This document shows positions 1 to 54,440 of a stretch of 54,440 nt of DNA, piece after piece (position 1 is the first letter of the stretch; the number at the start of each line of letters is the position of its first letter). Source of the stretch: Aestuariivirga sp. (GTDB taxonomy: Bacteria > Pseudomonadota > Alphaproteobacteria > Rhizobiales > Aestuariivirgaceae); contig NZ_JADCDA010000066.1 in assembly GCF_020252405.1 (NCBI RefSeq), forward strand, positions 1 to 54,440, written 5' to 3'. The translations under genes were made by a program, and so were the position numbers. Below the pieces are notes generated by a model. That model did not search any database. It worked only from the letters and a program-made list of their open reading frames with translations, and was not told the DNA's origin.

Positions 1-1
1 A

Positions 2-94
2 CAAACCGTCTTCATCGCCGGCCTGCCCAAACCGCAACCGAAACAGAAGGAGAGAGCAGAGCCCAGAAAACCTCAAAATCAGATCGCCGCCTGA
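2..94 (+). CDS. C-terminal end of an unidentified protein (truncated by window edge)
   Basis: An open frame enters from the left edge and stops at TGA 92-94. It encodes about 30 residues (begins QTVFIAGLPKPQPKQKERAE, ends NQIAA). The tail is rich in Pro, Gln, Lys and Arg, as in a disordered C-terminus. Too little remains to assign a family. No other evidence supports it apart from sense codons up to the stop, so it may be spurious. Confidence 0.3.
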   Translation, partial: QTVFIAGLPKPQPKQKERAEPRKPQNQIAA

Positions 95-192
95 CCCGCA
101 TCAGAGAGCGGCAACTGTCAGGTGATTACTGTTCTTGTACAGACAACTTGCAGGGCTGAGGCGCGGGCTGCTCTGTGACGGATGTTAAATTT

Positions 193-1806
193 CTAGTGTT
201 TCTGAGTGGACGAGGTGCTTGATCCAACGCTTTCATCAGGCAACACTTTTCCCACGAGGATGGATAGCGCCCATTGCTCTGCTCTCTTCTGTTGATCTGC
301 AAACGGTGTATCAACCATCGGGCGCGGTGAATGATGATACCACCGAACAGCTTTACCTTGAGCCTTTCGCTTTCCTTTTTCGAAGATGTCTTGATAGCGG
401 AGTGGCGAAATTCCTATGAAGGGTTCGAAGGATATTTTTCCAGTCTGTTGATCCTCAATAGCCACTTCATTTCCGTGAAGTTCTCTTGCACGGCTTTTCG
501 GATAGGGCTCCATGTAAACAACTCTAGTGATCCCTGACGCAAGTATGTGCTTTGTGCAGTTGTGGCAAGGAAACGTGGTACAATACAGAGTAGCCATCGA
601 TAGTGACTTACCCAGTCGTGCTGCCTCGCAAATGGCGTTCATCTCGGCATGGACCACTCGGCCATATTCTGTGAGGTCCATCACCAGTGCCTCGCTCAAT
701 GCTCCATCCACGCCATCAAGAAGATTTCCAGTGTCCTTTGGAGGCTTTGAAGTCAGACGGGCGACCAGTTCGATATCACTTCCGATGTTTGTTGCCTTCT
801 CGGAGAGCAAACCCCCACGACGCATGCACTCTACTAGATTCCTAAGGACTTCCCTCTTGATTCTATCATTGGGATCGTGGCCAATATTCACATCGCGAAA
901 GTTATCTTTATCTTCGTCCCAGTAATTTCCGCCGTATGCTTTCGGTACTTCGTTGCAGCCAACTGCAATAGTCTCCCCATTCTTCGTCGCAATGTGAGAT
1001 CCCACTTGGCGGGACAGGTCGGTTGACCGCCAAGATGCGGCTTTCGCCATAAACATTCCGTGTTCGTCTCTCGTTGGACTGACGCTGTTGAGGCCGAAAA
1101 GTGCTTCAGTGAAACGCCTCAATGTCCCTCGCATCTTGTCTTGTCTCATTCCGTCAACAAAAAGGTCGGCTAAATGGAAGGTCTCTCTCAGATTCTGTCC
1201 CATATCCTGGGATTCGTTCGCATCTCTCCTGATCAGGGTGTTTGCGTGGGTTTCGAGCTCGTCATCGGTGACGGTAGTTTCAAGCTCCGGCTTCATAAGA
1301 CTGCACAGATAATCCTTTCGGTCTTCTTGTGAGCCATATGCCGAGATTAAGACGAAGCGCTCTCCGTATACATTCCTCATGAGCGCAATTTCTTGCGGCA
1401 ATTTGAATTGCCTAATGATGTATGCTATGCGAGATATCGGCTGATCTGCGGAACCTCCGCGGGATTCACGAGTTCTGCGGATCGCGTCAATTGCGATCCT
1501 TGCCATGGTGTCTGCGCTCCCAAACCTCTTCCGAAGCCCGTTCGCGTAATCCATCTTGGAGTTGAAGGCTTCGAAGGTATTCCTCGGCTTCGCCTGCACT
1601 TCCCCAAATCGCGTCATCTCGGAAGTCAGTTTTATGTATCGATGTTCATACCCAAGCGTAATGAGGCAGTTGCTCAATTCAGTGGCGATTTGCTCCATAT
1701 CGACGCCAATAGCCCCGGAAATTCCGAACACCAATTCTGGGTGGGATTCTTCGGCGTCCATGCGAGAGTTCCATAATTGTTCGATGTCGGAAAATTGTGT
1801 GGTCAA
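193..1806 (-). CDS. AvcD-type anti-phage dCTP/dCMP deaminase
   Basis: About 537 aa with two domains. The N-terminal part (residues 25-160) looks like a P-loop kinase fold, with a degenerate Walker A at FGISGAIGVD lacking the usual Lys. The C-terminal part is a zinc cytidine/deoxycytidylate deaminase: His386-Ala-Glu388 (zinc ligand and catalytic Glu) and Pro413-Cys414-x-x-Cys417. This arrangement matches the AvcD/DCD family, which depletes cytosine deoxynucleotides during phage infection (family knowledge). The frame can begin at TTG 1806, giving MTTQFSDIEQ; an in-frame ATG at 1761 (MDAEESHPEL) is an alternative. Base composition is far lower in GC than the polA side (27 of 60 G+C at 541-600), consistent with horizontal acquisition. 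Known AvcD systems are controlled by an upstream RNA antitoxin; only 58 bases separate this gene from its divergent neighbour, so any such RNA would have to overlap a gene. Confidence 0.85.
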   Translation of the reverse strand: MTTQFSDIEQLWNSRMDAEESHPELVFGISGAIGVDMEQIATELSNCLITLGYEHRYIKLTSEMTRFGEVQAKPRNTFEAFNSKMDYANGLRKRFGSADTMARIAIDAIRRTRESRGGSADQPISRIAYIIRQFKLPQEIALMRNVYGERFVLISAYGSQEDRKDYLCSLMKPELETTVTDDELETHANTLIRRDANESQDMGQNLRETFHLADLFVDGMRQDKMRGTLRRFTEALFGLNSVSPTRDEHGMFMAKAASWRSTDLSRQVGSHIATKNGETIAVGCNEVPKAYGGNYWDEDKDNFRDVNIGHDPNDRIKREVLRNLVECMRRGGLLSEKATNIGSDIELVARLTSKPPKDTGNLLDGVDGALSEALVMDLTEYGRVVHAEMNAICEAARLGKSLSMATLYCTTFPCHNCTKHILASGITRVVYMEPYPKSRARELHGNEVAIEDQQTGKISFEPFIGISPLRYQDIFEKGKRKAQGKAVRWYHHSPRPMVDTPFADQQKRAEQWALSILVGKVLPDESVGSSTSSTQKH

Positions 1807-1864
1807 GGACGTTAACTTTTGCTTAATCGATTCCTAACAAGATAAAAGAGCCCGGGAGGACGTC

Positions 1865-2053
1865 ATGGCGCAAGATAAACTTCTGATTGACGAACGGAAA
1901 TCGGAGATTAATCGACTGCAGGCTGCTCTGGAAGACATCGCCCAATCCATGGGTCTGAGGTTTGAAGTGGATCGCGCGCGAGCAGATTTATTCGAGGCTC
2001 GGAGAGCTGACGGCTCATATGGGGCATTGGAGGCTGCGCGTAAGCGTGCCTAG
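1865..2053 (+). CDS. Small hypothetical protein, predicted coiled coil
   Basis: 62 aa (MAQDKLLIDERKSEINRLQA...), with ATG preceded by a good Shine-Dalgarno (GGGAGGA, 6 bases upstream) and stop TAG at 2051. Residues 8-50 are highly charged with heptad-like Leu/Ile spacing, suggesting an amphipathic helix or coiled coil. No signal peptide or membrane segment. It is divergent from the AvcD-like deaminase with a 58-base shared promoter region and lies in the same low-GC patch. I do not recognise the family. It may be a passenger or a partner of the deaminase, but nothing in the sequence shows a functional link. Confidence 0.6.
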   Translation: MAQDKLLIDERKSEINRLQAALEDIAQSMGLRFEVDRARADLFEARRADGSYGALEAARKRA

Positions 2054-2230
2054 CGATGGTGAATTGACGTTATCATTGAAGACTCGGCACGCCCACAATT
2101 ACTAGATATATCAATCCGTTAATTGGCATTGAGTTGAAGGCTAAGAAGATCCCAAGCGCCTGCTGAGCGTGAGTACGTTCAGGCTTTTGAGCCGCTGGCA
2201 TCGCCGGACTCGCGGTGGCATAGTGCCGCC

Positions 2231-5164
2231 ATGTCCACATCCTCCCCCCTGAAGCCCGGCGACCATCTCTGTCTCATCGATGGGTCTGGGTATATTTTCC
2301 GTGCCTACCATGCGCTTCCGCCCCTGACGCGCAAGTCCGACGGGCTGCCCGTCGGCGCCGTGCAGGGCTTCTGCAACATGCTGTGGAAGCTCCTGAGGGA
2401 GACGAAGGCCGGAGAGAAGCCCACGCATCTTGCGGTGATCTTCGATCATTCCTCCAGGTCCTTCCGCAACGACATCTACCCGCAATACAAGGCGCAGCGC
2501 CCGGAGCCGCCGGCCGATCTGCGCCCGCAGTTCGGGTTGATCCGCCAGGCCACCCGCGCCTTCAACGTCGCCTGCGTGGAACAGGCCAATTACGAGGCGG
2601 ATGACCTCATCGCCACCTATGCCCGCCAGGCGGTGGAGGCCGGGGCCACCTGCCGCATCGTCTCCTCCGACAAGGACCTGATGCAGCTGATCCGCCCCGG
2701 CGTCGCCCTCTATGACACCATGAAGGACCGCGAGGTGGGCGAGGCCGAGGTGCTGGAGAAATTCGGCGTGACGCCGGACAAGGTCATCGACATCCAGGCG
2801 CTCGCCGGCGACTCGGTCGACAACGTGCCGGGTGTGCCCGGCATCGGGGTCAAGACCGCGGCCCAGCTCATCACCGAATATGGCGATCTCGAAACGCTGC
2901 TGGCCAGGGCGCCCGAGATCAAGCAGCAGAAGCGCCGCGAGAACCTGATCGAGTTCGCCGGGCAGGCGCGGATTTCCAGGAAGCTGGTCACCCTCGACGA
3001 GCACGTGCCGGTGGAGCATGAGGCCAGCGGCTTCGCCGTCGACAGTCCCAGGGCCTCGCAGCTCATCGGCTTCGCCAAGGCGCTGGAATTCACCTCCTTC
3101 ACCCGGAAGGTGGCGGGCGAGCTTGACGCCGACTCCACCGCCATCGAGCCCATCCCCGTCGAGGTGAAGTTCTGGCCGCCGGAAGGTGGCGGGGCCGCGG
3201 CCCTTGCCCCGCCGCGCTTCGCCGCGAAGAAGGCGGCGCCCGCCGCCCGGACGCCCGCCGCCGCCGCCGAAGCCGCGCCCGGCGCGGCGGATGCGGCCCT
3301 CCTCGCCATCCCGGTCAGCCACGCCGATTACGAGACGGTGACGACGCTCAGTGCACTGAAGGATTGGTGCGCGGCGGCCCATGACAAGGGCTACATCGCG
3401 CTCGACACCGAAACCGACTCGCTCGATTCGATGCGCGCCAGTCTCGTCGGCGTGTCGCTGGCCACCGCTCCGGCCAAGGCCTGCTACATTCCGCTCCAGC
3501 ACAAGGCCACGGGCGGCGGCCTGTTCGGCGGCGGCGGGCTGGTCGATGGCCAGGCGCCGCTGGCGGACGCCCTCGCCACGCTCAAGCCGCTGCTCGAAGA
3601 CCCGTCCATTCTCAAGATCGGCCAGAACATCAAATATGACATCGAGGTGCTGAAGCGCCATGGCATCGCCGTTGCCCCCATCGACGACACCATGCTTATT
3701 TCCTACGTGCTCGAATCTGGCGATGTGGGCCACGGCATGGACGAGCTGTCGCTCCGCCACCTCAATCACAAATGCATCGCCTTCAAGGATGTGGCGGGCT
3801 CCGGCAAGTCGATGATCACCTTCGACCGCGTGCCGGTGGCGGATGCCGCGCGCTATGCCGCGGAGGATGCCGACATCACGCTGCGCCTCTGGCTGCTCCT
3901 GAAGCCGCGCCTCGCCGCGATGGGCAAGCTCGCGGTTTACGAGACATTGGAGCGGCCTCTGGTCGCCGTGCTGGCCGCGATGGAGATGGAGGGCATCCTC
4001 ATCGACCCCGAACTGCTGCGCAAGCTGTCCAACGAACTAGCCACCGCGGCGGCGGCGATCGAGACGGAGGTCTATGCGCTGGCGGGGGAGCGCTTCAACA
4101 TCGGCTCGCCGAAGCAGCTGGGCGACATGCTCTTCGGCCGCATGGGCCTGCCCGGCGGAAGGAAGACCGCCACGGGCGCCTGGAGCACCGATTCCGACGC
4201 GCTGGAGGATCTCGCGGGCCAGGGCGTCGAACTCGCCCGCCGCGTGCTCGACTGGCGCCAGCTCACGAAGCTCCGCTCCACTTACACCGATGCGCTGCCC
4301 AACTTCATCAATCCGGAAACGAGGCGCGTCCACACCTCATATTCGCTGGCGGCGACGTCCACGGGCCGCCTTGCCTCCACCGACCCGAACCTGCAGAACA
4401 TCCCCGTCCGCACCGAGGAGGGCCGCAAGATCCGCCAGGCCTTCATAGCGCCCGAAGGCTCGAAGCTGATGAGCGCGGATTACAGCCAGATCGAGCTGCG
4501 CGTGCTGGCCCATGTGGCGGACATCCCGCAGCTGAGACAAGCCTTCGCCGGGGGCCAGGACATTCACGCCATGACGGCCTCCGAGATGTTCAACGTGCCC
4601 ATCGAGGGCATGGACCCCATGGTGCGCCGCCGCGCCAAGGCGATCAACTTCGGCATCATCTACGGCATCTCGGCCTTCGGCCTCGCGAACCAGCTCGGCA
4701 TCGGGCGGGAGGAGGCGGGCGAATACATCCGCGCCTATTTCAGGCGCTTTCCCGGCATCAGGGACTATATGGAGGCAGCGAGGCAGGAGGCGCGCGACAA
4801 GGGCTATGTCGAAACCATCTTCGGCCGCCGCATGCATTTCCCGCGCATCAAATCGCCCAACCCCTCGGAGCGCGCCTTCCTCGAGCGCGCGGCGATCAAC
4901 GCGCCGATCCAGGGCGCTGCAGCCGATATCATCCGCCGCGCCATGATCCGCATGCCGGATGCGCTTGGCCAGTCCGGCCTCTCGGCCCGCATGCTGCTGC
5001 AGGTGCATGACGAGCTGATCTTCGAATGCGCGGATGCGGAAGCGGAGGCGGCCATGGCGGTGGTCAAAAACGTCATGGTCTCCGCCCCCGGTCCGGTGGT
5101 GAAGCTGAGCGTCCCCCTCCAGGTGGACGCACGGGCGGCGCAAAACTGGGAAGCCGCCCATTAG
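2231..5164 (+). CDS. polA: DNA polymerase I
   Basis: 977 aa, close to the usual family length. The N-terminal 5'-3' exonuclease (FEN) domain starts at LCLIDGSGYIFRAYHALPPL and includes EADDLIATYA. A linker rich in Ala and Pro (about 320-355) precedes the 3'-5' proofreading domain, whose DxE motif is intact (ALDTETDSLD, Asp392). The polymerase domain has motif A (SADYSQIELR, Asp750), motif B (RRRAKAINFGIIYG) and motif C (LQVHDELIFE, Asp927). All three activities therefore look competent. The enzyme removes Okazaki primers and fills gaps in excision repair. The gene stands alone: low-GC DNA lies upstream and a repeat-rich intergenic stretch downstream. Confidence 0.97.
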   Translation: MSTSSPLKPGDHLCLIDGSGYIFRAYHALPPLTRKSDGLPVGAVQGFCNMLWKLLRETKAGEKPTHLAVIFDHSSRSFRNDIYPQYKAQRPEPPADLRPQFGLIRQATRAFNVACVEQANYEADDLIATYARQAVEAGATCRIVSSDKDLMQLIRPGVALYDTMKDREVGEAEVLEKFGVTPDKVIDIQALAGDSVDNVPGVPGIGVKTAAQLITEYGDLETLLARAPEIKQQKRRENLIEFAGQARISRKLVTLDEHVPVEHEASGFAVDSPRASQLIGFAKALEFTSFTRKVAGELDADSTAIEPIPVEVKFWPPEGGGAAALAPPRFAAKKAAPAARTPAAAAEAAPGAADAALLAIPVSHADYETVTTLSALKDWCAAAHDKGYIALDTETDSLDSMRASLVGVSLATAPAKACYIPLQHKATGGGLFGGGGLVDGQAPLADALATLKPLLEDPSILKIGQNIKYDIEVLKRHGIAVAPIDDTMLISYVLESGDVGHGMDELSLRHLNHKCIAFKDVAGSGKSMITFDRVPVADAARYAAEDADITLRLWLLLKPRLAAMGKLAVYETLERPLVAVLAAMEMEGILIDPELLRKLSNELATAAAAIETEVYALAGERFNIGSPKQLGDMLFGRMGLPGGRKTATGAWSTDSDALEDLAGQGVELARRVLDWRQLTKLRSTYTDALPNFINPETRRVHTSYSLAATSTGRLASTDPNLQNIPVRTEEGRKIRQAFIAPEGSKLMSADYSQIELRVLAHVADIPQLRQAFAGGQDIHAMTASEMFNVPIEGMDPMVRRRAKAINFGIIYGISAFGLANQLGIGREEAGEYIRAYFRRFPGIRDYMEAARQEARDKGYVETIFGRRMHFPRIKSPNPSERAFLERAAINAPIQGAAADIIRRAMIRMPDALGQSGLSARMLLQVHDELIFECADAEAEAAMAVVKNVMVSAPGPVVKLSVPLQVDARAAQNWEAAH

Positions 5165-5280
5165 GATTCACAATGTCAATCAGCAGAAGGCACGTTAAGG
5201 ATGATATACCTAGCATAGGTTGGGAAAAGAGTCAAGAGTTTTCTTGCGTGGAATATCCCGGCTTCTCCACCCTCCAGCCC

Positions 5281-5362
5281 GTCATCCCGGCGAAAGCCGG
5301 GACCCCGCTTTCCTTCCCGGCGCGCTGAACCAAAGCTGGGCCCCGGCTTTCGCCGGGGTGAC
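5281..5362. repeat. GC-rich inverted-repeat intergenic element
   Basis: Two copies of a hairpin-forming unit in opposite orientation: GTCATCCCGGCGAAAGCCGG from 5281, and CCCCGGCTTTCGCCGGGGTG ending near 5360. Each arm is itself palindromic (CCGGC-GAAA-GCCGG type). This is the style of dispersed palindrome often seen between genes in Hyphomicrobiales. It could act as a transcription stop behind polA and selO, which converge here. Confidence 0.7.
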
Positions 5363-5413
5363 GGAATGAGAGGGTGACGGAATGAGAGAGTGACTGAATG
5401 AGAGAGTGACGGA
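5358..5413. repeat. 16-bp tandem repeat, about 3.5 copies
   Basis: The unit GTGACGGAATGAGAGA is repeated at 5358, 5374 and 5390, with a partial copy at 5406; only one or two bases differ between units. It abuts the right arm of the inverted element at 5281-5362, whose terminal GTGAC is the first part of unit 1. No coding sense is apparent. Confidence 0.85.
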
Positions 5414-5438
5414 GATCGGCTGCATCGCCCTTCTCCCG

Positions 5439-5511
5439 GAACATGCGCCAGGTCATATGCCTGAGCATGATCTTGTCGCAAAAGCGGTTCCACTTTTGCG
5501 GATCATGCTCT
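5439..5511. repeat. Dispersed palindromic repeat, family A, copy 1
   Basis: A unit of about 73 bases: a left part GAACATGCGCCAGGTCAT, then an imperfect palindrome with outer arms GAGCATGATC/GATCATGCTC and inner arms CGCAAAAG/CTTTTGCG around GGTTCCA. Related copies lie at 19506-19569 (reverse) and 20074-20146. It occupies the space between polA and the 3' end of selO, where it may stabilise or terminate transcripts. Confidence 0.85.
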
Positions 5512-5544
5512 GGTGCGTGCCGCGACGGGAGAAGGGGATAATCA

Positions 5545-6966
5545 TCACGTCCCGCAGAACGTCCGGTATGCCCCGTCCGGCTCCGCGGGCGCCTCGGCGT
5601 AACGCTCCGCGCCCGGCTGCTCTCCGTAAGGAGTCATCAGCACACGGAGCATCGCCTCGAAGGGCGCGAAATCCCGCCGCTCCACCGCCGCGGCGATCAT
5701 CTCCTCCACCAGGTGGTTGCGCGGGATGTAGGCGGGGTTCGCCGACCGCATCAGCGCGCGTCGCGCCTCTGGCGTCTGCGGGTCGCGCGCCAGGCGGTCG
5801 CGCCAGCCGGGCAGCCAGTCCTTCAGCGCTTCCGGTTCCCCGCCATTGCTCAGTATACGGAACGTGATGGTGAAGTCCGCCCGCGCCAGCCGCATGGCGT
5901 CGAGCATCGCCTGAATCAGGCCAAGGTCGCCGTCCTCCGCGCCCGCAAGCCCGATCTTCTTCCGGAAGCCCGCCAGCCAGTATTTCGCATAGATCGCGGG
6001 AAAGTCCCCGATCCGCTCCGTGGCAATGCGGATCGCCTCCTCGCGGCCGGGGTTGATGAGGTCCAGCAGCGTCTCGGCCAGCCGCGCCATGTTCCACTGC
6101 GCAATGGGCGCCTGGTTCTGGTAGGCATAGCGGCCATGGGTGTCGATGGAGCTGAACACCGTGCCGGGGTCGTAAGCATCCATGAAGGCGCAGGGGCCAT
6201 AGTCGATGGTTTCGCCGGAGATCGAGCAATTGTCGGTGTTCATCACGCCATGGATGAAACCGACCTGCGCCCATCGCGCGACGAGCGAGGCCTGCGCCTC
6301 CATCACCGCATCCAGCAGGGCGAGCGCGGGGTTCTCCGCGCCTTTCGCCTGCGGGTGGTGCCGGTCGATCACATGGCCGGTCAGCAGCTTCAGCGCCTCG
6401 AAATCCTGCCGCGCGGCGAAGAACTGAAAGGTGCCCACCCGGATGTGGCTTGCGGCCACGCGCGTCAGCACCGCGCCCGGCAGCGCGGCGTCGCGGTGGA
6501 CGCGCTCGCCCGTGGTGGCGGCCATCAGGGCGCGGGTGGTGGGAATGCCGAGGGCGTGCATTGCCTCGCTGACCAGATATTCGCGCAGCACCGGCCCCAG
6601 CGCCGCCCGCCCGTCGCCGCCGCGCGAAAAGGGGGTGCGGCCGGAGCCTTTCAGCTGGATGTCCCGGCGCTTGCCGGTCACGTCGATGACCTCGCCCAGC
6701 AGGATCGCCCGGCCGTCACCCAGCTGCGGCACGAAATTGCCGAACTGGTGGCCGGCATAGGCCTGGGCCAGCGGGCTGGCGCCGGCGGGGATGGCATTTC
6801 CCACCGCCACCTCGGCCGTGAGCAGGGCGGGGTCGATCCCCAGCCCGCGGGCCAGCGGTTCGTTCACCTTGATCAGCCGGGGGGCGGAGACCGGGGTTGG
6901 GTCCACCCCCACATGCATGGAGCCGGGCAGGCGGGCATAGCTGTTGTCGAAGGGAATGGCGTTCAT
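5545..6966 (-). CDS. selO: Protein adenylyltransferase SelO (YdiU family)
   Basis: 473 aa from ATG 6966 (MNAIPFDNSYARLPG); a TTG three codons earlier is also in frame. SelO pseudokinases transfer AMP from ATP to Ser/Thr/Tyr hydroxyls and have been tied to redox stress. Family hallmarks are present: AYAGHQFGNFVPQLGDGRA near residue 90, QLKGSGRTPFSRGGDGRA (nucleotide loop), GVMNTDNCSISG and IDYGPCAFMD (metal/catalytic segment). The C-terminus is YRTFCGT, the usual Cys-containing bacterial end. It is transcribed divergently from ahcY, and its 3' end faces polA across the repeat-rich intergenic stretch. Confidence 0.93.
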   Translation of the reverse strand: MNAIPFDNSYARLPGSMHVGVDPTPVSAPRLIKVNEPLARGLGIDPALLTAEVAVGNAIPAGASPLAQAYAGHQFGNFVPQLGDGRAILLGEVIDVTGKRRDIQLKGSGRTPFSRGGDGRAALGPVLREYLVSEAMHALGIPTTRALMAATTGERVHRDAALPGAVLTRVAASHIRVGTFQFFAARQDFEALKLLTGHVIDRHHPQAKGAENPALALLDAVMEAQASLVARWAQVGFIHGVMNTDNCSISGETIDYGPCAFMDAYDPGTVFSSIDTHGRYAYQNQAPIAQWNMARLAETLLDLINPGREEAIRIATERIGDFPAIYAKYWLAGFRKKIGLAGAEDGDLGLIQAMLDAMRLARADFTITFRILSNGGEPEALKDWLPGWRDRLARDPQTPEARRALMRSANPAYIPRNHLVEEMIAAAVERRDFAPFEAMLRVLMTPYGEQPGAERYAEAPAEPDGAYRTFCGT

Positions 6967-7013
6967 GACCGGCAATATAGGGCAGGCCGGGCGGAAGTTC
7001 CTCTTTAACAGGA

Positions 7014-7031
7014 CATAAAGAATTCTTTATG
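7014..7031. promoter_or_regulatory. Perfect 18-bp palindrome upstream of ahcY (candidate SahR-type operator)
   Basis: CATAAAGAATTCTTTATG is its own reverse complement over all 18 bases. It lies in the selO/ahcY divergent region, 67 bases before the ahcY start. From memory, ArsR-type SahR regulators of the SAM cycle in proteobacteria use an ATAAAG...CTTTAT palindrome before ahcY, which this resembles. No regulator gene is in the window, so the assignment is inference; the palindrome itself is direct observation. Confidence 0.6.
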
Positions 7032-7098
7032 TCTTCATGGACAGACTCCCGCCCCGCTGCTATAGACGCGCCCAAATTCAGGACAGAGGACAAGACCC

Positions 7099-8505
7099 AT
7101 GACCCGGACCCATGACTATCACGTTGCCGACATCACGCTTGCCGGCTGGGGCCGCAAGGAAATCGACATGGCCGAGGTCGAGATGCCGGGCCTGATGGCG
7201 ACGCGCGCCGAATACAAGGCGCTGCAGCCGCTGCGGGGGGCCCGCATCTCCGGCTCGCTGCACATGACGATCCAGACCGCGGTGCTGATCGAGACGCTGG
7301 CGGCGCTGGGTGCGGAGGTGCGCTGGGCCTCCTGCAATATCTATTCGACGCAGGATCACGCCGCGGCGGCGATTGCCGCCGCCGGCATCCCCGTCTTCGC
7401 CTTCAAGGGCGAGACGCTGAAGGAGTATTGGGACTTCACCGCGCGGATCTTCGACTGGCCGGACGGCCAGCCCACCAACATGATCCTTGATGACGGCGGC
7501 GACGCGACACTTTATATCCTCCTTGGCTCCAGGGCCGAGAAAGACGCGGGCCTCATCGCCCACCCCAGAAGCGAGGAGGAAGAGTGCCTCTTCGCCGCCA
7601 TCAAAAAACGCATCAGGGAACAGCCGGGCTGGTTCGACAGGGTGAAGGCCTCGATCAAGGGCGTCTCGGAAGAGACGACGACCGGCGTCCACCGCCTTTA
7701 CGAGCTGCAAAAGAAGGGTGAGCTGCCCTTCCCGGCCATCAACGTCAACGACTCGGTCACCAAGTCGAAGTTCGACAACAAATACGGCTGCCGCGAATCG
7801 CTCGTCGATGCGATCCGCCGCGGCACCGACGTGATGATGGCCGGCAAGGTGGCCGTGGTCGCGGGCTATGGCGACGTGGGCAAGGGTTCGGCGGCCTCGC
7901 TGAAGGGTTCCGGCGCCCGCGTCATCGTCACCGAAGTGGACCCGATCTGCGCGCTCCAGGCCGCGATGGACGGCTTTGCCGTGCAGACCATGGAGGACGT
8001 GGTGTCAACCGCCGACATCTTCGTCACCGCCACCGGCAACAAGGACGTGATCACGGTGGATCACATGAAGCAGATGAAGGACATGGCCATCGTCTGCAAC
8101 ATCGGTCACTTCGACAACGAAATCCAGGTCTCGGAACTCCGCAACTTCAAGTCCACCAACATCAAGCCGCAGGTGGACATGATCCATATGCCCTCGGGCG
8201 CCCGCATCATTCTGCTGTCTCAAGGGCGTCTGGTGAACCTCGGCAACGCCACCGGCCACCCGAGCTTCGTCATGTCGGCCTCCTTCACCAACCAGACATT
8301 GGCCCAGATCGAGCTTTTCACCTCGGCCGGGACGGACAAGTACAAGAACGAGGTCTATGTGCTGCCCAAGCACCTCGACGAGAAAGTGGCACGCCTGCAT
8401 CTCGACAAGCTGGGCGTGAAGCTGACAAAGCTCCGGGACGACCAGGCCGCCTATATCGGCGTCGCCCCGCAGGGTCCGTTCAAGCCGGAATATTACCGCT
8501 ACTGA
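7099..8505 (+). CDS. ahcY: Adenosylhomocysteinase
   Basis: 468 aa, the length expected for the bacterial form with the insertion. It reversibly hydrolyses S-adenosylhomocysteine to adenosine and homocysteine, relieving product inhibition of SAM-dependent methyltransferases. The start [20 protein letters not shown] follows AGAGGA. The NAD-binding Rossmann motif is [18 protein letters not shown] (about residue 255), substrate residues lie in [16 protein letters not shown], and the C-terminus KPEYYRY is typical. It is preceded by a palindromic putative operator and followed by GC hairpins before divL. Confidence 0.97.
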
Positions 8506-8515
8506 GGATTCCGGC

Positions 8516-8574
8516 CCGCCCCGCTTTTGGTTATACCGGGGCGGGGCGGATGGCCTGCTGATTCGCAGGCCATC
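8516..8574 (+). terminator. Two consecutive GC hairpins after ahcY
   Basis: First hairpin: CCGCCCCG (8516-8523) pairs with CGGGGCGG (8542-8549). Second: GATGGCCTGC (8549-8558) pairs perfectly with GCAGGCCATC (8565-8574) around a 6-base loop. No T-run follows, so this is either a factor-assisted terminator or an mRNA-processing hairpin between ahcY and divL. Confidence 0.55.
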
Positions 8575-8597
8575 CCGGCACTTGGACCGGAGAAGAC

Positions 8598-10964
8598 ATG
8601 GACGCCGGGTTCGGCAACAGCTTGGCGGGCGATGGGGCCGCCCTCATTGCCGTTTTGGCCGCCTTTGGCTTATTCTTCCTCGCCCGCCGCCTGCTGCGCC
8701 ATTGGGGCGTAACGTCAACCGGGCAACGCATCGCCGATCTTGAGGCGCGGCTGAACGAGGCCGAAACCGCGATAGCGGCCGAGGCTCATGTGCTGGTCAT
8801 CTGGCGCGGCAAGCAGACACTGCCGGACCGTGTGATGGGCTCCATGCACGGCGCCGCCATGCTGCCCGAAGCTCCCGGGGTCCTCATCGATTTCGCGTCC
8901 TGGCTCGACCGCGATTCGGCCTCGGCCCTTTCCGATTGCCTGCACGACCTCCGCCAGGACGGCACGCCCTTCAACATCGCCATCAAGAGCATCGCGGACG
9001 AACTGCTGGAGGCCGACGGCCGCACGGCCGGCGGTCTCGCCACCCTGCGCTTCCGCCCGCTGGCCGGCGAGCGCCGCAAGATCGCCGATCTCGCGCACGA
9101 GGCCCACCGCCTCGGCAAGCAGGTGGAGCGCCTGAGCGCCGTGCTGGATGCCGCGCCCCTGCCGGTCTGGCTGCGTGGCGCGGAAGGAAAACTCCTCTGG
9201 GTCAACCGGTGCTATGCCGCGGCGGTCGATGCGGCGGACCCCGATCTGGTCGTGTCGCAAGGCACCGAGCTTGTCGGCCGCGCCGCCATGGACCGCACGG
9301 CAACGGGCGCGGCTGCGGGCTGCCTCGGCCGCATCCATGCGGTGGTCTCCGGCTCGATGCGCGCGCTCGATGTCTTTGAGGCGCCCGTCACCGGCGGCAC
9401 GGTCGGCTTCGCCATCGACATGACGGCGCTGGAGAAGGCCGAGAAGGAACTCGACCGCCATATCAAGTCCCATACCTCGACGCTGAACAAGCTCGACACC
9501 GCAATCGCCATCTTCGGCCCCGATCAGCGCCTGCGCTTCCACAATGCCGCCTACGCCGCACTCTGGCCGCTCATCCCCGAATGGCTGGCCAGCAACCCCT
9601 CCGATGCCGAGATCCTCGACCGGCTCCGCAACCAGCGCTGCATCCCCGAACAGGCGAACTACCAGGAGTGGCGGGCCAAGCAGCTCAACGCCTATACGAC
9701 CATCGATCCCTGGGAAGACAGGTGGCACCTGCCCGATGGCCGCACGCTGCATGTCGTCTGCGAGCAGCATCCCTTCGGCGGCCTCACCTATCTCTACGAG
9801 AACGTCACCAACGAGCTGGCGCTGGAAAGCCGCTATAACGAGCTGATCGGCGTGCAGCGCGAGACTTTGGACAATCTGGAGGAAGGCATCGCGCTTTTGG
9901 GTTCCGATGGCCGCCTCAAGCTCTACAACCCCGCCTTCGCGCGGTTCTGGCAGCTTGACCCGGAAGCCCTCGACGCACAGCCCCACATTGAAGAGCTTGC
10001 CCGGCACGGCAGCCAGATCGCGGCGGACTCCAGCACCTGGGACGAAGTGCGCTACAGCGTGACGAGGCTCGATTCCGAGAGGAAGCCCGTGGCGGGCAAC
10101 ATCGACGTCGGCGGCCGCGTGCTGCAATTCGTCGCCGTGCCGCTGCCCGACGGCAACACGCTCCTGACCTTCGCCGATATTTCAGACTCCGCCCGCATGG
10201 AGCGCGCGCTGCGCGACCGGGCCGATGCGCTGGAGGCCGCCGACCGCCTCAAGAACATGTTCCTCTCCAACGTGTCCTACGAAATCAGGACGCCGCTCAC
10301 CTCCATCCTCGGTTTCGCCGAGAGCCTGCAGATCGGGCTTGCGGGGCCCCTCAACGCGAAACAGCAGGACTATGTGCGCGACATCCGCCGCTCCTCGACC
10401 GACCTCAAGACCATCATCGACGCCATCATCGACCTGACCGCCATCGATGCCGGCGCCCTCGAGCTGAAGCTCGAGCATGTGGAGGTGACGGGCCTGCTCG
10501 AAGCCGTGGCCGAAAAACTGGCGAACCAGATCGACGAACGCGACCTCACGCTCAACATCGAGGTGGGCGCGGATGTGAACAGCTTCGTGGCCGACCCGAA
10601 GCGCGTCGAGCAGATTCTCTCCAACCTCCTCTCCAACGCCATCGGCTTCTCGGACCGCGGCGCCACCATCCGCATGGGCGCCAAGAAGACGCGTGGACAG
10701 CTGCAGCTCTGGGTCTCCGACCAGGGCCGCGGCATCGAGCCCGAGTTCCAGAAACAGGCCTTCGACCGCTTCCAGTCGCGCCCCGTGCCCGGCGGTCACC
10801 GCGGCCCCGGCCTTGGCCTCGCCATCGTCAAGAGCCTGGTGGAGCTGCATGAGGGGCAGGTGTCGCTCCTCTCCAAGATCAACCAGGGCACCACCGTCCT
10901 CTGCACCTTCCCGCTGGACGGGCCTGGGGCCGCGCAGCGGGCGGACCTGCGCAAGTCGGCCTGA
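8598..10964 (+). CDS. divL: DivL-like cell-cycle pseudo-histidine kinase (Tyr in H-box)
   Basis: 788 aa. One N-terminal membrane helix (about residues 9-35, AALIAVLAAFGLFFLARR) is followed by PAS-like domains (about 180-290, 310-420 and 430-540), a DHp segment and an HATPase domain with the N-box at LSNLLSNAIGF and a glycine-rich GPGLGLAIVKSL. The phospho-acceptor position reads NVSYEIRTPLTSILGF, so the usual His is Tyr561. That replacement is the signature of Caulobacter DivL, which modulates the CckA-CtrA phosphorelay in response to DivK. The start ATG follows CCGGAGAA. The gene stands between ahcY and tsaE-amgK with 5 bases to the latter, suggesting co-transcription. Kinase activity through the canonical His is not expected. 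Confidence 0.9.
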   Translation: MDAGFGNSLAGDGAALIAVLAAFGLFFLARRLLRHWGVTSTGQRIADLEARLNEAETAIAAEAHVLVIWRGKQTLPDRVMGSMHGAAMLPEAPGVLIDFASWLDRDSASALSDCLHDLRQDGTPFNIAIKSIADELLEADGRTAGGLATLRFRPLAGERRKIADLAHEAHRLGKQVERLSAVLDAAPLPVWLRGAEGKLLWVNRCYAAAVDAADPDLVVSQGTELVGRAAMDRTATGAAAGCLGRIHAVVSGSMRALDVFEAPVTGGTVGFAIDMTALEKAEKELDRHIKSHTSTLNKLDTAIAIFGPDQRLRFHNAAYAALWPLIPEWLASNPSDAEILDRLRNQRCIPEQANYQEWRAKQLNAYTTIDPWEDRWHLPDGRTLHVVCEQHPFGGLTYLYENVTNELALESRYNELIGVQRETLDNLEEGIALLGSDGRLKLYNPAFARFWQLDPEALDAQPHIEELARHGSQIAADSSTWDEVRYSVTRLDSERKPVAGNIDVGGRVLQFVAVPLPDGNTLLTFADISDSARMERALRDRADALEAADRLKNMFLSNVSYEIRTPLTSILGFAESLQIGLAGPLNAKQQDYVRDIRRSSTDLKTIIDAIIDLTAIDAGALELKLEHVEVTGLLEAVAEKLANQIDERDLTLNIEVGADVNSFVADPKRVEQILSNLLSNAIGFSDRGATIRMGAKKTRGQLQLWVSDQGRGIEPEFQKQAFDRFQSRPVPGGHRGPGLGLAIVKSLVELHEGQVSLLSKINQGTTVLCTFPLDGPGAAQRADLRKSA

Positions 10965-10969
10965 CCGGA

Positions 10970-12478
10970 ATGAACCTCACCCGCCGCTTCGGGTCTGCCG
11001 CCGAGCTGGAAGGCTTCGCCGCCGAACTCTCGCTTTTCGCCCGGCCTGGCATGGTGCTGCTGCTGCAGGGTGTCCTCGGCGCCGGCAAGTCCACCTTCGC
11101 CCGCGCCTTCATCCGCGCCCTGTCGGATGGCGCGGAGTTCGACGTGCCGAGCCCCACCTTCACCCTGGTCCAGACCTATGACGAGACACGCGTGCCGGTG
11201 GCCCATGCCGATCTCTTCCGCATCGGCTCCGCGCAGGAGCTCGACGAGCTGGGCTTCGAGGATCTCATCAAAACCCGCGTGCTCGCCGTCGAATGGCCCG
11301 AGAAGATACTGGGCGAGCGCCATGCCGACCGGCTGCTGATCGAACTCTCCGGCTCCGGCAGCCAGCGCGATGCCGCGATCACCGCCAGCGGCGCGTGGCA
11401 GCAGGCGCTGGCGCGCAACGATGCAATCAACGCCTTCCTCTCCACCTCGCGCTGGGCCAGGGCCGGGCGCCGCTTCCTCGAGGGTGACGCGTCCTTCCGC
11501 CGCTACGAGACGCTGCATCTGCCCGGCGAAGCCGCGATCCTGATGGACATGCCGGCCAGGCCCGACGGGCCGCCGGTGAAATACGGCAAGCCCTACAGCG
11601 CCATTGCGCATCTGGCGGAGGACATCCGCGCGGTGATCGCCATCAACCGTGTGCTCTGCGAGCGCGGCTACAGCGCGCCAAAGGCCGAGGCCTATGATCT
11701 GGACAATGGCTTCGCGGTGATGGAGGATCTTGGCCGCAGCGTCTATGGCGCCATGATGCGCGCAGGCCAGGACATGGGCGAACCCCTGCGCGCGGCTGTC
11801 GCCGTACTCGCCCACATGGCGGCGCGAGACTGGCCCACGGACGTGCCGCTCGATGGCCAGACCTATCGCGTGCCGCCCTATGACGTAGGGGCGCAGCTGA
11901 TCGAGGCCGATCTCCTGCCCTCGTGGTTCTGGCCGCACCTCAACGGCGGCGAAATTCCGGCTGCAACACGCGCCGATTTCGAAGCGCTGTGGATGGACCT
12001 GCTGCCGCTCACGCAGGCGGGCCACCGCGTCTGGGCGCTGCGCGACTATCACTCGCCCAACCTGCTGTGGCTGCCGCAGCGCCAGGGCCTCGCCCGCGTG
12101 GGGCTCATCGACACGCAGGATGCGCTGATGGGCCACCCCGCCTATGACCTCGCCTCCATGCTGCAGGATGCGCGCGTCGACGTCGATGTCCGTCTGGCCG
12201 ATGAGCTCTACGAACACTACTGCCTGTTGCGGACGGACGACCCGCACTTCGACCGCGCCAATTTCGACATGGCCTATGCCATCCTCGGCGCGCAGCGGGC
12301 GACCAAGATCCTCGGCATCTTCGCCAGGCTGTCGAAGCGGGACGGCAAGCACGGCTATCTCCACCACATCCCGCGGGTCTCGCGCTATCTCGAGCGCAAC
12401 CTCGCGCATCCGCGCCTTGCCGGGCTGAAGCACTGGTTCGACACCCACCTGCCGCCCGCGCGGCGCGAGGCGCAATGA
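10970..12478 (+). CDS. Fusion of TsaE (tRNA t6A synthesis ATPase) and AmgK-like MurNAc/GlcNAc anomeric kinase
   Basis: 502 aa in one frame. Residues 1-150 are TsaE, with Walker A GVLGAGKSTFAR (Lys40) and SPTFTLVQTYD, the ATPase that turns over the TsaBD complex making t6A37 in tRNA. Residues 170-502 are an aminoglycoside-phosphotransferase-fold kinase with a catalytic loop LRDYHSPNLLW (Asp359) and metal-binding LIDTQDALMG, matching AmgK. AmgK phosphorylates MurNAc at the anomeric position for peptidoglycan recycling. The next gene is murU, the following enzyme in that route, with an ATGA stop/start overlap. Fusion of a tRNA-modification factor to a cell-wall salvage kinase is a lineage trait of many Hyphomicrobiales; I see no stop or frame break between the halves. 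Confidence 0.9.
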   Translation: MNLTRRFGSAAELEGFAAELSLFARPGMVLLLQGVLGAGKSTFARAFIRALSDGAEFDVPSPTFTLVQTYDETRVPVAHADLFRIGSAQELDELGFEDLIKTRVLAVEWPEKILGERHADRLLIELSGSGSQRDAAITASGAWQQALARNDAINAFLSTSRWARAGRRFLEGDASFRRYETLHLPGEAAILMDMPARPDGPPVKYGKPYSAIAHLAEDIRAVIAINRVLCERGYSAPKAEAYDLDNGFAVMEDLGRSVYGAMMRAGQDMGEPLRAAVAVLAHMAARDWPTDVPLDGQTYRVPPYDVGAQLIEADLLPSWFWPHLNGGEIPAATRADFEALWMDLLPLTQAGHRVWALRDYHSPNLLWLPQRQGLARVGLIDTQDALMGHPAYDLASMLQDARVDVDVRLADELYEHYCLLRTDDPHFDRANFDMAYAILGAQRATKILGIFARLSKRDGKHGYLHHIPRVSRYLERNLAHPRLAGLKHWFDTHLPPARREAQ

Positions 12479-13185
12479 CGCCGGGCACGCACGCCATGGT
12501 GCTGGCCGCGGGCCATGGCCTGCGCCTGCGCCCGCTCACGCTGGCCAGGCCCAAGCCGCTGGTCGAGGTCGCGGGCAAAGCGCTCATCGACCATGGCTTC
12601 GACCGCCTGCGTGCCGCCGGCGTGGAGACCGCGGTGGTGAATGTGCATTATCTGGCCGCCCAGATCGAGGCCTGGGCGCGGCGCCAGTCCGCGCCCCGCA
12701 TCGTGATCTCGGACGAGCGGGCGGAACTTCTCGACACCGGCGGCGGCGTCGCGAAGGCCCTGCCACTTTTGGGCAACGGGCCCTTCTTCGTCATCAACAG
12801 CGACAGCTTCTGGCTGGATGAGGGCGCCCCCGCGCTTGATCGCCTGCGCGCCGCGTGGGACGATCGGGCGATGGATTGCCTGCTCCTCCTCTCGCCGCTG
12901 GACCGCACCGTGGGTTATGACGGAAAGGGCGATTTCACGCGCGCCGAGGATGGCAGGCTTTCCCGCCGCGCCACGTCGCAAGGAACCCCGCTCGCCTATA
13001 TCGGCGGCTATCTCGCCTCGCCCCGCATCTTCGCCGCCGCGCCGCGGGGCGCCTTCTCGATGAACCTGCTGTGGGACCGCGCCATTGCCGCGGGCCGCCT
13101 TTTCGGCGTGGAGCACGCCGGGCGCTGGCTGCATGTGGGAACGCCCGGGGCGATCGCGCTCGCCGAAGCGGCGCTCGGTGCGTGA
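12475..13185 (+). CDS. murU: N-acetylmuramate-1-phosphate uridylyltransferase
   Basis: 236 aa. The nucleotidyltransferase signature is AMVLAAGHGLRLRPLTLARPKPLVEVAGK at residues 6-34 (split by function into the glycine-rich loop and the catalytic Lys region). Further metal and sugar-binding segments include FFVINSDSFW (Asp in NSDS). It makes UDP-MurNAc from MurNAc-1-phosphate, bypassing de novo MurA/MurB and so conferring intrinsic fosfomycin tolerance where characterised. The ATG overlaps the stop of tsaE-amgK (ATGA), fitting translational coupling with the AmgK half. addB follows after 3 bases. Confidence 0.9.
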   Translation: MTPGTHAMVLAAGHGLRLRPLTLARPKPLVEVAGKALIDHGFDRLRAAGVETAVVNVHYLAAQIEAWARRQSAPRIVISDERAELLDTGGGVAKALPLLGNGPFFVINSDSFWLDEGAPALDRLRAAWDDRAMDCLLLLSPLDRTVGYDGKGDFTRAEDGRLSRRATSQGTPLAYIGGYLASPRIFAAAPRGAFSMNLLWDRAIAAGRLFGVEHAGRWLHVGTPGAIALAEAALGA

Positions 13186-13188
13186 GCC

Positions 13189-16100
13189 ATGACGCGGGAA
13201 CTGGCGGGAGACATCCCGCGCCTCCTCACCATCGCGCCAGACAAACCCTTTCTCGAGGTTCTCGCCGAAGCCGTGCTCAACGGTTTTCCGTGTACGGACG
13301 GAAAGGCGCCGGGCGCGCTCGACCTGGCGCGCTGGACCATCCTGCTCCCCACCCGCCGCGCCGTGCGCGAGCTGGAAGAGATCTTCCTCCGCCTCGCCGG
13401 CGGTTCCGGCCTGCTGCTGCCGCGCATCAGGCCTCTGGGCGACATCGACGAGGACCTGCTGCATCCCGAGCATGGCGTGGAGGAACTCGGCACGCCGGTG
13501 AGCGCGCCCGGCCAGCTCCTGCTGCTCATCGACCTGATCGATGAATGGGCGGCCGCTCACCCCGCCACGCGGCTGGCGCAGGAGATTGCCGCCGCCCCGC
13601 ACCAGGCCGGCGGCCTTGCTCAGTCGCTGGCCGAGCTTCTCGACGCGCTCGAGACCGAGGATGTGGACGCCGCCAGGATCGCCGGTCTCTACGGCCTCGA
13701 ATCGGCCCGCCACCGCGAGGCGATCCTCGAATTTCTGAGCATCGCGCGGGAGAAATATCCCCAGCGCCTCGCGGCGGAACGGGCCATCGGCCCGCAGGCC
13801 CGCCGCTCCGCCATCCTGAAGCGCGAGGCGCGGCGGCTGGAGTTCACCCGCACCCTTCGCCCGTTCATCGCGGCGGGCTCCACGGGGTCCATTCCCGCCA
13901 CCTGCACGCTGCTCAAGGCGATTGCAGGGCTTCCCAATGGCGCGGTGGTGCTGCCCGGCCTTGACCGGTTCATGGACGAGGCGAGCTGGACCGCCGTGGG
14001 CCCCACCCACCCGCAGCATGCGATGAAGCAGCTCCTCCAACGCCTCAACGCCACCCGCCCGATGGTGCGGGAACTGGGGGCTGAGCCCGGCTCCCGCGCC
14101 TGGCTGGCGGGCGAGCTGATGCGCCCGGCGGAAGCCTCGCATCTCTGGCATGGCGCGCTGAGGGGCCAGGGCGCGCGCGTCGCCGAAGCCATGCAGGGGG
14201 TGGAGCTGGTCGAGGCGCGCTCGGTTCCCGAGCAGGCGGTGGCCGCCGCTCTGATCCTGCGCGAATGCCTGGAGACGCCGGGCCGCACCGGCTGCCTCGT
14301 CACGCCGGACCGCCAGCTGGCCCGCCGCGTCAAGGCGGAGCTCGGGCGCTGGAACATCGCCATCGACGATTCCGGCGGCGAACCGCTGATCCGCTTCGGC
14401 GGCGCGTCGCTCCTCAACCTGCTGCTCGAAGCTCTGCTGGAGAATTTCGCGGCGGAGCCGCTGGCGGCGCTGCTGCGCCACGGCCTCGCCACCTTCGGCC
14501 TGCCGCCGGATGAGGCGCGCCGCCTCGTCAGCCTCATCGATCTCGCGCTGCTGCGCACCGGCACGGGCGCCCCTGACATCGGCAAGCTCTCCCATGCGCT
14601 GCGCATCGCCACCATGAAGGACAATCGCCAGAGCCTGCCGCTGGCCGCGAGGCAGGTCACCGACGCGGAATGGGAACGGGCCATCGCGCAGGCCAGCCGC
14701 ATATCGGAGGTTCTGGCCCCGCTCGCCCTCAACCCGCCGCACACGCTTGCCGAGCATCTCGACCGGCTGACCGGGGCCTGCGAGGCGATGGCGGGCGAGG
14801 CCTTTTGGGCAGGCGAGGCCGGGGACGTGCTGGCCGACGCCTTCGCCCTGCTGCGGCAGGAGGAGCGCTTCCTCCGGCGCTGCGACCTCCGGCGCGCCGC
14901 CGCCATTCTGCGCCACTGGCTGCAAGGCCTGCCGGTGCGCAGCCGGCAGCACAACCCCACGCCGCTGTCGATCCTCGGCCTGCTCGAAGCCCGCCTCATC
15001 CGCGCGGATGTGATGGTGCTGGCGGGCCTCAACGAGGGCGTCTGGCCCGGGCCTGCGGATTGCGGCCCCTGGCTCAACCGCCCGATGCGCGACGTGCTGG
15101 CGATGAGGCAGCCCGAAGCGCAGATCGGCCAGACGGCGCATGACTTCGTCCAGGCCTTCGGCAACAGGCAGGTCAGGCTCCTGTGGTCGCGCCGCATCGG
15201 CGATGCGCCGGGCACGCCCTCGCGCTGGCTGCACCGGCTGCTGATGATCCTCGAAACCGCGCGGCTGAAACCCCCGCCGGGTCCGTGGCCGCTCCATGCC
15301 CGCCAGCTGTCGGAGCCTGCCGCCGTCACACCTGTTTTTATGCCGAAGCCGCGGCCCGCCGTTGCGCTGCGCCCCACAACGCTGAGCGTCACCCGCATCG
15401 AGACGCTGATCCGCGATCCCTATGCCATCTATGCGCGCGCCATCCTCGGGCTCGAACCGCTGAAGCCCATCTCCTCCGTGCCGGACACGGCGCGGCGCGG
15501 CATCATCGTCCACGCCGCCATCGGCGATTTTCTCAATCGCTTCCCCAAGCGCCTGCCGGCCGATGCCGCCGCCGAACTCGAAGCGGATGGTCTCAGGCAC
15601 TTCCGGCAGATCGCCGATTATCCGGGCCTCGTCAGCTTCTGGTGGCCACGCTTCCGCCACGTTGCGGCATGGATCGCCGCGCAGGAGCCGGCCTGGCGCG
15701 ACGGCGTCGAGCGCGTGGTGGCGGAGTGCAACGGGTCTGTCACCTTTCCGGTGGCGGGCGAGGACTTTACGCTCACCTGCCGGGTGGACCGCATCGACCT
15801 GATGGCCGACGGCACGGCGCGAATCGTGGACTTCAAGACGGGCGACGTGCCTTCCGCCAAGGAGGTCGAAACCGGTTTTGCGCCGCAATTGACGCTGCAG
15901 GCGGCGATCCTGGCGCGCGGCGGCTTCACCGGCTTAAACCCCAGGCAGGCGGTTCAGCTCCGCTATGTGAAGCTCAGTGGCGGCAATCCCCCTGGCGAAA
16001 CCAAGGACCTTCCGAAACTCAAGCACCCCGTGATGGAAGTGGCGGAAAGGCATTTTGCCGATCTGCGGAGGCTGCTGGCGAAATACGCCACCGCCGGGCA

Positions 16101-16203
16101 GCCCTATGTTCCCCGTTACAGCCTGCGGAAGGACGAGGACCCGAGCGACTACGACCATCTCTCGCGCTATCAGGAATGGACGCTGTCGGGAGACCTGCCG
16201 TGA
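13189..16203 (+). CDS. addB: Double-strand break repair protein AddB
   Basis: 1004 aa, the size of alphaproteobacterial AddB. The N-terminal half is a helicase-like region without a canonical Walker A (ILLPTRRAVRELEEIFLRLA near residue 46). The C-terminal RecB-family nuclease has RGIIVHAAIGDFLNRF (His), VDRIDLMADGTARIVDFKTGD (Asp...Asp-Phe-Lys) and a late Gln-rich helix. It pairs with AddA to resect broken ends for RecA loading. It follows murU closely, and its last codons overlap addA: the GTG of addA at 16200 shares bases with the TGA at 16201-16203. Confidence 0.93.
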   Translation: MTRELAGDIPRLLTIAPDKPFLEVLAEAVLNGFPCTDGKAPGALDLARWTILLPTRRAVRELEEIFLRLAGGSGLLLPRIRPLGDIDEDLLHPEHGVEELGTPVSAPGQLLLLIDLIDEWAAAHPATRLAQEIAAAPHQAGGLAQSLAELLDALETEDVDAARIAGLYGLESARHREAILEFLSIAREKYPQRLAAERAIGPQARRSAILKREARRLEFTRTLRPFIAAGSTGSIPATCTLLKAIAGLPNGAVVLPGLDRFMDEASWTAVGPTHPQHAMKQLLQRLNATRPMVRELGAEPGSRAWLAGELMRPAEASHLWHGALRGQGARVAEAMQGVELVEARSVPEQAVAAALILRECLETPGRTGCLVTPDRQLARRVKAELGRWNIAIDDSGGEPLIRFGGASLLNLLLEALLENFAAEPLAALLRHGLATFGLPPDEARRLVSLIDLALLRTGTGAPDIGKLSHALRIATMKDNRQSLPLAARQVTDAEWERAIAQASRISEVLAPLALNPPHTLAEHLDRLTGACEAMAGEAFWAGEAGDVLADAFALLRQEERFLRRCDLRRAAAILRHWLQGLPVRSRQHNPTPLSILGLLEARLIRADVMVLAGLNEGVWPGPADCGPWLNRPMRDVLAMRQPEAQIGQTAHDFVQAFGNRQVRLLWSRRIGDAPGTPSRWLHRLLMILETARLKPPPGPWPLHARQLSEPAAVTPVFMPKPRPAVALRPTTLSVTRIETLIRDPYAIYARAILGLEPLKPISSVPDTARRGIIVHAAIGDFLNRFPKRLPADAAAELEADGLRHFRQIADYPGLVSFWWPRFRHVAAWIAAQEPAWRDGVERVVAECNGSVTFPVAGEDFTLTCRVDRIDLMADGTARIVDFKTGDVPSAKEVETGFAPQLTLQAAILARGGFTGLNPRQAVQLRYVKLSGGNPPGETKDLPKLKHPVMEVAERHFADLRRLLAKYATAGQPYVPRYSLRKDEDPSDYDHLSRYQEWTLSGDLP

Positions 16204-19200
16204 GCCTCAACCCCGCCGCCAGCAGGGCGCAGCTCAGGGCGTCCGATCCTGCCGCCACCGTCTGGGTCAATGCCAATGCCGGGTCGGGCAAGACCCATGT
16301 GCTGGTCGACCGCGTGGTGCGCCTCATGCTCGGCGGCGCCGGGCCCTCGCGCATCATGTGCCTCACCTTCACCAGGGCGGCGGCCGCCGAAATGGCCAAC
16401 CGCCTGTTTGACCGCCTGAGCAAGTGGACCGCGCTCGATGACCAGGCCTTGCGGGATGAGCTGAGGAAGCTCGGCTCCCCCGATGCCGATCAGGCCCTGC
16501 TCGAGCGCGCCCGCCAGCTTTTCACCCGGGCGCTGGAAACGCCGGGCGGGCTCAGGATTCAGACCATCCATGCCTTCTGCGAACGCGTGCTGCAGCTCTT
16601 CCCCGTCGAGGCCGGCATCGTGCCGCATTTCGCCATGCTGGACGAGCGCGAGCAGCTGGCCCTGCTGCGGGAGGCGCGCAACGCCGTGCTGTCTTCCGCC
16701 ACGGACGGGACGACGGAGACCGGCGCGGCGCTCGGCGATGTTGCCAACCGCGTCAGCCCCGATGACTTTGACAAGCTGCTCACCGGCCTTCTCGCCAGGC
16801 GCGCCAGCCTGCGCGCGCTGTTCGAGGAGGAGTGCGGGCTGGAGCGCGCGGAGGCCCTGCTGCGGCTTCACCTGTCGCTCGGGCAGGGTGTCACGCGGGA
16901 GAGCATCGTCTCCGGCCTCGCCTGCGATGCAACGCGCTATCTCGAACTGGCCGAGCTTCTCGGCAAGGGCACCCCGAGCGAGAAGGAGACGGCGGCCGAG
17001 ATCAGGAAGGTTTGCCATGGCGGGGCGATCACGCTCATGGAGCTTCGCACGGTCTTGCTGACGGGCAAGAGCGAAGCGCTCAAGTGGGTCGCCAACAGGA
17101 CCACGCATGAACGCCATGGCTGGATCGATGAATTGGTGAGGCCCGACCAGGCCCGCCTTCTCGACGCGCTGGGCACGCTGGGCGATCTCGAATGCCTCGG
17201 CGCCACGCTGTCGCTTTTGCGGCTGGGCGCGGCCATCACCCGCGGTTTCGAGGCGGCCAAGCGCGCGCGCGGCGCCTATGATTTCGATGACCTCATCATC
17301 AAGACCGGCGAATTGCTGCGGGAGAGGCCGGATGCCGCCTGGGTGCTGTTCAAGCTCGATGGCGGCATCGAGCATCTGCTCGTCGACGAGGCGCAGGACA
17401 CGAGCCCCATGCAATGGCAGATCGTGCAGGCGCTGACGGGAGAATTCTTCGCGGGCGAGGGCCGGCACGGAACGAAGCCCCGTACCCTCTTCGTGGTGGG
17501 CGACAGGAAGCAGTCGATCTATTCCTTCCAGGGGGCCGATCCCAATGTCTTGGAACAGGTGCTCGCGCAAGCGAGGCAGCAGGTCGAGGGCGTGGGGCAG
17601 GAGTTCCGCGAGGTGGATTTCAGCGTCTCCTTCCGCTCGCTGGGCGAAATCCTGAAGGCCGTCGACGGCGTGTTTCCGCCGGGTTCCGCCGCGCGCGCCG
17701 GGCTCGATGGCGGATCGCCCCGCGAATGGGAACATGTGCCCAACCGCCGCGATGCGCCCGGCGCCGTCGAGCTCTGGCCGCTGGTCGAACCGGTTGCAAA
17801 GGAAGACCCCAAGCCATGGCAGGCGCCGGTCGACCGCGAGCCCGCAACCTCGCCGCGCCGCAGGCTGGCGAGGAAGCTCGCGCGGACCATCAGGGGCTGG
17901 ATCGGCAAGCGGCTGCTGCCGGCGCGCGGGCGCGCGGTGCAGGCGGGCGACATCCTGATCCTGGTGCGCAAGCGGGACAGCTTCTTCGACGCGATGATCC
18001 GTGCACTGTGGAACGAGCGGGTGCCGGTGGCCGGGGCGGACCGTCTCAAGCTGGGCGAGAACATCGCGGTGCTCGACCTCGTGGCGCTGGCGCAATTCGC
18101 CATCATGCCGGAGGATGACCACGCGCTGGCCTGCCTGCTCAAGAGCCCGCTCCCTGGTCAGGCGCTGACCGAGGACGAGCTCATCGCCGTCGCGGCCGGG
18201 CGTGGAAGCCGCTCGCTGTGGCAGAGCCTCGCGGGCCGCGGCGAGGAGCCTTTCCGCGGTGCGGCCGCGTTCCTCCGCCCGCTGATTGACGCGGCGCCCT
18301 CCGCCCGGCCCTTCGAATTCTTCTCCGCCATCCTCGGCAGGGCGCGGCTCAGCATCGTCTCGCGGCTCGGCAGCGAGGCGAATGACGCGATCGATGCCTT
18401 CCTCGACAGCGCGCTCCAGTACGAGGAGGCGCATGGCGCCTCGCTCGCCGGCTTCGTCAACTGGTTCGAGGCCGGCGAAATCGAGATCAAGCGCAACATG
18501 GAGCAGGGCGTGGGCGAGGTGCGGGTGATGACCGTGCACGGCGCCAAGGGCCTCGAGGCGCCGATTGTCATCCTGCCGGACACCACCGGCAACGAGCACG
18601 GAAAGTCAGACTCTCTCCTGATGTTGGAGGGGGGCGTCGGCCACGCCAGGGCGCCGCTCTGGGTCGTGCCGAAGCTCGGCCTGTCGAAGGCCGTCAAGGC
18701 GGTCAAGACGCTGCAGAAGGACGTAACGGCGGCGGAGCATTGCCGCCTGCTCTATGTCGCCATGACGAGGGCCTGCGACGAGCTCTATGTCTGCGGCTAC
18801 CGCGGCAAGCAGGACCCGTCGCCCCACTGCTGGTACAACACCATAGCCGATGCGCTGAAGCACAAGATGACGCCGCTCGATGCGGGTGCGGGCTGGCGTC
18901 TCGGCGCGGGTCCTGTCATGGCGGAGGCGCGAGCCGGGGCGAGGCCCGTGGAAGCCCCCGCCCTGCCCGGCTGGATCGCGCGGCAGGCGGCGGCCGTGCC
19001 GGTGCGGTCAGCGCCGGCCACGCGCAAGCGGGCGGAGGCGCGGGTGGCGCGCGGCATTCTCATCCACCGCATCCTGCAGAACCTCGCCGATCTGCCCGCG
19101 GGCGAGCGTGCGGGCCATATCGACGCCGCGGTGCGCCGCGCCGGGCATGACGCATCACTTGCCTTGCAGCTCAAGGCGCTCATCGCCGAGCCGGTGGTGG

Positions 19201-19538
19201 CCGAGCTCCTCTCGTCTGACGGCCATTCCGAGGCCTCGATCATCGCCCGGCAGGCGGACGGCAGCCCGGAGCGCCGCCGCATCGACCGGCTGGTGATGAC
19301 GCGGGAGGGGATTCTCGTCGCCGACTACAAGACGGACCGCGATGTGCCCCGGTCGGCTGAGGCCTGCAACCCGGATTATCTCGTGCAGCTCGCCATTTAC
19401 CGCGCGGCGCTGCGGCGCGCGGCCCCCGGGCTGCCGCTGCGCTTCTGCCTCCTCTACACCGAGGCGCCGAGGCTGATCATGGTGCCGGACGCGCTCCTCG
19501 ATCAGGATCCGCAAAGGTGGAACCCGCTTTTGCAATAA
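16200..19538 (+). CDS. addA: Double-strand break repair helicase AddA
   Basis: 1112 aa starting at GTG 16200 (MSLNPAASRAQLRASDPAAT), which overlaps the addB stop as GTGA. The same frame stays open further left, but that part is antiparallel-free shadow of addB. UvrD/Rep superfamily motifs are clear: Walker A WVNANAGSGKTHVLVDR, CLTFTRAAAAEMANRL, Walker B HLLVDEAQDTSPMQW, VVGDRKQSIYSFQGADP, VMTVHGAKGLEAPIV and LLYVAMTRACDELYV. A C-terminal nuclease ends with ILVADYKTDRD. The last ten or so codons (QDPQRWNPLLQ, stop TAA) fall inside a dispersed repeat (family A, reverse), so the repeat has supplied the C-terminus. Confidence 0.94.
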   Translation: MSLNPAASRAQLRASDPAATVWVNANAGSGKTHVLVDRVVRLMLGGAGPSRIMCLTFTRAAAAEMANRLFDRLSKWTALDDQALRDELRKLGSPDADQALLERARQLFTRALETPGGLRIQTIHAFCERVLQLFPVEAGIVPHFAMLDEREQLALLREARNAVLSSATDGTTETGAALGDVANRVSPDDFDKLLTGLLARRASLRALFEEECGLERAEALLRLHLSLGQGVTRESIVSGLACDATRYLELAELLGKGTPSEKETAAEIRKVCHGGAITLMELRTVLLTGKSEALKWVANRTTHERHGWIDELVRPDQARLLDALGTLGDLECLGATLSLLRLGAAITRGFEAAKRARGAYDFDDLIIKTGELLRERPDAAWVLFKLDGGIEHLLVDEAQDTSPMQWQIVQALTGEFFAGEGRHGTKPRTLFVVGDRKQSIYSFQGADPNVLEQVLAQARQQVEGVGQEFREVDFSVSFRSLGEILKAVDGVFPPGSAARAGLDGGSPREWEHVPNRRDAPGAVELWPLVEPVAKEDPKPWQAPVDREPATSPRRRLARKLARTIRGWIGKRLLPARGRAVQAGDILILVRKRDSFFDAMIRALWNERVPVAGADRLKLGENIAVLDLVALAQFAIMPEDDHALACLLKSPLPGQALTEDELIAVAAGRGSRSLWQSLAGRGEEPFRGAAAFLRPLIDAAPSARPFEFFSAILGRARLSIVSRLGSEANDAIDAFLDSALQYEEAHGASLAGFVNWFEAGEIEIKRNMEQGVGEVRVMTVHGAKGLEAPIVILPDTTGNEHGKSDSLLMLEGGVGHARAPLWVVPKLGLSKAVKAVKTLQKDVTAAEHCRLLYVAMTRACDELYVCGYRGKQDPSPHCWYNTIADALKHKMTPLDAGAGWRLGAGPVMAEARAGARPVEAPALPGWIARQAAAVPVRSAPATRKRAEARVARGILIHRILQNLADLPAGERAGHIDAAVRRAGHDASLALQLKALIAEPVVAELLSSDGHSEASIIARQADGSPERRRIDRLVMTREGILVADYKTDRDVPRSAEACNPDYLVQLAIYRAALRRAAPGLPLRFCLLYTEAPRLIMVPDALLDQDPQRWNPLLQ

Positions 19539-19569
19539 GATCATGCTCAAGCTTTTGATCTGGCGCATG
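19506..19569 (-). repeat. Dispersed palindromic repeat, family A, copy 2, overlapping the end of addA
   Basis: The sequence GATCCGCAAAGGTGGAACCC, then GCTTTTGC, AATAA and GATCATGCTC, and finally GATCTGGCGCATG, is the reverse complement of the copies at 5439-5511 and 20074-20146, with a few changes. The left outer arm is degenerate. The addA stop codon at 19536-19538 lies within the unit. Confidence 0.8.
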
Positions 19570-19669
19570 GCGGCCCCGCAGGCGGCCCGGCCTTGACCCC
19601 CGGCAGGGGGGCTCCTACCTTCCGCCACTCGCAACGGCGAATTCCCGCCACAGCCTGAAAGAGGTTCCC

Positions 19670-19990
19670 ATGGCCACCCACGAGGTCTCCGACGCGTCCT
19701 TCGAGAAGGACGTCCTGCAGTCCGATACGCCCGTCGTCGTCGATTTCTGGGCGGAGTGGTGCGGCCCCTGCAAGATGATCGCCCCGGCGCTGGAGGAAAT
19801 CGCCCGGAGCCTCGGCCCCAGGGCCAAGATCGTGAAGATCAACATCGACGAGAATCCCGCAATGGCCGCGCGCTATAATGTCCGGAGCATTCCCACCCTG
19901 ATGGTGTTCAAGGGCGGCGGCGTCGCTGCCAGCCGGATGGGCGCTGCCCCCAAGAACCAGCTCCAGACCTGGATCGAACAATCGATCTGA
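19670..19990 (+). CDS. trxA: Thioredoxin
   Basis: 106 aa with the classic active site [13 protein letters not shown] (Cys pair near residues 29 and 32), the cis-Pro segment [13 protein letters not shown], and full thioredoxin-fold length. No signal peptide, so it is cytoplasmic; it reduces disulfides in ribonucleotide reductase, PAPS reductase and methionine sulfoxide reductases. The start ATG follows AAAGAGG at a good distance. The addB-addA-trxA order is common in Hyphomicrobiales; the folC that often follows is absent, and repeat DNA takes its place. Confidence 0.97.
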
Positions 19991-20073
19991 CCGCTCCGGT
20001 CGTTCATGCGTGACTGTGGCCGCCCCGCTCGGGCGGCTGAAGCATGTTCCGTTCAGGCAGAATCGCCTGGATG

Positions 20074-20146
20074 GAACATGCGCAAGATCAACAGGCTGAG
20101 CATGATCCTGTCGCAAAACCGGTTCCACTTTTGCGGCTCATGCTCT
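20074..20146. repeat. Dispersed palindromic repeat, family A, copy 3
   Basis: GAACATGCGCAAGATCAACA, then GGCTGAGCATGATCCTG, TCGCAAAACCGGTTCCACTT and TTGCGGCTCATGCTCT. It matches copy 1 at 5439 in the same orientation, with scattered differences. It is followed directly by a family B repeat. Together they fill the 363-base gap between trxA and the LTA-synthase-like gene, in which I see no gene. Confidence 0.85.
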
Positions 20147-20147
20147 G

Positions 20148-20247
20148 AAGCACTTTCGAGCCAGGTGGACACCGGTTGACCGTCGAAAGTGCGGCCAAAC
20201 AAAGACATAGAGCAGGTTTCGAGTCCGCTGAACCGAAACCTGCTCTA
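20148..20247. repeat. Dispersed repeat, family B, copy 1 (double hairpin)
   Basis: Two hairpins in tandem. Arms GCACTTTCGA (20150) and TCGAAAGTGC (ending 20192) enclose TGGACACCGGTTGACCG. Arms AGAGCAGGTTTCG (20209) and CGAAACCTGCTCT (ending 20246) form a 13-bp stem. A second copy, with worn arms but the same core, lies at 26638-26739. Confidence 0.85.
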
Positions 20248-20353
20248 TTCTCATTTGCCGCAGCGCGCCGCCTTTTTGCTGCCATGCATTGATCTTCATA
20301 CGGTTGTCATGAACTTGTCGGGTGGGTAGGCTGCCCGCCGGGAGGACGAAGAC

Positions 20354-22036
20354 GTGACGATCGCTGAGGCGGGCGCCCGGCCCGCGCCGGACCGTGGCTG
20401 GCTGTTGCCGGAGTGGATGGCCATTGCGGGCCGCCCCGTCCTGCAGCTTTGCGCCGTCTATCTGCTGTTGCTGGCCATCCACGCCTATCTGGGCGGGTGG
20501 TCTCCTGAATTCCTCGGGGGCCGCAGCCTGTGGCACTTCTGGTTTTCGCGCATGATCGTTCCGATGGTCATGTTCGGTTGCTTCGCCGCTTTTGCCCGGC
20601 CGCTGCCGGCAGGTGCGATGCTGGGGGCGGGGCTGCTCTTCGTGGGCACGCTGTCGCGGATCAAGAAGAACGCGACGGGCGAGCCGTTCCAGATCAGCGA
20701 TCTCTTCCTTGCCGGCCAGTCGGTTCACCTGCTGCATTACGTTCACTGGCATCACTGGCTGCTCGCCGCGCTGATCGTTCCCGCCGGCATCTGGTATGTC
20801 CGCAATCTCCGCATCCGCCGGTGGAGCCTGCCGGTGGCGCTGTGCTGCGCGGGCCTTCTGTCGACCTACCGCATCGAGGCCGTGGCCAACTGGATCCACG
20901 ACAATTCCTACTGGGTGGGCGTCGAGAACCTGACCTTCAGCCAGGCCGAAAGCGAGCGCATGAACGGGCTCGGCACGCATCTCTATTTTTCCACGGCGGG
21001 CCTGCGCCTGAAGACCTATACGGCGGCGGAAGTGAAGCAGGCGATGGATGCGCTCGCCGTGCCGAAACCGCCCGTGGCCGCTGCCGCGGGCACGCCGGCG
21101 CCCGATCTCTATATCATCCTCGGCGAAGCCTGGTGGCATGACCCCGATGACGCCCGCTCGCCGCTCAACCAGCTGAAGGACTGGGGCTTCACCGAATCCA
21201 TGGCGGTGTCGCCCGTTTATGGCGGCACCACGCCCAATTCCGAATTCGAGGTCTTGACCGGCATTCCGGTCAAGACCTTCCAGGACGGCATCATCCCCTA
21301 TCAGCATTATGTGCAGTACATCACCGGGCGTGCGCGCGGCCTGCCGCGCATCCTGTCGGAGAAGGGCTACGCCGCCACCGCCTATCACAACTTCACCCGC
21401 CGCTTCTGGCTCAGGGACCAGATCTACCCCAAGCTCGGTTTCGATGACTTTGTCTCGATGGACCAGATGACGCTGACCATCCAGCCCAATGACTGGCCCA
21501 CCGATGAAGGTCTGTACCGCAGCGTGCTCGCGCGCATCGGCGGCAGCCGCCCGGAGTTCCATTTCATCGTCACCGTGCAGACGCACGGCCCCTATGAGCC
21601 GGACGATGCCGACCCCAGGGGCCATGAAGGCGTCCACGATTATCGCACCAGGCTCACGGGCGCCGCTCAGTCGCTCGCCGCCTTCAAGAAGCAACTCGAC
21701 GCGAAGGGCCGGCCCTATGCGCTCGTCCTGTTCGGCGATCACCTGCCGGGCCTGCGCATGCATCAGTTCCATAACGGCATGGTGTCCGAGCAGGACCCGC
21801 GCCTCCACCAGATTCCGGTGCTGATCGCCAGCAACACCCGCAAGCCGCGGGCGCTGGCGGAGGCGATTCACGGCCGCCCGCTCTACTGTCTGGCCCCCTT
21901 GGTGCTGGACTGGATCGGCCAGCCGACGAACGAGACTTATCTCAACTATCTCGACGCAAGATGCCGCGGCGCCGGGGACCCGATGGTGCGGCCCGCCGAA
22001 GCGGTGATTCAGAACCAGCTCTTCAGCCGGAATTAG
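20354..22036 (+). CDS. LTA synthase-like membrane phosphoglycerol/phosphoethanolamine transferase
   Basis: 560 aa from GTG 20354 after GGGAGGA. The N-terminal third carries about five hydrophobic segments (for example VLQLCAVYLLLLAIHAYL, MIVPMVMFGCFAAFA and LLAALIVPAGIWYV). The rest is an extracytoplasmic alkaline-phosphatase-fold domain. LtaS/OpgB-type features: metal-binding DLYIILGEAWW, the nucleophile segment GGTTPNSEFEVLTG (Thr), HFIVTVQTHGPY and LVLFGDHLPG (Asp-His). Such enzymes move head groups from phospholipids onto glycans or lipids. In Gram-negative bacteria the likely acceptors are periplasmic glucans or surface polysaccharide, since lipoteichoic acid is absent. No neighbouring glucan genes are present to fix the substrate. 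Confidence 0.85.
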   Translation: MTIAEAGARPAPDRGWLLPEWMAIAGRPVLQLCAVYLLLLAIHAYLGGWSPEFLGGRSLWHFWFSRMIVPMVMFGCFAAFARPLPAGAMLGAGLLFVGTLSRIKKNATGEPFQISDLFLAGQSVHLLHYVHWHHWLLAALIVPAGIWYVRNLRIRRWSLPVALCCAGLLSTYRIEAVANWIHDNSYWVGVENLTFSQAESERMNGLGTHLYFSTAGLRLKTYTAAEVKQAMDALAVPKPPVAAAAGTPAPDLYIILGEAWWHDPDDARSPLNQLKDWGFTESMAVSPVYGGTTPNSEFEVLTGIPVKTFQDGIIPYQHYVQYITGRARGLPRILSEKGYAATAYHNFTRRFWLRDQIYPKLGFDDFVSMDQMTLTIQPNDWPTDEGLYRSVLARIGGSRPEFHFIVTVQTHGPYEPDDADPRGHEGVHDYRTRLTGAAQSLAAFKKQLDAKGRPYALVLFGDHLPGLRMHQFHNGMVSEQDPRLHQIPVLIASNTRKPRALAEAIHGRPLYCLAPLVLDWIGQPTNETYLNYLDARCRGAGDPMVRPAEAVIQNQLFSRN

Positions 22037-22082
22037 CCCCGCCCGCGGCCACGGGCGGATGAGGGCCCTGCCGCGCGCGCGA

Positions 22083-22361
22083 TTACTCCTCGTCGAATTT
22101 GCTTTCGACGAGCCGCGCCAGCGCCTCAAGCGCTGTTTCGGCCTGCTTGCCCCTGGCTTCCACCATGATCGAGGTGCCCATGGCCGCACCCAGCATCATC
22201 AGGCCCATGATCGAGGTCGCGGGCGCCGACATGCCGTCGCGCGTCACCGTGATCTCGGCATCGAAGCCCTCGGCGCATTTGACGAATTTGGCCGATGCGC
22301 GGGCGTGGAGGCCGCGCTGGTTGGTGATGGCGAGTTCGCGGGCGGCCACCGTTTCCGTCAT
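22083..22361 (-). CDS. ptsH: HPr-type phosphocarrier protein
   Basis: 92 aa. The active-site motif is NQRGLHARASAKF with phosphorylatable His19, and the HprK target region is APATSIMGLMML with Ser50 (equivalent to Ser46 of other HPr proteins). It passes phosphate from EI to EIIA. It is the last gene of the set chvI-chvG-hprK-EIIA-ptsH, starting 2 bases after the EIIA gene. No sugar permease accompanies it, which points to a regulatory PTS rather than sugar uptake. Confidence 0.95.
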   Translation of the reverse strand: MTETVAARELAITNQRGLHARASAKFVKCAEGFDAEITVTRDGMSAPATSIMGLMMLGAAMGTSIMVEARGKQAETALEALARLVESKFDEE

Positions 22362-22363
22362 CG

Positions 22364-22762
22364 TCAGTCGCCGAGAATCTGGCTGGCGACGTTGATGTAT
22401 TTCCGCCCCGCGTCCTGTGCGGCGGTCGCCGCCTTGTCCAGCACATAGTCCTTGCGGATGCGGGCGAGCTTCACGAGCATCGGCAGGTTCAGCCCGGCGA
22501 CCACCTCCACCTTGCCGATCTCGAGGAGCGAGATGGCGAGATTCGACGGCGTGCCGCCGAACATGTCGGTGAGGATGATGACGCCTGCCCCGGTGTCGGC
22601 GCGCGAAACCGCGGCGGCGATGTCGGCGCGGCGCGTCTCCATGCGGTCGTCCGGACCGATGGCGACGGTCTCGATCGCACTTTGCGGCCCCACCACATGT
22701 TCCAGCGCAGAACGGAATTCCTCAGCGAGGCGGCCATGGGTGACCAGGACGAGTCCGATCAT
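22364..22762 (-). CDS. PTS EIIA component, mannose family
   Basis: 132 aa. The mannose-type EIIA fold begins MIGLVLVTHGRLAEEF with His9 as the phosphorylation site; later IILTDMFGGTPSNLA is a strong family motif. It accepts phosphate from HPr. In alphaproteobacteria this orphan EIIA (often called ManX or EIIA-Man) acts with HprK and HPr in carbon and cell-envelope signalling. It sits between hprK (78 bases upstream) and ptsH, on the same strand. Confidence 0.93.
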   Translation of the reverse strand: MIGLVLVTHGRLAEEFRSALEHVVGPQSAIETVAIGPDDRMETRRADIAAAVSRADTGAGVIILTDMFGGTPSNLAISLLEIGKVEVVAGLNLPMLVKLARIRKDYVLDKAATAAQDAGRKYINVASQILGD

Positions 22763-22840
22763 GGTGGTGGTGAAACTCCGCGCTTTTCCCGCTCAGCGTG
22801 GCGAACAATGCCTCCAACGCCAGGGCGATGCAACAGCGTT

Positions 22841-23305
22841 TCAGGCCGGCACGAACCGGTCCAGCGCCGCCCGCAGTCGTGCGGGGGCCGAGGCATTGCG
22901 CGGGTCCAGCAGGATCAGCGGCAGGCCGATGCCGAGCACCTCCATGCGCGCCGCATTCAAGTCCGGCAGGCGCTCGATTTCGGCGGCGGGCGTGAGCCTG
23001 ACGGCAAGCCGCAACCGGGTTCTGGCGGCGACGGCAAGTTCCGCGATGCCGAGGCCGCGGATCTCCAGCTTGCCCTTCAGGCAAGCCGGCGCGGAGGCGA
23101 TGAGCGCGCCCTTGGCCTTGCGGATCACAACCTGGTCATCGGCGACGAGCAGCGCGGAGCGCGCCATGCCGGAGAGGCCCACTCCCGGCTGGTCGATCAG
23201 CCGCAGCGCGAGATCCGACTTGCCGCTGCCGGGCTTGCCCACCAGCAGCACGCCGTCATCTCCGATGGCGAGGCAGGTGCCGTGGATGAGGGCTTCCTCA
23301 TGCAT
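22841..23305 (-). CDS. hprK: HPr kinase/phosphorylase, short alphaproteobacterial form
   Basis: 154 aa from ATG 23305 (MHEEALIHGTCLAIGDDGVL). It contains only the C-terminal catalytic domain of the Gram-positive enzyme. Walker A is LLVGKPGSGKSDLALR and the later CLKGKLEIRGLGI segment corresponds to the HprK signature. The N-terminal half is missing, as is normal in this class. It phosphorylates the regulatory Ser of HPr (Ser50 of the neighbouring ptsH product). Its start overlaps the stop of chvG by 8 bases, so it is translated as part of the chvI-chvG operon. Confidence 0.92.
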   Translation of the reverse strand: MHEEALIHGTCLAIGDDGVLLVGKPGSGKSDLALRLIDQPGVGLSGMARSALLVADDQVVIRKAKGALIASAPACLKGKLEIRGLGIAELAVAARTRLRLAVRLTPAAEIERLPDLNAARMEVLGIGLPLILLDPRNASAPARLRAALDRFVPA

Positions 23306-25088
23306 GGGGTGCGGCCGGAATGCGCACGGTGAAGCGCGCGCCGAGCACCGGCTTGCCGCCGGACTCGCCGGTCTTGCCATAGCGGTTCTCGGCCCAGATT
23401 TGGCCCTTGTGCGCATCCACGATCTGCCGCGAGATGGACAGGCCGAGGCCGGAGTTGGAGCCGAAGCTGCCCTCCGGCCGGTCGGTGTAGAAGCGCTCGA
23501 ACACGCGCTGCAGATTGTCCGGCGGAATGCCGGGGCCCGAATCATCCACCCGGAACTCGACGTCCGATCCCACGCGGCGCACCCGCAGCTGCAGCCTGGT
23601 GCCGGGCCCGGTGAAGGAGCGCGCGTTGTCGATGAGGTTCCTCACCACCTGGCCCAGCCGCGAGTCGTGCCCCATCACGGTATAGGCCCTGGCGCGGTCC
23701 ATGCCGGGCGGCGGCTTGGCGAGATCGAACTCCACCTCCGCCTGGCCGTCCTTGCGCGTGTCATTGGCGAAACTGACGATCGATTCGAGCAGCTGCGACA
23801 GGTCGAAGGCCTGCGCCTCGCCGCGCGCCAGCTCGGCGTCGAGACGGGATGCATCGGAAATGTCGGTGATCAGCCGGTCGAGGCGCTTCACGTCATGGTT
23901 CACGATCTCGACCAGCCGCTCGCGCTGTTCCGGCGTCTTGGCATAGGCCAGCGTTTCGACGGCGCTCCTGAGCGAGGTGAGCGGGTTTTTCAGCTCGTGG
24001 CTCACATCCGCGGCGAAGGCCTCGATGGCGGCGATGCGGTTGTAGAGCGCATTGGTCATGTCGCGCACCGCGCCCGAAAGGTCTCCGATCTCGTCGCCAC
24101 GGCTTGAAAAGTCGGGGATTTCCACCCGCTTGTTGATGCCGCGGCGCACCCGTTCGGCGGCGGCCGCCAGCTTCCGCAAGGGCAGCGCGATGGTGGATGC
24201 AAGCAGGACCGACAGCAGAATGGCCACGAGCGCCACGAAGCCGAAGGTCATCAGCACCACCTGGCGCTCGGCTCTGAGCACATTGTCGATCTCGCCGCCG
24301 GTTGTGGAGAGAACAAGCGCGCCCAGCACGGCGCGGAAACGCTGGATCGGCACCGCCACGACGACGATGATCTGGCCCCGGTCGTTGAGGCGCACGATGG
24401 CGACCTTGGCCCCCTTCAGCGCCGCGGCAACCTCGAGGAAGTCCTTGCCGTTGTCGATGCCGTATTCGATCTGCCTCGGATAATCATAGCTGAAGGTCCA
24501 GGTGACGAAGCGGTTCCACAGCGCCCGGAGGCTGAAGCCGTCCCGCTCCCCGCTGAGCGGCGGCAGGTCGGATTGCACGATGTCGCCGCGCGAATAGAGA
24601 AAGCGGCTGTCGACGACGAGGTTGCCGTCCTTGTCGATGATCCGTGCACGGACAGTCGTGTTGGCCAGCAGCCGCTTCAGCACCGGGCCCGCCGCTTCCG
24701 GGTCGATCGGAAAGTCGAGGCTCGGCATCTGATCCGAGTCGGGCAGCGCCTCGTCGTTGGTGTCCGCGAGCGAGTCGGGGTCGATGACGATCGAGCCGGT
24801 GTCGACGGTGGCCGAACCCGCCACCGCCGCGGCGATGATTTGCGCCTGTGTCGTCAGGCTCTGCACCCGCGCGTCGATCAGGCCCTGGCGGAACTGGTTG
24901 AAATAGAGAATGCCGGAGACGAGCACGATGAGGCCCAGAAGATTCAGCAGCACGATGCGGCTGGTCAGGCGGCGCGGCCAGATGCGCCGCACGAAGCCCT
25001 GCTTCGGCGCGGACCCGCGGTCCGCGCTTTCGGCCTCTTCGGCTTCGGCGCGTTCCGCGGTCTCGGGCGGCGTCACCTTGTCAAGCAT
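23298..25088 (-). CDS. chvG: Sensor histidine kinase ChvG (ExoS type)
   Basis: 596 aa. A charged cytoplasmic start is followed by a membrane helix (IVLLNLLGLIVLVSGILYF), a periplasmic sensing domain (about 65-270), a second helix (VVLMTFGFVALVAILLSVLL), HAMP, a DHp with AADVSHELKNPLTSLRSAVE (phospho-His) and a HATPase with VVRNLIDNARSF and GLGLSISRQIVDAHKG. ChvG senses low pH and envelope stress, in rhizobia under control of periplasmic ExoR, and phosphorylates ChvI. Stop TGA 23298-23300 overlaps hprK. The 30-base gap to chvI indicates one operon. Confidence 0.95.
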   Translation of the reverse strand: MLDKVTPPETAERAEAEEAESADRGSAPKQGFVRRIWPRRLTSRIVLLNLLGLIVLVSGILYFNQFRQGLIDARVQSLTTQAQIIAAAVAGSATVDTGSIVIDPDSLADTNDEALPDSDQMPSLDFPIDPEAAGPVLKRLLANTTVRARIIDKDGNLVVDSRFLYSRGDIVQSDLPPLSGERDGFSLRALWNRFVTWTFSYDYPRQIEYGIDNGKDFLEVAAALKGAKVAIVRLNDRGQIIVVVAVPIQRFRAVLGALVLSTTGGEIDNVLRAERQVVLMTFGFVALVAILLSVLLASTIALPLRKLAAAAERVRRGINKRVEIPDFSSRGDEIGDLSGAVRDMTNALYNRIAAIEAFAADVSHELKNPLTSLRSAVETLAYAKTPEQRERLVEIVNHDVKRLDRLITDISDASRLDAELARGEAQAFDLSQLLESIVSFANDTRKDGQAEVEFDLAKPPPGMDRARAYTVMGHDSRLGQVVRNLIDNARSFTGPGTRLQLRVRRVGSDVEFRVDDSGPGIPPDNLQRVFERFYTDRPEGSFGSNSGLGLSISRQIVDAHKGQIWAENRYGKTGESGGKPVLGARFTVRIPAAPHA

Positions 25089-25118
25089 CGGCGGTCACCG
25101 GCCCCTTCAGGTCCGCTC

Positions 25119-25829
25119 CTATTGCTCCTTGAAGCGGTAGCCCACGCCATAGAGCGTCTCGATGGCGTCGAATTCGGCGTCGGCCGCGTTGAATTTCTTG
25201 CGCAGCCGCTTGATGTGGCTGTCGATGGTGCGGTCATCGACATAGACCTGGTCGTCATAGGCCGCATCCATCAGCGCGTCGCGGCTCTTCACGATGCCGG
25301 GGCGCTGGGCCAGCGACTGCAGGATCAGGAATTCCGTCACCGTCAGCGTCACCGGCTTGCCGTCCCAGGTGCAGGAATGGCGGTCGGGGTCCATGGCCAG
25401 CTTGCCGCGCTCGATCACCTTGGCGGCCTCGGCGGGCGTCTGGGCCACGTCGCGGTTCAGGGCGCGCCGCATCACCGCCTTGACGCGCTCGACGAGGAGG
25501 CGCTGCGAGAACGGCTTCTTGATGAAGTCGTCGGCCCCCATCTTCAGGCCGAAAAGCTCGTCGATCTCGTCGTCCTTGGAGGTCAGGAAGATGACCGGCA
25601 GGTCGGATTTCTGGCGGATGCGGCGGAGCAGTTCCATGCCGTCCATGCGCGGCATCTTGATGTCGAAGATCGCCATGTCGGGCGGGTTGTCCTGCAGGCC
25701 CTGAAGCGCCGCCGCGCCGTCATTGTATTTCTGCACCGCGTAGCCCTCGTTCTCGAGCGCCATGCCGACGGAGGTCAGGATGTTGCGGTCGTCGTCGACC
25801 AGCGCAATGGTGGGCATTCTCTTGTTCAT
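25119..25829 (-). CDS. chvI: Response regulator ChvI (OmpR family)
   Basis: 236 aa from ATG 25829 ([20 protein letters not shown]), preceded by GAAGG; an in-frame ATG four codons later is also possible. Receiver domain: acidic triad at LVDDDRN, phospho-Asp in [12 protein letters not shown], Thr in IFLTSKDDE and Lys in IKKPFSQR. Winged-helix DNA-binding domain: [19 protein letters not shown] and [15 protein letters not shown]. It regulates exopolysaccharide, motility, acid response and type VI/virulence genes in relatives. It is first gene of the operon, divergent from the HugZ-like gene with a shared region of about 100 bases. Confidence 0.95.
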
Positions 25830-25927
25830 CCCTTCAACAATGTCCTTCTTTTGGCAGTAGGGGCGGAACTGGAACAAAATGTGGCGGTCATGATAGGCAT
25901 TTCCGGCCATAATTGCGAGGCATGTCG

Positions 25928-26638
25928 ATGAACATCAGCAGAAGTTTCAGTGCAGAAGAGGCCCGCAACCTGCTCCGCCGCGCCCGCACTGGCACGCTGG
26001 GCACGCTGAACGCGGGCGAAGGCGCCCCCTATGCCTCCCTCGTCAATCTGGCGACTGACGTCCGGGGCTGCCCGGTCATCCTGGTGTCGACGCTGGCCTG
26101 GCACACCCGCAACCTGCTGGCAGACCCCCGCGCCAGCGTCATGGTGGCGGAACTCCCGCCGGAGGGCGATGCCTTGACGGGCGCCCGGGTGACAGTGATG
26201 GGCCGGTTTTCCAGGGTGGAATCATGTCAGGTATCGCGCCGCTACCTCGCCCGTCACCCAGCGGCGGAGCTTTATGCCGGTTTCGGCGATTTCGCCTTCT
26301 GGCGGCTGGAGCCGGAGGTGGCCCATGCGGTCGCCGGCTTCGGGCGGATCGAGACCATCCCCGCCGATGAGATGTTCCCCTCAGCCGATGAGATGATCGC
26401 GCTGGAAGAGGGTGCGGTGCGGCACATGAATGACGATCATGACGACGCCATCCAGCGCTATGCCGAAAAACTGCTGGGCGCGACGCCGGGCGGCTGGAAA
26501 ATCACGGCAATCGACACGGACGGGGCGGATCTCCGGCGCGGCGAACAGGTTCTCCGCCTGCCCTTTGAGGCGCCGGTCCATTCCGGCGGTGGCCTCCGCC
26601 TCCTGCTCGCAAAGCTGGGGGAACAGACGGGAAGCTAA
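25928..26638 (+). CDS. HugZ-like FMN/heme-binding protein (PNPOx-like plus DUF2470)
   Basis: 236 aa from ATG 25928, chosen for a GAGG 7 bases upstream; ATG 25922 and TTG 25913 are in-frame alternatives. Residues 1-150 are a split-barrel flavin-binding-type domain ([40 protein letters not shown]). Residues 160-236 match the small domain found in heme-utilisation HugZ proteins ([21 protein letters not shown]). Members bind or degrade heme, or are flavin oxidoreductases of unknown substrate. No iron-uptake genes are nearby, so the exact role is open. A family B repeat begins at the stop codon. Confidence 0.8.
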
Positions 26639-26739
26639 AGCATTTTCAGGTCAAATGGACACCGGTTGACCGTCGAAAATTCAGCAAGACAAGGAGATGG
26701 AACAGCGGTTCGATTCCATCATGCCGAAACCTGCTTTAT
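26638..26739. repeat. Dispersed repeat, family B, copy 2
   Basis: It shares the core TGGACACCGGTTGACCGTCG and the ending GAAACCTGCT with the copy at 20148-20247, while the first-hairpin arms are partly decayed. It fills the whole gap between the convergent HugZ-like and MarR-like genes. Its last bases contain the stop codon (TAA, 26736-26738 on the reverse strand) of the MarR-like gene. Confidence 0.8.
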
Positions 26740-27320
26740 CCGGCGGACGCATGCTCAACACAGATCCGCCCCGCATCGTCATCCGACAGCGCGGCCTCGA
26801 ACAGCATGCAGAGATGCGGGCCCTTCGCATCGCCGTCGCGCCCCTTCTCGCGGAAGTACCGGCATGACGCGCACAGGCCGAAGCTTGCCAGTCCCGCCCG
26901 CTTCAGCTCGCCCTCCAGAAGGTCCTCCAGACCGCGCTGCATGCGCCGCCTGGTCTTGCCGCCCAGCTCCCCGGCCGCGACCGCGAGATTGGCCCATGGG
27001 TCGCCATCGAGCACGCCGAGCCCCTTCTCCGTCAGCGACAGGTGAACCGCCTTGCGCGCATTGCGCCCGGCCTTGGCGATATAGCCCTTGCGCTCAAGCG
27101 CCATCACCGTCTGCGACACCGTTCCCTTGGTGGCGCCGAGATAGCGCGTCAGCGCGCCGGGCGTGTTGGAGTAACGGTTGGCCCGCGCCAGGTAGCGCAG
27201 CGCCTCGCGCTGGGCGGGCGTCAAGCCATCCTCATGCTCGCGGGCGCGCATCACGCGGGCCAGCCGCTCCAGCCGCCAGGCGATCATGCGGCCGTCGCCG
27301 CTGTCGTCGTCACTGCTCAT
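26736..27320 (-). CDS. MarR-family regulator with a C-terminal four-cysteine motif
   Basis: 194 aa from ATG 27320 (GTG 27338 is also in frame). The winged helix-turn-helix spans about residues 35-105 (LTPAQREALRYLARA, GALTRYLGATKGTVSQTVMALERKGYI). The tail carries Cys150-x-x-Cys153 (CASC), Cys171 and Cys187, a spacing suited to a metal or iron-sulfur site, so activity may respond to redox or metal state. It is downstream of and on the same strand as the erythritol operon (45 bases from eryB), so it could be read through from there. No target operator was identified. Confidence 0.8.
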   Translation of the reverse strand: MSSDDDSGDGRMIAWRLERLARVMRAREHEDGLTPAQREALRYLARANRYSNTPGALTRYLGATKGTVSQTVMALERKGYIAKAGRNARKAVHLSLTEKGLGVLDGDPWANLAVAAGELGGKTRRRMQRGLEDLLEGELKRAGLASFGLCASCRYFREKGRDGDAKGPHLCMLFEAALSDDDAGRICVEHASAG

Positions 27321-27365
27321 GGCCGCGCATGGTTCCACAAAGCCACGTCACGCGCGAGGGGAAAT

Positions 27366-28850
27366 TCAGCCACCCATGTAGCTCTGCACCGCAGCGCGCG
27401 CGTCGGATGAAATGTGCAGTCCGTGCTTGGTGCGCCGGTCCAGCACGTCCTCCGCCGTCAGCGCCCATTCCGCGCGGCGCAGATAATCGATCTCCGCCTG
27501 ATAGAGCCGGGCGCCGAAATGCTGGCCCAGATCCGAAAGGCCGCGCGCCCCGCCCAGCACGTCCTTCGTCCGCGTGCCGTAGAGCCGCGCATAGTGATGC
27601 GCCAATTCGGGCGGCAACCACGGATTGGCCTTGCGCAGCCCGGTCAGGAAGCGCCCGAAATCGGCATCCGGCATGTCGCCGCCCGGCAGGGGCGCCTGCG
27701 CGGTCCAAGCCCCCTTCATGGCGGGGAAGAAGGGCTTCAGCTTCTCCAGCGCATGCTCCGCGAGCTTCCTGTAGGTGGTGATCTTGCCGCCGAAGACCGA
27801 AAGCATCGGCGGCTCGCCCGTCACGTCGAAGACATAGTCGCGCGTCACGGCGGAGGGGTTCTCGGCATTGTCGTCATAGAGCGGCCGCACGCCGGAGAAG
27901 GCATGCGCCACCTGGTCTTTCGTCACCGGCGTCCTGAGATAGCGGTTGATGGCGGCCAGCAGATAGTCAACCTCGCGCTGGTCGACCGCCACGTCCTCCG
28001 CACGCCCCTCATAGGGGATGTCGGTGGTGCCGATCAGCGCCATGCCGCCTTCGTAAGGGTTGACGAAGATCACCCGCCTGTCGTCGTTCTGGAAGAGATA
28101 GGCCTGCGGCCCCTCCCAGAATTTCGGGACGACGATGTGGCTGCCCTTGACGAGCCGCACGCGCCGCGGGGCGTTGGAACCGGCCACGCCATGAAGGACA
28201 TTCTCCACCCACGGCCCCGCCGCATTGGCGATGGCCCTGGCGCGCACCTTCGACCGCGCGCCGCCGGCCGCCGTGAATTCGACCTCCCACGCGCCATTGA
28301 TTTGCCGCGCCGCGGTCGCCGCGGTGCGCGTCATCACCACGGCCCCGCGCTCCCTGGCGTCCAGAGCGTTGAGCGACACGAGGCGGGCATCGTCCACCCA
28401 GCAGTCGGAATATTCGAAGGCGCGGGTGAACTCAGGCCGGATCGGCCGCCCCTCCGGGTCCCGCGCCAGGTCGATGTTGCGGCAGCCGGGCAATGTCTTG
28501 CGCCCGCCGAGATGATCGTAGAGGAAGAGGCCCAGCCGCACCAGCCAGGCAGGCCGCTGCTCCGGCGAATGCGGCAGCACGAAGCGCATCGGCCACACGA
28601 TGTGGGGTGCCGCGTTGAGCAGCACCTCGCGCTCGATCAGCGCCTCGCGGACGAGGCGGAACTCGTAATACTCGAGATAGCGCAGGCCGCCATGGATCAG
28701 CTTGCCGGAGCGCGAGGAGGTGCCTTGCGCCAGGTCGTCCTTCTCGCACAGGATGACGGACAATCCGCGGCCCGCCGCATCGCGCGCGATGCCGGCCCCG
28801 TTGACGCCACCCCCGATGACGACCAGATCGACCGGCTTCAGCTCCTGCAT
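27366..28850 (-). CDS. eryB: GlpD-family FAD dehydrogenase, probable erythritol-phosphate dehydrogenase
   Basis: 494 aa from ATG 28850 (MQELKPVDLVVIGGGVNGAG). The FAD-binding dinucleotide fold is VVIGGGVNGAGIARDAAGRG, with GTSSRSGKLIHGGLRYLEY and DIPYEG as further GlpD signatures, plus the C-terminal helical domain. The family oxidises sn-glycerol 3-phosphate to dihydroxyacetone phosphate. In the ery pathway EryB is a GlpD relative that oxidises L-erythritol 4-phosphate to L-3-tetrulose 4-phosphate. The same operon encodes an erythritol-type kinase, and eryC/eryH/eryI lie across the regulator, so the erythritol assignment is favoured; true GlpD activity cannot be ruled out by sequence reading. 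Confidence 0.82.
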   Translation of the reverse strand: MQELKPVDLVVIGGGVNGAGIARDAAGRGLSVILCEKDDLAQGTSSRSGKLIHGGLRYLEYYEFRLVREALIEREVLLNAAPHIVWPMRFVLPHSPEQRPAWLVRLGLFLYDHLGGRKTLPGCRNIDLARDPEGRPIRPEFTRAFEYSDCWVDDARLVSLNALDARERGAVVMTRTAATAARQINGAWEVEFTAAGGARSKVRARAIANAAGPWVENVLHGVAGSNAPRRVRLVKGSHIVVPKFWEGPQAYLFQNDDRRVIFVNPYEGGMALIGTTDIPYEGRAEDVAVDQREVDYLLAAINRYLRTPVTKDQVAHAFSGVRPLYDDNAENPSAVTRDYVFDVTGEPPMLSVFGGKITTYRKLAEHALEKLKPFFPAMKGAWTAQAPLPGGDMPDADFGRFLTGLRKANPWLPPELAHHYARLYGTRTKDVLGGARGLSDLGQHFGARLYQAEIDYLRRAEWALTAEDVLDRRTKHGLHISSDARAAVQSYMGG

Positions 28851-28863
28851 GGCGGGCGGCCCG

Positions 28864-29907
28864 TCAGCACCGGTTGAGCGCGGGCTCACCCGCCAGATAG
28901 CGGCGCACTTCCTCCGCCGCGAGGCCCGCGGCATAGCGCACGGTCTTGACCGAGGCGCCGGCGATGTGCGGCGTCAGCGTGACATTCGGAAGCTTGAGAA
29001 AGCGGTTGCCGGGCGGCACGGGCTCGACGTCGAAGGTCTCGAGCATCGCGCCCCTGAGCTTGCCCGACACCAGCGCCTCGTGGACATCGTCATAATTCAT
29101 CAGGGGCCCGCGCGCCGTGTTGATGAGATAGGCGCCGTCCTTCATTTGCGAAAGCGTGTCCTTGTTGATCATCCGCGCCGTCTCGGCCGTCACGCGCGGG
29201 TGCAGCGACACGACATCGGACTCGGCCAGAAGGCGCTCCAGCGAACACTGGATCACGCCGTCGTTCAGATCGTCCGCCGGCAGCTGCACATAAGGATCGC
29301 TGACCAGGATGCGGCAGCCGAAGGCCTTGAGGAGCTTCACCACGCGGCGGCCCACCTCGCCATAACCGATGAGGCCCACCGTCATCTCGGAGAGTTCCTG
29401 CCCGGTGAGGTCGGCGCGGTAGAGATCGCCCCGCCACTCGCCGCGGCGCAGCGCATCGTGGCCTTGCGAGATCTTGCGCGTCTCGGCAAGGATTGCGCCG
29501 ATGGTGAATTCGGCCACCGCGGAGGCATTGCGGCCCGGCGTATTGACCACCGTGATGCCGCGTTCCCGCGCCGCCGCCATGTCGATGTTGACGGGCCCGC
29601 CGCGCGACACGGCGACGAACCTCAAATCCGGCAGGCGGTCCATGATCGAGGCGGACAGCGGCGCCAGCTGCGTCACCAGAATTTCCGCATCGCCCGCAAG
29701 CTCCACCACCTCATCGGCCGTGCCCATGTATTCCTTGAGGCCGTCCATGCCCTTCACCGCATAGCCATGTTCCATCGGCTCGTCCGGCCAGGCCATGTCA
29801 TGGGTGCGGATCGAGATCTCGAACAGGCGGCAACGCCCGCGCAGCGCCTCCTCGAACATGGAGGAGAGCATGAAGCGGTCGCCGATGACGGAGATTTTAC
29901 GAAGCAC
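28864..29907 (-). CDS. D-2-hydroxyacid dehydrogenase family protein in the erythritol operon
   Basis: 347 aa from GTG 29907 (VLRKISVIGDRF), overlapping the kinase stop by 11 bases. NAD-binding fold: TVGLIGYGEVGRRVVKLLKAFG; catalytic Arg/Glu/His segments: INTARGPLMNYDDV, AMLETFDVEPVPPG and TLTPHIAGAS. It resembles phosphoglycerate and 4-phosphoerythronate dehydrogenases. Position between kinase and eryB suggests oxidation or reduction of a C4 acid or its phosphate, for example a 4-phosphoerythronate side product, but that is inference. It is not part of the defined EryABCHI route. Confidence 0.8.
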   Translation of the reverse strand: MLRKISVIGDRFMLSSMFEEALRGRCRLFEISIRTHDMAWPDEPMEHGYAVKGMDGLKEYMGTADEVVELAGDAEILVTQLAPLSASIMDRLPDLRFVAVSRGGPVNIDMAAARERGITVVNTPGRNASAVAEFTIGAILAETRKISQGHDALRRGEWRGDLYRADLTGQELSEMTVGLIGYGEVGRRVVKLLKAFGCRILVSDPYVQLPADDLNDGVIQCSLERLLAESDVVSLHPRVTAETARMINKDTLSQMKDGAYLINTARGPLMNYDDVHEALVSGKLRGAMLETFDVEPVPPGNRFLKLPNVTLTPHIAGASVKTVRYAAGLAAEEVRRYLAGEPALNRC

Positions 29908-31453
29908 GGCTGGCCACCATGGCGCGCCAGACGGGGCGCATCGTCTCGCGGATTTCCTTGTAGATCCCGAAGGCCCCGTCATAGCGGGCCGCCAGCGCGG
30001 CGTCGGGCGCTGTCACCGCGCCCAGCAGCGGGTCCACCCACCGGGCGGCGCAGGCGTCCATGCCGGGGTAGAGCTTCTGCTGCACGGCGGCGATCATGGC
30101 CGCACCCGCGGCACCGGCCTCCTCGCGCTGCACGCTGCGCACGGGCGCCTTGAGCACGCTCGCCAGCATCAGGCGCAGGGCCCTGGAGCGCGCGGCCCCG
30201 CCGGTGATGCGCACCTCGCGCGGAATGTCGCCCATCGCCGAATAGCAATCGCGCGAGGCGAAGCACAGGCCTTCGAACACCGCGCGCATGAGGCCGGCGA
30301 AGCCAATGCCGAGCTCAAGCCCGGTGAACATGGCGCGCGCCGCCGGTTCCATGACGGGTCCGCGCTCGCCGGCCTGCGAGATATAGGGGTGATAGATGGC
30401 GCGCGCCGGCTCCGCCTCCATGATCCGCCCGTCGAGGCCCTCGAGAAGGTCGCCGCGCGAGCGTTCGACGCCTTGCGACGCAAGCACATCGCGCCCCACA
30501 TCCAGCAGCCAGTCGATGTTGAGCGTTGACGCCATGTTCGACTGGATCTGCGCATACATGCCGGGCGCGGGGAAGCACATGGTGTAGCCCGACAGCTCGC
30601 CGTTGAGCCGCACATCGGCGGCCGAGGGCGCGATCTTCATGTGCATGCCGGTGGAGCCGGCGATGGTGCAGCCCGTCTCGCCCTTCGGGTCATAAAGCCC
30701 GCCGCCCAAACCGGTGCACAGCACGTCGACATAGCCAAGCGTGACCGGCGTTCCGGCCTTCAGCCCGGTCAGCGCCGCGGCCTCGGGCGTGAGCTGACCC
30801 GCCTCGCGCGTGCCGTCCACCATCTCCGGCAGCAGCGGCCTGGCGCCGGAAGCGCCCAGCACGTCGAGCACGTCCGGCGCATAGCTCCGCGTTCTGTACT
30901 GCCCGAAGGTGAAATTGCCTTCCGACGGGTCGGTGGCGCGCACGCCCGTCAGCTTGAAATAGAGCCAGTCCTTGCAGTGGAAGGCGGTGGTGGCGCGGGC
31001 CAGCAGGTCCGGCCGGTTGCGCGTCATCCACACAAGCTGCATGCTCATCTGGCAGGCATTCACGCCCGTGCCCGTGCGTTGGTAATGGGCGCGGTGGTGC
31101 GGGCTTGCGGCGAAGTCCCCGGCGATGGCGGCGGAACGCGCGTCGAGCCACAGCCAGGCCGGCGCCACGGGTTCGCCCGCCTTGTCGATCAGCCACATGC
31201 CGTCGCCCTGGCCCGTCACCGAAATGGCGATCAGCCGGTCCCTGAGGTTCGGCACCTTTCCGGAGAGTTCCTTCAGCGTCGCCGCCGCGCCGGTCCAGGT
31301 GCGGGCCATGTCCTGCTCCGCACCGCCATCGGGCAAGGTCTGGTAGCGGTTGGGGATCGCGGCGGCCGCGATCTGCTCGCCCGCCACCGTGAAGGCCACG
31401 GACTTGATGACCGAAGTGCCGGCATCGATGCCGATCAGCACGCCATCCGTCAT
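29897..31453 (-). CDS. eryA: FGGY-family polyol kinase, probable erythritol kinase
   Basis: 518 aa from ATG 31453 (MTDGVLIGIDAGTSVIKSVA), overlapping the upstream ATPase stop as ATGA. FGGY features: N-terminal phosphate loop GIDAGTSVIK, AISVTGQGDGMWLID, the substrate-domain WLWLDAR, GSTGMHMKI, and the late adenosine motif ITGGAARSRALRLML. The VTGQGDG...PAWLWLDAR pattern resembles erythritol kinases more than GlpK or xylulokinase. It would make L-erythritol 4-phosphate, the substrate of the adjacent EryB-like dehydrogenase. It is the sixth gene after the SorC regulator's ABC-transporter block. Confidence 0.85.
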   Translation of the reverse strand: MTDGVLIGIDAGTSVIKSVAFTVAGEQIAAAAIPNRYQTLPDGGAEQDMARTWTGAAATLKELSGKVPNLRDRLIAISVTGQGDGMWLIDKAGEPVAPAWLWLDARSAAIAGDFAASPHHRAHYQRTGTGVNACQMSMQLVWMTRNRPDLLARATTAFHCKDWLYFKLTGVRATDPSEGNFTFGQYRTRSYAPDVLDVLGASGARPLLPEMVDGTREAGQLTPEAAALTGLKAGTPVTLGYVDVLCTGLGGGLYDPKGETGCTIAGSTGMHMKIAPSAADVRLNGELSGYTMCFPAPGMYAQIQSNMASTLNIDWLLDVGRDVLASQGVERSRGDLLEGLDGRIMEAEPARAIYHPYISQAGERGPVMEPAARAMFTGLELGIGFAGLMRAVFEGLCFASRDCYSAMGDIPREVRITGGAARSRALRLMLASVLKAPVRSVQREEAGAAGAAMIAAVQQKLYPGMDACAARWVDPLLGAVTAPDAALAARYDGAFGIYKEIRETMRPVWRAMVASRAS

Positions 31454-32568
31454 GCCAGCGTGCCTCCATGGGCGATGGCCTTGCCGGAGGCCGGGTCGAA
31501 GAGATGCAGGTCCCGCGCCGCCACACTCAGCCCCACGTCGCTGCCGGGCGCCCGCGACACGCGCTCCTGCGACACGGAGACGACGGTGCGGCCCGCGACG
31601 TCGACGGCCACATGCGTCTGGTCGCCCAGCCACTGGCAGGCCACCACCTTGCCCCTCACCACGCCCCCGCCGAGGCGCAGCGCATGCGGGCGGATGCCGA
31701 GCGCGATCTTCGGCGTCCGCGCCAGCCGCCCGCGCAGCTCCGCGGACAACTCCGCGGCGGGGTAGGCGAGCGCCGCGCCGCCCTCGAGCGTGAAGGTCAC
31801 CTGATCGCCCGACACGTTCGCATCGGCTGTGAACACGTTCATCGGCGGCTCGCCGATGAAGGCGCCGGTGAACAGGTTGGCAGGCCGCGCTTTCAGTTCG
31901 GCGGGCGTTGCATATTGCTGCAGCACGCCGCCCTCCATGACCGCGATGCGGTCGGCCAGCGCATTGGCCTCCGTCTGGTCATGGGTCACCAGGATGGTCG
32001 TGCAGTTGTGTTCGCGCAGGTAATGCTTGATGCGCCCGCGCAGCACGGCGCGCAGCTGCGGCTCCAGCTGCCCCATCGGCTCGTCGAGCAGATAGAGCCC
32101 CGCATCGCGCACCAGCGCGCGGCCGAGGCTGGCGCGCTGCTGCTGGCCGCCTGACACGGAGGTGGGATATTTGTTCAGGATATCCGCGATCTCCAGCATC
32201 TCGGCCATGGATTTCACGCGCCTGTCCTGCTCCGCCTGCGGCAGTTTCGAGGCCTTGAGCGCGAAGGACATGTTCTCGCCGATGGTGAGCGGCGGATAAA
32301 GCGAATAGGCCTCGAAGGCCATGGCCACGCCGCGCGCCGCGGGCGGCAGTGTGTGGATGGCCTTGCCGCCCAGCGTGATCGAGCCGCTGGAAACCTCCTC
32401 GAAGCCCGCGATCATGCGCAGCGTCGAGGTCTTGCCGCAGCCGGAGGAGCCGAGCAGCGCCACGATCTCGCCCGGCTTCACCACCAGGTCCAGCGCCTTC
32501 ACGGCATGCACGCTGCCCTTGCGGGAGCGATAGATCTTGTCGACGCGCGCGATGACGAGTTCAGCCAT
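31450..32568 (-). CDS. CUT1-type ABC transporter ATP-binding protein (second of two)
   Basis: 372 aa. Walker A LLGSSGCGKTSTLRM, Q-loop AFEAYSLYPPLTIGENM, signature VSGGQQQRASLGRAL, Walker B LYLLDEPMGQLEPQ and H-loop LVTHDQTEA. The C-terminal third is the TOBE/MalK-type regulatory domain (LGIRPHALRLGGG). It shares an ATGA overlap with eryA and an 8-base overlap with the other ATPase. Two different ATPases with two permeases recall the GlpSTPQV glycerol importer of rhizobia, so a short polyol is a sensible substrate. Confidence 0.92.
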   Translation of the reverse strand: MAELVIARVDKIYRSRKGSVHAVKALDLVVKPGEIVALLGSSGCGKTSTLRMIAGFEEVSSGSITLGGKAIHTLPPAARGVAMAFEAYSLYPPLTIGENMSFALKASKLPQAEQDRRVKSMAEMLEIADILNKYPTSVSGGQQQRASLGRALVRDAGLYLLDEPMGQLEPQLRAVLRGRIKHYLREHNCTTILVTHDQTEANALADRIAVMEGGVLQQYATPAELKARPANLFTGAFIGEPPMNVFTADANVSGDQVTFTLEGGAALAYPAAELSAELRGRLARTPKIALGIRPHALRLGGGVVRGKVVACQWLGDQTHVAVDVAGRTVVSVSQERVSRAPGSDVGLSVAARDLHLFDPASGKAIAHGGTLA

Positions 32569-33634
32569 GGAGGCGCTCCCCGCCCTGGCGGTCGAAGATA
32601 TGCGTGCCGGCGGCGGCGAAGCTGGCCCGCACGCGCGATCCGGCCTCCGGAATGCCGGCGGCGGCCGATGGCAGCGAGGCGAGGAACTCCCAGCCGCTGG
32701 AGTTCTGCAGCAGCAGAACGGTGCGCTCGTTGAGCGGCGTCACGGCAATGACCTCGGCCTCCACACCCGTTGACCCGATCTCGACGGCCTCCGGGCGCAC
32801 GCCGAAGATCACCTCGCGGCCGGCGAAGCCGGCATAGCTCTCCGCCAGCGGAACCCGCGTGCCGCCCAGCACCACATGGGCGCCGCCCCCGGTCCCGATC
32901 ACGGCGTCCGCCGTGTTGATCGAAGGGTCGCCGAACAGCCGCGCCACGCCGAGCGTTGCCGGGCGCGTGTAGATGTCCTCGGGGCTCGCCGTCTGCACGA
33001 ATGCGCCATTGGCCAGCACCGCGATGCGGTCGGCCAGCGCCATCGCCTCCTTGTAGTCCTGCGTGACATAGAGAACCGTGGCGCCGGACTGGCGCAGCAG
33101 CCGCGGCAGCTCAAGCCGCATCTCGAAGCGCAGCTTGGCGTCAACGTTGCGCAGCGGGTCGTCGAGCAGCAGGATCTTCGGGCTCGCGGCCAGCGCGCGG
33201 GCCAGCGCGGTGCGCTGCTTCTGCCCGTTCGAAAGCTCGCGCGGGGAATGGTTCAGCACGTGGTCGATCTTGAGGAGCTTCGCCACCTTGGCAACACAGG
33301 CGCTCACCGCGCTCTCATCCGCGCCGGCGGCGCGCAGGGGGGTTGCGATGTTCTCGGAGGCGTTCATGTGCGGGAACAGCGCGAAGTTCTGGAAGGCCAT
33401 GCCGACGCCGCGGTGCTCCGGCGCGATGTCGGACACGTCATGGCCCGCGATCTCGATCGTGCCCGCGGTCGGCTCCTCCACGCCCGCGATCAGCCGCAGC
33501 AGGATGGTCTTGCCGGCGCCGGAGCCGCCGAAGATCACCACGATCTCGCCGCCCCCCGCGGCAAGGTTCAGCCCGTCGAAGACCTTGAAGGCCCCATAGG
33601 TCTTGGAAAGGGACTTGATGGCAAGCTGGCTCAT
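32561..33634 (-). CDS. CUT1-type ABC transporter ATP-binding protein (first of two)
   Basis: 357 aa from ATG 33634 (MSQLAIKSLSKTYGAFKVFD), overlapping the permease stop as ATGA. Walker A is IFGGSGAGKTILLRL. The signature loop reads LSNGQKQRTALARAL instead of LSGGQ, and Walker B is ILLLDDPLRNVDAK, with Asp where the catalytic Glu usually sits (LLLDEP). H-loop: YVTQDYKEA, with Gln in place of the usual His. These changes suggest a catalytically weakened site, so the heterodimer with the partner ATPase may hydrolyse ATP asymmetrically. A TOBE domain follows. Confidence 0.9.
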   Translation of the reverse strand: MSQLAIKSLSKTYGAFKVFDGLNLAAGGGEIVVIFGGSGAGKTILLRLIAGVEEPTAGTIEIAGHDVSDIAPEHRGVGMAFQNFALFPHMNASENIATPLRAAGADESAVSACVAKVAKLLKIDHVLNHSPRELSNGQKQRTALARALAASPKILLLDDPLRNVDAKLRFEMRLELPRLLRQSGATVLYVTQDYKEAMALADRIAVLANGAFVQTASPEDIYTRPATLGVARLFGDPSINTADAVIGTGGGAHVVLGGTRVPLAESYAGFAGREVIFGVRPEAVEIGSTGVEAEVIAVTPLNERTVLLLQNSSGWEFLASLPSAAAGIPEAGSRVRASFAAAGTHIFDRQGGERLHG

Positions 33635-34488
33635 CCCTTCACCGCGCCCATGGAAAGCCCCTCGACGAGGTAGCGCTGCGCATAAAGCGCCAGGGCCAGC
33701 GTGGGCGTGATGGAGATGATGATGGCCGCCGCGATCTGGCCATACTGGATGCCGGACGCCGTGACGAAGGCCAGCGCCCCCACCGTCACCGGCTGCTTGT
33801 CGGCGGACGCCAGGATCAGCGCGAAAATGAAATTGTTCCAGGCGAAGATGAAGGCCAGGAGGCCCGCCGCCGCGATGCCGGGCTTGGCCAGCGGGATCGA
33901 GATCCGGGTGAAGGTTTTCCACCAGCTGTTGCCGGCGATGCGGTAGGCATGCTCGATGTCGGGGCTGATGTCCTCGAAATAGCCGCGCACGATCCACAGG
34001 ATCAGCGGCAGGCAGATCAGCTGGTAAACCCAGATCAGGCCGATATAGGTGTTGGTCAGCCCCAGCGTCTTGAAATACAGGCTCAACGGCAGCAGCACGA
34101 GAAGTGCTGGCGCGAAGCGGAAGGAGAGCAGCGTGAAGGCGATGTCCTCGCCCAGCCGGAACTTGAAGCGGGCGAAGGCATAGGCCGCGGGCACCCCCAG
34201 CACGAGAGAGAGCGCCACCGAGCACACCGACAGCATCACCGAGTTGAACATGTTCTGCATGAAGTTCAGCTGCAGGCTGCCCGCCGCCGTGCGCAGCTGG
34301 CCGGTGATGAGCGCTGTGTAGTTGTCGATGATCGGCGTGAAGGCCAGCGACGGCGGAATGCGCAGGATCGTCTCGTTGGTCTGGAGCGACATGAGGAAGA
34401 TCCAGGCGATGGGGAAGAGGAAGAACACCAGCACCAGCGCGATCGCCGCGCCGCGCAGGATTTTTTCGAGGCCTGATGTGTGGTCCAT
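33631..34488 (-). CDS. ABC transporter permease, MalG type
   Basis: 285 aa from ATG 34488 (MDHTSGLEKILRGAA), 5 bases after the other permease. About six membrane helices, the first ALVLVFFLFPIAWIFLMSL; the coupling EAA loop is YFEDISPDIEHAYRIAGNSWWKTFTRISIPLAKPGI. It pairs with the MalF-type permease to form the translocation channel for the operon's substrate. Confidence 0.93.
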   Translation of the reverse strand: MDHTSGLEKILRGAAIALVLVFFLFPIAWIFLMSLQTNETILRIPPSLAFTPIIDNYTALITGQLRTAAGSLQLNFMQNMFNSVMLSVCSVALSLVLGVPAAYAFARFKFRLGEDIAFTLLSFRFAPALLVLLPLSLYFKTLGLTNTYIGLIWVYQLICLPLILWIVRGYFEDISPDIEHAYRIAGNSWWKTFTRISIPLAKPGIAAAGLLAFIFAWNNFIFALILASADKQPVTVGALAFVTASGIQYGQIAAAIIISITPTLALALYAQRYLVEGLSMGAVKG

Positions 34489-34493
34489 GGGGA

Positions 34494-35420
34494 TCAATGC
34501 GCTCCGTGGGCGCGTTCGCGAAGCTTCAGCCACTGCTTGATGAACACGTTCGACAGCGCATAGGTGATGGCCCAGAGGATGATCATGAGCGCCGCCGACC
34601 GGCCGACATTGGTGGCCTGGAAGAAATCGAGATAGGCCTGCACCTGGAAGACGAGCAGCTTGTCGCCGGGCCCGCCCTGCGTCATCGCATAGATGATGTC
34701 GAACTGCTGGATCGAGTCCAGGAGGCGGAACAGCGTGGCCGTGATGATATAGGGCATCAGCATGGGCAGCGTGATGCGGAAGAACACGAAGCTCCGCGGC
34801 ACGCCGTCAAGCGCCGCGGCCTCGAAGGGCGCCTTGGGCAGCGAGCGCAGGCCCGCCAGCAGCAGGATCATGATAAAGGGCGTGTAGACCCACATGTCGA
34901 CGAGCACGACGGTGAACAGCGCCGTGTCCGGATCGGACGCCCACTTGAAGTCATGAATGCCGACAAGCGTGAGAAGATAGCTCAGCACGCCGAAATCCGG
35001 GTGCGTCATCAGCTTCCACATCAGCGCGGCCAGCGCCGGCGCCGTCATCAGCGGCAGCAGCAGCAGGATCGAGGCGATGTTGTTGAGGCGCGAGGGGCGC
35101 TGCAGCAGCAGCGCGATGGCCAGGCCCAGCAGCAGCTCGAGGCTCACCGTCAGGAAGGCATAGGTGAGCGAGATTTGGACGGTGTTCCAGAATTTCGGGT
35201 CGGTGAAGAAGTTGATGTAGTTCTGGAACCAGATGAAGCCCTTCATGGCGGGCAGGTTCATCCGGTAGCGCAGCATCGAGTAATAGACGGCGGTGAAGAA
35301 CGGGATGAGAATCCCGATGCACATCAGCAGGGCGGGAAGCGACAGGATGTAGGGCAGGGCCCGGCGCATGAAGCGGCTCTGCTTCACGGGTGCGCGCGTC
35401 TGTGTGGCGGCGGCTGTCAT
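34494..35420 (-). CDS. ABC transporter permease, MalF type
   Basis: 308 aa (MTAAATQTRAPVKQSRFMRR...). Six predicted helices beginning at LPYILSLPALLMCIGILIPFF; the EAA-like loop is LPKAPFEAAALDGVPRSFVFFRITLPMLMPY. It belongs to the same polyol importer as its neighbours. A GC hairpin lies in the 93-base gap between the binding-protein gene and this one, a usual site for reducing expression of membrane components relative to the binding protein. Confidence 0.93.
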   Translation of the reverse strand: MTAAATQTRAPVKQSRFMRRALPYILSLPALLMCIGILIPFFTAVYYSMLRYRMNLPAMKGFIWFQNYINFFTDPKFWNTVQISLTYAFLTVSLELLLGLAIALLLQRPSRLNNIASILLLLPLMTAPALAALMWKLMTHPDFGVLSYLLTLVGIHDFKWASDPDTALFTVVLVDMWVYTPFIMILLLAGLRSLPKAPFEAAALDGVPRSFVFFRITLPMLMPYIITATLFRLLDSIQQFDIIYAMTQGGPGDKLLVFQVQAYLDFFQATNVGRSAALMIILWAITYALSNVFIKQWLKLRERAHGAH

Positions 35421-35462
35421 TCGGGGGCCCGGACTTCGAAACTGGACGGCGGGAGGAAAGAG

Positions 35463-35501
35463 CGCGCGGGGGGCGCCGCAGGGAGACGGCCGCCCCGCGC
35501 G
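35463..35501 (-). terminator. Intercistronic GC hairpin after the binding-protein gene
   Basis: CGCGCGGGG (35463-35471) pairs perfectly with CCCCGCGCG (35493-35501), loop 21 bases. No T-run. It lies just after the binding-protein stop (35514) in transcription order, consistent with 3'-end protection of the binding-protein mRNA or partial attenuation. Confidence 0.55.
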
Positions 35502-35513
35502 TCAGTCAGTTGC

Positions 35514-36953
35514 TTAACCGAGGCCGGCTTCAGCCAGCTTCTTGTCCATTTCGGCGGCCATCGCGTCGAGGCCTTCATCGACCGCGATTTCCTTGGCCAC
35601 CATTTTCTGCAGGTTCTCCGCCCACAGCGTGGTGAGGTCGAAGAACAGCGGCTGGGCGGTGAAGTAGATCTTGGCGCCCGGCGCGGAGACTTCGTACTGG
35701 TTCAGGTAGCCCGGATAGGACTTGTCGATGCGGGCGCGGAACTCCTCGTCCTTCCAGACGGAGGCGCGGACCGGGTTGACGAAGTCCATCTTGCGGGCGC
35801 CGAACAGGTCATGCTCGACGGAGGTCGCCCACTGCAGGAAGTACCAGGTGGCGTCCTTCTGGGCGCCGGCGTTGTTCATGGCCAGCGACCAGATCCACAC
35901 ATTGGGCGTGGGAGCCGCGGCCGCCGGGTTGGCCGCGAACGGCGCAAAGCCCAGGTTGCCCTTCTCCTTGTTGTCGCCGCCGTTCATGAAGTAGCCGAGG
36001 ATGTCGGCGTCGAAGATCATGGCGGAGGCGCCCGCACCCAGGTCCGTGCCGACCTGGTACCAGGTGTAGGTCGACCAGTTCTTGGGGCCGGACTCCTGGA
36101 TCATCCTCACCCAGTCCCTGTGATAGGACTTCGATCCCGCGGAGTTCATCGCCGCCTTCAGCTTGCCGTCGGTGACGTTGAAGTCCCTCTCGCCGAAGTT
36201 GGCATAGCCCGAGAGGAAGCCCGGGTGGATCGTCGCCCAGCTGCGCGAACCGCGGACGCCGACGCCATAGGGCCCACCGAGATCCTTGGTCAGCTTGGCC
36301 GAGATTTCGATCATCTCGCCGATGTTCTTCGGCGGCTGCACGCCGGCCTTGTCGAACATCTTCTTGTTGTAGGTGATGTTGTTGAGCTCGAAGCCCCACG
36401 GGATGCACCACTGCTTGGCGTCGGCCGAACCGAGTTCGCCGCCCGGCACGCCGTTCCACGAGGTGGAGGCCCTGAGGCCCGGCAGCACGTCCTCCCAGTT
36501 ATAGCCGGGGTTGGTCTTGGCCGGGTCCTTGATGAACTCGTTCAGGTCGGTGATCCAGCCGGCCGGACCATAGGTCCAGGTCATGTAGGCGCCGGTCATG
36601 AAGGCATCATACTCGGTCGAGCCCGAGGACAGGGCGGCCGTCACCTTGTCGAAGTAGACGTCCTCGGGGAAGATGTCCCACGACACGTCCATGCCCGTCA
36701 TGTCCTTGAAGGCCTGGATATTGGCGATCATGGCGTCGGCATAGGGGTGCTTGTTGAGCAGCAGCTTCAGCTTCGCGCCCTTGTACTTCATCCAGTCGAA
36801 ATCCGCCGCCATGGCGCGGGTCTGCGCCTGGGTCAGGAACATGCCGGCGGCCGAGGCGGTGAGGCCAAGCTTGCCGGCGCCGTTGATCACTTCGCGGCGG
36901 CTGATCTTCTTCGCCACGAAGGCGTCGAAGAGGCCTTTTTCTTTCTCGAACAT
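35514..36953 (-). CDS. Periplasmic sugar/polyol-binding protein, Tat-exported
   Basis: 479 aa. The N-terminal region has a twin-arginine motif (KKISRREVINGAGKLGLTAS) followed by a hydrophobic stretch and an AMA-ADF cleavage-like site, so export in folded form is likely. The remainder is a family-1 extracellular solute-binding fold (LLLNKHPYADAMIANIQAF, NLGFAPFAANPAAAAPTPNV). It is the highest-level component expected in the operon, 33 bases after the SorC gene. Ligand is inferred from context as erythritol or another short polyol. Confidence 0.92.
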   Translation of the reverse strand: MFEKEKGLFDAFVAKKISRREVINGAGKLGLTASAAGMFLTQAQTRAMAADFDWMKYKGAKLKLLLNKHPYADAMIANIQAFKDMTGMDVSWDIFPEDVYFDKVTAALSSGSTEYDAFMTGAYMTWTYGPAGWITDLNEFIKDPAKTNPGYNWEDVLPGLRASTSWNGVPGGELGSADAKQWCIPWGFELNNITYNKKMFDKAGVQPPKNIGEMIEISAKLTKDLGGPYGVGVRGSRSWATIHPGFLSGYANFGERDFNVTDGKLKAAMNSAGSKSYHRDWVRMIQESGPKNWSTYTWYQVGTDLGAGASAMIFDADILGYFMNGGDNKEKGNLGFAPFAANPAAAAPTPNVWIWSLAMNNAGAQKDATWYFLQWATSVEHDLFGARKMDFVNPVRASVWKDEEFRARIDKSYPGYLNQYEVSAPGAKIYFTAQPLFFDLTTLWAENLQKMVAKEIAVDEGLDAMAAEMDKKLAEAGLG

Positions 36954-36986
36954 TCCAATTCCTCCGTTGGTTGTGGGGTTTTCTCG

Positions 36987-37997
36987 TTAGCCCGGTGCGG
37001 GTTTTCCGTTCTTCTTGCCGGGCTCACGTCCCGGTTTCGGGGAGACGAGACGCCTTGCGGTCGCCTCGTCGGTGATCAGGCCGAAAAGAAGTCCGTGCGC
37101 GAGAATGGCGCGGATGGCCCGAGTTTTCGATGTGCCGCCGGCAAGGGCGACGATCCTGTGGTTCTTCAAGTCGGCAAAGCGCGGCGCCATGGCGCGCGCC
37201 GAAACCGAGTTCGCCAGGTGCTCGCCCCGTTCGTTGAAGAAATGGCCCAGAAGCTCGGAGCAGGCGCCGGTCTTCATCACCTCGTCGACGTCCTCCTCGT
37301 CCACCATGCCGGCGGTGGCGATGAAGCTCTTGGCGTCCACCTCGCCGATGCCTGCGATGTAAAGCTCGGCCTCGCGCGCCATGGCGATGACGCCGGAGAC
37401 GCCATATTGCGCCTCCAGCACGTGGCGGTCCTTCTCCGTGTTGGCGAAGAAGGGGACGGGCATCACATAGGCCTCGGCGGATGTGCGCTCGGCCAGCCGG
37501 TGGATCACATCGAAGGGACTGGCCGCGAACCGCCGTGTGAGGCCGCCGAGCAGCGACACGAATTTCGTGTTGTGCGCCGCAACGCCCGGCATCAGGTCGA
37601 CGGCGGTGGCCAGCGTGCGGCCATGCCCCATGCCGATCATGCGGTACGTGCCCGACTCGATGAGGTTGCGCAGGTAGCGCGCTCCGGCCATGCCCAGTGT
37701 CCGCAATGGCAGCGGGCCTTCATCGATATTGGGAACCACCTCGCAGAAGGTGAGCCCGTAATCGGCCTTGAGCTTCTCCTCAAGCGCGATGCAGCCCGAA
37801 ATCGGGCCCTCGACGAAGACGCGGATCAGACCCTCGGCCCGGGCCCGGGCGATGAGCCGGTGCGCCTTGGTGCTCTGGACGCCCAAAAGCTCCGCCACCT
37901 CCCCTTGCGTCTTGCCGCCGGCGAAATGCAGCCACGCGGCCCGGGCCGCGAGTGCGGCCTCCTCGTCCGCCTGGGGGGAGGGCTGGTGCAGCGTCAA
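36987..37997 (-). CDS. eryD: SorC-family sugar-responsive regulator, EryD-like
   Basis: 336 aa from TTG 37997, which has a good GGAAG 6 bases upstream. Helix-turn-helix: LHFAGGKTQGEVAELLGVQSTKAHRLIARA. The large C-terminal domain binds sugar phosphates (YRMIGMGHGRTLATAVDLM, GAMAPRF-like and LAGGTSKTRAIRAIL segments). EryD represses ery genes in Brucella until erythritol or its metabolite is present. It is the first gene of the long reverse operon, and a 34-bp repeated element sits only 18 bases before its start, suggesting autoregulation. Confidence 0.86.
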   Translation of the reverse strand: MTLHQPSPQADEEAALAARAAWLHFAGGKTQGEVAELLGVQSTKAHRLIARARAEGLIRVFVEGPISGCIALEEKLKADYGLTFCEVVPNIDEGPLPLRTLGMAGARYLRNLIESGTYRMIGMGHGRTLATAVDLMPGVAAHNTKFVSLLGGLTRRFAASPFDVIHRLAERTSAEAYVMPVPFFANTEKDRHVLEAQYGVSGVIAMAREAELYIAGIGEVDAKSFIATAGMVDEEDVDEVMKTGACSELLGHFFNERGEHLANSVSARAMAPRFADLKNHRIVALAGGTSKTRAIRAILAHGLLFGLITDEATARRLVSPKPGREPGKKNGKPAPG

Positions 37998-38015
37998 CGT
38001 CTTCCCATCTGCCTT

Positions 38016-38049
38016 GTGAAAATTTTTTCTTGAGATGCAATATTTTTCA
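38016..38049. promoter_or_regulatory. 34-bp direct repeat, copy 1; candidate SorC/EryD operator
   Basis: Begins GTGAAAATTTTTTCTTGAG and ends ATGCAATATTTTTCA. Outer arms TGAAAA and TTTTCA are inverted repeats. It differs from copy 2 (42514-42547) at three of 34 positions and has the same orientation. It lies 18 bases upstream of the SorC gene start. Its position before both ery transcription units makes it a likely regulator site; it also marks the left edge of the low-GC insert. Confidence 0.65.
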
Positions 38050-38352
38050 AGGTGCGCTGTCTGTCAACGGAATTCGTTTCTGCGCTGCACCATGTCAAAT
38101 CGCGATGCACAATTGAGAATTGCAGAAACTTCCGAAAATCACTTGACGTAAAGGAAGATTTTGCTTAACTTAGTTTCTATCGATTGAAATTTCTCAATCG
38201 ATTCAACGCAAGCAAAACAGGAGTGACTAAGGGCGATCGAGCTGTTCACATCCATCGACATCGAAGTGCTGCCGAGCTTCCGCCGGGCATCTTGTTGGTG
38301 AGACCAGTTGGGCCAGGGACCACCTCCCTGGCCCTTTCGCTCGCGGAGAACG
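38050..38352 (+). promoter_or_regulatory. Leader region of the island operon: promoter-like boxes and hairpins, no convincing gene
   Basis: AT-rich, unlike both flanks. Promoter-like boxes TTGACG (38143-38148) and TAACTT (38166-38171) are 17 bases apart. A perfect 9-bp hairpin follows (ATCGATTGA 38179, TCAATCGAT ending 38202). A 10-bp hairpin (38310-38334) stands just before the first gene. A frame ending at TGA 38299-38301 could give a short peptide (...SIDIEVLPSFRRASCW) but has no ATG, GTG or TTG with a ribosome site. Likely an untranslated, possibly attenuated leader. Confidence 0.5.
38310..38334 (+). terminator. 10-bp hairpin before the island's first gene (attenuator-like)
   Basis: GGGCCAGGGA (38310-38319) pairs exactly with TCCCTGGCCC (38325-38334) around CCACC, followed by TTTCGC. 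It ends 18 bases before the ATG of the decarboxylase homologue. It could be a weak terminator/attenuator or a structure limiting ribosome access. Confidence 0.6.
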
Positions 38353-38751
38353 ATGATGATCGTTGGTCGTCATGTAATCGCAGACTTGTCTGGCTGCCCT
38401 CCCGAACTCCTCTTGGATGAGGACTGGCTCAACAAGACCTTTTCCGAGGCGCTCGGCCGTGTCGGGGCTACAGTGATAACCCTCTCCTCCTACAAGTTTC
38501 CGGGTGAGGGCGGCGTCACTGGCCTGTTTCTCCTGTCGGAATCGCACGCCAGCTACCACACCTATCCTGAATATACTTACATCGCGATTGACATCTTCAC
38601 GTGTGGCAGTTGCGACCCCGAACAAGCTCTCGAGTTCGTAAGCCGCCAGCTCAAAGCGAACGTCTGGGAGTGCAAATCACTCCGGAGGCAGATTCCGTCA
38701 TCCTCCGCCGCGTGGACTCCGGCCAGTTCCGGAACAGTCTGTAACCTCTAG
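38353..38751 (+). CDS. S-adenosylmethionine decarboxylase (SpeD) family pyruvoyl enzyme
   Basis: 132 aa from ATG 38353 (MMIVGRHVIADLSGC), following CGGAG. Length and pattern match the short class 1b proenzyme. Self-cleavage site: LLSESHASYHTYPEY, with Glu63-Ser64 as the predicted scissile bond giving the pyruvoyl group, plus His69 and Cys84 (DIFTCG) of the processing/catalytic set. The aromatic after HT is Tyr71, where canonical SpeD has Trp (HTWPE). SpeD relatives have been reported to decarboxylate arginine or ornithine instead of AdoMet, so the substrate is uncertain. No spermidine synthase gene is near. It is the first gene of the four-gene island, 10 bases before the radical SAM gene. 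The C-terminal tail (SSSAAWTPASSGTVCNL) looks unstructured. Confidence 0.82.
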   Translation: MMIVGRHVIADLSGCPPELLLDEDWLNKTFSEALGRVGATVITLSSYKFPGEGGVTGLFLLSESHASYHTYPEYTYIAIDIFTCGSCDPEQALEFVSRQLKANVWECKSLRRQIPSSSAAWTPASSGTVCNL

Positions 38752-38761
38752 GAGGCAAGCG

Positions 38762-40186
38762 ATGGACTTGCGGCTCAACAGGACCGGTGCAGGTCGAATT
38801 TTCGACAAGCAGTTGCCCGTCTTCAACATCTTCTACCCGTCTCAGCACGATCTCGAACATGGCGACGTGTTCACAGACGGCATCTGTGCCGTCCAGGACA
38901 ACGACTTCTCGCAGACGAAGAGCGTAGCCCTCTATTTTCACTTCCCGTTCTGCGATACCATCTGCAATTTCTGCCCCTTCACGCGCGGAAAATACACCGA
39001 TCATCAGATCATCACCGATTACCTCGCAGCTCTCTGTAAGGAAGTCCGATCCAAGAATGCAACGGGAAAGCTGTTTACGCTGCCGGTCTCGGCAATTTTC
39101 GTGGGGGGCGGAACACCATCGCTTCTGACAGCGGAAGAGATCCGGGTCTTCGGTCAGTTAGTCCATCAGAACTTCAACCTGGCGGGACTACGGGAGTTCT
39201 CGTTCGAGTGCGAAGTCAAGAGTGTGACCGAAGATAAGGTGATCGCATTGAGGGACATTGGCGTCACGAATGCGCGCTTCGGCCTCCAAACCTTCGACCC
39301 CTACTGGCGTGACATGTTCGACCTCACCGCCAGCATCGAACAGATTTACGCGGCAGCTGCTCTCTTCGAGCGGCATATCCGGTATACGTCTTTCGACATT
39401 CTCTACGGGATGAATGGCCAGAGCCCGGAGATGTTCGAGCGGGATCTCGAAAAGGCGGTGGACGTCGGCAACAGCCTGATCGATGTCTACCCGCTCGACA
39501 ACGTTGTCACGCAGACAAGGCTACACGAGAAGACCAAGGCTGCAGGCCATGCCCCACTCACGGCCGAGATGCGCCACGAAATGAACGGTATGCTGCGAGC
39601 CTTCATGAGGTCCCGTGGCTTCCTTCCGCACAATGGGCACGGCTACGTACAGGCCTCAAAGACTGAATGTGATCGTGATCCCGTGGTGACGCGGGACTAT
39701 ACCTTCGATTATCACAATCATGTCTATGGATATCATGGGTTCGAGGTCGTCGGCTTCGGCGTCAACGCCATCAGCATATTGAAGGAGAAGGTGCTCACCA
39801 ATCCGAACAACCGGCGTTCTTATATCGACCAGCTCATGAAGAACGGACAGGTCAGCACGCAGCTGAGCCGGCACTCCCGTGAAGTTGATGCGTCGCGGTC
39901 GCTCGTCACCAGGCTTCCCTATCATGGATATGTGTCACGGGCCGAAGTGGACTGGGACCGCATGCCAGCAGAGACCCTATCTGCGCTCCATCAGCTCTAT
40001 GATGCCGGTCTGGTAGAGGATTGCGGCCCCGAGATCCTGCTCACCAGGCAGGGCTGGGAGTGGTACGTCAATCTCATGTATTTCATGATGCCGCTGTCGC
40101 AGCGCAAGATACTCGACGGATTCATCGTCCACAGTCTGGGCCAGCCCGGTCGGGAGCTCACGACATCCCAGGTTGTCTTCAGTTAG
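38762..40186 (+). CDS. HemN/HemW-like radical SAM enzyme
   Basis: 474 aa; ATG follows AGGAGGCAAGCG. The [4Fe-4S] motif is FHFPFCDTICNFCPF: Cys64-x3-Cys68-x2-Cys71. The SAM-binding GGGTP is at 115-119 (FVGGGTPSLL), and the family pattern FGLQTFDPYWRDMF follows. A HemN-type C-terminal domain extends to the end. True HemN oxidatively decarboxylates coproporphyrinogen III, but relatives do methylation, cyclopropanation and other chemistry in natural-product pathways. Its neighbours (decarboxylase homologue, MFS carrier, P450) and absence of heme genes argue for a specialised role. GC content is low (29 of 60 at 39001-39060, against 44 of 60 at 27541-27600). Confidence 0.85.
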   Translation: MDLRLNRTGAGRIFDKQLPVFNIFYPSQHDLEHGDVFTDGICAVQDNDFSQTKSVALYFHFPFCDTICNFCPFTRGKYTDHQIITDYLAALCKEVRSKNATGKLFTLPVSAIFVGGGTPSLLTAEEIRVFGQLVHQNFNLAGLREFSFECEVKSVTEDKVIALRDIGVTNARFGLQTFDPYWRDMFDLTASIEQIYAAAALFERHIRYTSFDILYGMNGQSPEMFERDLEKAVDVGNSLIDVYPLDNVVTQTRLHEKTKAAGHAPLTAEMRHEMNGMLRAFMRSRGFLPHNGHGYVQASKTECDRDPVVTRDYTFDYHNHVYGYHGFEVVGFGVNAISILKEKVLTNPNNRRSYIDQLMKNGQVSTQLSRHSREVDASRSLVTRLPYHGYVSRAEVDWDRMPAETLSALHQLYDAGLVEDCGPEILLTRQGWEWYVNLMYFMMPLSQRKILDGFIVHSLGQPGRELTTSQVVFS

Positions 40187-40195
40187 CAAGCGGAA

Positions 40196-41437
40196 GTGGG
40201 CGCAAGCATGCTGCGTGCGATTGCTGTTGATCATCGCCTGAGGCTCATGGTCTTCAACCAGGCCGCCGACACCATCGGAGCCCGAACCTTTGATACCGCG
40301 CTTGTGTGGATGGCACTTCAGGCGGGGGAGACATATGGCAGTGCGGCGCTGCTGGTCTTCCTGCGCTTTAGTCCCTACCTCGTGCTGGGACTTGTCGGTG
40401 GCTGGGTGAGCGACCAGGTTGATCGCCGGTGGGTCATCATTCTGGCCGATGGTCTGCGTGCGGCCACGCTGGCAGGGGCGGCGTTGCTGCTGTTAACTGA
40501 TGTGCCGTCCTCGGTTTCACTCGGTACGGCTGCCTTCGTTCTAACGTCGGTGAGGACGGTCTATCAGCCCGCATTTCAGGGTCTTCTTCCGCAGGTGGCG
40601 CCCGCAGGCATGATCGGTGCGGCAAACTCTGCGGTGCATGCGACAAACGAATTTTGCGGGATGCTTGCGCCGCTGCTGGCCGGAAGCCTGCTCGCCTTCG
40701 CCTCGCCCCTGGTCGTGGTCCTATTCGCCGCGGCCATGTTCTTGCTCGGTACCCTGAGCCTTGCCGCCCTCGACGCGGCTCAGCCGACCGGCACGAGGCA
40801 CTGCGTCCGGTGGACCTCCCTATGGAGCGACTACCGGGCCACGCTCATATCATTGACCCGGCGGCATCCCTCAACGGGGCGGGCGATCGTCATTAACGTG
40901 ATTGCGATCCTGGGCGTTGGGGGCCTGCTCAACCTCGCGATTCCCGCACGCATGGAGAGCGACGTACAACTCGGCGCATCTAGCTTTGGGATGTTCATGG
41001 CCATCATGGCGTCCGGAACCATTCCCGGCGCGCTCGCCGCCGCGCTGGTTGCGAGGAAGTCACAGCACTTGGCAATGGGCGCTTCCTGGCTGGCCTACGG
41101 CGCGCTGCTTGTCCTGTTTCCTCTGTCGTCGAACATCATGGTGCTCATGGCGCTTGGCCTGGCGCTTGGATTCTTCGGCGCGGTCGCGGATGTGCTGTTT
41201 GCCACCATCGTCCAGGAAACAATCGAACCGCGCGACATTTCCAAGACCTTTGCCATATTTTCTACCCTTGCGAACACCAGCGAAGCCATTTCCGGTCCCA
41301 TGGCTGCAGGTTTCATCGTCCTTGGTTCATTTGGTCTTGCCTTCACTGCCGGAGGAGGATTGGTGATCGTCACCTGCGTCGGCTACATCGCCTTGCGGAT
41401 CATCGCGCAAACACGCTCGCCGGTCCAGGAGGAGTGA
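40196..41437 (+). CDS. MFS transporter (EntS-like exporter class)
   Basis: 413 aa from GTG 40196 (an ATG at 40208, MLRAIAVDHRLRLMVFNQ, is an alternative). Twelve hydrophobic segments; the MFS A-type motif appears as GGWVSDQVDRRWVIILADGLRA between helices 2 and 3. The fold class includes siderophore and drug exporters. Gap of 9 bases from the radical SAM gene and 0 bases to the next gene's TTG, with AGGAGG supplied by its own last codons. Most likely it exports the cassette's product, although uptake is possible. Confidence 0.85.
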   Translation: MGASMLRAIAVDHRLRLMVFNQAADTIGARTFDTALVWMALQAGETYGSAALLVFLRFSPYLVLGLVGGWVSDQVDRRWVIILADGLRAATLAGAALLLLTDVPSSVSLGTAAFVLTSVRTVYQPAFQGLLPQVAPAGMIGAANSAVHATNEFCGMLAPLLAGSLLAFASPLVVVLFAAAMFLLGTLSLAALDAAQPTGTRHCVRWTSLWSDYRATLISLTRRHPSTGRAIVINVIAILGVGGLLNLAIPARMESDVQLGASSFGMFMAIMASGTIPGALAAALVARKSQHLAMGASWLAYGALLVLFPLSSNIMVLMALGLALGFFGAVADVLFATIVQETIEPRDISKTFAIFSTLANTSEAISGPMAAGFIVLGSFGLAFTAGGGLVIVTCVGYIALRIIAQTRSPVQEE

Positions 41438-42472
41438 TTGGAAACCTCGGCGCATTATCGTCGGCTCCGCGCTGCTTTTCCTCACCCATTGTGTTTCGAT
41501 GCGGCGACCGGAGTGTTCGTTGCAACGTCGATCGACACGGTCTCGTTGATGCTCAGACACTGCCGCGCGCCCGGGATGGGCCATCTTCGCCTGCCTGAAG
41601 GCAGCATTCGGGGCGCATCGGTCATAAACCGCCTGTTTGAATCCGCGCTGCTGCACAATCAGCATCCCTTTCGCATTGGTCCGATAGCTCCAGCTGCTGC
41701 GGAGCAGGAAGAGGAACGGCTTGTTTCGCTGCTTCGCAAGCACGCAATGGGCCGTTTCGACGTGATGAATGGCTGGCTGCGGCCGGCCGTGTCCCGTCTT
41801 CTGTTTGCCAGCCTCTTTGATGGCATGGACTGGACGCCGGGCGTCTACGCGGGAGCATACCAGGTCGTCAACTTGCTCGATGGCAAGTTTCACGGCACGT
41901 CCGAGATTGAGGCGGGAATCGAGAGCCTTTCACAGGCACTTGAGGCGTTCGGCGCCAGCCTGTCGGAGCCGAACCCGTTGCTGGCGCGTTTCGTGATCTT
42001 TGCCACGGGGCACGAAACTCCTGCGAACATGGTAGCAAATGCCGTGGTGGGTACCGACTGCACCCTGTCAGGAAACGTGTCGCACCTGCTGCTGGAGGGA
42101 TTGCGCTACGATCCGCCGATACAATGCCTCATCAGGCGGACGACAGAAGAGGCGGTCTTCGGCGAAGAAGTCATCCCGCCTGGCCGTCCAGTGCGCATTC
42201 ATCTTGGCCTTGCAAGCAGGGACGGCGCGCGCTACTGTAACCCCACGGGTTTTGACCTCGGTAACGACCGCTCCAGCGCGGGCCTCTACTTCGGCGCCCC
42301 GCAGGCGGGCTGCCCGGGTCGGCATACGGCTCTGGATCTCGCGAGTGTTCTGCTCACCACGCTGCAGCGATACATTGAAGGGCATCATTGCGTATACGTT
42401 GACTGGCAGTTCAATGACGATGTCAGAGCTATCGATCATCTCTACATCGCAAGACGGGGGCAGGCGACCTGA
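41438..42472 (+). CDS. Shortened cytochrome P450 with atypical heme loop
   Basis: 344 aa from TTG 41438 directly after the MFS stop, with AGGAGG upstream. P450 elements: I-helix FATGHETPANM (Glu193-Thr194 acid-alcohol pair), K-helix ExxR at Glu220-Gly-Leu-Arg223 (LLLEGLRYDPP), and heme-ligand loop YFGAPQAGCPGRHTALD with Cys292. Typical bacterial P450s are about 400 aa; the missing part is at the N-terminus (A- to C-helix region). In the heme loop, Pro replaces the usual Gly at -4 and Ala replaces the usual Arg/His at -2. It may therefore be a specialised or non-monooxygenase P450. Last gene of the island operon. Confidence 0.8.
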   Translation: METSAHYRRLRAAFPHPLCFDAATGVFVATSIDTVSLMLRHCRAPGMGHLRLPEGSIRGASVINRLFESALLHNQHPFRIGPIAPAAAEQEEERLVSLLRKHAMGRFDVMNGWLRPAVSRLLFASLFDGMDWTPGVYAGAYQVVNLLDGKFHGTSEIEAGIESLSQALEAFGASLSEPNPLLARFVIFATGHETPANMVANAVVGTDCTLSGNVSHLLLEGLRYDPPIQCLIRRTTEEAVFGEEVIPPGRPVRIHLGLASRDGARYCNPTGFDLGNDRSSAGLYFGAPQAGCPGRHTALDLASVLLTTLQRYIEGHHCVYVDWQFNDDVRAIDHLYIARRGQAT

Positions 42473-42513
42473 ATGGACAGGCACCGTCCTCATGAGCCGC
42501 CGCGGCGCATGGG

Positions 42514-42547
42514 GTGAAGTTTTTTTCTTGAGATGAAATATTTTTCA
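42514..42547. promoter_or_regulatory. 34-bp direct repeat, copy 2; candidate SorC/EryD operator upstream of eryC
   Basis: Begins GTGAAGTTTTTTTCTTGAG and ends ATGAAATATTTTTCA. Matches copy 1 at 31 of 34 positions, same strand. It contains an inner TTTC...GAAA dyad. It starts 41 bases after the P450 stop and ends 55 bases before the eryC ATG, and it marks the right edge of the low-GC insert. Confidence 0.65.
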
Positions 42548-42602
42548 GTTCATCATTGCCGCAGTTACGACAATACGCTGCAATAATAGCTGGCTCCGGA
42601 AA

Positions 42603-43523
42603 ATGGGATTTTCCCTCTCCGTCAACACCAACCCCTTCGTGAACCGCTTCGCGGAGCCGGAGGACCTGATCGCGACGTTGAGCGAGGAGGTGGGCATCGG
42701 CCACATTCAGCTGGTGCATGAGTTCATCAATCCGTCCTGGCCGGCGAACACGGTGAAGCGCCTCACCGACCGGATGGCGAAGGCCTGCGCTCAAAAACGG
42801 GCGAAGATCACCTCGGTCATGACGGGCCCCTATGGGCGTCTCAACCACTTCGCCCATCCGGATGCCGAGGTGCGGCAATATTACCTCGGCTGGTTCAGGC
42901 GGATGGCCGATATCGCGGCCGATCTCGGCGCGCCCGCCATCGGCACGCAGTTCGGCATCTTCACCTTCAGGGACTATGACGACGGGAAGCGCCGCGCCGG
43001 GCTGATGGAGATGGCGCTCGACTGCTGGCGCGGCGTGGCGGAACACGCGAAGTCGCGCGGCCTCGACTGGCTGTTCTGGGAACCCATGTCGGTTGGCCGC
43101 GAGCTTGGCCACACGCTGAAGGACGCGCAATCCCTGCAGGACTGGATCGACGCCGCGCGGCTGCCGATCCCGCTCAAACCCATGGTCGACATCGACCATG
43201 GCGACGTGACCTCGCCCGACCCAGCCGACGTCGATCCCTTCGCCTGGGCGAAGACCTTCGCCACCCGGTCGCCCATCATCCACATCAAGCAGTCGACCAT
43301 GAACAAGGGCGGCCACTGGCCCTTCACCGCGCAATACAACGAGAACGGCCGCATCACGCCAGACGCGCTCATCGCCGCGGTGAGGGCGGGCGGCGGCGGC
43401 GCCAATGAGCTCTGCCTCGAACTCGCCTTCCGGGAGCGCGAGCCGGCCGACCGCAGCGTGGTTGCGGCGCTGAGGGAATCCGTGGCCTACTGGGCGCCCC
43501 ATGCGAAGACGGGATATAATTGA
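42603..43523 (+). CDS. eryC: Xylose-isomerase-superfamily TIM barrel, probable tetrulose-4-phosphate racemase
   Basis: 306 aa; ATG preceded by CCGGAAA. Sequence features of the AP-endonuclease-2/xylose isomerase TIM barrel include LDWLFWEPMSVGRELG (Glu), KPMVDIDHGDVTS (Asp/His) and the late ELCLELAFRERE (Glu), all metal-ligand-like. EryC of Brucella converts L-3-tetrulose 4-phosphate to the D form. First of three ery isomerase genes, with a TGATG overlap to the next, and regulated presumably through the repeat at 42514. Confidence 0.87.
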   Translation: MGFSLSVNTNPFVNRFAEPEDLIATLSEEVGIGHIQLVHEFINPSWPANTVKRLTDRMAKACAQKRAKITSVMTGPYGRLNHFAHPDAEVRQYYLGWFRRMADIAADLGAPAIGTQFGIFTFRDYDDGKRRAGLMEMALDCWRGVAEHAKSRGLDWLFWEPMSVGRELGHTLKDAQSLQDWIDAARLPIPLKPMVDIDHGDVTSPDPADVDPFAWAKTFATRSPIIHIKQSTMNKGGHWPFTAQYNENGRITPDALIAAVRAGGGGANELCLELAFREREPADRSVVAALRESVAYWAPHAKTGYN

Positions 43524-44293
43524 TGAAGACGCCGTGGATCGGCACAAGCTGGAAGATGAACAAGACGCGAGCGGAGGCCCGCGCCTTCGCCGAAGCCCTC
43601 AAGGCCTCGCCCCTCGCCAACACCACGAAAGCCCAGCCCTTCGTCATCCCGCCCTTCCCCTCGATCGCCGACGTGGCGGAGATCCTGTCGGGCGCCCGCG
43701 TCAAGGTCGGCGCGCAGAACATGCACTGGGCCGATCAGGGCGCCTGGACCGGCGAGGTCTCGCCACTGATGGTGAGGGACTGCGGCGCCACGCTGGTCGA
43801 ACTGGGCCACAGCGAACGCCGCGCGCATTTCGGCGAGACCGACGAGACGGTGGCGAGGAAGGTGGCCGCCGCCGTGAGGCACGGCCTCACCGCGCTGGTC
43901 TGCATCGGCGACACGCGCGGCGAGCATGAAGCCGGCGCCACGGCGGACGTGCTGGCGAAGCAGACACGCTTCGCGCTGCGTGACGTGGGCAAGGCCGCGC
44001 CGGGCAAGGTCATCATCGCCTACGAGCCCGTCTGGTCCATCGGGGAAGGCGGCATTCCGGCGGACCCCGGTTTTGCCAATGCCCAGCACGCGAAGCTCAA
44101 AGGTCTGACGGCGGAGATCGCGGGCCAGCCGCTGCCCATCCTCTATGGCGGCAGCGTCAATCCGCGGAACTGTTGCGATCTTGCGGCCATGCCGGATATT
44201 GACGGGCTGTTCATCGGAAGGTCCGCCTGGGACCCCTCGGGCTACATCGGCATCATCGACGCCGTCATAAAGAGGTTGGGAGAAACATCATGA
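43523..44293 (+). CDS. eryH: TpiA2-type isomerase, probable D-3-tetrulose-4-phosphate isomerase
   Basis: 256 aa from ATG 43523, overlapping the eryC stop. Triosephosphate isomerase fold: catalytic Lys in [11 protein letters not shown], His in [12 protein letters not shown], Glu in [11 protein letters not shown], and phosphate loop LYGGSVNP. The residue that is Asn in canonical TpiA (GNWKMN) is Ser here (TSWKMN), as expected for a paralogue with a different substrate. In the ery route EryH (formerly TpiA2) moves the keto group of D-3-tetrulose 4-phosphate. It overlaps the next gene by 4 bases. Confidence 0.9.
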
Positions 44294-44727
44294 AGATCGC
44301 CGTGGGCGCCGACAGCGCCGGAAAGCCGCTCCTTGACGTGATCGAGGCGCACCTGAAGTCGAAGCCCGGGCATCAGATCGCCAATCTCAGTCAGCAGGGC
44401 TTTTACGCGGACCTCGCCGCCAGCCTCGCCCACAAGGTGAGGGACGGGGAATATCAGCGCGGCATCCTCATCTGCGGCACGGGCATCGGCGTCTGCATCT
44501 CCGCCAACAAGGTGCCGGGCATCCGCGCGGCGCTGACGCATGACACTTATTCGGCGGAGCGCGCCGCCAAATCCAACAATGCCCAGATCATCACCATGGG
44601 CGCGCGCGTCATCGGCCCCGAACTGGCCAAGTCCATCGTTGACACCTGGCTCGCTTCGGAATTCGACCCGAAGGGTTCGTCCGCGGCGAATGTTGAGGCG
44701 ATCGACAAGCTGGACGGCAGCCGCTGA
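44290..44727 (+). CDS. eryI: RpiB-type isomerase, probable D-erythrose-4-phosphate-forming isomerase
   Basis: 145 aa, typical of RpiB/LacAB. N-terminal substrate loop [16 protein letters not shown], catalytic Cys in [19 protein letters not shown], and [18 protein letters not shown]. EryI forms D-erythrose 4-phosphate, which enters the pentose phosphate pathway. ATGA overlap with eryH shows tight coupling. About 90 bases separate it from the MaoC-like gene, so that gene may be outside the unit. Confidence 0.9.
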
Positions 44728-44815
44728 AATTGCGGTCCTCTTCCCGCTTCAGCGTGTACAGACCGGGGGGAGAGGAAAGACGGGTTCACCGGCCCTCGTG
44801 GCGGGGGAAAAGTTC

Positions 44816-45628
44816 ATGAATTTCCGCAACTGGATCGGCCGCAGCGTGACGCGCGGAGACATGCTCACGCGGCGGCTCTACGATGAGTTTCGCGCCACCA
44901 TGGGGCCCTGCCTGTTCGAGGCGGGTGAGGATATTGCGCCGCCCGGACTTCATTTCGGCCTCGCACCGGTCACGCCCGGCGCTGGCGAAACGGGTCCCGA
45001 TGGCGCCGAACTCAAGGGTCTTTTTCTGCCGCCCATCGCTCAGACGCGCCGCATGTGGGCGGGCGGGTCCATCGAATCCTTCCGCCCGCTGCGGCATGGC
45101 GCGGCGGTGGTCCGCACCTCGGCCATCACCGGCATTCAGCAAAAGCACGGCAAAAGCGGCGCGTTCTGCCTCGTGAGCGTCACGCATGACATCGGGGATG
45201 GCGGCGGCCCCGCCATCCGCGAGCGGCAGGATCTCGTCTTCCGCGATCCGCCGCGCCATGCCGCGCCGGCTCCGGGGCCGGCCGAGCCGCTCGCGGCGGA
45301 TTGGCAGGTTGACGCCACGCCGTTGCTGTTGTTCCGCTTCTCGGCCTTCACCTTCAACGGCCATCGCATCCATTACGATCGCCGCCACGCCGAAGCGGAG
45401 GGCTATCCCAACCTCGTGGTTCACGGGCCGCTGCAGGCCTCGCTGATGCTCAACCTCGCGGCCGGGAGGCTGGGCCATGTGCCGCGGCGCTTCGATTATC
45501 GCTGCCTCGCCCCGCTCTTTGCCGGCGCGCGCTTCGGCGTGGCGTGGGATGCAGGCAGGCTCCGTGTCATCCGCTCCGATGGCGTCACAACGGCGGAAGG
45601 CCAAGTTCACGTTCGAGAAACAGGCTGA
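44816..45628 (+). CDS. MaoC/FAS1-like hot-dog dehydratase (mesaconyl-CoA hydratase-like)
   Basis: 270 aa from ATG 44816 (MNFRNWIGRSVTRGDMLT). Double hot-dog fold: an N-terminal FAS1-like dehydratase half (FLPPIAQTRRMWAGGSIESF) and a C-terminal half with the hydratase motif FSAFTFNGHRIHYDRRHAEA and YPNLVVHGPLQASLML. This pattern is shared with mesaconyl-C4-CoA hydratases and HTD2-type 3-hydroxyacyl dehydratases. Substrate is presumably a CoA thioester. Its 3' end overlaps the convergent NUDIX gene by 44 bases. No obvious link to erythritol use. Confidence 0.8.
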   Translation: MNFRNWIGRSVTRGDMLTRRLYDEFRATMGPCLFEAGEDIAPPGLHFGLAPVTPGAGETGPDGAELKGLFLPPIAQTRRMWAGGSIESFRPLRHGAAVVRTSAITGIQQKHGKSGAFCLVSVTHDIGDGGGPAIRERQDLVFRDPPRHAAPAPGPAEPLAADWQVDATPLLLFRFSAFTFNGHRIHYDRRHAEAEGYPNLVVHGPLQASLMLNLAAGRLGHVPRRFDYRCLAPLFAGARFGVAWDAGRLRVIRSDGVTTAEGQVHVRETG

Positions 45629-46169
45629 GCAGCACCGTCTTGGCATCCACGATGCGCCCCTCCCGCACCAGGCGGCGCATCGCGTCGAAGGGCATTTCCA
45701 GCACCTCGATGTCCTCGCCCTCATGCGCCTCGCCGCCGCCCGCGCCCACGCGCGCGGCGCGGTCGTAATCGGCAATGAACAGCGAGATGCGCTCGGTCAC
45801 CGCGCCCGGCGAACTGTAGACGGTGGTCATGAAACGCAGGTTGGCGAGGCGCACGCCCAGTTCCTCCCCGGCCTCGCGCATGGCGCATTGCGCGGGGTCG
45901 TCTCCGTCCAGAAGGCCCGCGCAGGCTTCGATGATAAAGCCATCGCCATCGTGCAGAAAGGCCGGAAGCCGGAACTGCCGCACCAGCAGCACCGTGCCGC
46001 GCCTCGCGTCATAGGGCAGCACCGTGGCGCCATGGCCGTGGTCATGGATTTCGCGCACCAGCCTGTCCTCGCGCCCGTCGCCGCGCGTATAGCGTATGGT
46101 GTAGCGGTTGAGCTTCGCCCAGCGCTGCGACAGCGGTTCCACCGTCTCGATCACCACGCGGCGCTTCAT
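45585..46169 (-). CDS. NUDIX hydrolase, ADP-ribose/GDP-mannose pyrophosphatase type
   Basis: 194 aa. Nudix box: GLLDGDDPAQCAMREAGEELG (read from residue 85; the REAGEELG core is intact). The N-terminal dimerisation part with RYTIRYTRGDG and VLLVRQFRLPAF resembles NudF/NudK, which cleave ADP-ribose or GDP-mannose. The gene begins just after the glgX-malQ end (ATGA overlap at 46166-46169), so it is the last gene of the glycogen operon, where an ADP-sugar pyrophosphatase is a sensible partner for ADP-glucose turnover (inference). Confidence 0.85.
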   Translation of the reverse strand: MKRRVVIETVEPLSQRWAKLNRYTIRYTRGDGREDRLVREIHDHGHGATVLPYDARRGTVLLVRQFRLPAFLHDGDGFIIEACAGLLDGDDPAQCAMREAGEELGVRLANLRFMTTVYSSPGAVTERISLFIADYDRAARVGAGGGEAHEGEDIEVLEMPFDAMRRLVREGRIVDAKTVLLSLFLERELGLPPL

Positions 46170-49100
46170 GTCTCACGCTCCTGCTTCACGGCTTTCAGAA
46201 TGTCCTTGGCCAGCGGGCTCTTCGCCAGCTGTTCCACCCGCACCTGCACGCGGCGGCGCCAGTTGGGCCACTCCCTGTCCGTGCCCGGCACGTTGAGCGG
46301 GTCGGTCTCGCCCGCCAGGTCGTCGGCCTGCGCCAGCATGATCTGCGCGGCAGTGCCGGCCACGAAACGGTGCGCCGCGGCGCTGGCCGCGTTGTCATCG
46401 TCGCCGGTGTATCCGGTGCGCCCGTCCAGCAGGCGCTTTTCGGCCGCGCGTTCCGCCCCGCGGATTTCGGCCTGCGCCTTGCCGGTCTGGCCGATGCTGA
46501 GGGCAATCCCGATGTCGCGCCCGGCGCGCCATCCCATGAAGGTCGGCAGATCGTGCGAGGCGAGGCAGGCCAGCGCCCGCGCGGGGTAGGCCGCGGCCGG
46601 CCTGAAGCCCGGCCCCTCGCGCTCGAACCAGAGCACTCGATAGGAAAATATACTTGCTGCCGCGAGTGTCTCGCGCAGGCCGGCGGGCACGGTGCCCAGG
46701 TCCTCGCCGACAACGAGGCACTGGTGACGCCGGCTCTCGACCGCCGTCACCGCGATCAGCGCATCGAGCGGAAAGCGCACATAGGCGCCGAAGCGGCCTT
46801 CGGCTCCCTGCGGAACCCAGAACTGCCGCGCGAAGCCCAGCACATGGTCGATGCGCAAGGCCGCGGCGTGGCGCATGCTGGCGGCAATCACCCGGCGCAC
46901 CGGCTCCAGCCCAAGCATGTCGGGCGCCAGGGGCGAGAAGGGGGGCAGGTTCCACACCTGGCCCGCGCCCGAGAACGGGTCGGGCGGCGCGCCGATGGAC
47001 ACACCCCTGGCGAATGCCGCCGGGTTCGCGTCGATTTCCCCGCCATCGAAGGCGCAGCCCAGGGCGAGGTCGCCATAGAGATTGCGGCGGCCCGCCGCCT
47101 CCGCAAGCTGCGCATCCGCCACCCATTGCAGAAAGGCGCGATAGGCGATGCGCCGCGGTGCGGGCGGCTCGCCCATGCGCAGCGCCTCGAAGCGGCCATG
47201 CGCCGCGAGCCGCGCCCCGCCGGCGCGCGCAAAGGCATCGAAGGCAGGGTCTCCCGCGAACTCCGCGAAGGCGCTCTCCAGCAGCCGCGCCTTGGCCTGC
47301 CACACCGCCGGGTAATCGACATTCCGCAGCGCGTCCAGCGCCGCGAAGGCCGCGCGCGCCTGCGCGGCCAGCGCGGCCGTGCGCGGCAGCGGCAGCATGT
47401 CCAGCAGCCTTGCGATGCTGATATAGATCGGATCGACATAGTGCCGGTCCGACGGCTGATAGGGGCTCGCCCGGCCGCGGTCCGAGGGGAACAGGTGATG
47501 CAGCGGATTGAGCCCCGCATAGCGCCCGCCGGTCTCCCCGCTCAAATCCGCAAACCGCCGCAGCGTCGCGAAATCGCCAATGCCCTCGCTGCCCTCATGC
47601 CGCAGGGAATAGAGGTGCGAGGCGAGGCCGAAGACTTTGCGCCCCCGCGCAATCTCCTCCGGCAGGTAACAGGTTCCGGGCGTGGCGATCACGCTCAGCG
47701 GTTCAACGCCTTCCTCCAGCACGCGATAATGCCCCGGCTCCAGCCGCGCCCGCGCGGCGGCTCCGGGCGGAGCCTCGATCGACTGCCGCCCGCCGCTCTC
47801 ATCCTCGATCGTCAGCCTGCGCCGCCGCGCGGCGGGTGGCGACAGCACCGCCTCCTTGCCCGCGTGAACGACCAGCGGTTTGGGCCGCGCCAGCACCGCG
47901 CGGGACTGCGCCAGCCCATCCTCCGTCCTGAATTCCAGCCCCATCGCCGCCAGCAGCGCCCGTTGGGTCTCGCCGCTCACCCGGTGGTGCGTGCCGTCCA
48001 CCTCCCACCATTCGGGCTCGATGCCGGCGGCGCGGGCCAGCGCCTCGACCTCGTCATCGCCCGTGCCCGTCACCGCGATCCGCTCCTCGGCGAAGACCGA
48101 GACGGAGCGGGCCGGAAGCTCATCGCCCCCAGCGGAGCAGAACAGCCGCGTCCAGCGCCGCCCCTGGCGCATCGGCAGCGCCAGCGCCCGCGCCCCGCCG
48201 CGGTTGAAGACGAGTGCGATGCGTTTCGCACCCGCCATCAGCACAAGGCCCAGCACGGATGCATCGGCATTGCGCCAATCGACCGCCCCGCCGTCGGCCC
48301 CGAACCACTGCGCGTTCTCCTCCGTCAGGAACGCGTCCGCAAGAAACGGCGACAACGCGCGGCGCAGCTCGCTCAAGGCGGCGGTGAAGCCCGTCAGCCG
48401 CCCGTCCGCATTGCTCCAGTCGAGCCATGCCGTCCGGTTGTCCTGCGCATAGGCATTGTTGTTGCCGCGCTGGCTCCGGCCGAATTCATCGCCCGCGGTG
48501 AGCATCGGCGTTCCGCGCGACAGGAACAGGCTCGCCAGCAGCGCCCGCGCGTCACCGCCGGGCCATGACGGCTCATGCGCATTGCCGTCGCGGTTGTCCT
48601 CGCCATTGGCGTGGTTGTTCTTGGCGGCGAAGGTCACGGCGTCACGCAGCGTGAAGCCGTCATGGGCGGCCACGAAGTTGATGCCGCTCGATGGCGGGCG
48701 GTGGCCGCCGAACACATCGGAGGAGCCCGCGATGCGCGTGGCGAAGACCCCGGCCCCGGCGTCGCCGCGCCAGAAGCGCCGCACCTCGTCGCGGTAGCGG
48801 TCGTTCCACTCCTGCCAGCGCGCCGGGAACTGGCCGAGGCGATAGCCCCCGGGCCCCACATCCCACGGCTCGGCGATCATGATGAGCCGCGAGAGCAGCG
48901 GGTCCTGCTCGATGGCGCAGAGCAATGGCGCATCCGCGGAAAAACCGGAGGCCGTGCGCCCCATCACCGTGGCGAGATCGAAGCGGAAGCCGTCGATCCC
49001 GGTGCGCATCGCCCAGCTCCGCAGCGCATCCATGGCGAGCCGCAGCACGGGAGGTTTGTCCAGGGCCAGCGTATTGCCGCAGCCCGTGTCGTTGATCAGC

Positions 49101-49873
49101 GCATCGCCCGCGCGGCGGTAATACAGCGCCTCGTCGAGCCCGCGCAGCGACAGGGTGGCGCCCTGCGCATCGCTCTCTCCCGTGTGGTTCAGCACCACGT
49201 CCAGCACCACGCGGATGCCCGCCGCGTGCAGCGCCTCGACGGCGGCGCGGATCTCTCCAAGCCCGCCGGGGGCGAGCCGCGGGTCGGGTGCGAGCAAGCT
49301 CACCGGGTTGTAGCCCCAGGCATTGGAGAGCCCGAGGGCGGGAAGGTGCCGCTCGTCGATCCACGCGGCGAGCGGCATCAGCTCCACCGTATCAACGCCG
49401 AGCCGCTTCAGGTGCGCGATGACCGCCGGTTCGGCAAGGGCCGCCACCGTGCCGCGCTTCTCGCGCGGCACATCCGGGTGCAGCATGGTGAAGCCCCGCA
49501 CCGGTATTTCATAGATGAATTGCGGCGGCTGCGGCGGCAGCGCTTCGGCATCGGCGGGCACATGCCCGGCGATGGCCTTGGGCACGAGCCGCGAGGTCTC
49601 CGCGCCGCGCCGCATCAATTCCGGCAGATGGCGGAAGGGCCCGGTGATCCGCGTCGCATAGGGGTCGAGCAGCAGCTTCTCCACGTCGAAGCGCTGTCCC
49701 TGCTCCGGCGCCCACGGGCCTTCCGCGCGCAAGCCGTAATGCGCCCCGTTCACGAGCCCCGGCACAAATCCGTAATGCACGTCACCCAGCCGCAGGGTGA
49801 GCGGCGTCCGCTCCACCTCCGTGTCGCCCTCGAAGACCGAGACCATGATCCGCGCCGCATGGCGCGACACCAC
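46166..49873 (-). CDS. Fused glycogen-debranching enzyme GlgX and 4-alpha-glucanotransferase MalQ
   Basis: At least 1235 aa. Residues 1-605 are GlgX (GH13): LDVVLNHTGESD, catalytic Asp in IDGFRFDLATVMG, acid Glu in MIAEPWDVG and FVAAHDGFTLRD. Residues about 640-1235 are MalQ (GH77): HHLFPSDRGRASPYQPSDR, LRIDHVLGFARQFWVP, LVVGEDLGTVP and ASHDLPTFMGW. GlgX trims branches; MalQ rearranges the released maltodextrins. The given start is GTG 49873, but homologous GlgX sequence (FPPGVTPSAGGANVAVVSR) continues upstream in frame with no ATG, GTG or TTG; a CTG at 49945, overlapping the pgm stop as CTGA, is the likely true start. No frameshift between halves. Confidence 0.9.
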   Translation of the reverse strand: MVSRHAARIMVSVFEGDTEVERTPLTLRLGDVHYGFVPGLVNGAHYGLRAEGPWAPEQGQRFDVEKLLLDPYATRITGPFRHLPELMRRGAETSRLVPKAIAGHVPADAEALPPQPPQFIYEIPVRGFTMLHPDVPREKRGTVAALAEPAVIAHLKRLGVDTVELMPLAAWIDERHLPALGLSNAWGYNPVSLLAPDPRLAPGGLGEIRAAVEALHAAGIRVVLDVVLNHTGESDAQGATLSLRGLDEALYYRRAGDALINDTGCGNTLALDKPPVLRLAMDALRSWAMRTGIDGFRFDLATVMGRTASGFSADAPLLCAIEQDPLLSRLIMIAEPWDVGPGGYRLGQFPARWQEWNDRYRDEVRRFWRGDAGAGVFATRIAGSSDVFGGHRPPSSGINFVAAHDGFTLRDAVTFAAKNNHANGEDNRDGNAHEPSWPGGDARALLASLFLSRGTPMLTAGDEFGRSQRGNNNAYAQDNRTAWLDWSNADGRLTGFTAALSELRRALSPFLADAFLTEENAQWFGADGGAVDWRNADASVLGLVLMAGAKRIALVFNRGGARALALPMRQGRRWTRLFCSAGGDELPARSVSVFAEERIAVTGTGDDEVEALARAAGIEPEWWEVDGTHHRVSGETQRALLAAMGLEFRTEDGLAQSRAVLARPKPLVVHAGKEAVLSPPAARRRRLTIEDESGGRQSIEAPPGAAARARLEPGHYRVLEEGVEPLSVIATPGTCYLPEEIARGRKVFGLASHLYSLRHEGSEGIGDFATLRRFADLSGETGGRYAGLNPLHHLFPSDRGRASPYQPSDRHYVDPIYISIARLLDMLPLPRTAALAAQARAAFAALDALRNVDYPAVWQAKARLLESAFAEFAGDPAFDAFARAGGARLAAHGRFEALRMGEPPAPRRIAYRAFLQWVADAQLAEAAGRRNLYGDLALGCAFDGGEIDANPAAFARGVSIGAPPDPFSGAGQVWNLPPFSPLAPDMLGLEPVRRVIAASMRHAAALRIDHVLGFARQFWVPQGAEGRFGAYVRFPLDALIAVTAVESRRHQCLVVGEDLGTVPAGLRETLAAASIFSYRVLWFEREGPGFRPAAAYPARALACLASHDLPTFMGWRAGRDIGIALSIGQTGKAQAEIRGAERAAEKRLLDGRTGYTGDDDNAASAAAHRFVAGTAAQIMLAQADDLAGETDPLNVPGTDREWPNWRRRVQVRVEQLAKSPLAKDILKAVKQERET

Positions 49874-49941
49874 GGCGACATTCGCTCCCCCGGCGGAGGG
49901 CGTGACGCCGGGCGGGAAGGGCCGGGCCTGCGCCGCCGTGC

Positions 49942-52990
<3,049 letters not shown>

Positions 52991-52994
<4 letters not shown>

Positions 52995-54256
52995 AATGCG
53001 AGGCGGTCGATCATCGGCTGGGTGATGAGGCAGATGCCGCTCGCCGTGCGGCGGAAGCGCTTGGCGTCGAGCTCCGGATCCTCGCCCACGACCAGTCCCT
53101 CGGGGATCACCACGCTGGTGTCGATCACCACCTTCTTCAGGCTCGCCCTGCGGTGGATGTGCACCGAAGGCAGCACCACCGCCTCCTCGAGGGACGAGAA
53201 GGAGTTCACCCGCACATTGGGCGACAGCATGGTGCGCTTGATCGCAGCACCCGACACGATGCAGCCGCCCGAGATGAGCGAGGCGACCGCGGAGCCGCGC
53301 CGGCCTTCAAGGTCATGCACGAACTTGGCGGGCGGCGTGACCTCCGAATAGGTCCAGACCGGCCATTCGGTGTCATAGAGGTCAAGCGCCGGCAGAGTCT
53401 CGGTGAGGTCGATGTTGGCCTCCCAATAGGCATCGACCGTCCCCACGTCGCGCCAATAGGCTTCCGTTTCGTGTTCCGACCGCACGCAGCTCGCGGTGAA
53501 GCGGTGCGCCACCGCCTTGCCGTTGTTGACGAGGAAGGGGATGATGTCCTTGCCGAAGTCGCGGCTCGAAGCGGGGTTTGCCGCATCCCCGCGCAGCCAT
53601 TGCGCCAGCTTCGCCGTCTCGAACACATAGATGCCCATGGAGGCGAGCGCCATCTCCGCGTTGCCGGGAATGCCCGGCGGGTCCCTGGGCTTTTCCACGA
53701 AGGCGGTGATGCGGTCCTGTCCGTCCACCGCCATCACGCCGAAGCCCGTCGCCTCCAGGCGCGGCACCTCAAGGCAGCCGACGGTCACGTCCGCGCCGGA
53801 ATTGACGTGCTGCTGCAGCATCAGCTCGTAATCCATCTTGTAGATGTGGTCGCCCGCCAGGATCACCATGTATTGCGGGCCGTAGCTCAGGATGATGTCG
53901 AGGTTCTGGTACACGGCGTCCGCCGTCCCGGCATACCACTGGTCTTCCGAAACGCGCTGCGAGGCGGGCAGGATGTCGAAGCTCTCGTTGCGCTCCGGCC
54001 TGAAGAAGTTCCAGCCCCGCTGCATGTGGCGGATCAGGCTGTGCGCCTTGTATTGGGTGGCCACGCCGATGCGGCGGATGCCGGAGTTGAGCGCATTGGA
54101 AAGCGCGAAATCGATGATGCGCGACTTGCAGCCGAAGGGCACGGCGGGCTTGGCGCGCCTGTCGGTCAGCTCCATCAGCCGGCTGCCGCGCCCGCCGGCC
54201 AGCACATAGGCCATCGCATCGCGCGCCAGCGGTCCTGTCCTTCGTTGTGCGGCCAT
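52991..54256 (-). CDS. glgC: Glucose-1-phosphate adenylyltransferase (ADP-glucose pyrophosphorylase)
   Basis: 421 aa. The nucleotide site is [29 protein letters not shown] (residues 14-42), substrate sites include [28 protein letters not shown] and [10 protein letters not shown], and a left-handed beta-helix C-terminus follows. Makes ADP-glucose, the committed step. First glycogen gene in the window in transcription order; glgB and glgP, if present, would lie beyond the right edge. Confidence 0.96.
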
Positions 54257-54323
54257 GGGCCTCTCCCTTTGCGTCTACTCTTTTTCTCCCTCCCTCTGAG
54301 GCAGGGCTATCGCATATGGGTTC

Positions 54324-54440
54324 CCTTCTCCCGTCCGAAGGATGGGAGAAGGTGCCCGAAGGGCGGATGAGGGCCTTTGTCCACAGATTCCGATGCGGAA
54401 AGAAGCCCTCATCCGGCCTGTCGGCCACCTTCTCCCATCG
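54324..54440. repeat. Intergenic inverted repeat upstream of glgC
   Basis: A small hairpin CCTTCTCCCGTCC/GGATGGGAGAAGG (54324-54352), then GGCGGATGAGGGC. A more distant inverted partner is GCCCTCATCCGGCC with CACCTTCTCCCAT at the right edge. The element may continue outside the window. No gene is visible in 54257-54440. Confidence 0.75.

Follow-up and report, generated by a model that had tools for sequence, protein, structure and literature searches.

Organization of the cassette

Open reading frames in the window (the whole 54,440-nucleotide stretch analyzed) placed four genes on the + strand in the order SpeD, HemN-like radical SAM enzyme, MFS transporter and short P450, separated by 10, 9 and 0 nt (Table 1). 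The GC content from 38096 to 42513 is 0.586, compared to 0.666 for the remaining window. The original prediction had described four same-strand genes with these gaps in a low-GC insert, which the open reading frames, the Pfam and NCBIfam matches and the GC values confirmed. The limits it gave, 38050-42513, enclose exactly the sequence between the two copies of a 34-nt direct repeat (38016-38049 and 42514-42547, 91% identical), which it did not mention; the first cassette gene begins about 300 nt inside those limits. The SpeD frame is open from a TTG at 38308 to the stop at 38751, with the likely start at ATG 38353 after GGAG; the P450 gene starts with TTG after GGAGGAG.

The promoter scan listed no + strand promoter in the AT-rich leader (38096..38352), and the 9-nt inverted repeat within it was absent from the palindrome scan listing (<=2 mismatches over >=18 nt). 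No Rfam family matched within the window. PADLOC identified no defence family there; one marginal match was returned (E 0.009), with no stretch passing.

Table 1. Features of the cassette and its borders
Feature	Position	Strand	Basis or remark
Left copy of the operator-like SorC/TIM-barrel intergenic promoter region	38016..38103	.	Repeat core 38016-38049
AT-rich leader	38096..38352	+	Sequence reading; putative promoter/operator of its own
Leader inverted repeat, 9 nt: ATCGATTGA-N6-TCAATCGAT	about 38179-38202		Sequence reading
SpeD, class 1b AdoMet decarboxylase-like proenzyme	38353..38751	+	Pfam, NCBIfam, alignment
HemN/HutW-like radical SAM enzyme	38762..40186	+	Pfam, NCBIfam, alignment
MFS exporter (MFS_1/MFS_3)	40196..41437	+	Pfam, NCBIfam
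Short cytochrome P450-like protein, 344 aa	41438..42472	+	Pfam score, motifs from sequence
Right copy of the operator-like promoter region	42514..42602	.	Precedes TIM-barrel gene at 42603

Insertion site and host genome

The cassette is inserted in the intergenic region between a SorC regulator gene and a TIM-barrel gene. In four same-genus relatives, this region is 110-116 bp and cassette-free. The tail of the left copy aligned with the single region of the relatives better than all 500 shuffles in each of the four comparisons. The tail of the right copy beat all 500 shuffles against two relatives; against the other two, 2/500 and 36/500 shuffles were as good. The cassette is bracketed by two copies of an operator-like promoter region; lying between SorC-type copies, it may be responsive to the adjacent regulator of sugar catabolism.

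Within the family, the cassette was found in 1 of 69 genomes, that of the window itself, and in the genus of G1056 it was found in 1 of 12. The empty site in relatives, the patchy distribution and the lower GC support an acquired operon. In the host genome, which is 93.7% complete, the SpeD of the window was the sole AdoMet decarboxylase match. Spermidine synthase (SpeE, PF01564, Spermine_synth) had 0 matches in this 93.7% complete assembly, with controls positive in 11/14; a SpeE gene might still be present in sequence that the assembly does not cover.

SpeD protein

SpeD scored above the cut-offs of Pfam AdoMet_dc (7.7e-33; 113.5 vs 25 bits) and NCBIfam TIGR03330 (112.8 vs 75.65 bits), and it keeps the motifs E-S-H...H-T-Y-P-E...F-T-C-G. 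When SESHASYHTYPEYTYIAIDIFTCG was aligned to 1tlu, T. maritima S63, H68 and C83 and the proline of HTxPE were all retained. The roles of the SpeD catalytic residues are given in PMC10407285; according to its available text, one proline is present without exception in bona fide AdoMet decarboxylases but not in the arginine decarboxylases. We infer that this proline is that of HTxPE, here HTYPE. Since the pyruvoyl serine, the histidine, the cysteine and this proline are kept, the substrate is more probably AdoMet than arginine or ornithine. The original prediction had proposed a unit derived from a decarboxylated amino acid or from AdoMet; the kept residues favor and refine the AdoMet half and make arginine or ornithine less likely.

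In the SpeD tree, the cassette SpeDs and one SpeD from a Deefgea cluster were set apart from six comparison SpeDs (support 97/93). The Deefgea cluster has no radical SAM gene, and its SpeD falls inside this group, between the SpeD of the window and those of the other cassettes (94/91); the cassette SpeDs alone are therefore not a clade. A frameshift near the end of the window SpeD was suggested by a peptide in frame +2 resembling the last strand of the relatives, but a profile of six relatives did not recognize that frame and we make no claim for it.

Radical SAM enzyme

The radical SAM protein matched Pfam Radical_SAM at 7.8e-14. Its residues of interest are C64, C68 and C71 of the CX3CX2C motif, Y58, N170 (at the position of NocN R153), R172, L188, D212 and D241. 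The CX3CX2C motif and the tyrosine of the second SAM (HemN Tyr56, NocN Tyr34) were kept in 7/7 cassette rows and in 43/43 others, which are not independent rows (16 are HutW-like and 22 came from one pattern scan); this places the enzyme in the HemN family. The R153 column holds His or Asn in 7/7 cassette rows vs Arg in 43/43 others, and the S155 column holds Arg in 7/7 vs Ser in 43/43. Arg171, which binds the SAM-I carboxylate, is Leu in the cassette enzymes. The equivalents of Asp196 and Tyr34 were kept in all rows compared. For these counts, L019_x and L071_x were entered in the motif-bearing frame and L006 as a stop-free frame; L026 (no motif-bearing frame >250 aa), L074 (same gene as L081), and L060 and L073 (fragments of one radical SAM gene in G1056) were left out.

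According to the available text of the preprint PMC12871812, the methionine end of the second SAM is contacted in NocN by Tyr96, Arg153 (a hydrogen bond), Asp196 and Ser225, and in HemN it has no direct contact, although the Arg is present. The cassette enzymes keep Asp196, but Tyr96 is replaced by Phe, Arg153 by His or Asn, and Ser225 by Asp; the last replacement is also found in 16/16 HutW-like rows. Because HemN itself is without the NocN-type contacts, these changes bear on mechanism and not on membership in the HemN family. NocN Arg153 presumably touches the carboxylate of the second SAM; the text of the preprint available to us does not name the group touched. With both Arg153 and the SAM-I carboxylate residue Arg171 lost, the new Arg two residues beyond Arg153 may simply have taken over the carboxylate contact.

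MFS transporter and P450

The MFS protein exceeded the Pfam MFS_1 cut-off (6.7e-19; 68.4 vs 33.4 bits) and is 25-27% identical to the MFS proteins of five other cassettes. The P450-like protein fell just under the Pfam p450 cut-off (5e-5; 22.7 vs 22.8 bits). EGLR and FGAPQAGCPG, read from its sequence, are taken here as P450 motifs, the latter with the Cys heme ligand. The original prediction had claimed clear catalytic motifs in each enzyme; in correction, this P450 is short and weakly matched. Orthology of the window P450 to those of other cassettes was unsupported (grouped in 28% of bootstrap trees), and the order of P450 and MFS in the window differs from that in other cassettes. Since the P450s of the other cassettes do not group with that of the window, the four genes may have come together on two occasions.

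Recurrence in other bacteria

In a tree of 29 rows, the radical SAM clade was monophyletic with 7 rows (support 97/97); this tree kept the wrong-frame rows L019_x and L071_x, flagged as long branches, and included part of the distant loci. L080 is outside the tree because its radical SAM gene is split. The clade was found in seven other loci, on plasmids of Glaesserella, Klebsiella, Xenorhabdus and Alicyclobacillus and in three genomes. SpeD adjoins the radical SAM gene in 5/7 of these (L027, L029, L079, L080 and L081; both genes are in pieces in L080), or 6/8 with the window, and the pairing therefore exceeds chance. All four families are present in L027 (MFS split over two ORFs), L079 and L081, so that the co-occurrence elsewhere proposed as a check by the original prediction was observed. 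Its label of "orphan" was wrong, because other copies of the cassette exist, both plasmid-borne and chromosomal.

L029 and L080 (type II) carry SpeD-radical SAM-MFS-SpeF, with an Orn/Lys/Arg decarboxylase in place of the P450. L028 is without SpeD, and an IS interrupts its P450. L030 has the His/Arg changes, yet no recognizable SpeD lies within the locus; a 132-aa protein between its radical SAM and MFS genes, tried as a decayed SpeD, scored 13.7 vs 25 bits with Pfam and nothing with the cassette SpeD profile. Thus, in distantly related bacteria, SpeD and a member of the radical SAM clade are repeatedly found as neighbors, together with an MFS gene and a P450 or Orn/Lys/Arg decarboxylase. GC was below that of the flanks in 8/8 cassette loci. 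On the Klebsiella plasmid, a siderophore transporter lies about 2 kb upstream of the cassette. Among the genes annotated directly next to the four plasmid cassettes there is neither a SpeE nor a haem uptake gene, and the immediate neighbors of the window cassette likewise showed no haem uptake gene.

A genome-contig scan with window-specific octapeptides, which probably misses the true clade, returned only 23 loci (24-33% identity), and no SpeD, MFS, P450 or SpeF matched beside them at E 1e-3. Four scans of viral contigs yielded no relative. Matches in 34 phage records were set aside as generic HemN-like proteins, the 20 rows listed having about 23-30% identity. When E. coli genomes were compared at the DNA level with the radical SAM gene of Glaesserella, no match was obtained.

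Discussion

Judged from the sequences, the cassette probably makes and exports a small molecule by way of decarboxylated S-adenosylmethionine (dcAdoMet) and a radical enzyme. A more specific reading is a horizontally moved mini biosynthetic cluster in which dcAdoMet made by SpeD is used by the HemN-like enzyme and the product is oxidized and exported; we regard the arguments for and against it as evenly balanced. SpeD would cleave itself to form its pyruvoyl group and then decarboxylate AdoMet. The HemN-like enzyme would use ordinary AdoMet on its [4Fe-4S] cluster to generate a 5'-deoxyadenosyl radical and would take dcAdoMet as substrate, most likely in the second SAM site, where Arg153 has become His or Asn. 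A unit derived from dcAdoMet, either a CH2 group or the aminopropyl-sulfonium as such, would be joined to an acceptor, the P450 would oxidize the product, and the MFS carrier would export it and may confer self-protection. That the second SAM site has been retuned for dcAdoMet from a dedicated SpeD is proposed tentatively, and we lean against it. The predicted biosynthesis-and-export operon is supported at the level of gene families; we infer the chemistry and the product. No published pathway with this gene set was found in the open-licence PMC literature, in agreement with the earlier statement that none was known.

The two enzymes could instead have dissociated roles toward one product, such that dcAdoMet only supplies some other enzyme with aminopropyl groups, while the radical SAM enzyme consumes ordinary AdoMet twice in the manner of class C enzymes. 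The cassette enzyme resembles the HemN-like class C methylases and cyclopropanases (NosN/NocN, TbtI, C10P, Jaw5) in CX3CX2C, the second-SAM Tyr, the Asp196 equivalent and the specialized-metabolite setting; 7/7 cassette rows retain Asp196 and Tyr34 in the second site, and the available texts of PMC12871812 and PMC6050322 describe characterized HemN-like natural product enzymes that use AdoMet as second SAM. The cassette enzyme differs from that group by Arg153 to His/Asn, Ser155 to Arg and Arg171 to Leu, and by its pairing with SpeD, which the portions of the literature available to us do not report for them. Against dissociated roles, the rows compared show the second-site Arg change in this clade only, no aminopropyltransferase was seen in any cassette, and the host genome has no PF01564 match. 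We consider this alternative unlikely.

Slightly more doubtful still is that SpeD is a neofunctionalized arginine or ornithine decarboxylase in an agmatine- or putrescine-based pathway, with a radical SAM enzyme that modifies the amine, or something to which the amine is attached, and uses AdoMet only. A SpeD without SpeE is the same anomaly that revealed such enzymes (PMC10407285, available text), and type II cassettes carry an Orn/Lys/Arg decarboxylase. Window SpeD shares its cleavage Ser, catalytic His, Cys and HTxPE, and its T. maritima enzyme match, with class 1b SpeD and the SpeDA/SpeDC offshoots; unlike them, it has no detected SpeE partner and groups with the cassette and Deefgea SpeDs. 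Against this alternative, the HTYPE proline is kept, the TIGR03330 cut-off is exceeded, and type II cassettes already encode an amino acid decarboxylase distinct from SpeD.

It is improbable that the radical SAM protein acts on haem or tetrapyrroles as ChuW/HutW does and serves iron acquisition. Among NCBIfam models, HutW/ChuW TIGR04107 gave this protein its highest score, and Asp at the S225 position is shared with the HutW-like rows of this anaerobic haem methyltransferase. However, the window protein reached 145.2 bits of the 400-bit cut-off, which was also missed by the clade members L079 (190), L081 (195) and L030 (170); the sister L031 scored 205 and the true HutW L061 528. Positions 153, 155 and 171 of the SAM sites differ from 16/16 HutW-like rows, and no haem uptake gene was seen adjoining the cassette of the window or is annotated directly next to the four plasmid cassettes.

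An operon in which SpeD restores spermidine-type polyamines is more improbable again: the genome gives no AdoMet decarboxylase match besides this SpeD, but SpeE had no match there and none is annotated beside the plasmid copies, and SpeD shares its operon with a radical SAM enzyme, an exporter and a P450. Chance assembly of neighbors from separate events is hardly credible; the differing P450/MFS order and a P450 possibly of other origin are consistent with it, but SpeD and the radical SAM gene are neighbors in 6/8 clade loci, and this recurrence already disfavors it.

Returning to the use of SpeD-made dcAdoMet by the radical enzyme, the available text of PMC10491745, a review of non-methyl uses of SAM, gives for dcAdoMet only spermidine and, for microcin C, a decarboxy-SAM route not ruled out. 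Microcin C aminopropylation (MccD/MccE) likewise places an AdoMet-derived aminopropyl unit in an antibiotic. Unlike the cassette, that system is described in the same text with a SAM-dependent methyltransferase, MccD, and a PLP decarboxylase, the N-terminal domain of MccE, and no radical SAM enzyme or SpeD is named for it there. If the second SAM site is retuned in this way, dcAdoMet would have a use beyond polyamine synthesis, as a radical building block, and a four-gene product-and-export cassette carried on plasmids would have spread this use. The compact mobile set in which SpeD is paired with a radical SAM enzyme offers a small testable system for a new reaction. Recurrence on plasmids, those of Glaesserella, Klebsiella and Xenorhabdus among others, suggests that the exported compound may matter between bacteria, with a role in competition or signalling.

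Gene content of the cassette

The original prediction of four genes, encoding a SpeD, a HemN-like radical SAM enzyme, an MFS transporter and a P450 and separated by 10, 9 and 0 nt, was confirmed in genes and gaps, with the P450 matched only marginally, and the lower GC that it described was also borne out (0.586 in the cassette against 0.666 in the rest of the window). The best NCBIfam model for the radical SAM protein was HutW, at 145 bits against the 400 needed.

Coordinates of the cassette genes, neighboring features and related plasmid loci
Sequence	Feature	Position (nt)	Strand	Assignment
Window	SorC-family regulator	36987-37997	-	Sugar-bind domain; left of cassette
Window	SpeD	38353-38751	+	ORF; protein placed by Pfam and NCBIfam
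Window	Radical SAM	38762-40186	+	ORF; HemN superfamily, without named subfamily (Pfam, NCBIfam)
Window	MFS	40196-41437	+	ORF; protein placed by Pfam and NCBIfam
Window	P450-like	41438-42472	+	ORF; marginal match, 22.7 against a cut-off of 22.8 bits
Window	Low-GC stretch	193-1806		537-aa protein
L031, Cytobacillus kochii plasmid	Sister radical SAM and MFS genes	8980-11603
L033, Deefgea piscis plasmid	Small cluster with SpeD	3492-8012
L032, Klebsiella plasmid pINF237_02	Lone cassette-type SpeD	6001-6369
L038, Pantoea agglomerans plasmid	P450 fragment	6007-6471

The final ~30 residues of the window SpeD failed to align with its relatives. Frame +2 at that end encodes a peptide resembling the relatives' last strand, with a stop just ahead of the next ribosome site; a profile gave no confirmation of this peptide. 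The stretch at the contig start (GC about 0.50) encodes a protein whose cytidine/deoxycytidylate deaminase match was stretched over 187 residues, as if it bore an insert.

Recurrence on plasmids and in other genomes

The cassette is real, recurrent and mobile. It had been described as an orphan, which was refuted by recurrence of the radical SAM clade on plasmids and in other genomes. When the window radical SAM protein was searched by tblastn against 72,556 plasmid records, 404 matched, and among the best 20 of these, 5 were set apart by 37-44% identity over 97-100%; two of the 5 were Klebsiella records equal in length and identity. Glaesserella parasuis pD74 carried SpeD, radical SAM, P450 and MFS (as two ORFs) with an integrase alongside. 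Xenorhabdus pXT141 carried SpeD, radical SAM, MFS and an Orn/Lys/Arg decarboxylase. The Klebsiella plasmid had a radical SAM gene with an apparently cut 5' end, a P450 split by an ISL3 element, and MFS, without SpeD. In Alicyclobacillus p1, a 132-aa protein accompanied radical SAM, and the product of a gene annotated as MFS was not detectably similar to the MFS proteins of the other cassettes.

A search with the clade alignment found genomes G944 and G1056 in a presumed Enterobacteriaceae-like family (392 genomes) and G1138 in a presumed Pasteurellaceae-like one (140 genomes). The other matching genomes in these families (12 and 4) scored 140-158 bits, and the one of them that was scanned (L061) was a true HutW at 528 bits. 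Full-length ORFs for SpeD, radical SAM, P450 and MFS were present in G944 (locus L079) and G1138 (L081). In G1056 (L080), SpeD, radical SAM and decarboxylase were all fragmented and MFS was present; 1 of 12 genomes of its genus matched. There was no match among 297 genomes of the window's order or 398 of its phylum except the window's own, and none among 295 of an Enterobacterales-like order, where the search used a stricter cut-off and had no positive control. The genome sets overlap one another.

Across the 8 clade loci, window included, MFS was found in all (in Alicyclobacillus by annotation), SpeD beside radical SAM in 6, P450 in 5 and the Orn/Lys/Arg decarboxylase in 2; cassette GC was below flank GC in 8 of 8. 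Plasmid pHS-Rec had P450 and MFS with neither SpeD nor radical SAM annotated, as expected if the exporter or the P450 gives protection; plain decay explains this content equally well.

From ORFs read only, the chromosomal cassettes L079 and L080 lie within flagellar gene regions of different genera, L079 with fliT-like and flgL/flgK-like genes on either side and L080 with an flhA-like gene ahead. The lone SpeD of pINF237_02, 82% identical to that of L079, has a recombinase and an Rpn-family gene nearby in a stretch without annotated radical SAM or MFS, and is probably a remnant. The Pantoea P450 fragment shared 50% identity with the P450 of the Glaesserella cassette across 149 residues, with no SpeD or radical SAM annotated inside 6 kb; Pantoea accounted for 64 of 178 matching records in the P450 search.

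Insertion site

The right neighbor of the cassette is a xylose-isomerase-like TIM-barrel gene. Beyond the SorC regulator on the left is a solute-binding protein gene, and farther left there were matches to an ABC ATPase and a DAO-type oxidoreductase. We take the neighborhood also to include permeases, a triosephosphate-isomerase-like gene and an RpiB-like gene, presumably as an erythritol-type operon. The TIM-barrel protein was present in 18 of 37 genus genomes, counting the window's own. In 4 same-genus relatives (L042, L045, L046 and L047) the SorC and TIM-barrel genes adjoin with 110-116 bp between them, and this gap holds a single copy of TGAAAATTTTTTCTTGAGgTGCAATATTTTTCA. The arrangement is similar, with a diverged copy, at the more distant loci L048 and L049, and the remaining TIM-barrel-bearing genomes had no SorC match within flanks of about 1.5 kb or less, or had SorC placed elsewhere.

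In the window, the operator-like sequence that these relatives have once flanks the cassette on both sides (34 nt, 91% identity), and the cassette may therefore obey the sugar regulator. An AT-rich leader belonging to the cassette, in which a 9-nt inverted repeat was read, is also present. Beyond the 34 nt, the left tail resembled the relatives' single region in all 4 comparisons (0 of 500 shuffles as good). The right tail also resembled it, with 0, 0, 36 and 2 of 500 shuffles as good in the 4 comparisons. Between the two tails there was no resemblance (148 of 500 shuffles scored as well). Because both tails resemble the single region but not each other, the cassette appears to have entered the intergenic region along with a second, diverged operator-promoter copy. 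A circle already bearing such a region would produce the present arrangement by a single crossover.

Relationships of the cassette proteins

Radical SAM proteins of 7 cassettes formed a single clade (97/97; the split L080 gene was left out), with the Cytobacillus plasmid protein L031 as nearest relative. The L031 locus pairs its radical SAM gene with an MFS gene and has no SpeD match; it represents a second mobile pair and a possible natural control.

The cassette SpeDs and a Deefgea plasmid SpeD (L033) split from 6 other SpeDs (97/93), and the Deefgea protein grouped with the remaining cassette SpeDs (94/91) to the exclusion of the window SpeD. Since it nests inside, the cassette SpeDs by themselves are not a clade. 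Over aligned columns, the top identity of the window SpeD was 40%, to the T. maritima enzyme; by BLAST it was 50-52% identical to the Glaesserella and Xenorhabdus proteins over 82-83 residues. The different small cluster in Deefgea has no annotated radical SAM gene, and encodes a 215-aa protein, an iron-containing redox enzyme, a DUF3419 protein (presumably BtaA-like), SpeD, an antibiotic biosynthesis monooxygenase and a serine hydrolase. It is a candidate for another use of decarboxylated AdoMet.

The window MFS was 25-27% identical to those of L028 (Klebsiella), L029 (Xenorhabdus), locus L039, L079, L080 and L081 (E values between 4e-35 and 1e-41 for a small set), with no detectable similarity to those of Alicyclobacillus or L031. 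P450s of the other 4 cassettes formed their own clade in which the window P450 was not placed, so P450 may have been recruited twice; a single origin including the window was recovered in 28% of bootstrap trees.

Residues of the SAM sites

The class C enzyme NocN was our guide to the SAM sites. According to the preprint PMC12871812, Arg171 forms a salt bridge that holds the carboxylate of the first SAM (SAM-I), Tyr34 stacks with the adenine of the second (SAM-II), and Tyr96, Arg153, Asp196 and Ser225 hydrogen-bond the SAM-II methionine end, with Asp196 contacting the amino group; the preprint does not name the SAM-II group that Arg153 contacts. We aligned 51 rows (7 cassette, 43 others and 1 duplicate set aside); the 43 are not independent, as 16 are HutW-like and 22 came out of one scan.

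Tyr34, the three Cys, Gly100, Thr101, Gly157 and Asp196 were invariant in all rows. In contrast, the Arg153 position was His in 6 cassette rows and Asn in the window, versus Arg in 43/43 others, and the Ser155 position was Arg in 7/7, versus Ser in 43/43. The Arg171 position was Leu in 7/7 and in L031, versus Arg in 42/43. Position 96 was Phe in 7/7 and in two others; position 225 was Asp in 7/7 and in 17 others, including 16/16 HutW-like. The sister L031 retained Arg153 and Ser155 (n = 1).

By NocN numbering, the clade has lost two Arg: the one that holds the carboxylate of SAM-I, and another at the methionine end of SAM-II that presumably contacts the carboxylate there. It has gained an Arg two positions further on in the strand. 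The net change is likely one carboxylate partner fewer.

Proposed chemistry

The SAM-I carboxylate is required for iron chelation. With SAM-I bound to keep its carboxylate and a carboxylate partner likely missing, it is simplest to suppose that decarboxylated AdoMet, the product SpeD would make, serves as SAM-II. Several points weigh against this. Alicyclobacillus shows the residue changes without a recognizable SpeD in its locus; HemN has the Arg, yet its SAM-II methionine end contacts no residue; and the new Arg may serve either SAM site. We hold it doubtful, though possible, that decarboxylated AdoMet acts as second SAM. The wider reading, in which what SpeD makes enters the product line of the radical SAM enzyme and the result is exported, we rate at about even chances.

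A main rival for the SpeD step is that the window enzyme is an arginine or ornithine decarboxylase rather than an AdoMet decarboxylase. PMC10407285 reports that SpeD without SpeE can signal such enzymes, and Spermine_synth had no match in the window genome (93.7% complete), where the only SpeD match was the cassette's own. The window SpeD keeps the self-cleavage and catalytic residues and the proline of HTxPE.

HemN-like enzymes are known for methylation, lactonisation and cyclopropanation (PMC12871812 and PMC6050322). A review of non-methyl SAM uses (PMC10491745) links decarboxy-SAM to spermidine and leaves it open as a route to microcin C. No description of a SpeD/radical SAM combination was found in the titles and abstract starts of papers returned by searches of the open PMC literature, which is weak evidence of absence since subscription papers fall mostly outside it. 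The cassette is a HemN-type radical SAM mini-cluster distinguished by its partner, SpeD, and this partnership points to unusual chemistry.
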